A stretch of 64,000 bases of DNA from a bacterium (GTDB lineage: Bacteria > Electryoneota > Electryoneia > Electryoneales > Electryoneaceae), in NCBI GenBank assembly GCA_019912845.1, contig JAIOHU010000137.1:1-64000 (forward strand), in the 5' to 3' direction. The notes under the pieces were generated by a model. That model saw nothing but the letters and a program-made list of their open reading frames with translations, was not told where the DNA came from and did not search any database. This document shows positions 1 through 64,000 of this stretch, one piece after another; the first letter of the stretch is position 1; each line of letters begins with the position of its first letter. Position numbers and translations under genes: made by a program.

Positions 1-159
1 CGCCGTATCTTCTATCATCACCCAGAAAGATTCTGGTTTGAACGTCTCATTACTGACAGGAGAAACGATTCGACCAAGCAAAACCTCTCGTACACCTTCT
101 TGACTGAATGGCGTCCTTCCAAGACCTGACTCCTGGCAACGAAGAAGACGCGAATTTTG
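1..159 (-). CDS. Possible coding sequence running off the left edge
   Basis: On the minus strand one frame is open from position 159 to the window edge (53 codons) and reads like protein, with stretches such as GLGRTPFSQEGVREVLLGRI. No ATG precedes it. The same frame also reads plausibly upstream (about 255 to 163, including IRIKYISHCCCG), but a TAA at 162-160 interrupts the two parts. It may be a gene with a late TTG start, a pseudogene, or chance. I do not recognise a family. The rest of 160-318 shows nothing else I can support. Confidence 0.25.
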
Positions 160-318
160 TTAATCATGATAAAGAGCCTCCGTTGCAGAGACTCCACAAC
201 AACAATGTGAAATATACTTTATCCTGATCTGAATGTCAGGTGTTTCTTCAATATTCTAAAATCTTTTTACATCTACGGAAACAATACGTTATCTACAATA
301 TAAACAAATACTTATACA

Positions 319-942
319 TTAAGAATCCAACTCTTTCATAGCGTGAATCTGCTCCATTAACCGTTCCGTAACGTACGTATAGGTCTCACGTCTGGGTAGC
401 TCTTTGTCCAAGACCTCCTGGAGACGAATTGGTGTACCAAACCGTACCTTCAGATTTCTCTTCCAGAAAGTCTTTTTCAAGTTTTCCGAATTCGTGACAC
501 GCACGGGAATCAGATCAGCTCCGCTCATCACCGCCAGCATACCCACACCCGCTTTGGGTTTAATTCCTTCAGGGTCGAGTGTCCGTGTCCCCTCAGGAAA
601 TATCAAGACCGCTTTGTCCTCTTTTAATTTTTCAGCCAGTGCTTTAATCGCTTCCTTGTCAGATCCAGTCCGTCTCACCGGAATTGCATTGAGGTAGGTT
701 ATCAACTTCCCTAGCAAACCCTTGAATAGCTGTATTTTTGCGGCAAAATAAATTTCCCGGGGAACAATTCCTCCCACTACAGGAGGATCAAAGTTTGAAA
801 GATGGTTGCTTACGACCAGTAGTTTGCCGGTAATAGGGACATTTTCCCTTCCATAAATCCGCAATCCAAACACCACCTTGAAAAATAATGTTGAGGTCCA
901 TCCTGTAAGCCGGTATCCAAACCTCATTTTACCCGTTTTCAT
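319..942 (-). CDS. plsC: 1-acyl-sn-glycerol-3-phosphate acyltransferase
   Basis: A 207-residue acyltransferase of the PlsC/LPLAT family, which transfers an acyl chain to the sn-2 position of lysophosphatidic acid during phospholipid synthesis at the inner membrane. The HX4D catalytic motif is visible as NHLSNFD near residue 46, and the substrate-binding FPEGTR motif near residue 115. The length fits the short bacterial form. The ATG at 942 lies inside the 3' end of cmk (4-base overlap), so the two are probably translationally coupled. A cmk-plsC pair is a common arrangement. Exact acyl-donor preference cannot be read from sequence. Confidence 0.9.
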   Translation of the reverse strand: MKTGKMRFGYRLTGWTSTLFFKVVFGLRIYGRENVPITGKLLVVSNHLSNFDPPVVGGIVPREIYFAAKIQLFKGLLGKLITYLNAIPVRRTGSDKEAIKALAEKLKEDKAVLIFPEGTRTLDPEGIKPKAGVGMLAVMSGADLIPVRVTNSENLKKTFWKRNLKVRFGTPIRLQEVLDKELPRRETYTYVTERLMEQIHAMKELDS

Positions 943-1619
943 GAATGGTCCCCAATCCCGAAACGTTCACGAACAATCATCATTACCTTGTCAATCTGTT
1001 CGCATAGACTCATTCCGTCTGTCATAAGGATTACTGCATCGTCTGCTGGAACCAAAGGGCTTTCTTTCCGGGTTCGGTCACGTTGATCTCGAATGCGCAA
1101 CTCTTCAACGATCTTTTCTAATGCTATCTCTTTACCTGCTTTACGATAATCTCGTAAACGTCTAGCGGCTCGTTCTTCTACACTGGCATCAAGGAATATT
1201 TTCAAGCCAGCATTTGGAAAGACGACTGTGCCCGTATCTCTTCCTTCCAGCACAGATGGTTGTTTTCGCCCCAGTTCCTGCTGCAATTCAACCAGTTTTC
1301 TCCTCACAAAACCGTGTACACTGATTTTGCTGGAAGCCTCTGAAACTTCCGCTGAACGAATTTCTTTGGTGACTTCACTCCCATTCAATTTAATTCGCAC
1401 CGGGAGTGTGGGGTAAAGCTCAATGTCTGTTCTTTCAAGCACTGGCAGCACTTCCTCGCCATTTGAGGGATCAATGCCAGCTTGTGTAGCAGCAAGTGCC
1501 ATCGCACGATACATCGCACCTGTGTCGATGTATTGCCATTGCAGTGCTTCTGCAACACCTTTTGCCGTTGTTGATTTTCCCACTCCCGCGGGGCCATCTA
1601 TGGTAATTACTTTTTCCAT
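939..1619 (-). CDS. cmk: Cytidylate kinase
   Basis: A 226-residue (d)CMP kinase that phosphorylates CMP and dCMP with ATP in pyrimidine nucleotide salvage. The N-terminal P-loop is TIDGPAGVGKSTTAKGVA (residues about 6-22), followed by the family YIDTGAMYRA motif. The C-terminal half has the EGRDTGTVVFP substrate-binding segment and the R-x-RD-x-x-DRTR-x-x-SPL lid. Length and start are typical. It is the first gene of a two-gene unit with plsC, which it overlaps by 4 bases. Confidence 0.96.
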   Translation of the reverse strand: MEKVITIDGPAGVGKSTTAKGVAEALQWQYIDTGAMYRAMALAATQAGIDPSNGEEVLPVLERTDIELYPTLPVRIKLNGSEVTKEIRSAEVSEASSKISVHGFVRRKLVELQQELGRKQPSVLEGRDTGTVVFPNAGLKIFLDASVEERAARRLRDYRKAGKEIALEKIVEELRIRDQRDRTRKESPLVPADDAVILMTDGMSLCEQIDKVMMIVRERFGIGDHS

Positions 1620-1714
1620 GCGATCTCTTTAGATGCTATCTAAGAACGAATCGTTTCGGATGTTTCTCGGGAATCACGTATAAGTTTTGTTTTTTAACAT
1701 TAATAATATCAATA

Positions 1715-1757
1715 CCTTCCTGGATGCCAGCTAAAACCACGCTGGCATGACGCAGTG
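1715..1757. repeat. Dispersed palindromic repeat, family A, copy 1
   Basis: The sequence holds the inverted arms ATGCCAGC (1724-1731) and GCTGGCAT (1741-1748), inside the conserved frame CCTGGATGCCAGC...GCTGGCATGACG. Very similar copies occur at 44975-45013 and, more diverged, at 3486-3517, 52659-52694 and 60916-60953. This copy lies between cmk and the stop codon of the upstream nucleotide-sugar dehydrogenase gene. It shares extra flanking similarity (AATAATAT upstream) with the 44975 copy. Confidence 0.8.
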
Positions 1758-1783
1758 TGAAACCGTGTTCCAGAACAGCCTCT

Positions 1784-3106
1784 CTAGAGGAAAACAACCT
1801 TTGCGGGAAAATCATCTGCAATTTCACGTACTGTGTTCCGGGTATCAAAAATCAGTTCACCATGGGTCAGTACGTCCTGATAGTTTACTTGCTTTTTATG
1901 GTTTGTGGTGATGATTATCAAATCCTGCGCTTTAAGAAATTCAGGGGTAAGTTCCTGTGAATAGATTATTCCCTGTTCCAGTTTTACCTTCGGACAGTAA
2001 GGATCATGGTAGCTAACCTCCGCACCACGTCTGGTCAACAGCTCAAATACATCCAATGCAGGGGATTCACGCAGATCATCTATGTCATTTTTGTAGGCAA
2101 CACCCAGGAGTAGAATCTTAGAGGTTTTTACCGGCTTTGCAACATCATTAAGCAGTTCTGCTGAACGTACCACAACCCATTCCGGCATCTTTGTGTTTAC
2201 TTCGGTCGCAAGATCAATGAATCGTGTTTTGTATTCCAATCCCCTCATTTTCCAAGCCAGATAACTGGGATCGATGGGGATACAATGACCACCTAAGCCT
2301 GGACCTGGATAAAAGGGCATAAACCCGAAGGGTTTTGTCGCTGCAGCATTGATGATATCCCAGATATCCACATCGAGGAGGTGGCATATAATCGCCAACT
2401 CGTTCACCAAACCGATGTTGATGGCACGAAAAGTGTTTTCATACAACTTCACCATTTCAGCGGCTGTAGTTGATTTGACCGGAACAACAGTATCCAGAAT
2501 CTGACTGTAAAACGACACCGCGACATTGGTGCAAGCTGGGGTTATTCCACCAACCACCTTTGGTGTGTTTTTCGGTCCAAACTGCTTGTTTCCCGGATCA
2601 ATTCGTTCGGGGCTGAAAGCGATAAAGATATCCTCGCCCGGAGTAAACCCAGCCTCTTTTACAACTGGTTCAAACAGTTCTTCTGTGGTTCCAGGATAGG
2701 TTGTACTCTCGAGCACAATCAGCATGCCTTCATGAATGTGTGGCTTGAGAGCATTTAGTGCACTATCCACAAAGCTCATATCTGGGTCGCCGGTTTTCAC
2801 CAGTGGGGTGGGGACTGTTATCAGCACAGCATCCACATTGGCTAGTTCTGCGTAATCAGTGGATCCACGAAGTTTGCCCTGTGCGACGAGCGTTTTCACC
2901 GCTTCGGTTGGTACATCCTGAATGTAGCTTTCACCCCGATTAATCTGATCAACTCGTGCAGAATCGATCTCGATTCCCACAACTTCATATCCACCTTCGG
3001 CAGCCAGCTGCGCCATGGGAAAGCCAACATATCCCATCCCGATAATACCGATTTTCGCTGTACGGTTGGTGAATGCTTGTTCTAATTGTTTTGTTAGATT
3101 TGACAC
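1784..3106 (-). CDS. Nucleotide-sugar 6-dehydrogenase (UDP-GlcNAc/UDP-ManNAc type)
   Basis: A 440-residue NAD-dependent nucleotide-sugar dehydrogenase, which oxidises the C6 hydroxyl of a UDP-hexose to a uronic acid for surface polysaccharide synthesis. The N-terminal Rossmann motif is GIIGMGYVGFPMAQ (about residues 20-33). The catalytic cysteine lies in GPGLGGHCIPIDP (about residues 268-280), and the C-terminal UDP-binding domain has LLLGVAYKNDIDDLRESPA. The N-terminal extension before the Rossmann fold and the overall pattern resemble WbpA/TviB-type UDP-N-acetylhexosamine dehydrogenases more than UDP-glucose dehydrogenase. The start is GTG. It stands alone here, but its product could feed the exopolysaccharide cluster at 27.4-33 kb (inference). 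Confidence 0.88.
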   Translation of the reverse strand: MSNLTKQLEQAFTNRTAKIGIIGMGYVGFPMAQLAAEGGYEVVGIEIDSARVDQINRGESYIQDVPTEAVKTLVAQGKLRGSTDYAELANVDAVLITVPTPLVKTGDPDMSFVDSALNALKPHIHEGMLIVLESTTYPGTTEELFEPVVKEAGFTPGEDIFIAFSPERIDPGNKQFGPKNTPKVVGGITPACTNVAVSFYSQILDTVVPVKSTTAAEMVKLYENTFRAINIGLVNELAIICHLLDVDIWDIINAAATKPFGFMPFYPGPGLGGHCIPIDPSYLAWKMRGLEYKTRFIDLATEVNTKMPEWVVVRSAELLNDVAKPVKTSKILLLGVAYKNDIDDLRESPALDVFELLTRRGAEVSYHDPYCPKVKLEQGIIYSQELTPEFLKAQDLIIITTNHKKQVNYQDVLTHGELIFDTRNTVREIADDFPAKVVFL

Positions 3107-3306
3107 GAATCTTAGCCCTTATATTCAAGTCTGATTGTAAAAAACAGGAATAACATCCTTGTTTATTGAGAGTAATAAATGCAAGGAAATGCTTTGCTTT
3201 GAATCTGGGAAAGCTAACGTGTACCTCCAGTAAATACAAGTGGTGAGCACCACTCATAAATGGAGAGAATTGCTTTGTAGTGGAGCTTGGCTGTGGTGGA
3301 GGGTGG

Positions 3307-3397
3307 CACGGGGATTGAACCCTATCACAATTATAATTTCGTTGAGTCTGGAAGCTGAACTATTAATAAGAGATCATTGAGTTGATCAATCCCCGTG
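3307..3397. repeat. 12-bp inverted repeat with tRNA-end-like arm
   Basis: Perfect arms CACGGGGATTGA at 3307-3318 and TCAATCCCCGTG at 3386-3397 are separated by 67 bases and could form one long hairpin in RNA from either strand. The left arm resembles a T-loop/acceptor end of a tRNA-like RNA on the minus strand. No complete RNA gene can be folded around it by eye. Confidence 0.5.
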
Positions 3398-3485
3398 AAC
3401 CTCTCTTGTTCGTAAGTTCAAATACCACTTGTTCCCGTACACTCGACAATACCCCCTCGATGCTCTACCTACGGTCGGGTTCTTC

Positions 3486-3517
3486 GATTCCAGCTAACAC
3501 AATGCTGGAATGACGCA
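3486..3517. repeat. Dispersed palindromic repeat, family A, copy 2
   Basis: The arms ATTCCAGC (3487-3494) and GCTGGAAT (3504-3511) are followed by GACGCAT. Compared with copy 1, both arms changed together (GATGCCAGC to GATTCCAGC, GCTGGCAT to GCTGGAAT), so base pairing is preserved. Confidence 0.7.
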
Positions 3518-3540
3518 TGGGATAAATCCACTTATTGAGT

Positions 3541-3594
3541 TATTAGACCGTGGACAAATCCAACGCCAACATTCATTGCATGAAAGACAGTCCA
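3541..3594. repeat. Dispersed repeat, family B, copy 1 (partial)
   Basis: TATTAGACCGTGGACAAATC and the following bases match the second half of the copies at 52912-53000 and 54466-54545. The arm CGTGGA...TCCAACG is a decayed version of the palindrome seen in copy 2. It ends immediately at the stop codon of the Omp85-family gene. The first palindrome of the family is missing here. Confidence 0.6.
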
Positions 3595-5319
3595 CTAGAA
3601 AACTGTGATCAACCTGGTATGCAGAACCGCCGCAGACCACCCCTCGTTCGCTGGCAGGGCAACTGATACATTCAGTTGATTGTTTCCCGCTTTAACCAAT
3701 GCTCCAAGACCATAGGAATATACCCATTCCGATCTTTTCGGTTTTTCCAGCCAGGCTGTATCAACTAATCCATAGAGACGACTATTTTTTCCGGTGAGGT
3801 ATCTTGCTTCAAGGTTTAGCCATGCAGATCGTGGAGCGGTTAAGGCATTCTCCTGGTAACCACGTATTGTTGTAATACCTCCCATGCGAACCCATTCAGA
3901 AAATGGGGGAGTGCCATTTTCTGTTCTCGTATCCATATAGTTTAGTCCGATCGAGGCAACCCAGGGATATGAGAATGATAGAATTTGCTGGAGTTGAATT
4001 TTATTTTTCGTCAAATTTTTCAGAAAAGCATGTTTTTCAGCATACAAACGTTCTGTTTTTACGCTGTACACTCCTCCCTCACGAGGATTTACTACGTTGT
4101 CACGTGTATCAACAATAACACCTGCCGATAAGCCGGTCATCGTGTATGACAAAGAATCCTGAGAGACGACGATTGTGTCGGCGTGCGAAAGCCGACGTGT
4201 TATTCCGGTTACTACTGTCCAGTTACTAACCGGAGAAAATCCCAGTTCACTTCCAAAGGTTTGAAGAACATATAGACTGTCAGCAAACTCCTGCTCGAAG
4301 AAGAGGTCTCCGGAGACATTCTGACGGAACAGATACGGCTCGCGATATCGCAGGGCAAACGATTGATATTTCGGGTTATCCCGTTGCCAGTGAATCTCAA
4401 AACGTCTCCCACCACCAAACAAATTACCAAGCACAGCATCCATGCTTCCCGCAATTCCATCTGCGCCATCTGCCTGGGGGGAGTATCCCAACCCTCCGCT
4501 GAACGAGCTTGTCGGTTGCTCGTTTACAGGAAATAGAACGCCAAATTGATCCTTTGCAGTCAAAAATAGTTGAGGAGACTCTACCTCCGAAAACCAACCA
4601 GTGCGAAGAAGATTACGTCTGGCAAGCTCAAGCTGTCGTGAGTTATAGGGTTCACTACGTTTTAATTTAGAAATACGAAAGGCGGTTTGAGGGCGAGTTC
4701 TTTTTAATCCTTTGAATCGAATGTCTTCGAGATAAACAAGCCTTCCAGGGCTAATAGTCATACCCGCTATTACACCCACATGCGTTGAATTAAAAACTGG
4801 TACCAATGGATGAGTTGATACTTCAGCAAAGGGATAACCCACCTCCTCCATATAAGCTACCACTCTTTGAACATCTGCATTCCATCTTAATGGCGAAAAG
4901 AATGAACCGGGCTTGGTTAGGATTACAGTTTCGAGTTTATCGCGAAATTGGTTGATCGATCCGTTCAGTATGATTGTATCTACTTTGGCAGGTAACCCTT
5001 CAGAAATATGGATAACGATGTCGAAATAAGTGGAGTCGGGTGGAAAGTCGAATTGGACACTGTCGATATCAACAAATGGAAAACCGAAATTTATGCCCAA
5101 ATTTACAATCGTTGAATCAAGTCTATCGAAAAGCTTTTCTGGCTCATAGATTTCTCCCACCTGTAACTTAATTCCATCCAGAACAGTTCTATCCGAAAGT
5201 TCTACATTGCCGCTGATATCAATTTTGTGCAATGGTAAAGGTGCTGACGTCAACAAACCGACAGCACCCAGGTGAATCAGCAGAATCAAAATTCCAGTGG
5301 TGGTGTTTTGTTTTTGCAT
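3595..5319 (-). CDS. Omp85/BamA-TamA-family outer membrane protein
   Basis: About 574 residues from the ATG at 5319 (a TTG at 5337 would add six). An N-terminal signal segment (GILILLIHLGAVGLLTSA) is followed by POTRA-like modules (HKIDISGNVELSDRTVLDGIKLQVGEIY; DTIILNGSINQF; VYLEDIRFKGLKRTR), then a bacterial surface-antigen beta-barrel from about residue 270. GGLGYSP, DTRDNVVNPREGGVYS and GGITTIRGYQE are typical strand and loop signatures. The chain ends in phenylalanine (RLITVF), the usual barrel insertion signal. It is shorter than BamA (around 800), so it may be TamA-like or a patatin/two-partner type Omp85 member with three or fewer POTRA domains. Role inferred: outer-membrane protein insertion or secretion. 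It stands alone, with a family B repeat directly downstream. Confidence 0.85.
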   Translation of the reverse strand: MQKQNTTTGILILLIHLGAVGLLTSAPLPLHKIDISGNVELSDRTVLDGIKLQVGEIYEPEKLFDRLDSTIVNLGINFGFPFVDIDSVQFDFPPDSTYFDIVIHISEGLPAKVDTIILNGSINQFRDKLETVILTKPGSFFSPLRWNADVQRVVAYMEEVGYPFAEVSTHPLVPVFNSTHVGVIAGMTISPGRLVYLEDIRFKGLKRTRPQTAFRISKLKRSEPYNSRQLELARRNLLRTGWFSEVESPQLFLTAKDQFGVLFPVNEQPTSSFSGGLGYSPQADGADGIAGSMDAVLGNLFGGGRRFEIHWQRDNPKYQSFALRYREPYLFRQNVSGDLFFEQEFADSLYVLQTFGSELGFSPVSNWTVVTGITRRLSHADTIVVSQDSLSYTMTGLSAGVIVDTRDNVVNPREGGVYSVKTERLYAEKHAFLKNLTKNKIQLQQILSFSYPWVASIGLNYMDTRTENGTPPFSEWVRMGGITTIRGYQENALTAPRSAWLNLEARYLTGKNSRLYGLVDTAWLEKPKRSEWVYSYGLGALVKAGNNQLNVSVALPANEGWSAAVLHTRLITVF

Positions 5320-5472
5320 TGTTTTCCACTGCTGCAATGCTCTCGATGTTTTTTACGTTTTCATCATTGGCATATACTGAATCCACATGTTCCAAGCACG
5401 GTTATTTCGGAGTATCAGTTGTAACTCCAGTTCATCGATCTCCCTTTCGTGACAAGAGCCAACTGAAGATTG

Positions 5473-6549
5473 TCAGGGAGCTAGTACCTCCAATGTGGCA
5501 CTGGAATAAGGACCTGCCCCAAAATTACCATTTCCTTCAATAAACTCAGGAATTGCATCTGCTTCTGTCAATTGTGTACTCAACCATACTTTGAACACGA
5601 TCGGTTGTCCTGGTGTGAAACCTTCTAGTTCCAGGCTCGGATCACCCTGCCATGCAGTTATCACCATTGCAGTATCTGGAAAACTGCTCTCGACCACAGT
5701 TGCTCCAACGCATAAGTCTCCATCAAAAACTGCGACTTCATCACCCAATAGCAGGGTCTCGCCATCGAGTTGCGCTTCGGTAACGATTATTGCATAAGGA
5801 AGCCCTGTATTTCGCACGGGTTGATAACGTCCATCATGTTCAGAAGTTCTAAAGCTCCATATATCACTGAACGTTTCATGCTCGTGGTCGTCACGTACAA
5901 CAATCTGCCAGTAGTAGGTTGTATCGGTTATCAATGTTGTTCCAGGCTGATACTCAAATTCAGCTATCCCTCCAGCGACCAATGGCGGTGGGATATTTAA
6001 ACCCAGGTGTACATCAAAAGTAAGCGGATCAGCATCCAGGTCGAGGCATTCCCATTGCAGAGACGTATACACATTTTGATTTGCAGCATCGTCCGTCGGG
6101 TTCACCGGAGTTGGCGGATCGGGTGCTACATTTGAATCGCCTTCATTTTCTTCCGTTGTAAAACTCCATATCGGGCTGTTTGTGCTCCTTTCGCCGTCAC
6201 TCGCAATAATCTGCCAGAAGTATTCGGTCGACAGCTCCAGCGAATCGGGACGGAATGATGTCTCTTCGATCCCAGTCGCATAATTCCCGGGAGGATCTGT
6301 GGTGCCGAGATTCAGCGTATAGGTCAGTACATCACCCTCATCCGGATCATCACATACCCACGATAAACGAGGTGCAATGGAAATATTCGTCGTATTATCC
6401 ACTGGTACAGGGTCCGATGGTATCTGCGGTGCACGATTGCTTGATGGATCCGCCGGGTTGTCATCGTTACCACCACAGCCAACTGGGATTACGGTAAATA
6501 GAAGCGCAAGAAACAACACTTCTGCACTGTAAAACAATGATTTTCTCAT
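5473..6549 (-). CDS. Lipoprotein with fibronectin-type-III-like repeats
   Basis: 358 residues. The signal peptide ends in the lipobox VGCGG (Cys about residue 25), followed by an Asp/Asn-rich linker, so the product is a lipoprotein. Two tandem Ig/FnIII-like modules follow (about residues 40-130 and 140-230), each with the pattern P-x-P-D-x-A...LSWxCDDPDxGDxLTY, then TEYFWQI or TYYWQIVVRD. The C-terminal part (GDEVAVFDGDLCVGATVV) is a motif I associate with secreted proteins of FCB candidate phyla. No enzymatic residues are evident. A role in surface adhesion or binding is an inference. Confidence 0.75.
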   Translation of the reverse strand: MRKSLFYSAEVLFLALLFTVIPVGCGGNDDNPADPSSNRAPQIPSDPVPVDNTTNISIAPRLSWVCDDPDEGDVLTYTLNLGTTDPPGNYATGIEETSFRPDSLELSTEYFWQIIASDGERSTNSPIWSFTTEENEGDSNVAPDPPTPVNPTDDAANQNVYTSLQWECLDLDADPLTFDVHLGLNIPPPLVAGGIAEFEYQPGTTLITDTTYYWQIVVRDDHEHETFSDIWSFRTSEHDGRYQPVRNTGLPYAIIVTEAQLDGETLLLGDEVAVFDGDLCVGATVVESSFPDTAMVITAWQGDPSLELEGFTPGQPIVFKVWLSTQLTEADAIPEFIEGNGNFGAGPYSSATLEVLAP

Positions 6550-7245
6550 TACACATCCGAGTAGTACGTTGTTGAAAATTAATTTGGGGTAAGATACACT
6601 GGATTCACTGGCTCGACAATGTTCTTTTTTTTGTGTAAATGCCCAAATGGTCGATTTACATGTTTTAATAGTGGCTTTGACCCTGGCATAATTTATATGA
6701 CACCCTTTGTTCCCTTTTGAACCCGTGAAAAATCCAAAGCTACTCCCTCGTTATCTATCAATCTTTTCACTATGACAAAACATCCTTAGTTCCCCGAAAC
6801 CCTTATTACACTTGTGATGTAGCGCACATTTTCCTCTCTTTACTCTCTAAACTCAAGAAAACTGAAATTGAAACATGTTTAAACTTAAAGCTAAAGTGAG
6901 GTTTATCTTCTCTCTGTCCTTAAAGTTAAATTGAAGTATGCAGGTAGGTATTTTAACCATGAAGAGAGACCCTTCAAACCATTGAAATTCTCTAGCAGCC
7001 TCATGAATAAAGGGTTTGTGATACAGGCGCATCCTGGCTTTTAGCAAAAACTTAAAGTAAAGAGGGAGTCAAACTGAGAGCATAGAGCACAAAAAAGCTA
7101 AAGTTTTTGGTGAAGGGGTCGATATTATAATTGAAGCCAGGGAGGGACCTTGGTTTTCAATTCCCCAGATAATCCCAGAGGAGGCTTTATCGAGGAGTCT
7201 TGACATACCTCTTTAGCTTTAGCGGCTAAAATCTCTTGCTACCAC

Positions 7246-7283
7246 ATCGCCTGGTCAATCCTTCAGATCAGGCGATCTTTTTT
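7246..7283 (+). terminator. Rho-independent terminator, orphan
   Basis: An 11-bp stem ATCGCCTGGTC (7246-7256) / GATCAGGCGAT (7266-7276) with one G-T wobble and a 9-base loop is followed by six T (7278-7283). There is no recognised plus-strand gene upstream for more than 600 bases, so it ends an unannotated transcript or acts as a leader attenuator. Confidence 0.8.
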
Positions 7284-7305
7284 GTCTGAAATGTTCTGAT
7301 CCAGT

Positions 7306-7334
7306 TTGACCAACCCCTCGCCAGGTTCTACTTT
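7306..7334 (+). promoter_or_regulatory. Sigma70-type promoter for the LVIVD protein gene
   Basis: TTGACC (7306-7311), 17-base spacer, TACTTT (7329-7334), with the start codon 24 bases further on. The match to consensus is good at -35 and moderate at -10. The leader would be very short. Confidence 0.5.
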
Positions 7335-7357
7335 TAAGGACAGCGTCCAATTTAAAC

Positions 7358-10300
7358 ATGAGTGTAATTATGAGGCTCACCTCTAGCTGTTTCCTGATCC
7401 TGCTATTTCTACTATTTGCATTTACTGTTTCGGCTCAAGACAGCTTGAATGTTTCCATTGTTTCCAGACAGTACCAGAAGTGGCAGAATAGCCAGTCGAT
7501 GGTTGTGGATAATGGATACGCTTACTTGTTTACCGAGGGGGAAGGGTTGCATATAATTAATGTAAGTACCCCTGAACTTCCACTGCTTGCAGGTGAATAC
7601 CTGGAAAATCCATTCGATCAATATGACGGTGCTATTTTACATAACAGTTACCTCTATTTTTGTGCAGATGGTGATATTCATATTTTGGATGTAAACGATG
7701 TAGAACAACCAACTTTTGTAACAACCTATCCCTCCCCTGGAAATGATATACAAGGGCTTGCGGTCTCCGGCGACCTTCTGTACGCAGTCGGCGAACATTT
7801 TGGCATTCAGATTTCAGATATCAGCGATCCCGAAAATCCTGAACAGGTGGGGTGGAATGATGTTTTCTACGGTTGCAAATCTATTCTGATACAAGGTGAT
7901 ATTGCGTTTATTCCTTGTGGAGTGGGAGGATTTCGATCTGTAAATATCAGTAACCCCGAAGATATCCGGCAAATGGATGTACTTGGAGGAGATTACCGTC
8001 ACGCAGTGATTCAGGGAGAAATAGCCTATCTGACCGCTTCATTGGAAGGTATACTTTACGCTGCCACTATCTCCAACGCTGATGAAATAACCATTATTGG
8101 CGAGAGTGAAGAGGATATCCCAGGCATTTTTTATGGACTAGCTGGAAATGGAGATTATGTTTATGTCTGCAATGGAAGCCAAGGAATGCGCATTTTTGAT
8201 ATATCCACTCCAGAAACCCCATCACTCAGCAATACCTATAGTTTCAACAATATTCATGTCGGATCAGCATATTCACTGCCTCCAATTGTACATGGAAATT
8301 CTCTCTTCATCGCCGATGAAGAAAATCACCTCATGGTGTATGATATCACAGACCCTGTCGATTTATCTCTGGCGGGAAACCTTACGTATAATCCCCGTTT
8401 TTCAACTCTGGTGCTGGACGAAAGTACCATACGCCTACATGATATCAACCAGGGTCTGATTGATTTCGATGTCCAGAATCCCACCTCGCCAAACCGAACC
8501 GATATGCTCTACCTCAGCACTGGTGATCTGAAACAGATGGCCAACCACAACGGTTATTTGATTCTATCCAATCTTGATGAATTGCTGGTCTACAATAATC
8601 ATGATCTCATCAATTCGTGGGAGATGACCGACGATATAACTGCGCTTTGTTCTGTTAATAATGGGCTTTTTGTCGCTCTTCAGACTGGAAAAGTGGTCAG
8701 TCTTGATCTCTCAGATATCCAGAGTCCCAGCCCGGTCGATTCCATTGACCTTCCTGGATTTATTCCCAGTCTTACTTACAATGATCCATATCTACAGGTC
8801 TGCTCCTATAACGGTCAGTTGACTTTATTGGAAGTCGATGAGGATTACAATTTTGTGCAAGTCGGTCAGAGGATGCAATTTGGGATGCTGACTTCAAGTA
8901 CTGGATTAGACGGATATGTCTATTGCGCACGTGATTCCTCCAGGATTGAAATTCTGGACATCGAAGACCCCGAAAACATCATTGTGGTCGATGATTTTAT
9001 GTTGAACGGGATTCACAAGCTGAAAATATATGATGGTTACTTAATAGGGCTGGCTAAGGAGAGTGGGTTCAGGATATATTCGCTGGATAACTTTGAGCTT
9101 CCCGCATTGGTTGGCTCTTATGATACCCCAGGTGAACCGCATGATATGCTCGTTGAAGGTGAGTATGCCTACCTCGCTGATGGAGAGTACTTTGAGGTTT
9201 TCGATGTTTCAGGTGCGATACTTACAAATCAACTGACTGTAACACTTCGTGCGAATTACTACAATCTTGTTTGTACACCCTATACTCTACCTGCCCTCGA
9301 TGCGATTGACGTTTTCGGAGATATTGCTGGATTACAGATCGTTTATGGTGAAGATGGTTCGATTTTCCTGCCACCTGAAATCAACACAATCGGTGATATT
9401 GATCCCAGTCGTGCCTGGCAGGTATTTACCACAGAAAACACAAATTGGAGGGTAGGTGGCGAAGCAATCTCTCTGGAAACGCAATATTTAATTGCTGCCA
9501 ACCGCTGGAATTGGATCGGGCATCCTTTCACTGAACATGTTGATGTAGAGGAAGTTTTCCCCGACGATGCGGAAGAGGTGCTTACTGTTCTGATTGCCGA
9601 TAATGGAGACTATTGGATTCCATCACTTGGCATAAATACACTTGAAGTTTTAAGTCCGGGGCGAGGTTTGATTGCCCATTCGTACGAGGACTTTGCTTTT
9701 CTGTTTGAAGCAGCAGACGAAGGAGCACTTACACACATATACGAGGATACGCATAACGAGAACTCACCCACTCATCAGACTGATTTTGCTCGACTTGTAC
9801 ATCCAACCGGAAAACCCTATCCTGTTGTGCTCAAGTTCGACCAATCGTTTTCAACCGACCAATCCGTCTCTGTTCACCTCTACGATGGCAGTGAGCTTGT
9901 GGGGTATTACGATGGTATGCTTGATTCCGAATTGCTTCCGCTAATAGCATGGGAAAAAACACATGACGGTTCAAACTACGGTTTTACGCAGGGAAATCCG
10001 ATCACTGTTGAGCTATATGACGAATCAGTAAACCTCAAGTGTCGAACAACTCAAGGAACATTTGGAAAACCACCTTATGCGCTTATTGATCTTGAAGTTG
10101 AGATTGATGCAACAACACCCTCAAACTTTGCGGTCGTTTCCCTCTCTCCAAACCCATTCAACGATAAGACCACACTGACTTTTTTCCTGCCCGAAAGTGG
10201 GGAGGTTTCTATTTCCATCAGCAATTTACTTGGTCAAACGGTTTATAAAGATGTTTCGAAGTACAATTCTGGAAAACAGAACTTCCTTTTTACCAACGCT

Positions 10301-10387
10301 GATAACCTGCTCTCAAGTGGCTTGTATTTTGTGAAGGTTCGCTATGGGTCTAATGTCTGGGCGGGAAAGTTACTTTATCTACGGTAA
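7358..10387 (+). CDS. Large secreted LVIVD-repeat protein with C-terminal sorting domain
   Basis: 1009 residues. A signal peptide (LILLFLLFAFTVSAQ) is followed by a long run of about 40-residue LVIVD-type repeats, each with a pattern like GDYVYVCNGSQGMRIFDIS-TPE-P, predicted to build one or more beta-propellers (about residues 30-640). A middle region follows (about 650-900) with a YYNLVCTPYTL segment and a domain containing VSVHLYDGSELVGYYDG. The last 80 residues are a Por-secretion-type sorting domain: SLSPNPFNDKTTLTFFLPESG, SNLLGQTVY, GLYFVKVRYG. The product is probably exported across the outer membrane and anchored or released. The substrate is unknown. A second ATG four codons in is an alternative start. 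Confidence 0.85.
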   Translation: MSVIMRLTSSCFLILLFLLFAFTVSAQDSLNVSIVSRQYQKWQNSQSMVVDNGYAYLFTEGEGLHIINVSTPELPLLAGEYLENPFDQYDGAILHNSYLYFCADGDIHILDVNDVEQPTFVTTYPSPGNDIQGLAVSGDLLYAVGEHFGIQISDISDPENPEQVGWNDVFYGCKSILIQGDIAFIPCGVGGFRSVNISNPEDIRQMDVLGGDYRHAVIQGEIAYLTASLEGILYAATISNADEITIIGESEEDIPGIFYGLAGNGDYVYVCNGSQGMRIFDISTPETPSLSNTYSFNNIHVGSAYSLPPIVHGNSLFIADEENHLMVYDITDPVDLSLAGNLTYNPRFSTLVLDESTIRLHDINQGLIDFDVQNPTSPNRTDMLYLSTGDLKQMANHNGYLILSNLDELLVYNNHDLINSWEMTDDITALCSVNNGLFVALQTGKVVSLDLSDIQSPSPVDSIDLPGFIPSLTYNDPYLQVCSYNGQLTLLEVDEDYNFVQVGQRMQFGMLTSSTGLDGYVYCARDSSRIEILDIEDPENIIVVDDFMLNGIHKLKIYDGYLIGLAKESGFRIYSLDNFELPALVGSYDTPGEPHDMLVEGEYAYLADGEYFEVFDVSGAILTNQLTVTLRANYYNLVCTPYTLPALDAIDVFGDIAGLQIVYGEDGSIFLPPEINTIGDIDPSRAWQVFTTENTNWRVGGEAISLETQYLIAANRWNWIGHPFTEHVDVEEVFPDDAEEVLTVLIADNGDYWIPSLGINTLEVLSPGRGLIAHSYEDFAFLFEAADEGALTHIYEDTHNENSPTHQTDFARLVHPTGKPYPVVLKFDQSFSTDQSVSVHLYDGSELVGYYDGMLDSELLPLIAWEKTHDGSNYGFTQGNPITVELYDESVNLKCRTTQGTFGKPPYALIDLEVEIDATTPSNFAVVSLSPNPFNDKTTLTFFLPESGEVSISISNLLGQTVYKDVSKYNSGKQNFLFTNADNLLSSGLYFVKVRYGSNVWAGKLLYLR

Positions 10388-10456
10388 GGTGGAAGACTTG
10401 AAAACGATCTTGTGGTAAATCAAACTCCGTTATTGCCGAGTCCACCAATACGGTTA

Positions 10457-11530
10457 CTATTTCGGGGCACGTGAAAAAAGAAAGCTTCCCAGGAAAAGAA
10501 AAATAATGTTTCCAAACCATGCTGCCAGCCAGGGAGGCAGAATTTCTTTATACCCCAACACCTTTCCAATCTGCATGAGACCAAAATAAATAAAAGCGAT
10601 CAGTAGAGATATGGTAATCCCGAAGACCATACCAGACCGTCGACGCACTGCCGAGACTGGCACCCCGAACAACACAATAATCACACCTGCAAGCGGTAGA
10701 GCAACCTTGGAGTGGATGTCCACGATCCATCGGGTGGGATTGCCGCCGGTTGAACGCATCCTGTCCACAAAACGTTGCAGGTCTGCCATTCCCATCTCTT
10801 CCGGTTCAATTTTTAACTCTACCATATCGTCCGGCTCGACAGCCAAGCCTATTTTGAAACGGCTCTCTCGGATAATCTTCTCGTTTTCATCCAGAAAATC
10901 ACGAATTACGACGTCGTGCAATACCCACTGGTCACCATTCCACGTCATCTGCTGGGCGGTATAACGTCGGATTATGCGGTTATCCTTGTAAAAATAATAA
11001 TCGATTCCATAGCCGGTTTGTGATTTGGGCTGGTATAAATCGAGGTGCAGAATTTTATTCGGACCATCCTGCAGGTAAATCCGTCCCTGCTCGGTTAATC
11101 GCCAATCCTGTCTGTTTTTAACCTGTTGACGCCATATCTCCATCCTTTCACGATTTGCGGATGGCACAAGTGTTTCCCCAAACCATAAAGTTGTTCCGCT
11201 AAGCACAGCTCCGATCACCAAAAGCCAAACCAAATGGCGTGTGAGTGGTATACCCGATGCGGTCATCGCCAGAAGTTCATTTGATGAGGTTAATCCACCG
11301 ATGCAGAACATGGTTGCCAGCAAAATTGCGACGGGGAAGGTCAGGTAGATGATGTAGGGGACATACAGAACGTAATACCGAAATATCTCCTGCTTTGAAA
11401 CTCCTCTATCGAGGAAATTGTCGAGATTTTCAATTGGGTCAACCACAAGATAGATCGCCAACGCTGCCAGTGTTGCCAGAAAAAAGAAGAAGAAGAACCG
11501 TTTCGCAACATATATATCAATTTTCTGCAT
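10457..11530 (-). CDS. lptG: LptG/LptF-family LPS export permease (second gene)
   Basis: 357 residues of the YjgP/YjgQ permease family. LptF and LptG form the transmembrane part of the LptB2FG ABC transporter, which extracts lipopolysaccharide from the inner membrane. Transmembrane segments lie near residues 10-30, 50-75 and 95-118, then comes a soluble beta-jellyroll (about 125-265), then three C-terminal segments (VALPLAGVIIVLFGVPVSA, GMVFGITISLLIAFIYFG, WFGNIIFLFLGSFLF). The start codon lies inside the end of the upstream paralogue (14-base overlap), so the pair is co-translated. Assigned LptG by gene order. The paralogues cannot be distinguished securely by eye. Confidence 0.85.
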   Translation of the reverse strand: MQKIDIYVAKRFFFFFFLATLAALAIYLVVDPIENLDNFLDRGVSKQEIFRYYVLYVPYIIYLTFPVAILLATMFCIGGLTSSNELLAMTASGIPLTRHLVWLLVIGAVLSGTTLWFGETLVPSANRERMEIWRQQVKNRQDWRLTEQGRIYLQDGPNKILHLDLYQPKSQTGYGIDYYFYKDNRIIRRYTAQQMTWNGDQWVLHDVVIRDFLDENEKIIRESRFKIGLAVEPDDMVELKIEPEEMGMADLQRFVDRMRSTGGNPTRWIVDIHSKVALPLAGVIIVLFGVPVSAVRRRSGMVFGITISLLIAFIYFGLMQIGKVLGYKEILPPWLAAWFGNIIFLFLGSFLFSRAPK

Positions 11531-12836
11531 TCGGTTCCTCTTGTTTTTTCTGTCTGATTTCTGATTCTTTTGCGTCTTCCTGGTCTGCCTCTATCGCAAG
11601 TTTTATTTCTGGATTCGGAACCCCGGCATGAGTGGCATAGGGATTGAGGTCTTCTTCTGTGCGTTTAATTGCCCTCTTTCGCTCTCTAGCCAGACTTCTC
11701 GTGGAAACCAGTGGTTTCAGTTCGCGCCAGACCAGAAAAATTCCCAATACAAACAGGAGGATGTTTGGCAACCACATTGCCAGCCAGGGAGACAGGATTT
11801 CTCTGTCCGCCAGATCTTCACCAGCAATAAGAAAACTCCAATAGAGCAGAAAGAAGAACACAGACAGTCCGCCAGACACTCCAAGCCCGCCACGATGAAG
11901 CCTGACCCCTAATGGTGCTCCAATAAACACAAATACAATCGCGGCTATTGATATGGTGAATTTTTTGTGGTATTCCACTTTATATTTATTGATCATTTTC
12001 AGGTTGTTAGGACGTTCTTCTCGTTTTTTAAGATTGTCTATTCGCGCTTGCAATCCCGCCAACCCCAACTCCCTGTCGCCACGATACCCCTCTTCACGCC
12101 TGTTCAAAAGCTGACTCTTCGAGTCGAAACGAAAAATCGCCTCGCGAAACTGGAGAACCTCATAGGTTTCGGGGTCATCCCTTTTCATCTGGTGAATCTC
12201 ACCGGAAAAAAGTTTGAAACGATACATGCCAAGTGTATCGATGTATGCCAGTCTTCCACTGTCCGCCACAACTGTAGTCGGTTGTTTGGGGTTGGATTCA
12301 TCAAAGATGGTTATTTGTTTCAGAATATCCGAATCTTCATTTTTTTCTTTTACCAAAATGGTCTGATCAGGGAGATCACGTGTAAAAATGCCCTCCCGCA
12401 AGGCAATATGAGGTCGTTTTTGACGTATTGATTGGGTCAACAGCTTATTGCGGTGGTTCATATCGGGTAGGATTTGATCTTGAAAATAGAGCGAGAATGC
12501 TGCAACGAAAAAAGAGGTTATCAATACTGGACGAATCATCCGTAACAACGAAATACCAGAGGCTTTCATGGCAACAACTTCAAGGTCTCCTGCAAACCGT
12601 CCAAATGCCATTAAACACGCCAGCAGAACACCCATTGGCACCGCAAGAGTGATAATCCATGCTAAATTCAGGAAGAAAAATTCAGCGATAATCATCGGTT
12701 CGAGCCCCTGCCCAACAATACGTCCCAGCATACGAAACGCCAGGTTCAGCGTAAAAAGCAGCATGATTAATGCGATGCTGAAAAAGAAGGGGGCGATGTG
12801 TTCGCGTACGATATTCCAGTCAAGCCTGTTGAACAA
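11517..12836 (-). CDS. lptF: LptF/LptG-family LPS export permease (first gene)
   Basis: 439 residues, paralogous to the next gene. N-terminal segments ALIMLLFTLNLAFRMLG and IITLAVPMGVLLACLMAFGRFAGDLEVVAMKASGISLLRMIRPV are family hallmarks, followed by a jellyroll and C-terminal helices (ISIAAIVFVFIGAPLGVRLHRGGLGVSGGLSVFFFLLYW). A charged tail of about 70 residues (KRAIKRTEEDLNPYATHAG, then a Glu/Lys-rich end) is longer than usual and probably cytoplasmic. The start is a TTG at 12836, with no better ATG nearby. It overlaps lptG, and no lptB is in the window. Confidence 0.85.
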   Translation of the reverse strand: MFNRLDWNIVREHIAPFFFSIALIMLLFTLNLAFRMLGRIVGQGLEPMIIAEFFFLNLAWIITLAVPMGVLLACLMAFGRFAGDLEVVAMKASGISLLRMIRPVLITSFFVAAFSLYFQDQILPDMNHRNKLLTQSIRQKRPHIALREGIFTRDLPDQTILVKEKNEDSDILKQITIFDESNPKQPTTVVADSGRLAYIDTLGMYRFKLFSGEIHQMKRDDPETYEVLQFREAIFRFDSKSQLLNRREEGYRGDRELGLAGLQARIDNLKKREERPNNLKMINKYKVEYHKKFTISIAAIVFVFIGAPLGVRLHRGGLGVSGGLSVFFFLLYWSFLIAGEDLADREILSPWLAMWLPNILLFVLGIFLVWRELKPLVSTRSLARERKRAIKRTEEDLNPYATHAGVPNPEIKLAIEADQEDAKESEIRQKKQEEPNAEN

Positions 12837-12940
12837 TACCTGGTCCGGGTTATACTGTTAGGGAATTCCTGCGTTTTATTGAATATAGCTACTTGTCCTG
12901 AGTGGTTTCAGGTTCCACAAACGATAAGACTCTCTGGAAA

Positions 12941-14875
12941 CTAATCTCCTTGATCTGATTTCTCTTCAGTTTCCGTGGGATGTTCCAGTCCACACCAGGT
13001 TTCGAAAGTGGTAACTTGCTGCTCGCTGGGATTTTCTACTCCCTTTAGTTTATACTGGAAAGGATCAGCAGCAAATGTTACCTCATACTCATATATTTTA
13101 CGGTCGCGGTTTATCATAAATTGAACTTTTTCACCAATTTCCATGCGGCTCAAGAACTCTTGATACTTTCCAGGGAGGACACGGTAGTCATCAATTGCAA
13201 TTAACTCATCACCGTTGCTAAGACCAGCTTTTCCTGCCGGTGTGCCGGTTCGAACAGTTTTCATGAAAATTCTGCCATCCATTACACTCCAGTCGATACC
13301 AAGCCAGGGTTCGGGTTTTTCAGGATGCTCAAATTTTAAGCCCATCAGCTCCAACCAGGGAGCGTAGTTCAATTCGACTGTATCGCGTATGTAGTCATCC
13401 AACATTGAGGTAACATCCACACCGGTGGTTCGCAGAACAGCATCTTCGAATCCACCTCTCTCTTCGTATCCTTTTCCAGATGTTTGATAGTCATGCCAGA
13501 GAGTACGCATGACATCATCAAGGTTCTTTTCGCCATTTGTTTCTTGACGTAAATGACCATCAAGCAGGAGTGCGACCAATGCCCCTTTGTTGTAATAACT
13601 GATCTGACTGTTGCGGAAATTTTCTTCCGCACGATAAAACTTTATCCAGGCTTCCTGGCTGGAGGCTTCCAGGGTTTGGTGAATACGACCGGGGCTGGCT
13701 TGCAGACGATGAATCTCTTTTTCAAACTGTTTGAAGAGTTTCTTGGTGTCATAGATTCCTGCACGGGCGGGGATCAGCAGGTCATAGTAGCTGGTGATTC
13801 CTTCCACGATCCACAGGTTTCGAGTATAATTCTCTTCCTGGTAGTTAAAGGGTCCCAATGGTTCTGGTCGGATACGCTTCACATTCCACAAGTGGAAATA
13901 CTCATGTGCGCATAAACTCATAAAGTCCTGGATATCCTCTTCGGTGCGAAACTCATGACGAGGCCAGACCAGGTGAGTGCCACGTAAATGCTCCAACCCC
14001 CCATGTTTCGGTTCGAGGCTGACAAGGAAGGTATACTCCGGGTAAGGCAGAATGGGTGAAATACCAGATGCAGGTAGTGGGCTATTTCCCCTGAATATTT
14101 TTTCTGTTGCTTCTACCGTCTTTTTCAGTTTTTCTACAATTTCTACCGCATCATAGTTGGCGGGACCATCAAAAATCAGGAAATGATCTTTTCCGCCATA
14201 CTCGAAATGATGTGTCTCCAACGGTCCGGCGATGCCAGCGGCATCGTAAAATTGATCTAGGGTATTTGCTGTCCAGACATTTTCAGTTCCTTCGTCTCTA
14301 TCCATAAGCATATTCGCTTCCCATGAGTCGGGAAGAATTACTTCAACCTTATATTGCGAAAATTCCTCGTCCAGAGGGGTTACGAAAAGAGCGGTGGGTG
14401 TCCAGCAGGCGCGTGTAGATGTGATATAGGGCGTCCTTACAGATAGGGTTCCGCCATAAATTTCATATTGAATTTGAATTGTCGCACCATCATCATGAAG
14501 AACTTTCCACCTGTCCTTTGCTGCCAACTCCATTTTCAATGGGTTTGAATATTCATCTGTTGCATGGAAGGAGAGGATGTTCTGTGAGTATTCTCGGATC
14601 AGATAAGATCCCGGCGACCAGGCTGGAAGACGCAGCAGGGTTGAATTCCCTGGGCGATTTGAAAATGTTGCTGTAACCGAAAACAAACGGGATTCGTGCG
14701 TAGTCAGGTCTAGAATATAGTCCGCACTCTCCTGGTTGATTTGCGACTCTGCCCTGGCAAAACCGACATTCAAAACCAGAAAACTTAGAACAATGCTTGT
14801 CCAGAGCTTGAGCACTCGTGAAACTGTATGGTTGTGAAAATAGTTGTCTTTCCTGGCAAATCGAGTGAAACTCAT
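12941..14875 (-). CDS. M61-family (glycyl aminopeptidase-like) metallopeptidase with PDZ domain
   Basis: 644 residues. A signal-like segment (SIVLSFLVLNVGFARAES) leads to an M61 N-terminal beta domain (about 40-220), then the catalytic domain with the zinc motif HEYFHLWNVKRIRPE (HExxH, about residue 321) and the downstream glutamate in WIVEGITSYY. A PDZ domain follows (about 525-610; GTPAGKAGLSNGDELIAIDD). It is predicted to be a periplasmic or outer-membrane peptidase releasing N-terminal glycine or alanine, by family analogy. It is divergent from the mtaB-like gene and lies 104 bases upstream of lptF, possibly as first gene of the same unit. Confidence 0.9.
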   Translation of the reverse strand: MSFTRFARKDNYFHNHTVSRVLKLWTSIVLSFLVLNVGFARAESQINQESADYILDLTTHESRLFSVTATFSNRPGNSTLLRLPAWSPGSYLIREYSQNILSFHATDEYSNPLKMELAAKDRWKVLHDDGATIQIQYEIYGGTLSVRTPYITSTRACWTPTALFVTPLDEEFSQYKVEVILPDSWEANMLMDRDEGTENVWTANTLDQFYDAAGIAGPLETHHFEYGGKDHFLIFDGPANYDAVEIVEKLKKTVEATEKIFRGNSPLPASGISPILPYPEYTFLVSLEPKHGGLEHLRGTHLVWPRHEFRTEEDIQDFMSLCAHEYFHLWNVKRIRPEPLGPFNYQEENYTRNLWIVEGITSYYDLLIPARAGIYDTKKLFKQFEKEIHRLQASPGRIHQTLEASSQEAWIKFYRAEENFRNSQISYYNKGALVALLLDGHLRQETNGEKNLDDVMRTLWHDYQTSGKGYEERGGFEDAVLRTTGVDVTSMLDDYIRDTVELNYAPWLELMGLKFEHPEKPEPWLGIDWSVMDGRIFMKTVRTGTPAGKAGLSNGDELIAIDDYRVLPGKYQEFLSRMEIGEKVQFMINRDRKIYEYEVTFAADPFQYKLKGVENPSEQQVTTFETWCGLEHPTETEEKSDQGD

Positions 14876-15002
14876 TAATGCTCCAATTTGAAGTGGACAG
14901 AAGTGTCATTTTGCGAAAGTTAGCCTAATCTAACTTCAGGTTCAAGGGAACGCTTCAAACCTTATCTTTGATAAACTTATAGTATTCTTCACTCATTTAT
15001 TT

Positions 15003-16412
15003 ATGCTCTTGTTTCCTGACAAGCTTGCGTCACTTGCCATCGCAGGTATAAATCTATACCCTTTCAAGACTTTTAATATTACTAGCTTGCTGGAGAAAAA
15101 GATTCAGATAGACACTACAAAATTACGTGTGGCTTTCTCAACCCTTGGCTGCCGTTTGAATCAAGCAGAAACTGAAGCTGCAATGGAACAGTTTGTTTCA
15201 CGTGGTTGGACAGTTGTCGATTTCGACAAGCCTGCCGATGTTTATTATATCAACACTTGCACCGTTACGGGCAGTGCTGATCGATCGTCTCGTCAATTGC
15301 TACACCGAGCACGTCGTAAAAATGAAGATGCCGTTGTAGTTGCAGCAGGCTGTTTTGCAAAACGCGCTGCTCTGGAACTGGCGGACTCCTCGGAGGTAGA
15401 CCTGGTTCTTGGCACAATTGAAAAAATGCATCCATTTGATCATCACGATTATCTTGAACGACCTGCAAAACCTATTGTCAAAGTTTTTGGGGATGGTGAC
15501 AAAAAGGTTCACCCTGCAGTCGGAACAAGGATTTCAGGTAGAACTCGTGCACATCTTAAAGTGCAGGATGGCTGTGATCACTCCTGCGCCTACTGTGCTG
15601 TCACATTGGCACGCGGAAAATCACGAAGCGCAAGCTGGGGTGATATCCTGATCGCCTTGAAACGTGTGAAAAGTCTTGGTTATCAGGAGGTTGTGTTTAC
15701 CGGAGTTGATCTGACTGCATGGGGTAGAGATAAACCTTCGGGTTCCAAAGATTTTGTCGACCTGGTTTCCCTGGCAACAGATATTGGGATACCTCGTGTT
15801 CGATTAAGCAGCGTTGAACCCTGGGAGATAACTCCCGAACGAATTGAACGTTTACTGCAGCACGATACCTGGTGCCCTCACCTTCATCTTTCACTTCAAT
15901 CCGCTAACCCGAAAGTGTTGCAGACGATGAATCGACTGTCTGATTTGGGTAGATTGCGGGAATCAATAAGCACCCTGCTGAGTGCTGTTCCTGATGCGAC
16001 TCTTGGAGCCGACATAATTGTTGGTTTTCCAGGAGAGGATGAAGATGCTTTTCAGGACTCTCTTCGATTTTTACATGAGTCACCTTTACATTATCTTCAC
16101 GTGTTTCCCTTTTCGCCCAGACCGGGGACAGTGGCTTCCCAACTGCCGACTGATCTGGATAAAAACACGATTGGTAAACGTGCCAAGTTGCTTCGCAGGG
16201 CTGGACAAAAGCAGAAAAGAATGCATTTATCTTCAATGGTTGGTGGAATACAGGAAGTTTTAATTGAAGAGGGTGGTGAAAAGGGATATACAAGGAATTA
16301 TTTACGAGTCCATCTGGTTAATGGTGAAGGAAAACCACAAACTCGTATACAAGTGAAGATTTTAGAATTAGAATCAAACAATGATATACTTGCCGCAGAG
16401 GAGATGCCATGA
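15003..16412 (+). CDS. mtaB: MtaB-like tRNA methylthiotransferase (radical SAM)
   Basis: Up to 469 residues. It adds a methylthio group to t6A at position 37 of ANN-decoding tRNAs (MtaB family), using one auxiliary and one radical-SAM iron-sulfur cluster. The N-terminal UPF0004 domain carries the cysteines of TLGCRLNQ, NTCTVTG and AAGCFAK. The radical-SAM motif is CDHSCAYC near residue 190. A TRAM-like tail follows. Homologous proteins begin close to RVAFSTLGC, so the first 40 or so residues from the ATG at 15003 are suspect. An internal GTG (in LRVAF) is possible but has no clear ribosome binding site. The stop overlaps the next gene by 4 bases. Confidence 0.88.
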   Translation: MLLFPDKLASLAIAGINLYPFKTFNITSLLEKKIQIDTTKLRVAFSTLGCRLNQAETEAAMEQFVSRGWTVVDFDKPADVYYINTCTVTGSADRSSRQLLHRARRKNEDAVVVAAGCFAKRAALELADSSEVDLVLGTIEKMHPFDHHDYLERPAKPIVKVFGDGDKKVHPAVGTRISGRTRAHLKVQDGCDHSCAYCAVTLARGKSRSASWGDILIALKRVKSLGYQEVVFTGVDLTAWGRDKPSGSKDFVDLVSLATDIGIPRVRLSSVEPWEITPERIERLLQHDTWCPHLHLSLQSANPKVLQTMNRLSDLGRLRESISTLLSAVPDATLGADIIVGFPGEDEDAFQDSLRFLHESPLHYLHVFPFSPRPGTVASQLPTDLDKNTIGKRAKLLRRAGQKQKRMHLSSMVGGIQEVLIEEGGEKGYTRNYLRVHLVNGEGKPQTRIQVKILELESNNDILAAEEMP

Positions 16413-17572
16413 GCGAATTTAAAGTAATGAAAGAACAACTCGTTGAAGACTTTTTAACTTTAGTGCAAATTGACAGCCCATCAAAAGATGAACGTGGTGT
16501 TGCTGATTGGCTGACCGCCCGCTTCAAAGAACTTGGCTGTGAGGTGGTTGAAGATAACGCCGGAGAAAAAATTGGTGGAAATACTGGAAATCTGAAAGTT
16601 AAATATAAAGGGAATGTTCCTGACGTTGGTGCGCTTCTCTTCAGTTCACACATGGATACTGTTGAGCCCGCGCGTGGCGTGAAACCGATAGTTGAGGGTG
16701 ATCTGATTCGTTCCGGCGGTGATACCATACTTGGGGCTGACGATAAGGCTGGTCTTACGGTAATTCTTCATCTTGTTCGAATGGCGAACGCACAACCGGA
16801 TATTCCTCGTCCTGACCTGGAGTTTTCCATTCATATCAGCGAAGAGATTGGTCTCTTGGGTTCAAAGGGATTAGATGCCAGCGACTTTAAGGCAATCGCT
16901 GGTTTTGTGTTGGATGACCACGACATTGACGGTATAACGACACGCAGCCCTTCTGCGGCACGCCTTACATACATCGTTCACGGAAAAGCTGCCCACGCCG
17001 GTGTTGAACCCGAAAAAGGTATCAACGCGCTTAAAGTTGCTTCCGAAGCGATTGCAAAGATGAAGCTGGGACGTATCGATAGCGAAACCACTGCCAATAT
17101 TGGTGCGATTGAAGGTGGAACAATGTCTAATGTCGTCCTCGAAAAGCTCACAATGAAGGCTGAAGCACGTAGCCACGACCCGGCAAAGTTAGCTGCTCAA
17201 ATTGAACACATGGATTCATGCTTTGAAGATGCTTGTAAAGCCTGGCGTAAAGATGGATCCGATTTGCCTAGAGTGGAGATTCAACGCCACGATGACTACA
17301 TGGCTGTTCAACTTTCTGCTGATGATTATGTTGTTAAGTTGCCATCCTACGCCGGAAAAAAACTTGGTCTGAAAATGGAGTTGAAGGATTCTGGCGGTGG
17401 AACCGATGGGAATATTCTACATCAAAAGGGTATACCGACAACAGTGCTCGGTGTGGGAATGCGTGATATTCACTCCACAAAAGAGCATATTTATATCAAA
17501 GACCTGGTTCAGTCTACCGAGTTGATGGGTACCATCCTGACTTCTCATGCAAAGGGTGAGGTTGAGGCATAG
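16409..17572 (+). CDS. M20-family peptidase (PepT-like tripeptidase)
   Basis: 387 residues of the M20 zinc-peptidase family, PepT-like branch. Metal-binding motifs are visible in order: SSHMDTVEPA (about residue 78), GADDKAG (bridging Asp, about 112), ISEEIGLLGSKGLD (catalytic and metal Glu, about 143-144), VLDDHD, and SGGGTDGN with DIHSTKEHI near the C-terminus. The central dimerisation domain contains GKAAHAGVEPEKGINA. It should cleave short peptides in the cytosol. The ATG lies within the end of the mtaB-like gene after a GAGGA ribosome binding site, so the two are coupled. The functional link between them is not obvious. Confidence 0.9.
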   Translation: MSEFKVMKEQLVEDFLTLVQIDSPSKDERGVADWLTARFKELGCEVVEDNAGEKIGGNTGNLKVKYKGNVPDVGALLFSSHMDTVEPARGVKPIVEGDLIRSGGDTILGADDKAGLTVILHLVRMANAQPDIPRPDLEFSIHISEEIGLLGSKGLDASDFKAIAGFVLDDHDIDGITTRSPSAARLTYIVHGKAAHAGVEPEKGINALKVASEAIAKMKLGRIDSETTANIGAIEGGTMSNVVLEKLTMKAEARSHDPAKLAAQIEHMDSCFEDACKAWRKDGSDLPRVEIQRHDDYMAVQLSADDYVVKLPSYAGKKLGLKMELKDSGGGTDGNILHQKGIPTTVLGVGMRDIHSTKEHIYIKDLVQSTELMGTILTSHAKGEVEA

Positions 17573-17776
17573 CTTCCTGATTTAGTCAGGAGAGTCATGT
17601 AAGTCTTTTTGAGGCTTTATTCGTTAATAATCATGGCTTTGACTTGATTATCTGAGTTCGTTCTACTATATTCATCTTGATATAAACTATAAATATGGGT
17701 TCGACTCTATAGATACAGCTTACAAGCATTGGTTGCATGTGTCGTTCTCTCCTGCTAGTAGGTGCTGGAGGGCAAC

Positions 17777-19321
17777 ATGCTTAGGCAAAAATCTTTAAAA
17801 TATTTGGCGCTTCTCGCTGTCTTCGTTGTCTACGTCTGTCCGATGAGTTCATCAGCCGAGACAATTGTATCTGGTGAGGTCTCTGGAACGTGGGCATTGG
17901 AGAATAGCCCGTACATCGTTGAATCTGATATTTTTCTGTCACAGGGTCAGTTTCTAGCGATACAGGCGGGTGTTGAGGTGAGGTTTGCTCCTGCTACACG
18001 TTTTGCGATTCGAGGTGGCTTACAAGTTAATGGCTCCGAAGATAATCACGTCACTTTCAGAGGATTTAACCCCGGTGATACATGGGACGGATTACGTATC
18101 CATGATGCCTTTAATGAAAACCGTGCTTCAATTGACTTCGCAGAATTTAACGATTGCCTCTATGGTATCGAAATCCGAAACTCACAAGCAACAATCTCAA
18201 GCACCAACATTGAAGTTACCCTTACTGAAATTCCCCTTAGTATCTATGCCATCAAAGTGTTGTTAAGTCCAAATGTTGTGTTGAATAAAGTGAAGGCAAC
18301 CCTAAATTCTACCGTTTCAAACGCTAAGACCATTGTCCTCTCTGATTCTTATGTTGATATGATAAATTGTGTTGTTGAGTTGAATGTTCAGGGAATCCAC
18401 TCTGCGGGTGATGTAGAAGGAATTGCTCTTGATGTTAGCAGCATTGTTGGTCGGTTTGAAGGAAATCATATCCGTGCCAGTGCTGTTAATTCTGAACTGA
18501 TCGGTATGAATATAAGTCGTGGTGAACAACTTACGATGTTGAAAAACTCTGTTTCTATCGTCGATTCCTCCAATACCGTTTCACACGCTGTTCAAGTTCA
18601 AGCCACCCCTCAGATAATGCTTGAGCGTTTTACGATTTTCATGAGACCAACTGAATATACAACCTTGATGTATGGTGTCTCATCTTTGAATGGTTCTTCG
18701 GTTCAACTGGTTAATTCTATTATTTCCAGTCCAATTGATGGAAAAGCTGAAAATAGTATTGCTGCACATGTCGCTAACGCCCAGTCATATATCTTTATCG
18801 ATTATTGCGATCTGTATAATTTGAATATCCCGGAATCTCCGAACATCGTTATAAATAATGCTGTATACGACAACCCTCAGTTTAGTGATCTTTCTACATT
18901 TGAGCTGGGTCCAACTTCTCCCTGTATTGATGCCGGTAGTTCTGTTTATTCAGAAGACGATCCTGACAATACACCTCCAGACCTGGGCATGCAATTTTAC
19001 TTCCAAATGACAGCCGTGCCGGAAGCTGAGTCCATGGAAATTCCCTCGGAGATATCGATATCGTCTATCTATCCGAACCCTTTTAACAGCACTGCAAGAG
19101 TAGAATTTACGCTCGCATCTCCCGGTCGAATTATTATATCAGCATATAATACCCTCGGAATTCAAGTGGATCAGCTTGTGTCTGCAAGATTTCAGGCGGG
19201 TACACACACTGTTGTATGGAATACAGAGCAGAACAATCAAATGCTTTCAAATGGAATCTATTTCTTGAGAGCAGAATCAGCGAATAAAACAGTTGTCCAG
19301 AAGGTAACATTGCTGAAATAG
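17777..19321 (+). CDS. Secreted right-handed beta-helix-like protein with sorting domain
   Basis: 514 residues from the ATG at 17777, chosen because GGAGG lies five bases before it. A GTG 15 bases upstream lacks such a site. Signal peptide YLALLAVFVVYVCPMSSSAE. The mature N-terminus (VSGTWALENSPYIVESDIFLSQGQFLAIQAGVEVRFAP) matches the start of parallel beta-helix surface proteins, where a low-complexity rung series follows (FAEFNDCLYGIEIRNSQATISS). The C-terminal 85 residues are a sorting domain (SISSIYPNPFNSTARVEFTL, ISAYNTLG, NGIYFLRAES). Its N-terminus resembles that of the frameshifted gene at 55825-57380. No catalytic residues are evident. Confidence 0.78.
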   Translation: MLRQKSLKYLALLAVFVVYVCPMSSSAETIVSGEVSGTWALENSPYIVESDIFLSQGQFLAIQAGVEVRFAPATRFAIRGGLQVNGSEDNHVTFRGFNPGDTWDGLRIHDAFNENRASIDFAEFNDCLYGIEIRNSQATISSTNIEVTLTEIPLSIYAIKVLLSPNVVLNKVKATLNSTVSNAKTIVLSDSYVDMINCVVELNVQGIHSAGDVEGIALDVSSIVGRFEGNHIRASAVNSELIGMNISRGEQLTMLKNSVSIVDSSNTVSHAVQVQATPQIMLERFTIFMRPTEYTTLMYGVSSLNGSSVQLVNSIISSPIDGKAENSIAAHVANAQSYIFIDYCDLYNLNIPESPNIVINNAVYDNPQFSDLSTFELGPTSPCIDAGSSVYSEDDPDNTPPDLGMQFYFQMTAVPEAESMEIPSEISISSIYPNPFNSTARVEFTLASPGRIIISAYNTLGIQVDQLVSARFQAGTHTVVWNTEQNNQMLSNGIYFLRAESANKTVVQKVTLLK

Positions 19322-19361
19322 AAACTTCGATTAATGCTATACGCTGTTTTTCTTTAAATAA

Positions 19362-19389
19362 AGCCATATCCACTGGATGTGGCTTTTTC
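19362..19389 (+). terminator. Rho-independent terminator
   Basis: A 10-bp stem AGCCATATCC (19362-19371) / GGATGTGGCT (19375-19384) with one wobble pair and a 3-base loop is followed by TTTTTC. It ends the transcript of the secreted beta-helix gene, 40 bases after its stop. Confidence 0.85.
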
Positions 19390-19434
19390 TACATGTAATA
19401 CAGAGAGGTGGTTTAACTTGAGAGTAATATTTTC

Positions 19435-20541
19435 ATGAATATCGCAGTTTACGTTACTGGTCACGGCTTTGGTCATCTTACCCGATCAATGGAGGTGATA
19501 CGTTTTTTGAATAAAATTGCACCCGAATGCGATATTCACATACGTGCTCCCTACACTTCGAATCAGATCAAAGACGCTCTTGGTTTCACTCCGTCCTCTA
19601 TTGAAAACGTCCGCCTTGAAATCGGATTGATTCAAAAAGACTCATTGCTTTCCGATTTCGCCGCTTCTATTCAGCATCTTGAACATTACTATGGCTCTCA
19701 GGGAGACAGAGCTGTGGAAGCAGAAGCCAGGTGGATTGAAAAGGCGAGAATAGACGCTGCTTTTATTGATATTTCTCCAAGAGCATTTGACGCCTGTGAT
19801 CTAGCTGGCATACCTGCCTTCGGTTGTACCAATTTCAGTTGGGATTGGATATGGCGAGAGTTGGGCAGGTCAGATTCACGTTTTCTTCCTTTTGCCGATA
19901 AAGCGGCAAAAGCTTATGGGACTTCTGCTTGCCTCTTCAGAACAGTAATGGACGGCGATCTCACCGCTTTTCCTGTTATCGAAGATGTACCCCTTATTGC
20001 ACGCATTTCAACGCTTGAAAAGTCTGATATTCGCTGGAAACTTTCCATCCCATCAGATAAGTTGGTTGTAATCTTATCCTATGGTGGCGAAGGGCTTGCA
20101 GGTGCTGAGCTTCCCGAACGATCGCTATATGAGGATTTTTATTTTATCACCACGGAACCCATGCATAATCCCGGCATTCCCTTTCATCATATGACTGACG
20201 CTGAGATTCGTGCGAGAGGGTTACGTTATTGTGATCTTGTACATGCTGCAGATATCGTGATGAGTAAGCCGGGGTATAGTACTGTTGCAGAGAGTGTTGC
20301 AAACCAGTCAGCGTTTATCTATAGTGAACGTTCCAGTTTTGCTGAATACCCGATTATTGTTGACTATATAGAAAATAACCTACCAAACCGATTCTTGCCA
20401 AGCGAACAATTGCTCTCGGGCAAGTGGGGCGAAGTGTTGTATAGTCTGCAAAAATCTTTTCCATTTGATTTCAGTGATGTTGATATCCACGGCGCGGAGC
20501 ATGTAGCCGGACGTTTTTGGGAACGACTGAAAAGCAGATAA
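19435..20541 (+). CDS. Predicted glycosyltransferase (GT-B, MurG-like)
   Basis: 368 residues with a GT-B layout. The N-terminal NIAVYVTGHGFGHLTRSMEVIRFL is the nucleotide-sugar glycosyltransferase glycine-rich loop. The C-terminal half holds VVILSYGGEGLAG and the donor-binding region DLVHAADIVMSKPGYSTVAESVAN, as in GT28 and MJ1255/VC2487-type proteins. A similar module forms the N-terminus of plant and bacterial L-arabinokinase-like proteins. The substrate is unknown. It is a single-gene unit between a terminator and the rpmH promoter, and might serve the nearby surface polysaccharide pathway (inference). Confidence 0.75.
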   Translation: MNIAVYVTGHGFGHLTRSMEVIRFLNKIAPECDIHIRAPYTSNQIKDALGFTPSSIENVRLEIGLIQKDSLLSDFAASIQHLEHYYGSQGDRAVEAEARWIEKARIDAAFIDISPRAFDACDLAGIPAFGCTNFSWDWIWRELGRSDSRFLPFADKAAKAYGTSACLFRTVMDGDLTAFPVIEDVPLIARISTLEKSDIRWKLSIPSDKLVVILSYGGEGLAGAELPERSLYEDFYFITTEPMHNPGIPFHHMTDAEIRARGLRYCDLVHAADIVMSKPGYSTVAESVANQSAFIYSERSSFAEYPIIVDYIENNLPNRFLPSEQLLSGKWGEVLYSLQKSFPFDFSDVDIHGAEHVAGRFWERLKSR

Positions 20542-20611
20542 TTTTCTTGAAATTGACTCTCTCATAAGCAACGATAGCATGCACGAGGGGGATTTCTATA
20601 TTCCTGCCGAG

Positions 20612-20640
20612 TTGACTCCCTAAAAGCTCTATCCTATATT
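20612..20640 (+). promoter_or_regulatory. Sigma70-type promoter of the rpmH operon
   Basis: TTGACT (20612-20617), exact 17-base spacer, TATATT (20635-20640). The transcript would start near 20647, giving a leader of about 60 bases before rpmH. Both elements differ from consensus by one base each. Confidence 0.75.
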
Positions 20641-20707
20641 GACGAGTTCTTCGAGTAGGGATACTCTTGAATAAAATTAATGGCTAACATAAACAAGATT
20701 GTGGATC

Positions 20708-20851
20708 ATGAAAAGGACATTTCAACCCAGTAATCGCAAGATGCGTAACAAGCATGGCTTTCGTGCACGCATGGCGACCAAAAATGGACGTAAGGTGCTG
20801 AAAAGAAGGCGTGCAAAGGGCAGAAAAAGACTGACTGTTTCGGATGCCTGA
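20708..20851 (+). CDS. rpmH: 50S ribosomal protein L34
   Basis: A 47-residue, very basic protein beginning [22 protein letters not shown] and containing [16 protein letters not shown], the invariant L34 pattern. It is a component of the large ribosomal subunit. The start at 20708 is fixed by the family N-terminus. The last 8 bases overlap the proposed rnpA start, matching the usual rpmH-rnpA linkage. It is the first gene of the operon under the promoter at 20612. Confidence 0.98.
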
Positions 20852-21217
20852 GTTACCTCAAACCTTGCATAAGGAGGAAATCCTCCGTTCCGGTACTGCC
20901 ATTCAAAAATTGTTTCGTGATGGTAACAGGGTGTCCGTGTTCGGTATCACCCTTTTTTTTTACCATCTCGGTTGCGAAGATTTGCAGTAGTTGTACCAAA
21001 AGCTGTTGCTGCCAATGCCGTCAGAAGAAATTATGCAAGAAGACGTATTCGTGAGTATTTCCGCAGGAATAAAATTAAATTCCCCGCTGAAACTGATATG
21101 CTTTTGAAAATTTACAAGTATCCGAAAGACTGGAATCGGTTTTTTTCCTCCCTTGAAACTCTTCTTCACCAGGTTGAGCACAGGGCGATGGAAAATAAAC
21201 GTTCCGAAACAAGATGA
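20844..21217 (+). CDS. rnpA: Ribonuclease P protein component, requires a -1 frameshift
   Basis: RnpA binds the RNase P RNA and helps process tRNA 5' ends. The first part is read from the ATG at 20844: [20 protein letters not shown] is the family N-terminus. The frame reaches TTTTTTTTT (20953-20961) and then stops after 48 codons. The remainder is intact one frame back, starting at the T run with [15 protein letters not shown] and including the RNR motif [14 protein letters not shown]. Joining the two at the T run gives one complete protein of ordinary length. Either the homopolymer is miscounted in this assembly, or the gene uses ribosomal or transcriptional slippage. RnpA is essential, so a true pseudogene is unlikely. 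The stop overlaps yidD. Confidence 0.88.
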
Positions 21218-21489
21218 TGGTAGCTGAAATCTCCAGTAAATTGAATAGACTGGCTGTCGTTCTGGTAGCACTGCCTCTGTTGAGGCTATACCATTTTATT
21301 GGGTCGCCATTTTTTACATTTATCGGTAGTCGTTGCCGGTTTTACCCAAGTTGCAGCCATTATTCCGAAGAGGCATTTCGTATTCATGGATTTATACGCG
21401 GTTTGTATCTGTCTACAATACGTGTTGCCAAGTGTAATCCTCTTCACCCCGGCGGCATTGACCCAGTTCCTGGCAGCAATGAGAACTAA
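21214..21489 (+). CDS. yidD: YidD membrane-protein insertion efficiency factor
   Basis: 91 residues of the DUF37/YidD family, a small inner-membrane-associated protein encoded between rnpA and yidC in most bacteria that assists YidC-dependent insertion. The conserved core [15 protein letters not shown], then [23 protein letters not shown], is complete, with the three conserved cysteines. The ATG overlaps the rnpA stop (ATGA). The N-terminus is slightly extended compared with E. coli. Confidence 0.96.
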
Positions 21490-21536
21490 AACATATATAC
21501 GCAGGTGCGAATACCTGAATATGGTACGGTAAAATA

Positions 21537-23312
21537 ATGGATCGTAATTCAATTCTCGGCTTTATCCTGATTGGCGTTATTCTGTTGACAATGCCATATT
21601 ATTTAAAATTACTCGCTCCCCCCGAGGAACCCGGTGTTGCTGATACAACAAGGGTTCAAGCTCCGATTGACCCTACAAAACAGTTTGACGCTGCTGTAGG
21701 AAACCCTTCGCAGGATCAATTTTCTACTGGATTCAAAGAGCAGGCTCAAGCTGTCAAATCAGATAGCAACCAAGCCAAGGTAAAAACTGTAATCATTGAG
21801 ACTCCACTGTACTCTGCGGAATTCAGTACACTCGGCGCTTCTGTTCAATCCTGGATCATCAAGCCGACAAAACCTTATCTGCAATCCTCAGAACAGATGA
21901 TACGTGCACGTTATGCAAACCGTAATCTGGTCTTGCTCGCTAGAGGGGGAACTGGCTTACTTCGTACTGAGGAGAAAGTCTTTGAACCTTCTGCACTTCA
22001 AGTGGCTCTTAAAAAAGGTGACCGACCGAAAAAGTTAACTTTCACGTTACCACTGGAGAATGGGGGGTATTATAAGGAAACCTACACCATTTATCCTGAT
22101 CTGTATAAAATGGATATTGAAATTGAAAGCCGTGGACTTGGCGATTTAACAGGTGCGGTCAGTGCCCTCTTTACGTGGGGAGGGGCTCTGGAGGCAACAG
22201 AGAAAGATTCCTCCCAGGATCTTTTCTATACCGAAGCTTCATACCAGATGAACCGTTCCATGGAAAAGTTCAAACCAAAAGGAAAGAAGTATGAGGAAGA
22301 GGTACCTATCGGTCCAACTGATTGGGTAGCTCAACGTGTTAAGTATTTTGTTATGGCACTCGATCCCGAAACGCCTGCCGATGGTGCTCGACTCTCTTCC
22401 TGGCCGGATACCCTCTATCAGGGTCAACATACACCAAAGCTGATAGAAACAGGATTGCTTTTTTCACTAAAGAATGGCGAATTAGATCATAAAATCACAT
22501 TGTACCTCGGACCTTTGGACAAACAGTTGATTTCCGCTGTTGATCCCTCTCTGCAGCAGACCATGTCCTGGGGATGGCCAATCATTAAACCATTTTCTAT
22601 AGCGGTACTCTGGACATTAGAGTTTCTGCATAGATTTATCCCGAATTATGGTCTCGTATTGATCATTTTCTCCATTCTTATTAAGATAATTGTCTGGCCC
22701 CTGACCCATAAATCTCATGAATCCATGAAGCGGATGCAGTTACTTCAGCCGAAGATTAAGGAGATTCAGGAAAAGCATAAGAATAACCCTCAGCATGCCC
22801 AAAAAGAGATTATGGCGATGTACAAGGAGCATAAGGTTAATCCCATGGGTGGGTGCTGGCCTGTAGCTCTACAGATGCCGTTGCTTTATTCTCTCTTTAT
22901 AATCTTTCGCTCTACAATAGAGTTACGTGGTGCATCATTCGTTCTTTGGATCAAAGACCTATCGATGCCCGATGTTTTATTTGAATTACCTTTTTCAATA
23001 CCTCTATATGGTGATCATGTCGCATTGTTGCCTTTTATTATGTCTGCAAGTACCTATATGCAGTCAAAACAAACAATGACAGAACCATCGCAGAAACCAA
23101 TGTTATACATGATGCCAATCATGTTTATCTTTCTGTTTAATAATTTTCCAAGTGGATTAACCTTGTATTATACATTGTTTAATCTACTTAGCTGGGCACA
23201 ACAGCACTATATGAAGGTTAAAGCTCCTGATATCGACAAAGAGCTTAATGAAGTAAAGATGTCTAAGGCTAGAGCAGAGAGTAAAAAGGGTAAAAAACAA
23301 CTTAAAAAATAA
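21537..23312 (+). CDS. yidC: Membrane protein insertase YidC
   Basis: 591 residues, the Gram-negative type of YidC/Oxa1. An N-terminal transmembrane helix (SILGFILIGVILLTMPYYL) anchors a large periplasmic domain (about residues 40-345). The insertase core follows, with the helix NYGLVLIIFSILIKIIVWPLTHKS carrying the family arginine-equivalent region, the cytoplasmic coiled hairpin (MKRMQLLQPKIKEIQEKH) and further helices (WPVALQMPLLYSLFIIF, LPFIMSASTYMQ, PIMFIFLFNNFPSGLTLYY). It ends in a lysine-rich tail. It inserts inner-membrane proteins with or without SecYEG. It sits 47 bases after yidD, within the operon. Confidence 0.97.
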   Translation: MDRNSILGFILIGVILLTMPYYLKLLAPPEEPGVADTTRVQAPIDPTKQFDAAVGNPSQDQFSTGFKEQAQAVKSDSNQAKVKTVIIETPLYSAEFSTLGASVQSWIIKPTKPYLQSSEQMIRARYANRNLVLLARGGTGLLRTEEKVFEPSALQVALKKGDRPKKLTFTLPLENGGYYKETYTIYPDLYKMDIEIESRGLGDLTGAVSALFTWGGALEATEKDSSQDLFYTEASYQMNRSMEKFKPKGKKYEEEVPIGPTDWVAQRVKYFVMALDPETPADGARLSSWPDTLYQGQHTPKLIETGLLFSLKNGELDHKITLYLGPLDKQLISAVDPSLQQTMSWGWPIIKPFSIAVLWTLEFLHRFIPNYGLVLIIFSILIKIIVWPLTHKSHESMKRMQLLQPKIKEIQEKHKNNPQHAQKEIMAMYKEHKVNPMGGCWPVALQMPLLYSLFIIFRSTIELRGASFVLWIKDLSMPDVLFELPFSIPLYGDHVALLPFIMSASTYMQSKQTMTEPSQKPMLYMMPIMFIFLFNNFPSGLTLYYTLFNLLSWAQQHYMKVKAPDIDKELNEVKMSKARAESKKGKKQLKK

Positions 23313-23343
23313 ACATACGCTTTTGATTGAGTAATATGAGTTA

Positions 23344-24684
23344 ATGAACAGTTTTAATGATACAATTGCAGCTATTGCAACCCCTGATGGCACAGGAGCC
23401 TTGGGGGTTGTCCGTTTGACCGGAGCTCAATCCCTGAACATTGCATCGCAAATGGTAGCTCCTTCCGGAAAAATGCTTCCTATTAAACCACAATTTGCAA
23501 GTTTGTTCGGAATCATTGATGGAGATGGCGACCTCATTGACCAAGCGGTTGTTTTATATTGGAAGTCTCCCAGATCGTTTACCGGCGAGGATATGGTCGA
23601 GTTTTCATGTCACGGGGGAAGAGAGGTGCTTCGTGCAGTCTATACTAGACTTCTCGAGTTAGGTGCAAGAGCTGCAGAAGCTGGCGAATTTACCCGGCGA
23701 GCTTTCCTTAATGGTAAAATGAGCCTCGATCAGACTGAAGCGGTAGCAGCATTAATAGAATCTCGAACAAGATCGGCTGTTAAGGTCTCGGCACGGATAC
23801 TTGATGGCGGTTTACGCAGTAAAATCGAAGCGATACGTCAAGAGTTGATTGATATAATCTCACGTATTGAATTAGCACTTGATTTTGTTGAAGAAGAGTT
23901 GGACCATGAGTTTGCAAAGGTGACCTTACCTGGATTAGAGGAGCTCAATAAAACAGTCGATGAATACATTCGGCAGTACGAGTCTGGAAAATTTCTCCGA
24001 AATGGTGCGAATGTGGTTATAGCTGGTCCTCCGAATGCTGGAAAGTCCACCCTGATGAATACGCTTGCTGGTTTTGAACGTGCGATTGTCAGTGATACAC
24101 CTGGTACAACACGCGATTTTATTGATGTAACCCTGGACTGGAATGGAATTCCAATACGTCTATATGATACCGCTGGTTTACGTGAGGCGATTGATGAAAT
24201 TGAAAAAGTAGGCACTCTTAAAACTCGACAATTATTTGAGCACGCTGATGTTGTTGTCTGGTTGATGTCACCACCAGGATTTGAAAAGCCTGACCACGAA
24301 TTAGGAAAATTCAACAATTTGATAACTGTAGCAAATAAGAGCGACCTTTTCGAGGACATACTAATAGACCCTGTTGCTGACCTTACTATCAGCGCTAAAT
24401 ATCATGATGGCGTGGAGGAGTTGCAGAATCTTGTAACACGTTTTTTATTAAAAGATTACGATCCTGGTGATCTCCTTGTTCTGGAACAACGGCAAGCCTC
24501 TCTACTACAACAGGCTAGTGATTTGATTCGCTCTGGTTCAATCAACCTCGAGACGAACCTGGGCTTGGAACTTGTTGTTACGGATTTACGTTCAGCGTTA
24601 AATTTAATCGGCGAAATCACAGGAGCTGTAAGCAGTCAGGATATTTTACACGCTATTTTCAGCCGTTTCTGTATCGGAAAATAA
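23344..24684 (+). CDS. mnmE: tRNA modification GTPase MnmE
   Basis: 446 residues. With MnmG it forms the complex that installs carboxymethylaminomethyl (or aminomethyl) groups on uridine 34 of tRNAs. The N-terminal folate-binding domain begins DTIAAIATPDGTGALGVVRLTG. The G domain has GPPNAGKSTLMN (G1, about residue 229), DTPGTTRD (G2), DTAGL (G3) and NKSD (G4). The chain ends with the C-terminal CxGK motif (FCIGK), whose Cys is needed for function. The start codon is 31 bases after yidC. Confidence 0.97.
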   Translation: MNSFNDTIAAIATPDGTGALGVVRLTGAQSLNIASQMVAPSGKMLPIKPQFASLFGIIDGDGDLIDQAVVLYWKSPRSFTGEDMVEFSCHGGREVLRAVYTRLLELGARAAEAGEFTRRAFLNGKMSLDQTEAVAALIESRTRSAVKVSARILDGGLRSKIEAIRQELIDIISRIELALDFVEEELDHEFAKVTLPGLEELNKTVDEYIRQYESGKFLRNGANVVIAGPPNAGKSTLMNTLAGFERAIVSDTPGTTRDFIDVTLDWNGIPIRLYDTAGLREAIDEIEKVGTLKTRQLFEHADVVVWLMSPPGFEKPDHELGKFNNLITVANKSDLFEDILIDPVADLTISAKYHDGVEELQNLVTRFLLKDYDPGDLLVLEQRQASLLQQASDLIRSGSINLETNLGLELVVTDLRSALNLIGEITGAVSSQDILHAIFSRFCIGK

Positions 24685-24686
24685 TT

Positions 24687-24702
24687 TGTTCCACGTGAAA
24701 CA
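24687..24702. promoter_or_regulatory. parS-like chromosome partition site 1
   Basis: TGTTCCACGTGAAACA matches the bacterial parS consensus TGTTNCACGTGAAACA exactly. ParB binds such sites near the origin to start chromosome segregation. It lies directly after the mnmE stop. parA and parB are not in the window. Confidence 0.85.
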
Positions 24703-24724
24703 CCTGCTCATTCCAGCACCCAGA

Positions 24725-24740
24725 TGTTCCACGTGAAACA
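24725..24740. promoter_or_regulatory. parS-like chromosome partition site 2
   Basis: A second exact copy of TGTTCCACGTGAAACA, 38 bases after the first and 23 bases before the mnmG start. Two identical copies in 54 bases make chance unlikely. Confidence 0.85.
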
Positions 24741-24763
24741 CGCTTTCAGGAATATTCTCAGTT

Positions 24764-26632
24764 ATGTATGATTTACTCATTATTGGTGGGGGACATGCAG
24801 GCGTAGAAGCTGCAACCGCTGCAGCTCGTGTAGGCGTGAAGGTCGGTCTCATCACACGTGAACGTGTGGCACTGGCGCGTCTCTCATGCAACCCTGCCAT
24901 GGGCGGAACTGCGAAGGGACAACTCGTTAAGGAACTGGATGCTTTAGGCGGCATTATGCCAATTGCAACAGACCTCTCCGCAATACAGTACAGAATGCTA
25001 AATAAATCTAAAGGTCCCGCTGTCTGGTCACCAAGAGCACAAGTTGACAGGGATACATACACGCAATCAATAGATGCCATTATTAGTGAACGTTATCCTG
25101 ATATCGATATTATTGAAAACGAAGCTGTTGGGATAGCTACGAATGCCAGTGGTGTAGCAGGCGTGATGGTTAAAGGGGGAGAAGGGGCAATTCCCTGTAA
25201 GGCTGTCGTTATTTGCAGTGGTACCTTTTTACGGGGATTGGTACATGTAGGTGCTGAAAACTGGGAATCCGGTCGCTATAAAGAAGAACCTTCCAACCAC
25301 CTTTCAGCAAATCTATCCGCACTAGGGTTTCCCCTGCTTCGTTTCAAAACAGGTACACCCCCCAGAATAATAAAGGAAACAGTTAACTTATCCATAATGG
25401 AACAACAGGATAGCGATGAAAATATCTGGTTCTTCAGTCACGAAACAAACAAACGCCACCTAAACCAATATCCCTGTTTTCGTACCCACACCAATCAAAC
25501 TACTCATGAAATAATCGGAGACAAAATTTCACTTTCACCCATGTTCAACGGTACAATTAAGTCAGTTGGTCCGCGATATTGTCCTTCGATTGAAGATAAG
25601 GTTCATCGTTTTCCAGATAGAAATAGTCATCCCCTGATATTTGAACCAGAGGGCATTGACCATCCCTGGTTATATATCAACGGATTTTCTTCGAGTCTTC
25701 CAGAAGAAGTACAACTACAGGCACTTCGTACAATTGATGGATGCGAGGAAGCTGTTATCGGGCGACCGGGATATGCGGTAGAATATGATGTTGTACCACC
25801 ACGTGAACTACGTAACACTCTGGAAACAAGACGAATCCCCGGGCTCTACCTGGCTGGACAACTTTCAGGTACATCGGGATATGAAGAAGCAGCGGTTCAA
25901 GGTTTGATAGCAGGCGCGAATGCAGCTCTGAAAATACTCAATCGAAATCCTCTTGTTCCAGGAAGAAACGATGCCTATATCGGCGTACTCATTGACGACT
26001 TAATAACTCTCGATCCTGACGAACCCTATAGAATGTTCACCAGCCGTGCAGAATATCGTCTGCTTCTCAGGCAGGATAACGCGGAAGAACGCCTCTCTGA
26101 AATGGCGTTTTCTGCGGGATTGATAGGCGAAGAGAGAATCGAAAATATCAGGGAGAGGATGGCTTCTGCCAAGTCCTGGGTCGAACGCCTGCATTCTGTA
26201 AAAACTCGAAGAGATACGGTTGTTAAAAACGATAAGGAACCAGAAAAGGTTGAAAGTGCGGCTCAACTATTGAAACGTCCTGAAGTAACACTTGATATGC
26301 TTATCGAATCTCTCGATGGTAAACTTAATCACGGTCTCAATATGTCGAAACAGACCAGGGACGCTGCTGAAATTGAAGTTGTTTACGAAGGATATATCAA
26401 TCGTCAGAAAAGAGAGGTAGAGCGTCTGAAAAAGCAGGAAGAACGTGCAATCCCAGAAAACTTTGATTATACTATGTTGAAGGGACTTTCTGCTGAATCA
26501 AAATTAAAACTTGAAAATCACAGACCCTCTACAATTGGTCAGGCATCCAGGTTGTCAGGTGTAACCCCTTCAGACCTTGCCATTTTAACGGTCTATATTA
26601 AACGTCACCAAACTCTTTCTCAGGATTCATGA
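24764..26632 (+). CDS. mnmG: tRNA uridine-5-carboxymethylaminomethyl modification enzyme MnmG
   Basis: 622 residues, the FAD-binding partner of MnmE (formerly GidA). The N-terminal dinucleotide-binding motif is [21 protein letters not shown]. Other family signatures are [32 protein letters not shown] and the FAD-contact region [21 protein letters not shown] (about residues 363-383). The C-terminal helical domain has [20 protein letters not shown]. Length is typical. It follows two parS-like sites, and its stop overlaps the rsmG start (ATGA). Confidence 0.97.
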
Positions 26633-27411
26633 ACAAAGGACCTTATAAATCAAGCTCCGCGAGCAAACGTCACAAAGACAGTGACTCTCGTAAACCATCA
26701 GGCACCCCCAAGCGAAGTCGATATAAGAAAATCAAAACGTCGCCCCCTCCAATAATCGATCCTACGCATGTAGTCCCAATCTCTTCGGCAAATGTTCAGA
26801 AAGAACTTGATAAACTCGAACATAAATTTTCTGACGAACAATTTTCTCTATTTGTTGATTATCTCATCTTAGTCCGTGAATTGAATGGGGAGATAAACCT
26901 GGTCTCCCGTAAAAACGCCGAGGAAGTGCTACTTAGTTCACTTTATGAAAGTCTTGCTCCAATAAAAAATGATAGCTGGAAGGGTGGGAGCAGCCTGCTG
27001 GATATTGGCACAGGTGGAGGGTTTCCGGGGATACCACTTGCCATTGCAATGCCGGATGTACAGTTCACACTCCTGGATTCACGACGTGCAAAAATTATCG
27101 CTTTGAAAAAAATAATATCTGAAATATCGCTTGATAATGTTGAAGTATTGCATGATCGCGCGGAAATTCTGGCGGATCACTCAGAGAACCGTTATGATAT
27201 AGCAACGGTGCGGGCTGTGGGTGCTCTTCGGGAAGTGACCCCATGGGTTGGCGGGCTATTGAACCCCGGCGGAAAGCTCCTCGCCTGGAAAGGTCCTGAA
27301 GGGATGCGCGAAAAAAATGAAATGGATAAGACAAGATGGGAGCTTATTAAGCGAATATCTATTCAAAAGCATAGATATGTAATGGTATTTAAGTATGTTG
27401 TTCCAGATTAA
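26629..27411 (+). CDS. rsmG: 16S rRNA (guanine527-N7) methyltransferase RsmG
   Basis: 260 residues. RsmG (GidB) methylates N7 of G527 in 16S rRNA using SAM. The core starts near residue 60 ([34 protein letters not shown]), with the SAM motif [17 protein letters not shown] and the later VRAVGAL and [10 protein letters not shown] segments. The first 55 residues are an unusual basic, Ser/Lys/Arg-rich, probably disordered extension ([19 protein letters not shown]) not found in typical RsmG of about 210-240 residues. It is coupled to mnmG by a 4-base overlap and is the last gene of the operon. Confidence 0.93.
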
Positions 27412-27417
27412 TTGGGT

Positions 27418-27585
27418 TTATTCTTGTATAATACGCTCTTCATCGTGTGGATAATAAACATTATACGGTTTTTCTAATAATTGTGCAATTATTGTAGCCG
27501 CAAACGCAACAATAATTGCTGATATAAAAACAATTATCATTTGTTTTGTACTTCTTTTTATTTTTCGTTTCCTGTTTCTTGACAT
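27418..27585 (-). CDS. Small single-span membrane protein (55 aa)
   Basis: A short gene encoding 55 residues: a basic N-terminus (MSRNRKRKIKRSTK), one hydrophobic helix (MIIVFISAIIVAFAATIIA, about residues 16-34) and an acidic tail ending DEERIIQE. The predicted orientation is N-terminus in. Its ATG at 27585 is only three bases after the stop of the methyltransferase gene, which supports real, coupled translation, and it is the last gene of the exopolysaccharide cluster. Function unknown. It ends six bases from the convergent rsmG stop. Confidence 0.65.
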   Translation of the reverse strand: MSRNRKRKIKRSTKQMIIVFISAIIVAFAATIIAQLLEKPYNVYYPHDEERIIQE

Positions 27586-27588
27586 TTA

Positions 27589-28434
27589 CTATCCCGTACT
27601 TGCAATTCGTCTCTTTGCCCATGTTTCCAAGGTAGGGGAAAAGATATATCGATTGCCACTCATTTGCTCTACTTTTGATGAAAACAAACCGAACGACCTC
27701 TTTGTATATTCGACCCATTTACCTTTCTTTCCGACACCGTATGCATCCCCACTCGTAAGTGCTCCACCCATTATCTGGAATTCGAGGTTATTTTTGGCGA
27801 ACAGTTTTTTCATCGTTGCAGTTTCATAATTAAAAGGGTGAAATACTGCCGGGTTCTTAAAACCTGTTTGAGTGCCAGCAATTTTCCAAAACTCATCAAT
27901 CTTTCTTACAACCTTGTGGTTTCGTACCCTTAAAAAAAGCAAACCATCATCCAAAAGCAAATCTGCCGCCCGTTGTATCTCATCAAGTGGATTTTCAACC
28001 AGCATCAACACGTCCCAGTAGGTGATCAAATCAAATCTGCTACTTGTTTTTTTCTGCGTCGATAGAACCCCTGATTTGACGGAATGTCCTCTGCTGTTTG
28101 CTATCTCGACCAGTTGTTCTACCGGCTCAATTCCAAATGTTTCCCATCCACGATCTTTTGCTATATCTAAAAATCCTCCAACTCCGCATCCTATGTCCAA
28201 CACGCTGCCTGGTTTGGATAAGTATTTCTCTGCCTTTCGCAGAACAGCTTGATATAGTTCCTGCTTACTTTGGTTGATGGCATAGGTCGGGTTTACCGAT
28301 TCATAATATCCAGTTGAATCTTCGTGTGGTGGATCACGCCAGAGTAGGTTGCAAATTAAACACTTTCGATACAGAGATTCACCATGCTCTTCGATCTCAT
28401 TGGATTCTACATTGCAAATAGGACAAGTTTTCAC
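27589..28434 (-). CDS. SAM-dependent methyltransferase with N-terminal zinc-ribbon
   Basis: 281 residues from a GTG start. The N-terminus has a C-x2-C pair (CPICNVES) and a second pair (RKCLICNLLWRDPP), a treble-clef or ribbon element common in polysaccharide-cluster methyltransferases. The class I SAM domain follows (Methyltransf_23 type) with motif I VLDIGCGVGGFLDIAKDRGW, near residue 78, and DLITYWDVLMLVENP. It probably methylates a sugar nucleotide or lipid-linked glycan. It overlaps the upstream membrane protein gene by 4 bases. Confidence 0.82.
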   Translation of the reverse strand: MKTCPICNVESNEIEEHGESLYRKCLICNLLWRDPPHEDSTGYYESVNPTYAINQSKQELYQAVLRKAEKYLSKPGSVLDIGCGVGGFLDIAKDRGWETFGIEPVEQLVEIANSRGHSVKSGVLSTQKKTSSRFDLITYWDVLMLVENPLDEIQRAADLLLDDGLLFLRVRNHKVVRKIDEFWKIAGTQTGFKNPAVFHPFNYETATMKKLFAKNNLEFQIMGGALTSGDAYGVGKKGKWVEYTKRSFGLFSSKVEQMSGNRYIFSPTLETWAKRRIASTG

Positions 28435-29918
28435 AATTTACCCCCATACGAAGAGAATTCTGCTTTTTGTTGTTGTTTTATAAAACGCTCGATGGAGTTA
28501 ATGTCTTGGTCGATTTCCTCTTCCTCCAGAAAACCTGGGAGCACGATGACCATAGCCGTGAGAAACCAGAAGGGCTCCATCACACGGACGATAATAAAAG
28601 TATTCGCACCGACAGCATGTGTTAGTAACCCAAAAAAGCTGGCTATAAACCCAGCAACAATACCATAGTATTGTGGAAACCTTTTCTCATTAATTTTTTT
28701 CAAACTTTTCCTTGCATTCACAAAAACGCTTGCGAGTACCCAGGCAAACAGGCTGAATCCCACAACACCAGTTTCTACTAGAACACGGAAATATTGTGCA
28801 TCCTTAAAGCCTGCACCAGTAACTCCATAACCAAATATTGGACGTTTTGTCCATTGCTCCAGCGTACTTGTCCACGATTGAATTCGGAGAGAGGTAGAAG
28901 GATCCAGGCTTGTATCACCCAAATCAACAACATCGGTTCTAAGCGTGTTTTCATCAGAAAAAGTATATTCTACACGTTCGATTACCGCTTCAGGAATAAA
29001 AGCTGGTGAAGCGAGGACAGTAACAGCCAGCACTGCGATGATATATTTTCGTTTGGGTGAAAATGCGATCATGACCAGAATAGAAGGAAAGAATGAAATC
29101 CATGAAGAGCGTGACAGGGTGTAGGCGAAAGGAAGCATCATCAACAGTAAAAAAGCCCCTAAACCAACCATTGCATTGATTTTTTTTGTGCCTGTCATGA
29201 TTCCAATGACAATGAACATGATAATTATCAGATACCCGCCAAGTGTGTTAGCTTCACCCGCTTTCCCTTCAAATGGTGCGGAGACTCGTACCCCGGAAGG
29301 AATTTGAATAATTGCATAGACTGACACGATAAATGCGGTCACAAGCAACAGTGTAATATAACGATTAAATGTTTTTATGTTTCTAATATGCGAAGAAACC
29401 ATGAAGTAGATCATGAAATATTGAAAATATTTAACGTTATACAGAATTCCAACCAGTGGTTTGACGTCGTTGGTAAATATCCCGAGGATGGTGGAAAACA
29501 AGCTGGCGAGAATATAGGCGAAGATCGGTTTGTTCAGCGGGGTTTTGATAAAAATACCGATATCTTTATTCAGGGCTGTTTTTGCAAGCCAGGAAAGCGT
29601 AATGATGCCCAGCAAGACATCATCCACACGAATCACGACATCCCTTTGCGCTGCCATGCTGCCTTCGGCAGCACCACTACCAGATCCAAATTCAGGTGAC
29701 AACAACATGGAGAGAATCAGCATGGAAAGAGCAAAGTCGGTGTTCACGAAAGCGAAGAGAAAAATTACCACACCAGCAAGGAGGTAAATGGCGAGAGATT
29801 CGTTCGCGCCTACAAGCTGGCTGATCCCCAGGGCGGATATAATTATTACAAAAGCTGCCAGGACGGAGAAAACTTTAGAGTTAGAGTTAAAAAACGTATC
29901 AGAGAGAAAGTTTGCCAT
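28431..29918 (-). CDS. O-antigen ligase/Wzy-like polymerase, polytopic membrane protein
   Basis: About 495 residues from the ATG at 29918. A GTG four codons upstream overlapping the previous stop is possible. Ten or more hydrophobic helices are evident, with a large periplasmic loop in the second half. The pattern SLRIQSWTSTLEQWTKRPIFGYGVTGAGF (near residue 355) is the Wzy/O-antigen-ligase family signature that precedes the last helices. These enzymes polymerise or ligate lipid-linked sugar repeats at the periplasmic face. Its position between a Wzc-like protein and a methyltransferase supports the exopolysaccharide polymerase role. Ligase versus polymerase cannot be decided. Confidence 0.82.
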   Translation of the reverse strand: MANFLSDTFFNSNSKVFSVLAAFVIIISALGISQLVGANESLAIYLLAGVVIFLFAFVNTDFALSMLILSMLLSPEFGSGSGAAEGSMAAQRDVVIRVDDVLLGIITLSWLAKTALNKDIGIFIKTPLNKPIFAYILASLFSTILGIFTNDVKPLVGILYNVKYFQYFMIYFMVSSHIRNIKTFNRYITLLLVTAFIVSVYAIIQIPSGVRVSAPFEGKAGEANTLGGYLIIIMFIVIGIMTGTKKINAMVGLGAFLLLMMLPFAYTLSRSSWISFFPSILVMIAFSPKRKYIIAVLAVTVLASPAFIPEAVIERVEYTFSDENTLRTDVVDLGDTSLDPSTSLRIQSWTSTLEQWTKRPIFGYGVTGAGFKDAQYFRVLVETGVVGFSLFAWVLASVFVNARKSLKKINEKRFPQYYGIVAGFIASFFGLLTHAVGANTFIIVRVMEPFWFLTAMVIVLPGFLEEEEIDQDINSIERFIKQQQKAEFSSYGGKL

Positions 29919-29926
29919 CACCAACC

Positions 29927-32263
29927 TCACTTCTCTTTCTTACTGAACATGGAGGTTGTCTCCTTGATTCTCTCCCCGATTTTTCGGATAAAACCGTTCT
30001 TCTCTTCCGCTTTCATTGTGGTTTGTGTTTTTTGGTCTGGTCTGCCATAATAACGCCCATAATAGTAATGTGAGCCAGCATAACCAGCGATATCCGCCTT
30101 CAGGTCGTTCAGTACCACTCCAAGAACATTTGCACCTACAGACTCTATCTGCACTTTCGCACGTTTCAGGGCTGCACGTGGAACTTTACCGGTACGATAA
30201 ATCAACAGCGTTGCATCTGCACGATTTGACAGAATGGCAGCGTCTGTAACGGGTAGAATCGGAGGAACATCAAATAACACGATATCGAATTCTTGAGATG
30301 CTTCTTCCATAAATTGTTTCATTTTAGCGGATGCAAGCATTTCTGAAGGATTGGGCGGTACACCACCGCTAGTGATGATATGCAGGTTCTCCATACCGGG
30401 GGTCATTAAAATGGATTCCATGCCCATCTCGCCCATAATAATATCGGTAACGGTACGGATCGTTTCCTGCCATTTTTTTCTACCCAGTACGATATCTGTT
30501 ACCCCGGGTTCCTGTTCAAGTCCAAAAATTCGATACAGGGTGGGACGCCTCAGGTTGCATCCTACGAGCAATGTTCTGGTACCACTCTGAGCCAAAGTGA
30601 TCGCAAGATTAACAAGGGTGGTTGATTTACCTTCCTGCAAAGAAGCTGAAGTAGCTACCAAGGTTCGGATTTGGCGTGAAATAGACCTGAATTGAAGATT
30701 TGTTCGCAATGAACGGTATGCCTCTGCCACAGGGTCTTTGGGTGCAAAATGGGTAACCAGGCGTGCTGATGAAGCCAGGTTGGGATTGTTCTCCAGCATC
30801 GGATTCTGTTCGACCAATCGATCAGAAACCGCTTCAATGTCAATGTGGGGGATAACCCCCATAACGGGTACCTGTAAATACTCCTCAACATCCTCAATTG
30901 TCCCGATAGATGTATCAAAAGTTTCGAAAAGAAAGGCAAGGACAAGCCCCAGCATCAATCCGATGACGATACCAACGCTTATGGTTCGGAACATATTGAT
31001 ATTAATAGGAGAAGAGTTCAACATCGCAGGACGAACAACCATCACCTCATCTGCTTGATCTGCTTCACGTATCAACGCTTCCTGATGTTTCTCGGTAAGG
31101 AAAGCATATTGATTTTCGCGTAAACTTACTTCTCTAAGCAGTTGTGAATATAGGCGTTGCGTACGTGGAACACTATCCAAAATCGCACTGATATTATTGA
31201 TATATGCTGAAAGCGAATCCTTCTTTTGTTCCATCAGCGACAAATTGCCGCTGACTTCAGAGACCAATTCGCGGATCAAATCCTTAATTTGAGACTCAAG
31301 ATCTACGATCTTGGGATAAGTGGGGCGGTAATCTTTCAGTAATTCGCTTTTCTGAACCTCTAATGAAACCAATCGTTCATTTAACAAACCAAGTGGACCG
31401 GAACCTTCTTCTGAGCTGATCCAATCAATGTCATATTCTTGTGAAAGCTCTTCTTCACCCGAATAACTTATCGACCCATCCGCAAGGATAGTTGGATTTC
31501 TCAGCCCGCTCCCATTTGTTTTTGGCTGAATACGTTCCTGTAGTTGATCGCGCTGGAGCCGAAGTTCTTTTATACGTTCAGCTAAATTTCTCTTTTGTTG
31601 TTCAATGTTTATCAACTCTTCGATGCGAATTTTGATGTGATCATCAAGAACCGGGTAAGGGTTTTGCTCACGATAATTCTGCATCTGCTCTTCGGCGGCA
31701 TTCAATGCTGCCTTGGAAAAGCGTAACTGCTCCTCAATAAATTCCCTGGTTTCACGATCCTGTCGCGTTCTCTGTTCGAGGTGTTCCTCAGAAAAAACTT
31801 CGGCAAGGTTCTGGGAGATTTCCCGTGCTTCATAGGGATCATCTGAGGTGACATATATATCTATGATATTGGTTCTACCATTTCGTTCGGTAGAAACCTT
31901 GGAAATCATATTATTGATCAGGGCGGATAGCTTGGTATCCTGACGAATTTCTCGTGCTGACATAGCGTTGTCGATCAAACCCATCCGTTTGGCAACTTTT
32001 TCCATCACAGGAAAGCTTTGTATCAATTCCTGGGCGGTGGCAATGTTGTCCCAACGTGTATAGGTAAGCTTTTGCAGCAGCAAGCCTGCGACGGTATTCG
32101 TTTCTTCAATCTTTACAGAAGAATAAGTCTGATAGAGAGGGAGTCGCGAGCGACCGAAAAAATAGCTGAATACAGCCACCAGAAGCGTAGCAAATAACAC
32201 TACTTTCCAGCGTCTGCGGAAAATTCGTTGATAATCACGTAAATTCAGGTCGTATTGCGCCAT
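29927..32263 (-). CDS. Wzc-like polysaccharide co-polymerase with degenerate tyrosine-kinase domain
   Basis: 778 residues. An N-terminal Wzz domain (helix at about 18-37), long coiled coils (about 160-400), and a second membrane helix (SVGIVIGLMLGLVLAFLFE, about 428-446) precede a cytoplasmic BY-kinase-type P-loop domain. Walker A is present but altered (SASLQEGKSTTLVN, about 541-553). The Walker A' position reads LLVGCNLRRP where BY-kinases have DxDxR, so both aspartates are missing. Walker B-like VLFDVPPILPVTDA is kept. A C-terminal tyrosine cluster (SHYYYGRYYGRP, about 728-739) is present. It controls polymer length and export. Autokinase activity is doubtful. Confidence 0.85.
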   Translation of the reverse strand: MAQYDLNLRDYQRIFRRRWKVVLFATLLVAVFSYFFGRSRLPLYQTYSSVKIEETNTVAGLLLQKLTYTRWDNIATAQELIQSFPVMEKVAKRMGLIDNAMSAREIRQDTKLSALINNMISKVSTERNGRTNIIDIYVTSDDPYEAREISQNLAEVFSEEHLEQRTRQDRETREFIEEQLRFSKAALNAAEEQMQNYREQNPYPVLDDHIKIRIEELINIEQQKRNLAERIKELRLQRDQLQERIQPKTNGSGLRNPTILADGSISYSGEEELSQEYDIDWISSEEGSGPLGLLNERLVSLEVQKSELLKDYRPTYPKIVDLESQIKDLIRELVSEVSGNLSLMEQKKDSLSAYINNISAILDSVPRTQRLYSQLLREVSLRENQYAFLTEKHQEALIREADQADEVMVVRPAMLNSSPININMFRTISVGIVIGLMLGLVLAFLFETFDTSIGTIEDVEEYLQVPVMGVIPHIDIEAVSDRLVEQNPMLENNPNLASSARLVTHFAPKDPVAEAYRSLRTNLQFRSISRQIRTLVATSASLQEGKSTTLVNLAITLAQSGTRTLLVGCNLRRPTLYRIFGLEQEPGVTDIVLGRKKWQETIRTVTDIIMGEMGMESILMTPGMENLHIITSGGVPPNPSEMLASAKMKQFMEEASQEFDIVLFDVPPILPVTDAAILSNRADATLLIYRTGKVPRAALKRAKVQIESVGANVLGVVLNDLKADIAGYAGSHYYYGRYYGRPDQKTQTTMKAEEKNGFIRKIGERIKETTSMFSKKEK

Positions 32264-32285
32264 GAACCCTGTTCCACAATTGCTT

Positions 32286-32990
32286 TTATATCACAACAAG
32301 TAAGATTACAATTTGCAGACCGATTGAAACAGCCTGTAGATATCTATTAACTGTCACAATCCATTTTTCCTCTTTAACCGGAACAAAGACTCTGTCACCA
32401 GGCTGTAACAGGATGTTTTGTGACGTATCGCCAAATTCGAAAAATGCGTTAAGATCAATAAGAATAAGGTCTCCATTTGATCTTAAAATAGTGATCTGTT
32501 CAAGATTTGCACCGGGTTGGACTCCACCATACCTCGCAATAAAATTGGCAAGCCGCATCCCCGGAGGTAAACTGTATTCACCCTGGGAAATAACAGATCC
32601 GAGAAGAGATACTTTCTGGCCTAGAAATTCCAGAACTTCAATTCGTAATACTGGATTTACCACATACTTCTGCATTTTATTTCGCAACAATCCCTCCGCC
32701 TGTTTCAGCGTGAGCCCGGTAACTGCAACCTCGCCAACCAACGGAAAATAAATTGTGCCATCATTCTGGATTACCAGGTCAACCTTTTTCCCCTCGTCAT
32801 CAAGGCTACGTTGACCAAAGTAGGTTATTCGGAGACGATCCCCCACCCCCAGCAGATATCCTTCAGGAACCTTCATCGCTGGTGCGCTCTCTTCAACAGG
32901 GTTCATCTGTGCGAAAGAATTCGTATAAATTCCCGCAGTAATGCATAAGATTAATATTAGTATCTGCCGTATCAACGTATTATCCTTCAC
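32286..32990 (-). CDS. Wza/KpsD-type polysaccharide export protein
   Basis: 234 residues from a GTG start. A signal-like N-terminus (ILILILCITAGIYTNSFAQ) lacks a lipobox. The Poly_export domain follows (YLLGVGDRLRITYFGQ, NDGTIYFPLVGEVAVTGLTL, about residues 45-125), then an SLBB-type domain (KVSLLGSVISQGEYSLPPGMRLANFIARYGG). A terminal hydrophobic helix (AVSIGLQIVILLVVI) could span the outer membrane as in Wza. It forms the exit channel together with the Wzc-like protein, whose gene follows 22 bases downstream. The start overlaps the response regulator gene by 11 bases. Confidence 0.87.
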   Translation of the reverse strand: MKDNTLIRQILILILCITAGIYTNSFAQMNPVEESAPAMKVPEGYLLGVGDRLRITYFGQRSLDDEGKKVDLVIQNDGTIYFPLVGEVAVTGLTLKQAEGLLRNKMQKYVVNPVLRIEVLEFLGQKVSLLGSVISQGEYSLPPGMRLANFIARYGGVQPGANLEQITILRSNGDLILIDLNAFFEFGDTSQNILLQPGDRVFVPVKEEKWIVTVNRYLQAVSIGLQIVILLVVI

Positions 32991-33354
32991 TCGAAATCAT
33001 ACGCGCAAGAACGCTTGTTTCAAGATAATCAAGATCAATTGGCTTTACGACAAAATCGGACGCCCCCATACTCGGAGCTTCAATGCCGATATTTCTGTCA
33101 TGAACGCCAGTCACCATGATAATACCAATATCCGCATTCAGTTTTTTTATTTTCTTGAGCAAATCCAGACCATTTGTTTCTGGGATCAAGATGTCCAGGA
33201 GAATTATGGTGGGAAAATTCTGAATAATCTTCTGCATCGCACGTTCAGGGGAAGTGGCATAATCGGCAGCATACCCTTTAGAGAGGAAGAAGTCGACAAG
33301 AATTTTACATACTTCGACTTCATCATCGATAACCAGGATGCTATTTTTTATCAT
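32980..33354 (-). CDS. Single-domain response regulator
   Basis: 124 residues from the ATG at 33354, chosen because GGAG lies six bases before it. A TTG 18 bases upstream has no such site. Only a receiver domain is present: acidic pair in LVIDDEVEV, phospho-acceptor Asp in IILLDILIPETNG (about residue 51), conserved Thr in IIMVTGVHD and Lys in FVVKPID. With no output domain it acts by protein contact. It lies between the HprK-like gene and the Wza-like gene, overlapping the latter by 11 bases, so it probably controls polysaccharide export. No histidine kinase is nearby. Confidence 0.9.
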   Translation of the reverse strand: MIKNSILVIDDEVEVCKILVDFFLSKGYAADYATSPERAMQKIIQNFPTIILLDILIPETNGLDLLKKIKKLNADIGIIMVTGVHDRNIGIEAPSMGASDFVVKPIDLDYLETSVLARMISSEG

Positions 33355-33390
33355 CCGATACTCCTGCCCCAAAATACCAACTTTGGATAT

Positions 33391-34305
33391 TCAGTTTGAA
33401 AGTGAACCTGTTGATTTGTAAACAGTCCTTGCGATGCTGGCGGCCGTATCAATATCTGCCTCCATTTGCACAGGAACGCGTTGCAGTAGCTCTGAGAGCA
33501 TTTGAAGAGTTGATGCGGCTATGTTATCAAAATAAGTCAGTGACAGCAATTTCATAATCAATTTTGCCTGTCGATTGTCTGTCATATCAATGGAATCATC
33601 CAGCAGGATAATTCGTTTCAGTGTTGCAGATTGTGACCAGGGAACATGATCTGGAGACAATCTTCTTTTCCCACTTGGCTCCAACTGATTCGCCTGCCAT
33701 TGCGGAAAGCGAGTCCATACGTCTTGAAATGCGCGTGGACCATCCCCCATTCCATAAATAATGTGTGAATCGCCATCTCTGCTGAGGAAGACCATATCAT
33801 CTGCGATCAGTTTTCCACCTTCTGCTACTAACTGAAGTGCGCAGGATGTTTTTCCCGACCCCGTTTCACCGGCGAACATAATGCCCATACCGTTCATCTC
33901 AACAGCGCTGGCATGGATTCCACGCATGCCTCTCGCAGCAAATGGGGGCAACAGTGCGGGCAGGATAATTTGGTCCATAATGTCGGTTGCCCGGTTCCAC
34001 GCCCACTGGGGCAAAAAAATACTCCCTGTTCCCGCTCTTGGATGAACTTCGATGAAGGTTCCCATTTGTGGGTGAGTCCAAACCAGCCGCGTCTTATCAC
34101 CGTACGCCCTGGTGTTTCCTCTTTGCAGACTGGTTTCTGTGTCGGGAGGAACCACCTTCAGTACCCCCACCCCAACATTAAAATGAATGTCAGGGTCAGT
34201 CTGGTTTTCACTGGCAATCGGAAATCCTGCCGGAAAGTTTATATTTGGAACCCCGGTTTCAATGGTAAATCCGACTCGTATATCACCAAACTTTCTAACG
34301 ATCAA
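33391..34305 (-). CDS. HprK-related kinase-like P-loop protein
   Basis: About 304 residues from a TTG start three bases after the pqqD-like stop. The second half has the HPr kinase/phosphorylase C-terminal fold signatures: Walker A GIMFAGETGSGKTSCALQL (about 132-150) and KLIADDMVFLSRDG, corresponding to the LxxDDxV motif of HprK. The N-terminal half (residues 1-120) is unrelated to HprK and holds GTGSIFLPQWAWNRATDIMDQ. Such HprK-like proteins occur with PqqD-like proteins and nucleotidyltransferases in PEP-CTERM-associated and lasso-peptide clusters. No HPr is nearby, so the substrate is unknown. Confidence 0.75.
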   Translation of the reverse strand: MIVRKFGDIRVGFTIETGVPNINFPAGFPIASENQTDPDIHFNVGVGVLKVVPPDTETSLQRGNTRAYGDKTRLVWTHPQMGTFIEVHPRAGTGSIFLPQWAWNRATDIMDQIILPALLPPFAARGMRGIHASAVEMNGMGIMFAGETGSGKTSCALQLVAEGGKLIADDMVFLSRDGDSHIIYGMGDGPRAFQDVWTRFPQWQANQLEPSGKRRLSPDHVPWSQSATLKRIILLDDSIDMTDNRQAKLIMKLLSLTYFDNIAASTLQMLSELLQRVPVQMEADIDTAASIARTVYKSTGSLSN

Positions 34306-34308
34306 CGT

Positions 34309-34578
34309 CTATGCCTTTGTAAATCCTGATTCTCTTAGCTTGACAAGAAACTTTTCTACCAGCGGTTCAATCTCTGTCCGCGATGGAGCATTCTTCATTC
34401 TAGTCAATTCTACTTCTATTTCATCCACATTCTGTGCATTGGAAAGCGCACGCCAGACCGTCGCACCGGTATGGTTCAATACTAGATATTCACCATTCTC
34501 TTTTAGAAGTAGTAAGCCTTCATCCACGTCCTGCTCAACAACACCATCTACCGGACGCGGGAGATCACTATCCCACAT
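34309..34578 (-). CDS. PqqD-family small protein
   Basis: 89 residues. The core DVDEGLLLLKENGEYLVLNHTGATVWRAL, then VDEIEVELT, matches the PqqD fold, which binds leader peptides or partner proteins in peptide-modifying systems. The start is the ATG at 34578, preceded by AGGGAAAATGTT, a 15-base string (with the ATG) also found before gyrB. It is followed by the HprK-like gene with three bases between. No radical SAM enzyme or obvious precursor peptide is adjacent, so the partner is open. Confidence 0.8.
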   Translation of the reverse strand: MWDSDLPRPVDGVVEQDVDEGLLLLKENGEYLVLNHTGATVWRALSNAQNVDEIEVELTRMKNAPSRTEIEPLVEKFLVKLRESGFTKA

Positions 34579-34770
34579 AACATTTTCCCTAAAGCTGAAT
34601 CAGATTCGTCGAATCGCTTATATTGTGAGAAATAAAATTTCTAAAAATATGAATATCTCATTCCAACATAAACAAGAAGTCCACACCGGACTGCCATTCT
34701 ATCTTCTTCTTGCTGCTTTACTATAATTTAGTAAGATACTTCAACTACAATGAAATACGCAACCAGAATA

Positions 34771-35919
34771 TCATGTAAAGTAAGACTTTTTCGGTTCCTG
34801 CCTATTTATTCCAAACCCTCTGCTCAACCGATTGAGAACATATTGAACCAATGATATTTCAGGATCATCAAACTCACGTAACAACGCTTTCGGAGGAAAT
34901 AAAAGCCGTTTGAGGTAACCGAACGCTTCACTGCGGCTGTCCTGTAGGTCAATTAATCCCGTGAGACGTCGCAGGTTGCGAGGAGAGACATCTTTACCTC
35001 GCATGATTAACGAGGGAGGTCTACGGTTTAATGTTCTTTGTATTTCGACTATTGACGTATCAACCGCTAAATTCTTCGGTCTAAATCTGAATATCTTTTG
35101 TGTCAGTGCGATGCTGGTGTTGACCGCTTTTGAAATTCTCCAGTCTTTTGTTCGTTTTCTGAATAACTCCTCGTCCAGTTCAATCTCGTTTGAGTTCAAC
35201 AAGCAATAAATATCATAGAACCAGGTTATCTTAAAGTAAGCATGGCGTACACTGTGAAGTGCAAGTATGGCAAGGTGATCTTCGACCGATGGCGCAGAGA
35301 CAGCGAGATTTTTATCAATGGATAAATATCGCTTACATTTTAACAAATCTGAAGAAGGAATCCAGAAAGGCTCAGTGCGATCAACTACTGCCCGATGTAA
35401 ATCCAGGGTAATTGGAATTTCTGGATGGCGTAACACAAGAGCAAAACCGTATTGTTCAGCAATTTTCTTTTCTCGTTTCCAGTGGACACTTTTCTGAAGC
35501 GTCCAGCCATTGTCGCAAAAAACTTCAACAACATCATCAAACTGATCAATCTGAACCAAAATATCCAAGTCACCTGGATGACGATTTTGAGGATTTGGAT
35601 GGTAGAATGCTGCGAGCAACCCTTTGAAATAGATGTAATTATATCCTGATAGTAGTGCGATAGTGTCCTTCAAGGCTGTTTTAGCCAGACGGTTCCTGGC
35701 GATTGCCTGATGTTTTGCGATCTTTAATTTATCAATTTCTCCCTGGTTCAATAGTTCCTGCCATCCATAAATTTCCACTACGGTTTCATACGCCCTGGCT
35801 GAAAGCTCGTTATGGTTTAAGAATGGAATCAGGTCATGCGGAATGGAGGTAATTTTTCCTGGGGGTACTTTGGTCAGCAGTTTAACAACAACATCTAAAT
35901 AAAGACGAGGATCGACCAT
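34771..35919 (-). CDS. NTP_transf_5-like nucleotidyltransferase family protein
   Basis: About 382 residues from the ATG at 35919, overlapping the stop of the peptidase gene as TAATG. A TTG ten codons earlier would give 392. The catalytic region reads YIYFKGLLAAFYHPNPQNRHPGDLDILV (about residues 100-127), the K-G then GDLDILV pattern of the uncharacterised nucleotidyltransferase family PF14907. Later EDHLAILALHSVRHAYFKITWFYDI is also typical. The family occurs in lasso-peptide-like and exosortase-associated clusters, where it is proposed to modify a peptide or glycan. The substrate is unknown. Confidence 0.75.
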   Translation of the reverse strand: MVDPRLYLDVVVKLLTKVPPGKITSIPHDLIPFLNHNELSARAYETVVEIYGWQELLNQGEIDKLKIAKHQAIARNRLAKTALKDTIALLSGYNYIYFKGLLAAFYHPNPQNRHPGDLDILVQIDQFDDVVEVFCDNGWTLQKSVHWKREKKIAEQYGFALVLRHPEIPITLDLHRAVVDRTEPFWIPSSDLLKCKRYLSIDKNLAVSAPSVEDHLAILALHSVRHAYFKITWFYDIYCLLNSNEIELDEELFRKRTKDWRISKAVNTSIALTQKIFRFRPKNLAVDTSIVEIQRTLNRRPPSLIMRGKDVSPRNLRRLTGLIDLQDSRSEAFGYLKRLLFPPKALLREFDDPEISLVQYVLNRLSRGFGINRQEPKKSYFT

Positions 35920-36416
35920 TAGATTCTGCTTTTCAGGGCTTCCATCCAATTTCTTATCCGCCAGAGTAATGGAATTTCCATTGGGTGAATAATTCCAGAT
36001 CGTTTCACGTGTGTGATCATACCGATCAAATGTTCGCGGCTAAAGGGATGAACGATTCTCGAATGATCACCACTTTCAAAAAGAAATTTATCACCGATTC
36101 CCACCAGTCGATGGACAACGGTGTTTTGATTTCCCGGATTTAAACGAAACACCAGCATACCGCATTGCAGTAGCTGGTGTTCAACACTTTTCAGAGGTAC
36201 TACCCGGACAAAGTCCCCGTCAACCAATGTGGGACGCATTGACCCCCCTCTCACTTGTATCCAGAAGGGTGTCTCAAGTTTTTTCAGGTGCTTCAGGCCG
36301 TTTGGCTCAGGGACCCCAAGGATCGGGTTCGTCACTGAAGAGCCGTGCTTCAACTTTTCCTGTTTCAAGAATCTCGGGATCTTCCCAAACTTGTTCTTGC
36401 GAATGGTGCTCTTCAT
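35919..36416 (-). CDS. S24/S26-family peptidase (signal-peptidase-like, no membrane anchor)
   Basis: 165 residues. The serine motif is QVRGGSMRPTLVDGDFVRVVP (catalytic Ser about residue 61), and the later VVHRLVGIG segment (about 100-108) carries His at the place of the general base in archaeal/ER-type signal peptidases. SGDHS follows. No transmembrane helix is seen at the N-terminus, unlike normal signal peptidase I, so it could be cytosolic and process a peptide inside the cell. It is the first gene of the cassette and overlaps the nucleotidyltransferase gene. Confidence 0.75.
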   Translation of the reverse strand: MKSTIRKNKFGKIPRFLKQEKLKHGSSVTNPILGVPEPNGLKHLKKLETPFWIQVRGGSMRPTLVDGDFVRVVPLKSVEHQLLQCGMLVFRLNPGNQNTVVHRLVGIGDKFLFESGDHSRIVHPFSREHLIGMITHVKRSGIIHPMEIPLLWRIRNWMEALKSRI

Positions 36417-36914
36417 CTTTTCGTGATTCCATCATCCACCTGCTTGATTAAAAGATCATTTAGCGATTAATTCCTGACGTTATAAAAGTGATTCAAAGAG
36501 GCTCTCCTGTCAAGACTCCAGGGACAATGAAAAAAATCCAATTACTCATAGGAGAAAAATAAAAATTATAGATTCAAGTCTCACGAAAGACTCTACTCAC
36601 CTCAAAAATCGCTCACTCAACAATTACTCAAAGCACTACAAAGAGAGACAACTATTCAACGCCCCAAAGGGGGCTGTAAATTTTCTTCAAGAAACACTTT
36701 AACTAATTTGTTCAAAATAGAAAAGACTGTTCCTTGCCAAACGTGGGGAGAAATTCAAGATTCTCAGTGCAGAACTTCAGTATCTAGAAGTGTCTGGTTG
36801 TGCCGAACTTTACTATTTTATAACGTCTTCTGAAGACTTGGCAAACATAGGAATTCAAAGCTTAACAAACAACTCTTCCTACCAAATCTCCAAAGTTATT
36901 TTCTTGTGATCCAT
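36417..36914. other. Gene-free stretch between gyrB and the peptidase gene
   Basis: No gene is supported on either strand. It must hold the promoter of the leftward cassette, but the best -35 (TTGACA on the minus strand) has its -10 at an unfavourable spacing. It contains a perfect 12-base inverted repeat, GACGTTATAAAA (36476-36487) and TTTTATAACGTC (36816-36827), and a short GC hairpin near 36660 without a T tail. Confidence 0.5.
36476..36827. repeat. 12-bp inverted repeat in the gyrB-peptidase gap
   Basis: Arms GACGTTATAAAA (36476-36487) and TTTTATAACGTC (36816-36827) are perfectly complementary and 328 bases apart. They could be paired regulator sites or chance in AT-rich DNA. Confidence 0.45.
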
Positions 36915-39385
<2,471 letters not shown>

Positions 39386-39399
39386 TTCCAGAAAGAGAT

Positions 39400-39427
39400 C
39401 AGGCGGGACAGTCTACTCTCCCGCCTG
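39400..39427 (-). terminator. Hairpin between dnaN and dciA
   Basis: A perfect 9-bp stem CAGGCGGGA (39400-39408) / TCCCGCCTG (39419-39427) with a 10-base loop lies 26 bases after the dnaN stop. The following minus-strand bases (ATCTCTTT) are only weakly T-rich, so it may be a partial terminator or an RNA-stability element within the operon. Confidence 0.5.
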
Positions 39428-39452
39428 GAAAGGACATCATTTATTTCCAGAA

Positions 39453-40565
39453 TCAGTTTAAACGTACCGGCATGATTAACATCAGGAAATCTTCACCTTC
39501 AGCAGGTTCAGTGGGTTTAATAATTGCCGCTTGTGTCGTACCACCTACATCCATGCGAAGTTCATCTGTTTCTATCTGTTTTAGAATTTCGAGGATATAA
39601 TTGGCATTGTAGCCAATCTCTTTAGGACTGCCATTATAACTGGCAACAATTACTTCCTTACCCTGTCCACCCAGCTCGATATCTTCGGCAGTTATTTCAA
39701 GTTTTTCAGCCTCAACTTTGAAAATAACTTGTCTGCTGATTGGATTTGAAAATATTGCAGCTCGTTTTACCGCACGAATCAAATCTTCAGTTCCTACGAT
39801 CAATCTATCTTCAATATTCTGTGGAATAACACTCTCGTAATGGGGATATTTTCCTTCGATCAAACGACTAAAAAGTGTAGCGTCTTCCAGTTTAATCATC
39901 ACCTGATTTGCACCAATGTTGATTTCAACATCTCCCTCTTCAGGTAGATTCCGTCTAACCATTTCCAGTGCCTTGACTGGAAAGATTAATTCACGTGGAT
40001 CCCCATCATATTGGAATGATTGGTCAACAATACGTACCAGACGGTGACCATCTGTGGCAACACCACGAATTTCATTTGGACGCAACTGGAAAAACACACC
40101 AGTTAAAGCTGGACGTAATTCATCTTTCGAAACCGCGAAAGTAAGACGACGTATGAAACCATCCATTTTATCAGTTGAGAGTGTAACTTTTGCCGATTCT
40201 TCTATTTCAGGAAGATTTGGAAATTCCAATGCAGAAATCCCGGGAACTTTATAACTACCCGCCCCAGCATTCATCAGCAAATGGTTATTTTCATCCATCC
40301 AGCACTCAAGATCAAGTCCTTCCAACTCTCTTGAAATATCACCAATCTTTTTCGCCGGTACAGACAATGCACCATCTTCTTGACCATGGACTTCAATCTC
40401 AGTTAGAACTGATACTTCTAAATCAGTAGCAACCATCCGCAAACGGTTACCTTCCAACTGCAACAAGATGTTTGATAAAATGGGAAGCGTTGATTTGCTG
40501 GGTACCGCAGGTGCAATGCGGTTAAACGCTTCAATAAAATTTGACTGGGATGTTGAAAATCTCAT
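39453..40565 (-). CDS. dnaN: DNA polymerase III sliding clamp, beta subunit
   Basis: 370 residues with the three repeated clamp domains. The N-terminus MRFSTSQSNFIEAFNRIAPAVPSKSTLPILSNILLQ, the central LRPALTGVFFQ and GVATDGHRLVRI, and the C-terminal MPVRL ending are standard. The clamp tethers DNA polymerase III and other enzymes to DNA. The start is unambiguous. It lies downstream of dnaA across the probable origin. Confidence 0.97.
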   Translation of the reverse strand: MRFSTSQSNFIEAFNRIAPAVPSKSTLPILSNILLQLEGNRLRMVATDLEVSVLTEIEVHGQEDGALSVPAKKIGDISRELEGLDLECWMDENNHLLMNAGAGSYKVPGISALEFPNLPEIEESAKVTLSTDKMDGFIRRLTFAVSKDELRPALTGVFFQLRPNEIRGVATDGHRLVRIVDQSFQYDGDPRELIFPVKALEMVRRNLPEEGDVEINIGANQVMIKLEDATLFSRLIEGKYPHYESVIPQNIEDRLIVGTEDLIRAVKRAAIFSNPISRQVIFKVEAEKLEITAEDIELGGQGKEVIVASYNGSPKEIGYNANYILEILKQIETDELRMDVGGTTQAAIIKPTEPAEGEDFLMLIMPVRLN

Positions 40566-41072
40566 TGTCTTCCCGAATTAGATGTATGAAAGCCTTATCC
40601 TTTAAAACTCAGATTATTTAGTTTGTACACACAGGGTTTTAATAAGTTCAAATAGTTTTAATACTATTGTTCTTGTTATTTGGTTTGTGGATAGAGTGGA
40701 TAAAATAGAATTATGCCATTTTTATTCAATTATACCAAGAATCCTGCCATTCACATGCATCATTTTTCAGAGGGGATAATCTAATACTTATCCACAAGTT
40801 TATCCTCAGGAGTGAGTAATTATAACCATGAAAGTTATTTTCCACCGCCAATTCACTCCTTCTATTCCAAATGTGGAATAACAATGTGGATAAGTCGAAT
40901 CTAAAGAACAATCCCAAAAAATTATATGACCCGGAAATATAAGAATTTAATGAATTAAAATGCAAGTAAGAAATAGAGGTTTGTTAAAGATAAACCAATT
41001 TAATTATTATTCTTATTCATTGATTTTTAAGAGTTTATGAAGCAATACCGATTTTGTTGAGATAAACAGTTT
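40566..41072. other. oriC: Probable replication origin (oriC) between dnaA and dnaN
   Basis: A 507-base intergenic region contains a cluster of DnaA-box-like 9-mers: TTATCCACA at 40788-40796 and its complement at 40885-40893 (both perfect), with single-mismatch boxes at 40686-40694 (complement of CTATCCACA), 40695-40703 (complement of TTATCCACT) and 40800-40808 (TTATCCTCA). Next to them, 40920-41060 is strongly AT-rich, suitable as a duplex-unwinding element. Position beside dnaA and dnaN and near parS sites agrees. GC-skew inversion was not computed. Confidence 0.8.
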
Positions 41073-42488
41073 TTAAAGCGAATCTTCTTGAATACGTCTA
41101 CTCAAACGATCCAGTTCGTTTGCAAAGACTGAATCCTCATTTTCCCACTTCAATATTGTCTGTTTAGCATGTAATACTGTAGTATGATCACGGTTACCAA
41201 ATTGTCTACCAATTTGTTTCAAAGAATGCCCGGTCATACGAACGGAGAGAGCCATTGCAATCATTCTGGCACGGGCAATTGGTTGGGTTCGTACCTTTGC
41301 GCTGAGCAAATCATGGGAAACCTTGAAGTGATCAGCCGTGCATTTTTTTATATTATCAACTGAAACACGTCGATCACGTGTTTCACAAAGGTCTTGAAGG
41401 GCACGTTTAGCTAATTCGAGGGTTATATCTACACCATTGAGATTTGCTTGAGCAAAAAGACGTATCAATGCACCCTGTAGTTCACGAACATTTTTTGTTA
41501 TATGTTGTGCCAGATAATGGCAGACATCAGTTCCTAGTTCTGAATATTCTTCTTCGGCAAGCCTTTGTATAATTGCCAGACGGGTATCATAGTCTGGAGG
41601 TCCGATATCACATACCAAACCCCATCCGATTCGACTAACAAGACGTTCATCCAAACCACCAAGTTCACGAGGGGGTTTATCTGAAGTCAGAACAATTTGT
41701 TTGCCAGCCTGATGAAGTGCATTAAACGTGTGGAAAAATTCCATCATCGTCCGTTCTCTATCTATCAGAAACTGTATATCATCCAGAAGTAAAATATCCA
41801 CCTGGCGGTACTCTGCAGAAAATTGTAATGCCCGGTTTTTGCTGATTGCTTCCACAAAATCCTGAGTAAATCTTTCGCTGGAAATATACTTTATGCGGAG
41901 ATCCGGATATATACGTAAACTCTCATTACCTATTGCCTGTAATAAATGAGTTTTCCCAAGTCCTACACCACCATACAGTAGAAGAGGATTATAAGAAGTC
42001 TTACCTGGCTTCTGGCTGACTGCAGTACACGCGGCACGGGCAAAACTATTTCCAGGACCCTCGACAAAATTCGAAAAACAATATCTTGGATTGAGATCAA
42101 CCGACTTATAAGTTGGAGAAGCAACTACCTCTGGTAAGGGTGCATATGTAGTAGGTTTGGCTGAGGGAGGTTCAGGGAGTTCATCACCATCTTTCTGAGA
42201 AACAGAATAAACCAATTTCCCTGATTTTCCCAGGGTATCCTCAAGGGCGTTCTCAATATTCGCGGCATAATGACCTTCGATCCACTCATAATAAAAACGG
42301 CTGGGTACTTCCACGGTCAAGGTAAATTCTTCAAAACTCAAAGGTTTAATTGGTTGAAACCAGGTTTTGAATGCCTTTGTTGGAAGATCGTCACCGATCT
42401 TTTCGCAGATATGGTGCCAAGCCTCATCAGCAGCTTGAACACTACCATTCTGAGGTGAATTTAATATTAAGGGTCTGCTGTTTGTCAT
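41073..42488 (-). CDS. dnaA: Chromosomal replication initiator DnaA
   Basis: 471 residues. Domain I (about 20-90) has KAFKTWFQPIKPL, followed by a variable linker. Domain III is AAA+ with Walker A LLYGGVGLGKTHLLQAIGN (about 170), Walker B ILLLDDIQFL and sensor LTSDKPPREL. Domain IV ends with the DNA-binding helices and the signature IGRQFGNRDHTTVLHAK. It binds the boxes at oriC and opens it. The ATG at 42488 is preceded by DnaA boxes, suggesting autoregulation. Confidence 0.97.
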   Translation of the reverse strand: MTNSRPLILNSPQNGSVQAADEAWHHICEKIGDDLPTKAFKTWFQPIKPLSFEEFTLTVEVPSRFYYEWIEGHYAANIENALEDTLGKSGKLVYSVSQKDGDELPEPPSAKPTTYAPLPEVVASPTYKSVDLNPRYCFSNFVEGPGNSFARAACTAVSQKPGKTSYNPLLLYGGVGLGKTHLLQAIGNESLRIYPDLRIKYISSERFTQDFVEAISKNRALQFSAEYRQVDILLLDDIQFLIDRERTMMEFFHTFNALHQAGKQIVLTSDKPPRELGGLDERLVSRIGWGLVCDIGPPDYDTRLAIIQRLAEEEYSELGTDVCHYLAQHITKNVRELQGALIRLFAQANLNGVDITLELAKRALQDLCETRDRRVSVDNIKKCTADHFKVSHDLLSAKVRTQPIARARMIAMALSVRMTGHSLKQIGRQFGNRDHTTVLHAKQTILKWENEDSVFANELDRLSRRIQEDSL

Positions 42489-43238
42489 TATCTCATCATG
42501 AATACAAATTGTGAACAGATGATAGTGGATAAGTGTTAATAACTAAATTGAAGTCTTTTGTTTTCAAGGTGTAAGGCAGTACATTTTAGATGTGGATAAG
42601 TCCTTGAAAAGCAATGCCAACAAGAATTACAAGGGATGCAACTCCCGTCGAGTGAGAATATAGATGAGTGTTTTCTACCTGTCAAGGATAAATTTCTTCT
42701 CATTTGGCAATGATGGAATTCTAACCGTTTTCAAACATTCAATGCGAAGAAATTTCAGAGCTAAGTGCATAATCTACGAGCTGAATTCCTTTTCAGTTCT
42801 GGCTCGAGAGGCGGGTAAATTTTAGAATCAGAAATGGTGGTGCACTGTGATAAAACTCACAACAACAAACCAAATTTTAGTGCAGTTTACAAAGTCAATT
42901 TGTACACAAGTTCTCTCGATTAATTTTAGATTTGGTTGTTACTATTTAAATGTTGATATTTTATTGCTACCTTTCGTATTGTTGATAGTTCATCAAAAAA
43001 CAACGATAAAAAGTAGATGTGGGATTGAATTCGTTTTTTAATACATGATAAAGATGGAAAATATATGTTCGTAATTGAACGAGTGAAGCGGTACAGCAAG
43101 CATTTTTTGTGGAATTTGAAGAAACATAAAATTAAATGATCGAGTTAGAACGGAAAGAAAAAATATTTAGCAAAGCTAGAGAGCAATCTAGTACCCACAC
43201 AAATTCACATGTCGCAACCATGTTGAAAGGAAGAGCAA
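42489..43238. other. dnaA upstream region with DnaA boxes
   Basis: No gene is supported in this 750-base stretch. On the dnaA side lie a perfect DnaA box (complement of TTATCCACA, 42591-42599) and a one-mismatch box (42524-42532), consistent with autoregulation of dnaA or a bipartite origin. The rest is AT-rich and probably holds the promoter of the rightward regulator gene. A 64-codon open frame at 42847-43041 looks like chance. Confidence 0.6.
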
Positions 43239-44810
43239 ATGGCTACAAAAAAGAAGAAAGCTCCTGTCATTGAAAACGAGCTTCTGACAGGATTCACCGA
43301 TCTACTTGATGGTGTCGGTGAAGATGAAGATCTGGATACAAAAATTCTTGATCTTTTAAAAGAACAATTCGGCGGTGATCATGGCATGCTGCTTGAGCCT
43401 GAAGTTACCACAGGCAACTTACGCGAAGTAGCAAAGTTTGGCGAAATTGAAGAAATGCTGAACCAGGATATGAGGAATTTTACTCAATTTACCATGGATC
43501 ATCCTGAGGATCCAGATTTTGTCGTCGTAGCACCAGATGCAAAAAAAGTACAAAAACTCGCCGCACGCAAAAGTGTACGAAGAGATATGACCAAGCAGGT
43601 GTTAATCTTCCCGTTGACCGCAGGTGATGAGGCGATGGGAGTCGTTTATCTTGGTTCAAAAGATGGAAAATCGCTCAAGGTTGATGGTCTGACGCAGGAA
43701 TCAGTTCTGGAGTTTGGTAAAACATTCGGAAAGATTCTTAAAATTGACCGTGCCATTCAACGTGTCGCTCTCCAAAATCAATCATTACAACGTACAGTAA
43801 GTGGTGAAGCGGTTTACCAGAACCTGGTAGGATCCAGTGAATCTGTAGAACGGATTAAACGTGCGCTGGCATTAGTTGAAGCGACTGATATCCCTGTAAC
43901 CCTGGTTGGCGAAACAGGAACAGGGAAAGCAATGTTGGCACAAATATTACATAACAACAGCGGTCGTAAAAAGAAACCGTTCATCCATCTGCAAATCAAT
44001 GAAATTCCTGAAAAACTGCTGGAAATCACAATTTTCGGACGTGCTTCAAGATCAAGCAACAAGGCAGTGCGCGGTGCATTACGTGATGCAAAAGGCGGAA
44101 CCCTGTTTATCCAGGACGTCGATAAACTGCCACTGCGTCTACAAGCACAATTACAGCAAGCCATCGAAAATGGTGAAGCATTCCCATTACAAGGCGATAA
44201 TGAATATCCAGTAGATGTACGATTGGTCGCCTCAACCGAATCAAATCTCGCGACACTCTTTGAAGAAAATAAAATTCGTGAGGATTTGTACCAACGTCTA
44301 AGCATTTTCCCGATTCTGATACCACCATTGCGTGATCGTACCGAAGACCTGCCCGTGCTGGTGCCTCACTTTATCGACGAAGCTGCGGCAGCATTTGGAA
44401 AAGCTGTGTCTGGTGTTAACAGTGAAGTTTACGACTACCTGGGCACCTATGATTGGCCAGGAAATATCACTGAACTGGAAAAGGAAATCCGTCAAGCGGT
44501 GTTACGTGCGCCGGATCGTGGTGGAGTGTTAACTCCAAGCTCGCTCAGTAAGCATTTGATCAGCAAACGCGAACCAGCAATTTCTCTTCCAAAAGAAGGT
44601 ACCTTGAAGCAGAGAATCGCTGGAATCGAAAAACGGTTGATCATGGAAGCGTTGGAGCAATACAAACACAATCAATCCACAACGGCAGATCGTCTCGGAT
44701 TAAGCAGACAGGCACTAATTAACAAACTGCACCGTTATGGTATTGAGACAGGAAGAAAATATAAGAGACGTCTTCGTGAAATTGAAGCGAAAGCTGAGAT
44801 TACCGAATAA
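43239..44810 (+). CDS. NtrC-family AAA+ transcriptional regulator lacking GAFTGA
   Basis: 523 residues. A GAF-like sensory domain (about 30-185) precedes an AAA+ domain (about 190-430) and a Fis-type helix-turn-helix (about 467-503; EALEQYKHNQSTTADRLGLSRQALINKL). Walker A (GETGTGKAMLAQIL, about 223) and the arginine region REDLYQRLSIFPI are kept. Where sigma54 activators have FGHEKGAFTGA it reads FGRASRSSNKAVRGAL, so the sigma54-contact loop is absent. Walker B is GGTLFIQDVDKL instead of GGTLFLDEIG. It probably does not activate sigma54 and may work like TyrR or as a simple DNA-binding regulator. Single-gene unit. Confidence 0.85.
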   Translation: MATKKKKAPVIENELLTGFTDLLDGVGEDEDLDTKILDLLKEQFGGDHGMLLEPEVTTGNLREVAKFGEIEEMLNQDMRNFTQFTMDHPEDPDFVVVAPDAKKVQKLAARKSVRRDMTKQVLIFPLTAGDEAMGVVYLGSKDGKSLKVDGLTQESVLEFGKTFGKILKIDRAIQRVALQNQSLQRTVSGEAVYQNLVGSSESVERIKRALALVEATDIPVTLVGETGTGKAMLAQILHNNSGRKKKPFIHLQINEIPEKLLEITIFGRASRSSNKAVRGALRDAKGGTLFIQDVDKLPLRLQAQLQQAIENGEAFPLQGDNEYPVDVRLVASTESNLATLFEENKIREDLYQRLSIFPILIPPLRDRTEDLPVLVPHFIDEAAAAFGKAVSGVNSEVYDYLGTYDWPGNITELEKEIRQAVLRAPDRGGVLTPSSLSKHLISKREPAISLPKEGTLKQRIAGIEKRLIMEALEQYKHNQSTTADRLGLSRQALINKLHRYGIETGRKYKRRLREIEAKAEITE

Positions 44811-44841
44811 CACCGAGTCTCTAGTATCATTAGATTGAATC

Positions 44842-44872
44842 ACAAACGCCCTCATCACAGAGGGCGTTTGTA
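44842..44872. terminator. Strong hairpin terminator
   Basis: A perfect 12-bp stem ACAAACGCCCTC (44842-44853) / GAGGGCGTTTGT (44860-44871) with a 6-base loop lies 31 bases after the regulator stop. The T tail is short (ATTATA). It lies between convergent genes and may serve both strands. Confidence 0.8.
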
Positions 44873-44974
44873 TTATACTGATTCTTGGAATTATTGTCTT
44901 ATGCTGAACTGCAATATGTTTGTGTTGTTCGGATTACCGCTTTCCAATCAGTCCTAAAATCAATAATATTACTA

Positions 44975-45013
44975 CTTTCCTGGATGCCAGCTAACCCCAC
45001 GCTGGCATGACGA
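44975..45013. repeat. Dispersed palindromic repeat, family A, copy 3
   Basis: TTCCTGGATGCCAGCTAA followed by CCCCACGCTGGCATGACGA, nearly identical to copy 1 at 1715-1757. It lies just downstream of the OPT transporter stop, again at the 3' side of a minus-strand gene. Confidence 0.8.
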
Positions 45014-45048
45014 GATCAAACAATATTTTCGAGCATCGCTCTAATTGA

Positions 45049-47013
45049 CTATTTCCCAACACCAAAGAACACTCCCAGCAAAAGGGGAAGCAAGATCAGG
45101 AAAATTCCCATCAAACTTTCGCCTGCGATCAAGCCAGATGCCACTGGAACAGTAAAGGTTTTGTCAGTGGCTGATGATTTTTTGCTGATTATCCAGGCAA
45201 TCAATCCACCGAGAAACATTGAAAGCGAATACCAGAAGTGGAAGGTGAATGCCAGACCGATTCCCATAGGTGAGGGTACCCATTTTTTAGCTTTATCCGG
45301 CAACCACATGGGCAACAGAACGAGCAAAATTCCCACCAGACCACCAATCACCAAAGCCATCTGGGCTGTCGGGTGCAATGATTCAAAGCCATTTGCAAGT
45401 AATTTGGCAACAGAAGCCCAAACTTGTGCTGCAGGCGCAGGCCACTGATCTGTACCCAGTGCTGAGGCATCAGGAACCAATAGATAAAATGCTGGCACTG
45501 TAACCGCGGTACCGATAAATATTCCACTAAATTGAGCCAGAAACTGCTTTCGTGGATTCGCACCGAGCACATACCCACTTTTCAGATCGATCAAAAGGTC
45601 GGAAGCACTATCCGCAACTCCTGCAGTAATACAGGCAGCCATGAGATTTGTATTCGTCTGTTTTGGAGCAATCGCACCATAAGCTAGCTGGGTAACTTTT
45701 CCCATCGCTCCAACAGGTGTGGTATCCGTTTCGCCTGTTGTACGACAAGCGACTAAAGCCAGGAAAAACGACATCACAACTGCCAGCATCGCCATCCAGA
45801 GTGCCATCCCAAATGCAGCATGGGCAACCCAGACCACGCCAATCCCACCAGCAATAGCACCGGTTGCAAACCACGATCCGGGCACTTCGACTTTATCCAT
45901 CGCCAGAAGTTCGTCAGATTTCTGTGTAGGAGCGTTTTTGGAAAAAATGGCAGTCACACCACTGAATGCCCGTAAAATGGTTCGCCATTGTAGTCCAAAT
46001 GCCAGCAGACCGCTGGTGACCATACAGGATGCACCTCCCCACAATGACCAGGAAACCATAGTACGATAGTCCAGTGATTCAATGACTCCCATATTGTGCA
46101 TAATCGGCACCAGAATCACCCAGTTGATAATTGCTCCCAGCAGGACAGAGGTTGCGACACGTATCCCCATCAAGGCTCCGCCAGCCATCAGCAATACACT
46201 ACCTTCCACCCCAACGGTATATTCAAGGGCACGTTTGCCAAAGAGTGGATAAACCTCATGGATGATATGAAACGGTTTCTTCAGCAATCCGATTTCGGAT
46301 AACATCACAAAACCATCACGTAAGAACGCGACCAAAGCACCAAGTCCACCAGCAAGGAATAGGGCTTTTGCGCTTTTTTCACCCTGCTCTTCGCTAAGAA
46401 TAGCATCTTCAAAATCTTCTTCTTTTTCAGCGGCACTTTTTTCATCCATCCCGACATCTGCAACAGGCCCTTCGGTAGCTGGAGAATGTTCATAGTCCGC
46501 GTGTAAAGATCTGAGTGTCATTGCTGCAGCAATACCTGATGGAAAACGGAGACGTTCGATATTGATCATCTGACGTTTCATGGGAATTGCCAGGGTAACA
46601 CCAAGTACAGCGAGGAAAAATATCCAGAGGGTAAGTTGACCATAAGGAATGTGATGACCGTTTATGAGCAGAAATGCGGCTATCGCTGAAACCAATGTTC
46701 CACCAGTCGAATAACCAGCAGAAGAAGCCGTAGACTGCATGGAGTTATTTTCGAGAACGGTCATCTCGGATCTGGCAAAGCCCAGCTTTTTGAATGTTTT
46801 CCAGATCGCAAAACTAAGCACACAAGAGGTAATCGCAACCCCGAAGCCCCAACCGGTTTTCAAGCCGATGTACAAATTGGAAAGGGACATAATCGCGCCG
46901 AGGAAGGAACCCATCAATACAGCTCGCAGGGTCAGTTGTTTCATCTCGCCACGGTAATGCTGGTGGAACCATTGTAATTCCAGTTCTTCCGGGGTGGGTC
47001 TTTTCGCTGCCAT
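45049..47013 (-). CDS. OPT-family oligopeptide/metal-chelate transporter
   Basis: 654 residues with about 14-16 hydrophobic helices. The N-terminal ELTLRAVLMGSFLGAIMSLSNLYIGLKTGWGFGVAITS and MQSTASSAGYSTGGTLVSAIAAF are typical of the prokaryotic OPT family (PF03169). A cytoplasmic charged loop (AAEKEEDFEDAILSEEQGEKSAK) lies near residue 195. Such proteins take up small peptides or metal-chelate complexes by proton symport. The substrate is not predictable. Single gene, bounded by a family A repeat and a terminator. Confidence 0.9.
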   Translation of the reverse strand: MAAKRPTPEELELQWFHQHYRGEMKQLTLRAVLMGSFLGAIMSLSNLYIGLKTGWGFGVAITSCVLSFAIWKTFKKLGFARSEMTVLENNSMQSTASSAGYSTGGTLVSAIAAFLLINGHHIPYGQLTLWIFFLAVLGVTLAIPMKRQMINIERLRFPSGIAAAMTLRSLHADYEHSPATEGPVADVGMDEKSAAEKEEDFEDAILSEEQGEKSAKALFLAGGLGALVAFLRDGFVMLSEIGLLKKPFHIIHEVYPLFGKRALEYTVGVEGSVLLMAGGALMGIRVATSVLLGAIINWVILVPIMHNMGVIESLDYRTMVSWSLWGGASCMVTSGLLAFGLQWRTILRAFSGVTAIFSKNAPTQKSDELLAMDKVEVPGSWFATGAIAGGIGVVWVAHAAFGMALWMAMLAVVMSFFLALVACRTTGETDTTPVGAMGKVTQLAYGAIAPKQTNTNLMAACITAGVADSASDLLIDLKSGYVLGANPRKQFLAQFSGIFIGTAVTVPAFYLLVPDASALGTDQWPAPAAQVWASVAKLLANGFESLHPTAQMALVIGGLVGILLVLLPMWLPDKAKKWVPSPMGIGLAFTFHFWYSLSMFLGGLIAWIISKKSSATDKTFTVPVASGLIAGESLMGIFLILLPLLLGVFFGVGK

Positions 47014-47290
47014 GCGTGATCTCCCAAGTCAAATAGAGGTAAGTGGTTTTGAGCACTGCAAATATAGGGGAAATCAAGGGAGCGTGAAAGGAAAAGTGGG
47101 ATGAGTTACAAATTACGAATCAAGAGTCAATAATCAAGGATTTAATCCGAACCCAAAACTTAGTTTGATCATTGCCAACCCTACGTCAGCACAAATTCGG
47201 TTTGATCCCTGATTCCAAATTTCTAATTGAGACAATTCCCTTATGGCAGGAAAGTACTATAAAGCAAACTGTCTCCCGTCTAGGTGAGCA

Positions 47291-47713
47291 TTATTGCCAG
47301 GGTATACGGTCTAGCGTCCAGTGTATACCGTCAAGGTAGACCATTTCGGTATGGTCATCATCTAAGAATTTATATCCACGAACATAACTAGTGTCGTGCA
47401 CCTCATGGATAATAAAATCCTGCCAACAGTAACTACGACCCTTGAAAGATAAGGGTTGTACTGTGAAAGTTGTATCAGTAAGCTCTATGCATCCAAACTC
47501 TTTTAGGGTCTTCTGGCATCCATCCTCATAAGTATCTACTGCGAATTTATTCTCATAAAAAAAGAAAAAATTCCCTGAAAAGCCGCGAACTTCCCAAGCT
47601 GTATTCACCAATTCTTCAGGTACGGTTACCTCAATTACCGATGTCGCCCTTACCGGTTCGCTATCTTCAGAGCATCCCAAGAATAGCAGTAAAAGCAGTA
47701 TAAAGTATTTCAT
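47291..47713 (-). CDS. Small lipoprotein, paralogue 1
   Basis: 140 residues. Signal peptide and lipobox LLLLFLGCSEDSEP (Cys about residue 14), then RATSVIEVTVPEELVNTAWEVRGFSGNFFFF and a C-terminal HWTLDRIPW. Residues 1-38 and the C-terminal RIPW are nearly identical to the gene at 48413-48838, while the middle has diverged. The short all-beta, VNTxW-type pattern resembles lipocalin-like lipoproteins, but I cannot assign a family. Two cysteine pairs may form disulfides. Confidence 0.65.
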   Translation of the reverse strand: MKYFILLLLLFLGCSEDSEPVRATSVIEVTVPEELVNTAWEVRGFSGNFFFFYENKFAVDTYEDGCQKTLKEFGCIELTDTTFTVQPLSFKGRSYCWQDFIIHEVHDTSYVRGYKFLDDDHTEMVYLDGIHWTLDRIPWQ

Positions 47714-47788
47714 GTAATTTTCTCGTTTTCATAATCGACCAAGATTCCCTAAATTACCATACTTAAGCAATGAAAACCAAAGGATACA

Positions 47789-48337
47789 ATGAAAAGAGCT
47801 ATATTTCTGTTGCTACTTATAAGTAGTGCTGCAAGCGCAAAAGAAGTTGCCATTCGATTGTCACCAATTTTCAATAAAGTCGAATTTGGAGATTCGGATT
47901 TTGCACTCGGTGTTTTCGGGGGTGTTGATATTTCCTTCCGCGATAGCTTGTTCTTTTCATTTTATATCACCCATTTATCAATCAGCGAGAATACAAAGTT
48001 CGACCAATTGAACCAATCATACAACATCGGCTTCAATATTGCAGAGTTTGGTATAAACGCTAATGCGATTACGACACCCCATATCCGCACAAAAATTGGT
48101 GGTGTTTTGGGGATTGCCAAAGGATATATTAATCAAAGTGACAAACAAGTGCACTCATCTACAGGACTTTCTGCTAGAATATTTTATGATATTGAGGGTA
48201 ACCTCGCACCAGAAGTAAATCCATTTCTGACAGTCTCTTTCAGATATGCCAAACTGGGTGAATTTCGGAATGAACCTATTTATAATTTTTCTGGAGTTGT
48301 TTTTATGGTTGGACTAAGGCTTAGGCTGAGGACATAG
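47789..48337 (+). CDS. Small outer-membrane beta-barrel-like protein
   Basis: 182 residues. A signal peptide (RAIFLLLLISSAASA) is followed by alternating hydrophobic strands (VAIRLSPIFNKVEF, LGVFGGVDISFRDSLFFSFYITHLS, FNIAEFGINANAI, IRTKIGGVLGIAKGYI) and a C-terminal FSGVVFMVGLRLRLRT. It is consistent with an 8-stranded porin-like barrel of an OmpW/OmpX type, but no family motif is clear. It lies between two paralogous lipoprotein genes on the other strand. Confidence 0.6.
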   Translation: MKRAIFLLLLISSAASAKEVAIRLSPIFNKVEFGDSDFALGVFGGVDISFRDSLFFSFYITHLSISENTKFDQLNQSYNIGFNIAEFGINANAITTPHIRTKIGGVLGIAKGYINQSDKQVHSSTGLSARIFYDIEGNLAPEVNPFLTVSFRYAKLGEFRNEPIYNFSGVVFMVGLRLRLRT

Positions 48338-48412
48338 CGACTCTCCCGTTTTTGCAATTTCGATTCCTCAATCCTTTATACCATATTCCAGGATCGGTGG
48401 GAATAAATAGCT

Positions 48413-48838
48413 TCAATTCCAAGGGATACGGGTAAGGTGAATGACTATATTTGGAATATGCCAGAAGTCTAACTCTGTCGAGTCCGGTTCTGTATATTTG
48501 TAATACTGGATCGAGGGGGCACTGTCTCCAATTTCCGAATACTCAAAATCATTTACGCAGTTTGCACGATGCTTGTTGGATTCAATTTTTAGCGTAAAGG
48601 ATGTATCGCTAACCTCTTCGCATAAATAAATTGATTCCGACATTAGGCAGTATTCGTTTTCAGTGGTAATGATGAACTCGGTCTCCGAAAAAATCATCTC
48701 TTCCCCGAAGTTGCTAGACCACCGCGTATTGACTAATTCTTCGGGCACAGTGATCTCAATTACCGATGTCGCCCTGACCGGTTCGCTATCTTCAGAGCAT
48801 CCTATGAAAAGCAGTAAAAGAATTATCAGATATCTCAT
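48413..48838 (-). CDS. Small lipoprotein, paralogue 2
   Basis: 141 residues. Lipobox LLLLFIGCSEDSEP and the segment RATSVIEITVPEELVNTRW match paralogue 1 almost residue for residue, and the nucleotide sequence of this part is also very similar, indicating recent duplication or gene conversion. The middle is unrelated at first sight, and the end (HLTRIPWN) is again conserved. It is coupled to the small membrane protein gene upstream by an ATGA overlap. Function unknown. Confidence 0.65.
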   Translation of the reverse strand: MRYLIILLLLFIGCSEDSEPVRATSVIEITVPEELVNTRWSSNFGEEMIFSETEFIITTENEYCLMSESIYLCEEVSDTSFTLKIESNKHRANCVNDFEYSEIGDSAPSIQYYKYTEPDSTELDFWHIPNIVIHLTRIPWN

Positions 48839-49014
48839 GGTTTATCTTTGAGTTTAAAAATTTCGTTGTTTTTTTGTAGCTTGATAATCTGATCAAGCCT
48901 ATATTTTACTCCGAACACGGCAAAAGGAAGTATAGTCCAAAGGACTACTATCACGACAGTTGTAACCCCAAGCAACCCATAAATCGCCCCAAGTGCTCCC
49001 AAACTTGTAACCAT
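48835..49014 (-). CDS. Small membrane protein (59 aa)
   Basis: A 59-residue frame starting at the ATG at 49014 encodes a long hydrophobic stretch (LGAIYGLLGVTTVVIVVLWTILPFAVFGV, about residues 8-36, perhaps one or two helices) and a charged, helical tail (KYRLDQIIKLQKNNEIFKLKD). Its TGA overlaps the ATG of the downstream lipoprotein gene (ATGA), which supports genuine translation. No family recognised. Confidence 0.65.
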   Translation of the reverse strand: MVTSLGALGAIYGLLGVTTVVIVVLWTILPFAVFGVKYRLDQIIKLQKNNEIFKLKDKP

Positions 49015-49070
49015 AAAACCTCATATGTAGACGATAAAAGGTTTAACTCCTCATTCCTGATTAGTCAAGT

Positions 49071-49742
49071 TCAGGGAAGTTGATCGAGATGATCCAGCCA
49101 AAATTCCGGCTTCTCCAATTTCATTTTTTGATGATCGCCAAAGCCATAGGAGACAGCCGCCGCATGACAACCGGCAGCGTGGGCAGCTTGAATGTCCGCA
49201 GGGGTATCACCAATGACCAGGGTTTCGGAAGGAGTGGCATCCAGACGTTCGAGGGCAAGATGAATTACGAAGGGATCGGGTTTAACTGGTTTATCCTCAT
49301 CAGTCCCACAGATTTTATCGACTGAATCATGCAGCCCGATACCCTCCATCACAAACTGTGCCGCCTCCTCGAACTTGGTCGTTGCCACGGCGATATTTGC
49401 ACCACAATGACGTATTCTCGCGAGGCATTCTCTAACTCCAGGATAAAGTACCACTCCTGAAGGAAAATGGGCATCATGCCCGCGACGATAAGCGGTCACC
49501 AGACGATCAAACAACACGTTATCCATTTCATCAAAGATACCGTTCTCTCGCATATAGTAAGGAAAAATTTCAGAGAGAGGACGTCCAATCCATCTGGCAA
49601 CATCATCGATGGTAACACCATTGATATTCATTTCGGCGAGTGCAGTTATCACACCTTCACCGATTGCAATACGAGAATCTGTCAAGGTTCCATCGAGGTC
49701 GAAGATATAATGTTTGTAACGGCAGGGAGCTTTAGGGGTCAC
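49071..49742 (-). CDS. HAD-superfamily phosphatase (Gph/5'-nucleotidase-like)
   Basis: 223 residues from a GTG start that overlaps the upstream stop (TAGTG). HAD motif I is HYIFDLDGTLTDS, motif II VATTKFE, the lysine is in KPVKPDP, and motif III is LVIGDTPADIQAAHAAG. The helical cap between motifs I and II is of the phosphoglycolate-phosphatase type. Likely a small-molecule phosphatase. The exact substrate (2-phosphoglycolate, nucleotide or other) is open. Confidence 0.88.
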   Translation of the reverse strand: MTPKAPCRYKHYIFDLDGTLTDSRIAIGEGVITALAEMNINGVTIDDVARWIGRPLSEIFPYYMRENGIFDEMDNVLFDRLVTAYRRGHDAHFPSGVVLYPGVRECLARIRHCGANIAVATTKFEEAAQFVMEGIGLHDSVDKICGTDEDKPVKPDPFVIHLALERLDATPSETLVIGDTPADIQAAHAAGCHAAAVSYGFGDHQKMKLEKPEFWLDHLDQLP

Positions 49743-50149
49743 TATGTTTTGTCCACTGTAGCATTTGTTTGTTTGCGGTGCAGGAGCATCATGGGAATGG
49801 GTTTCGGTTTAAGTGTGATCAAGGTATCCAGCCCGCCAACGATTTTACCAATGATGTTGACAGGTGTTGCAGGACGAATTTCACCATTCTGCGATATGGG
49901 TGTCGGACCCCAGAAAATACAGAAGGCATTTCCCAGTGGCCAGTAGGCGAGTGTACCGGGTTCAGTGATGGTGGAGACAGGCTTGTCCTCTCCGACATAG
50001 ACCGGTATCGAACCATACAACTCTTCGCCCCAATAGTCGCCAGCAAACTCTAAAGGCAGTTTCTTAATAATGGCACGGGCAGTAAGGGTGTTGTTCAGTT
50101 CAGCGGTAAGCGTCAAATCACCAACTACAATTTTTATTGGAAAGTTCAC
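49742..50149 (-). CDS. Cyclophilin-like-fold protein (TM1367/DUF369 type)
   Basis: 135 residues from the GTG at 50149, chosen because GAGGAG lies four bases before it and because the family starts just before KIVVGDLTLTAEL. The open frame continues 27 codons further up without a good start. Features are LTLTAELNNTLTARAIIKKLPLEF, WGEELYGSIPVYVG, GTLAYWPLGNAFCIFWGPTPIS, and IGKIVGGLDTL, the cyclophilin-like pattern of the TM1367 family. Biochemical role unknown. Coupled to the HAD phosphatase gene. Confidence 0.75.
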   Translation of the reverse strand: MNFPIKIVVGDLTLTAELNNTLTARAIIKKLPLEFAGDYWGEELYGSIPVYVGEDKPVSTITEPGTLAYWPLGNAFCIFWGPTPISQNGEIRPATPVNIIGKIVGGLDTLITLKPKPIPMMLLHRKQTNATVDKT

Positions 50150-50368
50150 ATCGCTCCTCGCACTCCTCAGGACAACATATGTACTTCCATGAATAGCTGA
50201 AAGGTATGCAGCGAATGAAAAGCACCTCAAGTAAAAAACAAAAGAATTTTAATTCATTTTGCGTAAATCCTGGAGACTGGAGCCACATCACAGGTGGAAG
50301 CCAAACCACCCATCGTGATATATTCGTCCACACTTCAAAATAGATCAAATATAAACTGGGAGATGAAA

Positions 50369-51679
50369 ATGTTTCGCATAGGGATACGAAGGGAAGATAA
50401 GACAGATCAGGAACGTCGTGCACCACTGGCACCGCATCATGTAAGGCAATTAATAAAAGACAACGTTGTCGAAATTTACGTCGAACGAGCCGAGCAACGT
50501 GTTTACTCCCACGATGAATATGAAAATGCTGGAGCAAAAGTGGTGGATGATTTGCCCGAATGTGATCTTATTATGGGGGTAAAAGAAATTCCAGTGAGCC
50601 GTCTGCATGCAGGAAAACCGCACCTCTTCTTCTCCCACACCATCAAGGGTCAGGAATATAATATGCCGTTATTGCAATCCATTCTTGACCAGAATTGCAC
50701 CTTGATGGACTATGAGGTGGTTACAGATGAACAAAATCGACGATTGGTCTTTTTTGGTGTACAGGCGGGTCAGGCTGGAATGCTGAACAGCCTATGGAGT
50801 TTGGGACAACGTTATCAGAATCTTGGGATCGAAACTCCTTTCAAACATTTACGTCAAGCAAAAACCTACCCTTCGTTGGATGAAGCCAGAGAAGCTGTAA
50901 GTGCTGTGGGGGAGATGATTCGACGCGAAGGGTTACCAAAACAGATAACACCGTTTATTTGCGGGATTACTGGATATGGGAAGGTCTCACAGGGTGCACA
51001 GGAAATCTACGATCTACTCAAGCCAGAAACAGTTCATCCCGAAGAGCTGTCAAAAATGCGTGATGGGACACTGTTTTCCTCTGCCAACAGGGTCTACAAA
51101 ACAGTATTTAAGGAAGAACACTTTGTTAAGCGAATCGACAATACTGAACCATTCAATCTGCAAGAATATTTTTCCACTCCAGAACTGTACACCTCCTCCT
51201 TTGCACAACACTTTCCCTACCTGAACTGTTTGATAAATGCAATATACTGGGATGATCGTTATCCTCGTCTTATAACATGGGAAGACCTCACTACAATACT
51301 CGAAAAGAACTATCCTCTTGCTGTCGTCGGGGATATCACCTGCGATATCGATGGTTCGATCCAGTTTACGGTCGAAGCTACTGAGCCGAATAATCCGGTT
51401 TACGTGATTAATCCAGATTCACGAAAGCCGCAATATGGTTTTGAGGGTGACGGCATTCAGATGATGACAGTGGATATTCTTCCAACCGCAATCCCACGCG
51501 ATTCGACGAATGCCTTTGGCGATATGCTGGTTCCATTCATTCCAGGATTGGCGAAAACCGATTTTACGTTACCTTTCGACAAGCTGAATTGTCCACCAGA
51601 ATTCAAACGTGCGATTATTGCACACCAGGGAAAACTGACTCCTGAATTTACTGGACTGGAAGAGTTTCTGAAAAAATGA
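50369..51679 (+). CDS. Saccharopine dehydrogenase/lysine-ketoglutarate reductase-like protein
   Basis: 436 residues from the ATG at 50369, which has GGGAG six bases upstream. Frames open earlier lack a site. The N-terminal domain (RIGIRREDKTDQERRAPLAPHHVRQLI) is the alanine dehydrogenase/LYS1 N-terminal fold, followed by GKPHLFFSHTIKGQEYNMPLLQ and the NAD domain (FGVQAGQAGMLNSLWSLG; ITGYGKVSQGAQEIYDLL). It resembles the lysine-ketoglutarate reductase half of animal and plant AASS more than yeast LYS1. The predicted reaction is lysine plus 2-oxoglutarate to saccharopine or its reverse. A terminator follows. Confidence 0.82.
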   Translation: MFRIGIRREDKTDQERRAPLAPHHVRQLIKDNVVEIYVERAEQRVYSHDEYENAGAKVVDDLPECDLIMGVKEIPVSRLHAGKPHLFFSHTIKGQEYNMPLLQSILDQNCTLMDYEVVTDEQNRRLVFFGVQAGQAGMLNSLWSLGQRYQNLGIETPFKHLRQAKTYPSLDEAREAVSAVGEMIRREGLPKQITPFICGITGYGKVSQGAQEIYDLLKPETVHPEELSKMRDGTLFSSANRVYKTVFKEEHFVKRIDNTEPFNLQEYFSTPELYTSSFAQHFPYLNCLINAIYWDDRYPRLITWEDLTTILEKNYPLAVVGDITCDIDGSIQFTVEATEPNNPVYVINPDSRKPQYGFEGDGIQMMTVDILPTAIPRDSTNAFGDMLVPFIPGLAKTDFTLPFDKLNCPPEFKRAIIAHQGKLTPEFTGLEEFLKK

Positions 51680-51725
51680 GCGTGAACATTCCAGACTCCA
51701 AGATATATGCTTTAGAAAATATCCA

Positions 51726-51758
51726 GGGAGATAGCTGTTTGCTGTCTCCCTTCTTTTT
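51726..51758 (+). terminator. Rho-independent terminator
   Basis: A stem GGGAGATAGC (51726-51735) / GCTGTCTCCC (51741-51750) with one wobble and a 5-base loop is followed by TTCTTTTT. It ends the saccharopine-dehydrogenase-like transcript. Confidence 0.9.
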
Positions 51759-51862
51759 GCGAAATTTTCCACAAGGTTTGTTATAAGTGATTGAAATTTG
51801 TTTAATTTCATGAAATGAAATTGTATCGGGAAGATCACGATAGATGCTTTGGAGGAGAAAGG

Positions 51863-52612
51863 ATGAGTGAAGTCTCACAAAATCCACAAGAGTACCAGGA
51901 AAACCCATCTTTATGGGTGTCACTTGCCGCCCAGATAGCAAAAAACAATGAAAGTCCACCCTTGGAATTGGTGGAAGCGCTGAAAATATCCGAACACCCG
52001 GTTATTAAAGACCCTTATGCAGCTCAACCCTATCTCTGGGAGCTGTTTGGAGTACCTCATCGAGACAAGGGATTGAGATGGCTTGATTCGCACGGATTGC
52101 TTGCAGAGATACTTCCAGCATGGGGAGGCAACGCTGTACGTAGGTCATTGCGTCTAAACGCCACCGAAAATGTCCACCTCGAAAAATGGCGCGAAGGGCT
52201 TGACGACGGCGTATTCAGGTTGATCTGCGATATTCATGATGTGGTTATTGATGGGCGATTAAATCGTTGGGCATGGACTGCTGTTGCGACCCTCCTGGCA
52301 GGCGGTGATACAGAAAATGCTATCCAATGGATGAAGTTTATCCGACGTGATCTCTACAAAGTAGGTGCAACAGAAGCGGAGATTATCTGGGTAGAGCGTG
52401 TGCTCACCAGTTTTAATCGCGGCCTGATGTTCATTCGTGGCGATGCGAAAGAGAGTGCCATGACTCCGGCTGTGGCGGTGGCTTGTTTGAGCACATTGCA
52501 TGCGTTGAAGGAAGGTCTAACGGAAACAGACTTCAAAGCAGCAGCCGAACGAATAAATGTAGCTCTTGCTGATCAGGTCAATCCACTGGATAACGATGAT
52601 GTTGAAAAGTAA
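51863..52612 (+). CDS. Hypothetical protein, helical, tRNA-nucleotidyltransferase C-terminus-like
   Basis: 249 residues from the ATG at 51863, preceded by GGAGGAGAAA. The upstream in-frame ATG lacks a site. Mostly helical. The stretch LDSHGLLAEILPAWGGNAVRRSLRLNATENVHLEKW, then RLICDIHDVV, is reminiscent of the region after the head domain of CCA-adding enzymes (GLL..ILPE, an HD-like span), but the HD metal residues and the catalytic head are missing. It could be a regulatory or degenerate relative. Low confidence in homology, good confidence that it is a gene. Confidence 0.6.
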   Translation: MSEVSQNPQEYQENPSLWVSLAAQIAKNNESPPLELVEALKISEHPVIKDPYAAQPYLWELFGVPHRDKGLRWLDSHGLLAEILPAWGGNAVRRSLRLNATENVHLEKWREGLDDGVFRLICDIHDVVIDGRLNRWAWTAVATLLAGGDTENAIQWMKFIRRDLYKVGATEAEIIWVERVLTSFNRGLMFIRGDAKESAMTPAVAVACLSTLHALKEGLTETDFKAAAERINVALADQVNPLDNDDVEK

Positions 52613-52658
52613 AGAAATCAATCGATTTTATTACGGTTCTCGAAAATAAGATCCACTC

Positions 52659-52694
52659 GCGTCATCCCGGTGATGAGTTGGGCCGAGATCCAGT
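52659..52694. repeat. Dispersed repeat, family A, copy 4 (diverged)
   Basis: GCGTCATCCCGGTGATGAG, ending in GAGATCCAG, is the family A frame in inverse orientation (GTCAT...ATCCAG), with the central arms decayed. Confidence 0.5.
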
Positions 52695-52831
52695 AAGGAA
52701 TTAATATTCTTCATTATAGGATAGAAGGGAATGTAAGAAATCCAGGCAATCCGAACACTTAGCAGTTTTAAGATGAGACAATAATTCCAAGAATCAGTAT
52801 GTATCCAGCCCTAAAAATCAGCGCATCTATC

Positions 52832-52855
52832 CCGCAATATCTTCGGATATTGCGG
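52832..52855. repeat. UNCG-loop hairpin repeat, family C, copy 1
   Basis: A perfect 10-bp stem CCGCAATATC / GATATTGCGG with loop TTCG, flanked by GAAC. Copy 2 at 57461-57480 has the same structure with a compensatory pair change. Confidence 0.75.
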
Positions 52856-52911
52856 AACGTAAATGCAGGAATTCTTACCTCTAGTGCATCAACTCACATT
52901 TTTTGATAACT

Positions 52912-53000
52912 GGCTTTGGACTTGTCCAAAGTTTAATAATTCTCGTGTTCGTTTTATTAAACCTTGGATAAATCCAAGGCCAATCAATCAGTCCATTAGA
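52912..53000. repeat. Dispersed double-hairpin repeat, family B, copy 2
   Basis: Two perfect 18-base palindromes, CTTTGGACTTGTCCAAAG (52914-52931) and CCTTGGATAAATCCAAGG (52962-52979), separated by TTTAATAA and about 22 variable bases. It ends six bases before the stop codon of the minus-strand AhpD-like gene. Confidence 0.8.
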
Positions 53001-53006
53001 ATCGAA

Positions 53007-53315
53007 CTACTTATCCAGAATGTCTTCCACCCAGGTCATGTTTGCCATGGATGCCGGAAAACCGAGTGTGGGGATACCAAGCAATGCAACCTGACGTATT
53101 TCCTCATCAGTCAAGCCGATCTCCAGTGCCTTCCGGGTTTGTGAGTGGACTCCACCTTCAAGCCGCGCGCCCATAGCCAGCCCCAGTTTAACCAGCGCAC
53201 GCGATCGTTCATCCAGCGGTCCATGTTCGTGGATTTTTTCGCCCATTTTACGGTAAGCTGCGGCGATCTCAGGATACGTTTTACAGAATTCGGTGTAGGT
53301 TTTTGGCAGGTTCAT
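53007..53315 (-). CDS. Carboxymuconolactone decarboxylase-family protein
   Basis: 102 residues from the ATG at 53315, preceded by GGGGG. The CMD/AhpD fold is recognisable (LDERSRALVKLGLAMGARLEGGVHSQTRKALEIGLTDEEIRQVALLGIPTLG). The CxxC redox pair of AhpD-type members is absent (GGVHSQT, where CVxCH is common), so peroxidase activity is unlikely. It may be a decarboxylase-like or ligand-binding protein. Single gene with a family B repeat at its 3' end. Confidence 0.85.
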   Translation of the reverse strand: MNLPKTYTEFCKTYPEIAAAYRKMGEKIHEHGPLDERSRALVKLGLAMGARLEGGVHSQTRKALEIGLTDEEIRQVALLGIPTLGFPASMANMTWVEDILDK

Positions 53316-53350
53316 CTGTACCCCCATTTGGTTGTTCTTTTGTTATAATT

Positions 53351-54418
53351 TTATTCTTGATGAAACGGATAGACACCACTCCAGAATCGTTGCCATCCAG
53401 ATTCGCTAGTTTCAGAGCCTTTCTCAGGCTCACTCATATCATCATCATGAACGACGACTTCATCTTCGCTTTTCTTTTTTCCACCAGGGAAAACCCTGCC
53501 GAAAGTATTTCGTTTCAGAAGGTCAGCAACATCACGCGCCCAACGTTCAAGTTTGCTTCGGTATTTTCTGGCAGCTTCTTCTGATGACCAGGGACGGTAG
53601 CTTCGGCAACGGTCAACAGCAGCATGACCTGCAACCGAAGTTAGCAAGCCACTGAACAACCCTTCCGAAAAAGGTTCACCATATCGTCCAACCAGGGGAA
53701 TATGTCGCCCCAAACCAATCCAGAGATTATCCATATTACCAAGCAGGTTCACCGCAGCGACCACACGTGCGATATCATAAAAGATCGACCATGTTTCACG
53801 TACTGAAGGACGGCTCCGGTAGACACGAATTATTTGGTTGATCATACGAAAGTTTCGGTTCAATACGATGTACATATCAATGCTGCGATAGGGCGAAAGC
53901 GTAGTACCGAGTGAAACAATACCAACATTGTCAGCGATGATCTCTTCGGCTCTTTTATCCAGGATGGTAAGCAGGGGAGCCATGTTTTCTGTTTCGATTG
54001 CCTGCACTTCCTGCTGAAACTCGCCGGCGTTCCCAAGTGGTGAACCGAGCTTCTCAACTCGATTACGGAAAGTGGTCAAACGTTGCGGGGTTTTCTCTTT
54101 CAACAGTGGGTTCGCTTCAAAACGCTCGACCAGCATGAGCAGATATTTACGAAAACGTATCGCATCACGAACCGAAACATCACCCTCTGTGGGTAAGGGT
54201 GGTGCTTTGGGCACCTTCCCAAAACTGAAAATCCCACGTACCTGCCAGACAAGGTATCCCAACAGGAGAGCAATCAGAACAAGAAAAGCATACCCGGCAT
54301 AAGGATGAACCTCTTTCAAGGTTACATAAGCACGCAATACTTCCATGATTGCGAAGATGGAGAACAAAATACCAACAGCAACCAGAGCACGTTCGATATT
54401 ATTCAGTAGGGGTTTCAT
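53351..54418 (-). CDS. Membrane protein with DUF697/YcjF-like region
   Basis: 355 residues from the ATG at 54418. The open frame continues 32 codons upstream into a family B repeat, which is unlikely to be coding. Two N-terminal transmembrane helices (ALVAVGILFSIFAIMEVLRAY, YAGYAFLVLIALLLGYLVWQV) are followed by a cytoplasmic helical domain and a C-terminal part (ETWSIFYDIARVVAAVNLLGNMDNLWIGLGRHIP, SEGLFSGLLTSVAGHAAVDRC) resembling DUF697 of YcjF-like proteins. The tail is charged and acidic. Function unknown. Confidence 0.6.
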   Translation of the reverse strand: MKPLLNNIERALVAVGILFSIFAIMEVLRAYVTLKEVHPYAGYAFLVLIALLLGYLVWQVRGIFSFGKVPKAPPLPTEGDVSVRDAIRFRKYLLMLVERFEANPLLKEKTPQRLTTFRNRVEKLGSPLGNAGEFQQEVQAIETENMAPLLTILDKRAEEIIADNVGIVSLGTTLSPYRSIDMYIVLNRNFRMINQIIRVYRSRPSVRETWSIFYDIARVVAAVNLLGNMDNLWIGLGRHIPLVGRYGEPFSEGLFSGLLTSVAGHAAVDRCRSYRPWSSEEAARKYRSKLERWARDVADLLKRNTFGRVFPGGKKKSEDEVVVHDDDMSEPEKGSETSESGWQRFWSGVYPFHQE

Positions 54419-54465
54419 CCTGTTAAGGTAGCTCGAAAAGGAGGTATTCTCAAAACTCAAGCATA

Positions 54466-54545
54466 ATTGGCATTGGACTTGTCCAATGTTTAATAACGCT
54501 GGTAGTAGATTCATTAGACCCTGGATAAACTGGGGTCAATTAGGT
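54466..54545. repeat. Dispersed double-hairpin repeat, family B, copy 3
   Basis: A perfect palindrome CATTGGACTTGTCCAATG (54471-54488), then TTTAATAA, a variable spacer and a decayed second palindrome (CCCTGGATAAACTGGGG, 54519-54535). Compared with copy 2, both sides of the first palindrome changed together. It lies downstream of the SGNH-hydrolase-like gene stop. Confidence 0.75.
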
Positions 54546-54625
54546 ATTTCAGGTGACTGAACTCACCAGATAATCGAAACAATAATCCTTTGATAAACCC
54601 ACACATGAGTTTACCAAAAGGAGGA

Positions 54626-55735
54626 TTACTCTGGTTCGGGCGAGGAAAGTACGCCAAGAACAGTGTTTGCGACCAGTTCGTGACCCAATTTATTCCAGTG
54701 GTTATCGTACGGGGTCTCAAAGCGTTGTTTATGTTTAGCATAGTGAGTTTTGAATATCGGGGTCATATCAATAAATTCGCAATCTCGTGAAGCGCAGATT
54801 TCACTCATTAACATGTGCAAAAACATGAGCTTGCTATTCTTGAAACTGTTATTGTATATCTCTTCTCGCAATCCATCCATGATAAAGATGACTCGCTTGT
54901 CCGAATTTTCCTTCAGGATAGTTTCGATGAGATAGGTGATACCGGATTTTATGTCCTCCAGACGCTCAAACATCGCATCAACATTGATGTTCATGTTGTA
55001 TTCCGGAGCGTCACCACCCATCGTTAATCGGTTTATAAATCCCTGAAGAACTTCCTTAGCATGCAAATTGATGTACAGGTAACGAACGAGTGCGCTTTTG
55101 CGAATCATCCGGATTGTATTGTTGGGTCGATATGCTTTTGGTGGAATTTCATTGATTCCATGTGCGCTGTCCTCGATCTGCATAAATAACGGATTCCGAA
55201 TCATATCCGTATGACTCTCATCAAAATCATTGTGAATGACAACAAAAACCAGGATATCGGGATCGAAATTTGTGTTCACATAACGTGAAACATGCAAATA
55301 CTGCGAAAAAGGTGCACCTGCCATCCCGAAACTGTAAACACGCATGCTATCCTGCAATGAATCCGCCACCAGCGAGCTCATTTTCTGGTCAACATCCAGT
55401 TGCAGCCCATCCACATAAGAATCGCCGATGATCGCCACCAACGGCTTTGTGGACGAACGATCATAATCAAATGGACTATTCCAGCCATAGTTGTTGATAT
55501 GCCATCTGCCACGTTGCTGAGCGAAGTTACCAATGGTAAACAACCCATCACTATTCAGGGAAGCGTTGTAATTCATCACATTTCCATTGGGGTCAGTTTG
55601 ATGGTATGGCGGGAAACTTGCCGGGATGATAAAACGAAAGGTCAGTTCTGCGAATGCCAGCAAAAGAATTATTGTTGGAACAGTCACCAGCAAAAAGTTA
55701 CGCAATATTGCCCTGAATTTATTCACTTTTTCCAC
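54626..55735 (-). CDS. Membrane-anchored SGNH/GDSL hydrolase-like protein
   Basis: 369 residues from a GTG start. One N-terminal transmembrane helix (FLLVTVPTIILLLAFAELTFRFII) is followed by an SGNH domain: block I VAIIGDSYVDGLQLD (Ser about residue 110), FGMAGAPFSQ (block II Gly), HNDFDES (block III Asn-like) and a C-terminal YDNHWNKLGHELVA with Asp/His (block V). Such proteins often de-acylate or O-acetylate surface glycans (AlgX/DltD relatives). Substrate unknown. Confidence 0.78.
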   Translation of the reverse strand: MEKVNKFRAILRNFLLVTVPTIILLLAFAELTFRFIIPASFPPYHQTDPNGNVMNYNASLNSDGLFTIGNFAQQRGRWHINNYGWNSPFDYDRSSTKPLVAIIGDSYVDGLQLDVDQKMSSLVADSLQDSMRVYSFGMAGAPFSQYLHVSRYVNTNFDPDILVFVVIHNDFDESHTDMIRNPLFMQIEDSAHGINEIPPKAYRPNNTIRMIRKSALVRYLYINLHAKEVLQGFINRLTMGGDAPEYNMNINVDAMFERLEDIKSGITYLIETILKENSDKRVIFIMDGLREEIYNNSFKNSKLMFLHMLMSEICASRDCEFIDMTPIFKTHYAKHKQRFETPYDNHWNKLGHELVANTVLGVLSSPEPE

Positions 55736-55824
55736 TCAGCAGAAACGACCATCAGTGATTTTTTGATTGGTGGAAGGTAAAAGATGCTCCTCGTACTAGC
55801 AAGGTTGGGAATTTACTGATAGCC

Positions 55825-57380
55825 CTATTTTACATAAAAGATTCGTACGCTCTGACTCTGTTGCGAAGATCGAAGTGTCAGGTAATATACCCCTGCTGCC
55901 ATGTTCTCGGAGGCAACCCATGAGAGTTGGTGGTTACCGGGAGATAAGGTATAAGATTTACGTGATATTTGCCGTCCCAGGATATCATGCACAAAGAACG
56001 TATACGGCTGAGGTTTTGGGATTTCAACAGATAGGGTAATCTGTGAATTAAAGGGATTCGGATACACAGAATTCAACTGAAAAAGGGATGGATTTGATGT
56101 CTGGCGAGGAGTCAGAACAGCGTTTTGATTGAAGTAGTGAATGCCTATGTCTACAAGACCACCATCAGGATCAGAGAGCGAATCAATTAATCCTGCTTCG
56201 GTTGTCCCTGCATCAATACACGGGGAAATTTCTAATGGATGGAAGTTATTATTGGCTGGATCAATTAGCTGAGGATTTAGAAAAATATTTTCATATAAAT
56301 CGCAGACCTCTCCATTTGCGTTTTCAGAATCCAAATGCCCAAAATTTTCTGAGTAATGCGAATCTTCCGCAAAAGTGACGTTGTTTCCGTTTTCAAAATA
56401 CAAGCTATTGTAACTTCCAAGTAATCCATCTCTAGTATAAATAGCTTCAGTACCGTTATTTTGAAAGATTATGGTATTGATGATAAATGTTGGATATCCA
56501 AAATAGACTGATCCCGAATCGGCAGTATTATCAAAAAACACTGAATTTGTAATATTGACTGCGGCAAACCGTGATCCAGAATAGATGGCTCCACCTTTGA
56601 TTTCAGCCGTATTTGATTTGAACAGTGATCTGTCAATCCTTACATAACCTGTTGAATACAAAGCAGCTCCAACCAATGCTGAATTATAACTAAATTCGCA
56701 ACTATCAATTTCTATACCGGATGACCATTCCTTAATGGCTGAATTTTCATTGTTTATAAAATTGGACAGTGATAATGTTAAGTATCCGTAATTTGAATAA
56801 ATTCCATTGTTAGTATTACGTGCGAATACACAAGAGATGATAGTGTTTGAATCCAAATCACTATAAAAGCCGATCCCACGATTTTCACTTATTGAACTAT
56901 ACATTATGGTATCCAAACCCAATGTGTGACTATGAATCCCAGCGCCACGTCACCCTGCACTGTGTTGTGTGAAATACGGCTGTGACGTAAAGTCATTGTT
57001 GACATAGGTGAAACAGATATTCCAGAATCATCGCTACCGGTTACAACGATATAGTTGAGTTTAGTGCGATAATTAGTCGTTTCCAGGTTGATACCCCGCC
57101 ATGGAATTCCTTCTTCAAATGATTCAAAACGAATGCTGTCTCCCTCTGCACCCATTGCATAGAGGGCACCATGATTGGTACATCGCACTCCCTCATAAAA
57201 GCGTAGGACTACTCCGGGACGCAAATACCATAGGGTATGGGATTCTACCCAGATATCATCTTCTACGATATATTCACCCGCATCGAGCGTATCAGACTGT
57301 GCACCGGAGAGATATATTTGCGAAAAACAGAGCGTGGAAAGCATTATGAAAATGAGTATCAGCAGGAATAGTCTTCGCAT
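55825..57380 (-). pseudogene. Secreted beta-helix protein gene split by a frameshift
   Basis: One gene in two frames. The N-terminal part (57380 to about 56940) has a signal peptide (LILIFIMLSTLCFSQ), a domain start VEDDIWVESHTLWYLRPGVVLRFYEG like that of the protein at 17777, and beta-helix rungs up to LRHSRISHNTVQGD. The remainder (to 55825) is intact one frame back: SISENRGIGFYSDLDSNTII, rungs such as KGGAIYSG, and a C-terminal sorting domain (SVYPNPFNSQITLSV, VHDILGRQI, AAGVYYLTLRS). The junction lies between about 56910 and 56960. Joined, the product would be about 515 residues. Either a recent inactivating indel or a sequence error. Confidence 0.8.
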
Positions 57381-57460
57381 GGGTTACCTGACATTTTTTC
57401 AGGTTAAGAGGGATGCGTTCACTGGGAACAGGAGTAAGTTACGTGAGATTGTTTACTTCT

Positions 57461-57480
57461 GCAACATCTACGGATGTTGC
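57461..57480. repeat. UNCG-loop hairpin repeat, family C, copy 2
   Basis: An 8-bp stem GCAACATC / GATGTTGC with loop TACG, followed by GAAAC. It differs from copy 1 by one covarying base pair (T-A to C-G) and the loop base, and both loops fit UNCG. Confidence 0.7.
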
Positions 57481-57552
57481 GAAACTTTCGGCATGGACTT
57501 GGATAAGATCAACAGCTAATAAAATCAGGATGTAAAATTGTTCATCGCTTTA

Positions 57553-57626
57553 CCACCACAGCGTGGTGGAATTTGGGTAGCCCCGCGGTGCAGCGAAGCG
57601 GAACCCGGGGAGCACCGAAGCACGCC
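57553..57626. repeat. GC-rich palindromic element (family D)
   Basis: A hairpin CCACCACAGCGTGGTGG (57553-57569) is followed by a strongly GC-rich block (57576-57626) with arms GTAGCCCCG / CCCGGGG and GGTGC / GCACC. It stands out from the AT-rich surroundings in the 278-base gap between two secreted-protein genes and looks like a mobile palindromic repeat unit. It is the only copy in the window. Confidence 0.55.
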
Positions 57627-57658
57627 AAATAAAAGCCTTGTATGGGCGGGACGACCTT

Positions 57659-59368
57659 TTACTTCATCAATACCAGCTTTTCCGAAGCAACTGTTCTGCC
57701 ATTTGAATGCACTTGCACAATGTAAATCCCGCTGCTCAAACCCTTACCCTTGATTGTAAATTCCTTGAAGCCCGATTCAAGGCCTTCATCCTGGAGACGT
57801 ACAACTTCTCTTCCCAACAAATCAAAAAGCACCAGATCAAATGCTGCCGGGTTTGATAGTTCAACCTTGATACGTGTTTGCTGATTAAAGGGATTTGGGT
57901 AAATCGAAGCAATCCTGAAATCTTGAGGAGTGCTATTTTCAAATTTTTGTGAAGGCACATCCAACTGCGCAAGCTCCAGCGCGGCCTGGGCGTTCACACG
58001 TCCATAACCGAGCAAGCCAGCATACTGAGGGTTAATCTGATCGACATTGTCGCATGAGGCGTTCAGCATGGCTGTTATCTGAGCACGGCTGAAATCAGGA
58101 TTATAACCCAACATCAACCCGGCAACCGCAGCAACGAAGGGTGAGGACATACTCGTACCATTCCAGAGGGCATAAGAATACTCATGGTACTGGTTGAATG
58201 ATATGGTGCTGCCAATATCCACACCAGGCGCACTAATCGACACCCATTCGCCATAGCTGGAAAAATCAGCTTTTACATCCGAAGAATTCAAGGCGGCAAC
58301 AGCGATTACATTATCATACGCCGCTGGATAATTGTAGCTGTCATCATTTGAATTGCCTGCAGAAGCGAGCACCAGCACATCCAGTTCTTCGGCATAGTTC
58401 AGCGCAATTTCCCAGATCATACGCGGCTCAGTATCCCCAAACGACATGTTTATTATGTCTACATTCATATCCACTGCATATTGAATCGCAGGTGCAGCAT
58501 CATCGAGATAGGCGATGGAGTTCATTACCCCCTCTTCCTGCCAATATGCGAACATCACTCGGAGTGGTAGATGTTTTACATTCCACGAAGCGGAGGCAAT
58601 ACCAACAGCATTATCCGTAACCCCAGCAGCGATGCCCGCAACATGAGTTCCATGACCGTAAAAATCAGGATAAACTGTGTTGTCGCGAGGACCAACATCC
58701 TCGCCAGACACCAGTGAGAGCCAGTCGGGGAGTTCTGCTTCAGGTACAGAGACAAAATCATAACCGGTGAAATCATCAATGAACCCATTGTTATCATCAT
58801 CAACGCCATTCAGTTCATTAATATCCCAGTTTCCATTGTGGTTCAAATCCTCCCCGGGATTCACATACTGATTGGCAGCCAGGTCTTCATGGTGAATATC
58901 ACAGCCAGTATCAATTGTAGCGATCAAAATATCCGAAGTGCCATAATGCACATCCCAGGCGGAGGGAAGCCCCATCTTTTCCAGCCCCCAGAGATCAAAA
59001 TTAGTGTAATCATTCGGGAGACGGTGGCTTAGTTGCATCGGAGGTTGAAGGTCGATGGCTGTGACACCTTCGACACCTTCCAGACTGGTGGCGGTAGTAT
59101 AGGGATCAGTACTCAACTCGACACGGAACCAGCGATGCAGTCCGTGACGATACCATGATTGCAGGTTTTCCGTTTTGCTGGGCAGATAGAAAACAGGCAC
59201 CAGCTTTATTTCGCCAAGAAGCGAAGTTTCGAGAGTAAACTGTTCTACATTCCAGAGTGAACGAGCGGTGTTGTCATTCAGTTCGACCAGAACACGAGGG
59301 GGATACTCGCTGGAATACCCGGAAACAGTCAAGGCAACAAGCAGAAGTGTGAGTATAGTCAGGCGCAT
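57659..59368 (-). CDS. Secreted subtilisin-like serine protease with sorting domain
   Basis: 569 residues. Signal peptide (LTILTLLLVALTVSGYSS), a short propeptide-like region (about 20-125), then an S8 peptidase domain with the complete catalytic triad: D153 in IATIDTGCD, H239 in GHGTHVAG and S406 in NGTSMSSPF, with the oxyanion Asn339 in SAGNSND. Calcium-type sequence (DLNHNGNWDINELNGVDDDNNGFIDD) lies in an insert near residue 174-199. The C-terminal sorting domain (IASIYPNPFNQQTRIKVEL, LFDLLGREV, SSGIYIVQVHS) should direct it out through a Por-type system. Likely an extracellular protease. Confidence 0.93.
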   Translation of the reverse strand: MRLTILTLLLVALTVSGYSSEYPPRVLVELNDNTARSLWNVEQFTLETSLLGEIKLVPVFYLPSKTENLQSWYRHGLHRWFRVELSTDPYTTATSLEGVEGVTAIDLQPPMQLSHRLPNDYTNFDLWGLEKMGLPSAWDVHYGTSDILIATIDTGCDIHHEDLAANQYVNPGEDLNHNGNWDINELNGVDDDNNGFIDDFTGYDFVSVPEAELPDWLSLVSGEDVGPRDNTVYPDFYGHGTHVAGIAAGVTDNAVGIASASWNVKHLPLRVMFAYWQEEGVMNSIAYLDDAAPAIQYAVDMNVDIINMSFGDTEPRMIWEIALNYAEELDVLVLASAGNSNDDSYNYPAAYDNVIAVAALNSSDVKADFSSYGEWVSISAPGVDIGSTISFNQYHEYSYALWNGTSMSSPFVAAVAGLMLGYNPDFSRAQITAMLNASCDNVDQINPQYAGLLGYGRVNAQAALELAQLDVPSQKFENSTPQDFRIASIYPNPFNQQTRIKVELSNPAAFDLVLFDLLGREVVRLQDEGLESGFKEFTIKGKGLSSGIYIVQVHSNGRTVASEKLVLMK

Positions 59369-59666
59369 ATTTTTTCCAGGCAGAAAAATGAGTTCTCGAT
59401 ATTAAGGTAGCAAATCATGGCAGCATTTAAAACTCTACCTGTTAAATACTTCCACTCTCAATTTAGTGTAATTTGAATTTAAAGAGGGTGATATGTGGCA
59501 CATTTTTGAGTAGAGTGAAAAATTGTCATAGTAAAGAAGCAAAAATGAAAAATATTTCGGGCTGAGTAGTTTATTGACGATCTTCACTGAACTATATTCC
59601 TCAATCGTCTTCTTATAATGTTGATCGAGTATAACCAATAATTTCACACCTGAAAACGGTGGTACC
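59369..59666. other. Divergent promoter region
   Basis: About 300 AT-rich bases between the leftward protease gene and the rightward channel gene. No gene, repeat or clear consensus promoter is visible. Confidence 0.5.
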
Positions 59667-60851
59667 ATGAGCAGGGAGATCACACACCGTTTCCGTGAAT
59701 TTCAATCAGAAATCCAGCAGATGTTGGATGGGTTTCGTGAGGCACGGATCGCTCGTATCTTTATTATCATCCTGATCCTGATGATCGCGGGTGGGATGAC
59801 GCTCTGGGCGATTGAGGGACGTAAGACTTTCGCGACCCCATTCGATGCTTTCTGGTGGGCATTAGTGACCATGACGACTGTGGGGTATGGCGATATCACT
59901 CCGCATGGTGTCAGTGGACGTATTGCTGCAATGGTGTTGATGATACTTGGGATGTCTATTGTAAGTTTGTTTACGGCATCGGTTTCTTCGGTATTGGTAG
60001 CGATAAAAATCCGGGAGGGAAAGGGTTTGCGAGACATATCTTATATTAACCACCTGGTGATATGCGGCTGGCATGATGGCGGCGAGGAAGTGATCAGCAG
60101 TTTAAAATCTCTCAGTAAAGAGAAAATGAAACTGGTGCTTATCAATGATCTGTCTTCCGGGAAGTCCGAAGAACTGCTTGAACGCTTCAAGGACCTGAAC
60201 CCCAAGTTTGTAAGAGGCGACTATCACCTCGACTCCATTTTGAGACGTGCTGCCGTTGATAAGGCAGCTGCTGTGCTTATCCTTCCCGAAATAAAAGACG
60301 ACCTCGCAGCTTCTCATGTAGACCAGCATACCATTCTGGCAGCTCTGGCGATTAAAGAGATCAATCCACGTGTGAAGGTATACGCGCATGCTTTGGATAG
60401 AAACTCCGTTCCTCACATGAGACGGGGTGGGGTAGATCGTGTGGTACTGCGTGACGCCCATATCGGTTTTCTGTTGGCAGCTCACGCCCTCGCCCCTGGA
60501 ATTCCCGAAGTTGTGGATGAATTGCTTACTTACGAATCGAACAATAGGATAGAACGCGTAACGATGCCGAAAGAGCTTGTTGGCAAAACTTTCCGTGACG
60601 CTCAACTCTGGGCTGTTCATGAACTGGATGGTATGCTGATTGGGCTTGTGTCGGAGGAGCAGGTGCTTGGGGTTACCGATATTCTTTCTGACGACATTTC
60701 ATCGATTGATCAGTTTATAATGAAAAAATTCGAAGAAGCGGGACGATCTGCTGAAGAACTCGCAAGCACTCAAATAACCATCAACCCTTCACCAGAACGT
60801 CAAATCGGACCGCGGGATGTTGCTGTTGTAATTCGACGGGTTGGCGAATAA
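59667..60851 (+). CDS. Potassium channel with RCK/TrkA-N domain
   Basis: 394 residues. Two transmembrane helices (IFIIILILMIAGGMTLWAI; IAAMVLMILGMSIVSLFTASVSSVLV) flank the pore loop with the K+ selectivity filter TVGYGDITP (about residues 70-78). A cytoplasmic RCK domain follows (YINHLVICGWHDGGEEVISSLK, an NAD-type Rossmann fold lacking the full GxGxxG, to about residue 260) and a TrkA-C-like C-terminus (ERVTMPKELVGKTFRDAQL). It is of the MthK/Kch-like two-helix type. A cNMP-binding protein gene follows 167 bases downstream and may be a partner. Confidence 0.92.
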   Translation: MSREITHRFREFQSEIQQMLDGFREARIARIFIIILILMIAGGMTLWAIEGRKTFATPFDAFWWALVTMTTVGYGDITPHGVSGRIAAMVLMILGMSIVSLFTASVSSVLVAIKIREGKGLRDISYINHLVICGWHDGGEEVISSLKSLSKEKMKLVLINDLSSGKSEELLERFKDLNPKFVRGDYHLDSILRRAAVDKAAAVLILPEIKDDLAASHVDQHTILAALAIKEINPRVKVYAHALDRNSVPHMRRGGVDRVVLRDAHIGFLLAAHALAPGIPEVVDELLTYESNNRIERVTMPKELVGKTFRDAQLWAVHELDGMLIGLVSEEQVLGVTDILSDDISSIDQFIMKKFEEAGRSAEELASTQITINPSPERQIGPRDVAVVIRRVGE

Positions 60852-60915
60852 AATCAGCAGGGTTTAAAATGATATCAGTGCTGTATTGAATTCTGTTTTG
60901 CAGCCGGTGTTACCC

Positions 60916-60953
60916 TGCGTCCTGCCAGCATGGTATTGGTTGGCATCCAGGAG
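60916..60953. repeat. Dispersed palindromic repeat, family A, copy 5
   Basis: CGTCCTGCCAGCATGGTATT followed by GGTTGGCATCCAGG, the family A frame in inverse orientation, with arms TGCCAGC and TTGGCA partly conserved. It sits in the 167-base space between the channel gene and the cNMP-binding protein gene. Confidence 0.65.
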
Positions 60954-61018
60954 GGTTAATCGTGAATAAACGGTTTTTAAAAAGGTACTAGAAAAAATAT
61001 ATTGAAAAAGGATAATCC

Positions 61019-61555
61019 ATGAGCAGGAGCAAAGCTGGCAACTCAACCATCAGCGTCGATCTGTTGCTCGAATATCCACTTTTTCGTGATATGTCTCATA
61101 CGCAGGTTGCAGCAGCAGCCAATCACATCGAAAAGCTAGGCTACGAAAGCGGGACAAACATCTTCAAAGAGGGGGAGCAGGGTGATGATGTGTTTATTCT
61201 GCTCGAAGGTGAAATCTCGATTACCCAAAGACTCACCCTGTTTACCTCACGTGATGAAAAACAGGAACGCGATAAATCCTTAATCCACCTTAATGCGAGC
61301 ATGCGTCCGGTTATCGGCGAAATTGCTCTCTGCGCAAACACCCCACGTTCCGCTTCAGTTACTGCCAGGAGTGATGTAGTAATTGGTGGTTTCAGTGCGG
61401 ACGATCTCAAACTGGTTATCGACCAGGACCCACACTTCGGCTATCTCTTCTATAGAAATCTCTCGTCCATTATCTCGCAACGTCTGATCACTGCAAACGA
61501 AAATGTTCTCAAGCTGACAACGGCTTTCTCTCTGGCACTCCAACGCAAAGTCTAA
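61019..61555 (+). CDS. Cyclic nucleotide-binding domain protein
   Basis: 178 residues made almost entirely of one CNMP-binding (Crp-like) fold: PLFRDMSHTQVAAAANHIEKLGYESGTNIFKEGEQGDDVFILLEGEISI and the phosphate-binding-cassette region PVIGEIALCANTPRSASVTARSD (about residues 98-120). Where cAMP binders have FGExAL..RxA, it has IGEIALCANTPRSASV, so binding is plausible. The C-terminal helix region has no DNA-binding motif. It may gate or modulate the adjacent K+ channel (inference). Confidence 0.85.
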   Translation: MSRSKAGNSTISVDLLLEYPLFRDMSHTQVAAAANHIEKLGYESGTNIFKEGEQGDDVFILLEGEISITQRLTLFTSRDEKQERDKSLIHLNASMRPVIGEIALCANTPRSASVTARSDVVIGGFSADDLKLVIDQDPHFGYLFYRNLSSIISQRLITANENVLKLTTAFSLALQRKV

Positions 61556-61563
61556 CTACTTCT

Positions 61564-61680
61564 AACCACAGAGACGCACCAATGAACCACAGAGACACAC
61601 CAATGAACCACAGAGGCACAGAGACGCAGAGACACAGAGGTAAAACTTGAACCACAGAGATCACAGAGAACACAGAGAAA
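61564..61680. repeat. ACAGAGA-type repeat block, left flank of the GxxExxY gene
   Basis: Two tandem 21-base units (61564-61584 and 61585-61605, one mismatch) start with AACCACAGAGAC, a third unit begins at 61606, and the block continues with CACAGAG-rich sequence. The last 31 bases (61650-61680, from AACCACAGAGATCACAGAGA) recur perfectly in inverse orientation at 62215-62245. Confidence 0.85.
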
Positions 61681-61688
61681 AGATTAAA

Positions 61689-62060
61689 ATGAATAAAGAT
61701 GAGCTTACCGGAAAAATTATTGAAGCTGCAATTGAGGTGCATAAAACATTAGGTCCCGGATTGCTGGAAAATACGTATGAAATTTGTCTGCACTGGGAAC
61801 TGACAAATAGAGGGATAAAATCAGAACGTCAGGTGGAATTACCAGTTATATATAAAGGGGTAAAAATTGAAACAGCATATCGACTAGATATTTTAGTTGA
61901 GAGCAAAGTCATAGTTGAGGTAAAGGCAGTGCAGGAACTAAACGCAGTGCATGATGCCCAATTGATGACTTACCTGAAATTGAGCAAGCTTAAAACTGGT
62001 CTGCTTATTAACTTCAGTAACAAGCTGCTGAAGAATAATATCAAAAGAATATCAATGTAG
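61689..62060 (+). CDS. GxxExxY family protein (PD-(D/E)XK nuclease-like)
   Basis: 123 residues from the ATG at 61689. A TTG 42 bases upstream would translate the flanking repeat and is rejected. The family motif is GPGLLENTYE (GxxExxY, about residues 23-29). The PD-(D/E)XK-like core reads ETAYRLDILVESKVIVEVKAV, with Asp and the E-x-K pair (about residues 71-89). The family is widespread, short and of unknown function. It is enclosed by CACAGAG-type inverted repeats on both sides, which argues for a mobile or repeat-associated unit inserted between the cNMP-binding gene and valS. No partner gene is enclosed. Confidence 0.85.
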   Translation: MNKDELTGKIIEAAIEVHKTLGPGLLENTYEICLHWELTNRGIKSERQVELPVIYKGVKIETAYRLDILVESKVIVEVKAVQELNAVHDAQLMTYLKLSKLKTGLLINFSNKLLKNNIKRISM

Positions 62061-62214
62061 TCCTGTAGTAATAATCTTTTCGGTAATCCAGATAACTGAC
62101 CTCGCTGGTTAATGCGGAGAATTCTGTGGACGCCTGTCTCTTGTTATCCAGCAACCGCAAGCTACCGTATCCTATCTATTAAACTGTTCTCGTTCAGTGT
62201 ATTCCAGATAAGAA

Positions 62215-62282
62215 TTTCTCTGTGTTCTCTGTGATCTCTGTGGTTAAATTTCTTATACTCTGTGTCTCTGTGGTAAAATTTT
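62215..62282. repeat. ACAGAGA-type repeat block, right flank of the GxxExxY gene
   Basis: Bases 62215-62245 are the perfect inverse complement of 61650-61680 (31 of 31). A second short unit (CTCTGTGTCTCTGTGGTAAA, 62259-62278) follows 13 bases later. It ends 24 bases before valS. Confidence 0.85.
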
Positions 62283-62305
62283 AATATTCACTTGCGAGGA
62301 AATAA

Positions 62306-64000
62306 ATGGACATCCCGAAAACCTACGATCCGAACAAAGTAGAAGCAAAATACGCCAAATGGTGGCAGGAAAAAGGTTTTTTCAAAACAGCCCCCGACCC
62401 GGATAAAGAACCATTCACCATCATGATGCCCCCTCCGAATGTGACTGGTGTGCTGCACATGGGGCATGCGTTACAGGATACCATACAGGATACCTTGATA
62501 CGGTATCACCGTATGCAGGGTTTTGAAGCTCACTGGCAGGCAGGAAAGGATCACGCCGGCATTGCTACCCAGACGGTTGTCGAAAAAGAGCTGAAGAAAA
62601 ATCGTCAACCGGATCGTCGGACACTGGGACGTGATAAGTTCATAGAAGAGGTGTGGAAGGTTGTTGAACGTAACCAGAATGTGATTACGCGCCAGAAAAT
62701 GGCGATGGGGGACAGTGCGGACTGGTCACGTGAACGTTTTACTCTTGATGAAGGGTTGAGTCGTGCGGTACGAGAGGTATTCGTCAGACTGTATGAGGAC
62801 GGCTTGATCTATCGCGGACCATATATCGTAAACTGGTCACCGGCGCTTGGTTCTGCGATCAGTGATGAGGAGGTCGACCACAGGGATGAAGAGGGTCATC
62901 TCTGGCATATCCGTTACCCGGGAGTCAATGGTGGAGAAGGCGCAGTAGTAGCTACCACTCGTCCCGAAACCATGCTCGGCGATACTGCGGTCATGGTGCA
63001 TCCAGAGGATGAACGTTATCAGCACTTGATCGGTAAAGAGGTGGAGCTGCCTTTGACCGGTCGTCGAATTCCAGTCATCGCTGATGATTATGTCGACCGT
63101 GAGTTCGGAACTGGTACCGTAAAAGTTACCCCTGCACATGACCCCAATGATTTTGAGGTAGGCAAACGTCACAATCTCCCGATGCCGGTCATTATGGACA
63201 CTCATGCCCAGATTCAGGCACCGGCACCGGAAAAATATATCGGGATGGACAGGTTCAAAGCACGAGATGCGATTATAAAAGACCTTGAGGAGCAGGGATT
63301 GCTGGTGAAAGTAGAAAAACATCAGCATGCTGTTGGCTACTGTCATCGCACCAAAGTTCCTATCGAACCCTATCTGTCGACCCAATGGTTTTTGAAGATG
63401 AAACCACTAGCCGATCCGGCGATTGAAGCGGTGCGTAACGGTGAGATTCAGTTCGTTCCCAACCGTTGGGAAAAGGTTTATTTCCAATGGCTTGAAAATA
63501 TCAGGGATTGGTGCATATCTCGTCAGCTATGGTGGGGACATAGAATTCCGGCGTGGTATTGCGACAATTGCGACGAGATGACAGTAAGTCGTGAAGACCC
63601 GGGTGAATGCTCAGCCTGCGGATCAAAAAACATTCGACAGGATGAAGATGTGCTGGATACATGGTTCTCCAGTTGGATATGGCCCTTCTCTACACTTGGT
63701 TGGCCGGACGAAACAGATGAAATCGGATATTACCACCCGACAGACGTTCTGGTGAGTGGGTATGATATCATCTTTTTCTGGATCGCACGCATGATTATGG
63801 CGGATCTCTATTTCACCGGACACATTCCCTATAAAACGGTTTATATCACAGGGATGATCAAAGATAAACAGGGACGCTGGATGTCGAAATCCCTCGGGAA
63901 CGGCATTGATCCCCTGGAAATGATCGAGCAGTATGGCGCGGATGCCGTGCGTTACAGTTTGACTGTGCTGACTACAGAAGGGCAGGATATCAATCTCGAT
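62306..64000 (+). CDS. valS: Valyl-tRNA synthetase, 5' part (runs off the right edge)
   Basis: 565 codons are present and the frame is open at the edge; a full enzyme has about 880. Class I synthetase charging tRNA-Val. PPPNVTGVLHMGHAL holds the HIGH motif as HMGH (about residues 51-54). The editing domain shows VVATTRPETMLGDTAVMVHP and FGTGTVKVTPAHDPNDFEVG. GYCHRTKVPIEPYLSTQWFLKM, WCISRQLWWGHRIPAWYC and a zinc-type CDNC/CSAC pair follow. The KMSKS motif appears as WMSKSLGNG (about residue 526). The ATG at 62306 is preceded by GAGGA. No T-box leader is seen upstream. Confidence 0.97.
   Translation, partial: MDIPKTYDPNKVEAKYAKWWQEKGFFKTAPDPDKEPFTIMMPPPNVTGVLHMGHALQDTIQDTLIRYHRMQGFEAHWQAGKDHAGIATQTVVEKELKKNRQPDRRTLGRDKFIEEVWKVVERNQNVITRQKMAMGDSADWSRERFTLDEGLSRAVREVFVRLYEDGLIYRGPYIVNWSPALGSAISDEEVDHRDEEGHLWHIRYPGVNGGEGAVVATTRPETMLGDTAVMVHPEDERYQHLIGKEVELPLTGRRIPVIADDYVDREFGTGTVKVTPAHDPNDFEVGKRHNLPMPVIMDTHAQIQAPAPEKYIGMDRFKARDAIIKDLEEQGLLVKVEKHQHAVGYCHRTKVPIEPYLSTQWFLKMKPLADPAIEAVRNGEIQFVPNRWEKVYFQWLENIRDWCISRQLWWGHRIPAWYCDNCDEMTVSREDPGECSACGSKNIRQDEDVLDTWFSSWIWPFSTLGWPDETDEIGYYHPTDVLVSGYDIIFFWIARMIMADLYFTGHIPYKTVYITGMIKDKQGRWMSKSLGNGIDPLEMIEQYGADAVRYSLTVLTTEGQDINLD

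Follow-up and report, generated by a model that had tools for sequence, protein, structure and literature searches.

What might four adjacent genes, for an HprK-like protein, a PqqD-fold protein, a PF14907 nucleotidyltransferase (NT) and a signal-peptidase-like protease, be doing immediately ahead of polysaccharide export genes? The locus lies in a window of 64,000 nucleotides (contig C50; the assembly totals 4.6 Mb) from a member of Electryoneota, an uncultured bacterial phylum in which Candidatus Electryonea clarkiae is a named relative of the host. Our analysis points to a RiPP-like maturation operon coupled to exopolysaccharide (EPS) export as the likely answer, with peptide maturation probably the task of the cassette itself; once its substrate is named, the puzzling gene set becomes a pathway open to experiment. 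All four open reading frames (ORFs) occupy the minus-strand positions given by the first-pass annotation. As called, S26 and NT overlap by 31 bases, NT and PqqD are separated by 192, PqqD and HprK by 3, and HprK and the response regulator (RR) by 18, with RR and Wza overlapping by 11. The features are, in order of transcription:

36307..36435, minus strand: predicted precursor peptide, 42 aa, MMESRKDEEHHSQEQVWEDPEILETGKVEARLFSDEPDPWGP, in another frame than the S26 5' end that it overlaps
35919..36335, minus strand: soluble S26-like protease, Ser59/His102/Asp117 (numbered on the called ORF, 35919-36416)
34771..35919, minus strand: PF14907 nucleotidyltransferase, DxD D127/D129 and D183 invariant (numbered from ORF start 35949)
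34309..34578, minus strand: PqqD-fold RiPP recognition element (RRE), leader-binding by prediction
33391..34305, minus strand: HprK-like putative peptide kinase, H131, K152, D169, D170
32980..33372, minus strand: single-domain response regulator; most copies conserve it where the cassette meets the exporter genes
32286..32990, minus strand: Wza-like polysaccharide export protein, Poly_export and SLBB
29927..32263, minus strand: Wzc-like chain-length determinant/tyrosine autokinase, by sequence
28431..29930, minus strand: Wzy/O-antigen-ligase-like membrane protein
27589..28434, minus strand: SAM-dependent methyltransferase-like protein, position kept in G001 and G004
27418..27585, minus strand: one-TM protein, 55 aa, ..YYPHDEER.., last gene of the operon, conserved in four genomes

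Profile and fold comparisons bear out the assignments proposed for three of the enzymes and refine the fourth. The PqqD protein scores 35.5 bits with PF05402 (cut-off 23.4) and its predicted fold is that of an RRE, placing it in the PqqD/RRE superfamily; its profile finds the lasso RRE TbiB1 in the PDB (3.5e-14), and the model (pLDDT 91) fits the leader-bound structures of TbiB1/TfuB1 to 1.8-1.9 Å. B1 proteins of this type are leader-binding RREs (PMC8498205). The HprK-like protein matches Hpr_kinase_C (PF07475, 44 bits, cut-off 33.3) over profile positions 9-61 of 171 only. A profile search of the PDB finds HPr kinases, HprK/P is among the top fold matches of the model, and H131, K152, D169 and D170 form the His-Lys-Asp-Asp set expected of a lasso-type tailoring kinase (Glu replaces the first Asp in G001). 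The NT is an NTP_transf_5 protein (106.2 bits, cut-off 31.2) for which a profile search returned no solved structure; ATG 35919 is a more likely start than TTG 35949, and most PF14907 genes in the phylum lie near a PqqD gene. For the protease, the earlier label of an anchorless S24/S26 peptidase holds as far as a soluble S26-like, Ser/His (SEC11-like) enzyme and fails for the S24 (Ser/Lys) type: both Pfam scores fall below cut-off (S26 PF10502, 20.7 of 22.9; S24, 18.9 of 23.3), the Ser/His/Asp order is that of an S26 signal peptidase, S59 and H102 are invariant and D117 (GD box) is conserved across ten aligned homologues, and the best PDB profile match is SEC11A (E 2.8e-11). This protease is fused to NT in G005 and G006, and a fused ORF was scored in L171 and L204 too. 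None of the four cassette proteins reaches an NCBIfam cut-off.

A search for a conserved precursor ORF had been advised in the two intergenic stretches, 34579-34770 and 36417-36914, and neither wholly contains one. The gene instead lies mostly within the called S26 ORF, with 19 bases reaching into the upstream gap, and escaped a YxxPx[LIVMF] search because Trp replaces Tyr and because it overlaps S26. It carries the leader motif WEDPEI and an invariant core, FSDEPDPWG, and AGGTGG lies a short way ahead of its ATGATG. The first ~37 codons of the called S26 ORF overlap this gene in a different frame; the ORF is therefore probably over-extended, GTG 36335 being the likelier S26 start, which overlaps the precursor end. 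A precursor ahead of S26-NT recurs in four genera, and in G001, G003 and G004 the ORF likewise runs out of frame over the called 5' part of S26. The peptides of the window, G001, G003 and G004 are, respectively, MMESRKDEEHHSQEQVWEDPEILETGKVEARLFSDEPDPWGP; MEKDPAQHPIDSNDEERYAPPAVVEKGRIEAKLFSDEPDPWGP; ..LDDQEKKQLPQSEEEKSWEPPKILEQGRIEALLFSDEPDPWGP; and MEERQAAEEQSNSVIETWEPPEIIERGVIEARLFSDEPDPWGGP. Across the last 11 precursor codons in these four genera, all 37 codon differences in the precursor frame are synonymous and none alters an amino acid, whereas all 32 counted in the S26 frame alter one and 0 are synonymous; these counts are sums over all pairs, not independent events, and the contrast is complete.

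The exact degenerate pattern for FSDEPDPW has a single match in each of six genomes out of 386, all of them Electryoneota with the NT family (reversed control, 0 matches in the 386), and adds G015 (..EYIPPRIVEKRKLEVELFSDEPDPWGCGPW) and G010 (..KYEPPKILEKKELKIELFSDEPDPWGPCGP). A precursor-family profile, built from 12 sequences that include precursors of exporter-type loci, finds members at E<=1e-3 in 12 of the 14 phylum genomes that have PF14907 and in none of the 25 that lack it (Fisher 2e-8, with no correction for species relatedness). The leader carries a conserved [YW]xxPx[ILV], resembling the motif bound by lasso RREs; YxxPxL is conserved in lasso precursors of kinase-bearing clusters (PMC10368454). 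We judge from this conservation that 36307-36435 is almost certainly a genuine precursor gene. The locus has the gene content expected of a RiPP locus: a short precursor gene, conserved in its leader motif, next to genes for a predicted leader binder and putative modifying enzymes.

The cassette sits inside a conserved operon that runs from gyrB to gidB and continues with RR-Wza-Wzc-Wzy. Its reported direct continuation into the response regulator and Wza/Wzc-like genes is reproduced in G003, where gyrB-precursor-S26-NT-PqqD-HprK-RR-Wza-Wzc-Wzy is uninterrupted. In G004, one contig reads gyrB-precursor-S26-NT-PqqD-HprK and ends after HprK, and a second, also broken inside the operon, carries Wzc-Wzy-methyltransferase-one-TM protein adjoining gidB. 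In G001, PqqD-HprK-Wza-Wzc-Wzy-methyltransferase-one-TM protein lies beside dnaA, with S26-NT on a separate contig. Linkage of the four genes in related genomes therefore holds in G003 and, to the contig end, in G004, and is split between two places in G001. In G010, from another family, S26-NT-PqqD-HprK closes contig L006 and RR-Wza-Wzc-Wzy opens contig L267, plausibly one continuous operon. The closest orthologues of the window Wzc-like protein come from genomes carrying the precursor. The terminal one-TM protein (27418-27585; no match from Pfam or PADLOC) was considered as a cassette substrate and rejected, being conserved but lacking the leader motif; we count it simply as part of the operon. 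Promoter-like sites turn up in the operon no more often than in shuffled sequence and so carry no weight here. A defence-system reading of the locus was set aside after PADLOC gave no match.

Related modules place these enzymes in a wider setting. Among 56 PF14907 loci outside the phylum, PqqD is found in 20, an HprK-like gene in 24, S26 in 10 and Wza or Wzc in 7 (home-made profiles, E<1e-5, within fetched flanks); L213, in a complete genome, reads S26-PqqD-NT-ABC-HprK-Wza-Wzc. Within the phylum, the exporter-type loci L128 and L130, which include an ABC exporter, combine precursor-PqqD-HprK-S26-ABC-NT in varying order, and L123 and L129 are of the same PqqD-HprK-S26-ABC-NT type with no precursor identified. 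EPS-linked radical SAM (rSAM) loci L126 and L131 read NT-HprK-PqqD-rSAM-S26-RR-Wza-Wzc, with a relative of the XrtA-associated ATPase ahead of each array, and EPS-linked versions with precursors in other families comprise L126, L131, L186 and L204. Peptides with YxxPx[LIVMF] occur in many sister loci. Where the locus has just one radical SAM enzyme, 10 of 12 such peptides end in Ser by our reading (L126, L131, L132, L164, L171, L172, L186, L187, L204 and L209, where L172 has two radical SAM genes and the same peptide type), and both exceptions belong to L170, a locus without S26. At a Ser frequency of 0.07, nine independent cases give 4e-11, a figure that omits the L170 exceptions and other classes not ending in Ser. 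This terminal Ser, found in most of the single-radical-SAM loci, matches the site phosphorylated by HprK-like lasso kinases. As a general rule we rejected it: it fails for L170, SynChlorMet, L176, L185, exporter-type precursors and the window type.

How the window peptide may be processed can be sketched by analogy. In lasso precursors the kinases PadeK and ThcoK act on the C-terminal Ser, and the phosphate placed there is extended with hexoses by PsmN (PMC9266682, PMC8498205), with chemistry that is not settled, as a host glycosyltransferase may be needed for hexose transfer (review PMC9266682). In the window, PqqD would bind the precursor leader through [YW]xxPx[ILV]; the HprK-like enzyme would phosphorylate the sole Ser of the invariant core; the NT may then place a sugar- or nucleotide-derived group on the Ser phosphate, by analogy with PsmN; and the S26-like protease would take off the leader in the cytoplasm, perhaps at or just before an A-x-[LG]-[FYW]-S step common to the aligned precursors. 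Because the window precursor ends in Pro, the C-terminal-Ser rule of the lasso kinases is not transferable, and conservation is the basis on which we guess at an internal Ser as the target. Phosphorylation, decoration and S26 cleavage taken jointly are advanced tentatively. The resulting phospho(glyco)peptide might work with, be exported with, or signal to the Wza/Wzc polysaccharide machinery. The first-pass proposal of a peptide or glycan tied to the polymer gains on its peptide side, through the precursor gene and the independent EPS-linked versions, and a glycan becomes the weaker reading; for a functional tie of cassette to polymer, we see the chances as evenly poised.

Against a strict tie stand the separation of S26-NT from PqqD-HprK-Wza in G001 and the company kept by some precursor relatives. 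Outside the gyrB operon, 13 of 17 such relatives adjoin a gene with a type IX sorting tail (Por-secretion-tail), versus a baseline of 5.4% among the ORFs of comparison loci (binomial 3e-10; tails called by a simple regular expression, with a small, non-random baseline); PF18962 confirmed the tail in two cases, and window-type copies in the gyrB operon have no type IX cargo neighbour. Type IX cargo can bear a C-terminal linking sugar (PMC7468200), so that a peptide-based link for such cargo is conceivable. These observations favour a reading in which the cassette matures a peptide but shares only position or promoter with the EPS operon, the peptide acting elsewhere, for example on type IX cargo. 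We think this unlikely, without dismissing it, since the Wza/Wzc association is found again in distinct families with differing gene orders (f1 and, in L126 and L131, f2), probably in f5 too (L006 plus L267, across a contig break) and outside the phylum as well (L186, L192, L204, L213), and since f1 (G000, G003), f2 and f5 all retain the single-domain RR. Should the product be a short linear phosphoglycopeptide (FSDEPDPWG...) that links surface polymers, primes them or marks them for export, a new RiPP class that we offer as speculation and hold to be rather improbable, it would amount to a phosphopeptide anchor common to polysaccharide (Wza/Wzc loci) and type IX secreted proteins.

Other accounts dispense with the peptide or with an intact pathway. 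The substrate of HprK homologues is a folded protein, HPr, and RR and Wzc are neighbours, so the enzymes might modify a protein or glycan itself (phosphorylating Wzc or the RR, for instance), with the small ORF incidental; a PqqD-fold leader binder with a precursor of matching leader motif, purely synonymous substitutions in the precursor core and analogous precursors within sister loci make this very improbable. That the locus is a conventional carbon-control system based on HPr kinase, as the PF07475 match and the HprK/P fold might suggest, is hardly credible: the match spans only 53 of 171 profile positions, the HPr(Ser) kinase/phosphatase equivalog TIGR00679 gives 47.5 of the 240 bits needed, and a separate canonical 336-aa HprK lies beside PTS-like genes on another contig, G000:C82, nearly every relative having a canonical HprK too. 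Shared PqqD, kinase and NT parts also allow for a decayed lasso or SynChlorMet cluster from which the cyclase or radical SAM enzymes have disappeared, and the phylum does contain true SynChlorMet cassettes with S26 and NT attached (L018; all four Scm proteins over cut-off, with ScmC 271.9, ScmD 136.6, ScmE 566.3 and ScmF 573.9 bits). However, all window-type copies, none of which has a cyclase or radical SAM enzyme, keep intact catalytic residues and the invariant core, from which we infer a set that is maintained rather than decaying; decay is a quite improbable explanation.

Peptide maturation remains our preferred reading, and the cassette is none of the lasso, SynChlorMet, HPr-kinase or exosortase systems as established. 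HPr-rel-A/XrtA (PEP-CTERM) exopolysaccharide loci combine an HprK-like kinase and a PqqD relative near Wza/Wzc-like genes; the window differs in its HprK_rel_A score (23.4 of 200 bits) and in that exosortase (PF09721) is found in 0 of 39 phylum genomes. The stated lack of an asparagine-synthetase-like enzyme and an exosortase at the locus is correct, both being absent from the cassette; asparagine-synthetase-like (lasso C protein) copies in the host genome are on other contigs, and the best host match to a lasso B2 peptidase (PF13471) scores 15.8 of 26 bits. Phosphorylated or phosphoglycosylated lasso clusters (paeninodin, pseudomycoidin, bsf of Bradymonas) are alike in a PqqD-fold RRE, a YxxPxL-type leader, an HprK-like kinase and an annotated nucleotidyltransferase. 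Unlike them, the window has no asparagine-synthetase-like cyclase, no transglutaminase-like B2 peptidase and no C-terminal Ser in the core, and it has an S26 protease and EPS export genes. SynChlorMet (ScmC-ScmF) shares the HprK-like ScmC and PqqD-like ScmD, followed in this phylum by S26 and NT, but has two radical SAM enzymes where the window operon has none, and the window proteins score far below its models (ScmC, 19.7/125; ScmD, 16.8/100). The nickel superoxide dismutase protease is likewise a short signal-peptidase-like enzyme, with another substrate (TIGR02754 gives 28.1 of 63.25 bits on the window S26, which is proposed to cut a cytoplasmic leader). The cassette is best called RiPP maturation that draws on familiar tailoring parts but differs in its leader peptidase and in its unexpected genomic setting.

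A literature search found no paper joining PqqD, HPr kinase, radical SAM and signal peptidase, which is weak evidence, as the literature covered contains few subscription papers. These comparisons suggest that PqqD, HprK-like and PF14907 enzymes, so far studied in lasso peptides, belong to a peptide-decorating module of broader reach, which would have its own signal-peptidase-like protease and stand repeatedly beside polysaccharide export. The L126 precursor also runs out of frame over the S26 5' end; with the window, this makes two independent cases, a warning that a protease ORF called too long at its 5' end can conceal a precursor gene.

The S26-PqqD-NT combination (NT, PF14907 nucleotidyltransferase) also occurs with Wza and Wzc genes in a complete genome from outside the phylum, where a motif search gave no precursor:

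L213 (G099:C1), 8858-16482: S26-PqqD-NT-ABC-HprK-Wza-Wzc

Radical SAM genes are joined by HprK-like, PqqD, S26 and NT genes at four exopolysaccharide-linked loci, which also encode an ATPase related to the XrtA-associated one and whose precursor contains Cys and has Ser at its end:

L126, 6029-12863
L131, 6027-17967
L186, 14346-19003
L204, 1816-9060

S26 and NT genes are likewise added onto SynChlorMet cassettes at two loci (L018, 9067-14790, and L017), with candidate precursors containing IEYEKPELHELNTDRGEGFCGVG and MEYEKPELKELDTGHGQQCMNG. Elsewhere the S26-like protease is fused to the nucleotidyltransferase; the Pfam/NCBIfam domain check covers these two fusions, and ORFs of L171 and L204 also scored as S26 plus NT:

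L021, 9620-11245
L020, 10204-11847

In the window's own genome, a canonical HPr kinase lies apart from the cassette, adjoining PTS EIIA/EIIB-like genes:

L136 (G000:C82), 8669-9679: canonical HPr kinase

The last gene of the gyrB-to-gidB operon in four genomes encodes a protein with a conserved YYPHDEER-like tail:

Window 27418-27585, minus strand: 55-residue, one-TM protein

Orphan precursor genes of the window precursor's family were found at eight loci (L249-L254, L227 and L228), most of them directly adjoining genes for large secreted proteins that carry a type IX sorting tail. A second PqqD gene (L034, G000:C196, 1336-1593) is followed by a PLP decarboxylase ORF (2560-4005) containing an N-terminal leader-like stretch, MEKKPYVKPTIVRHASGGILNKFG, and this same start recurs in G002 (L135, C94, 6583-7959); the decarboxylase may be an enzyme with its own built-in RiPP-type leader.
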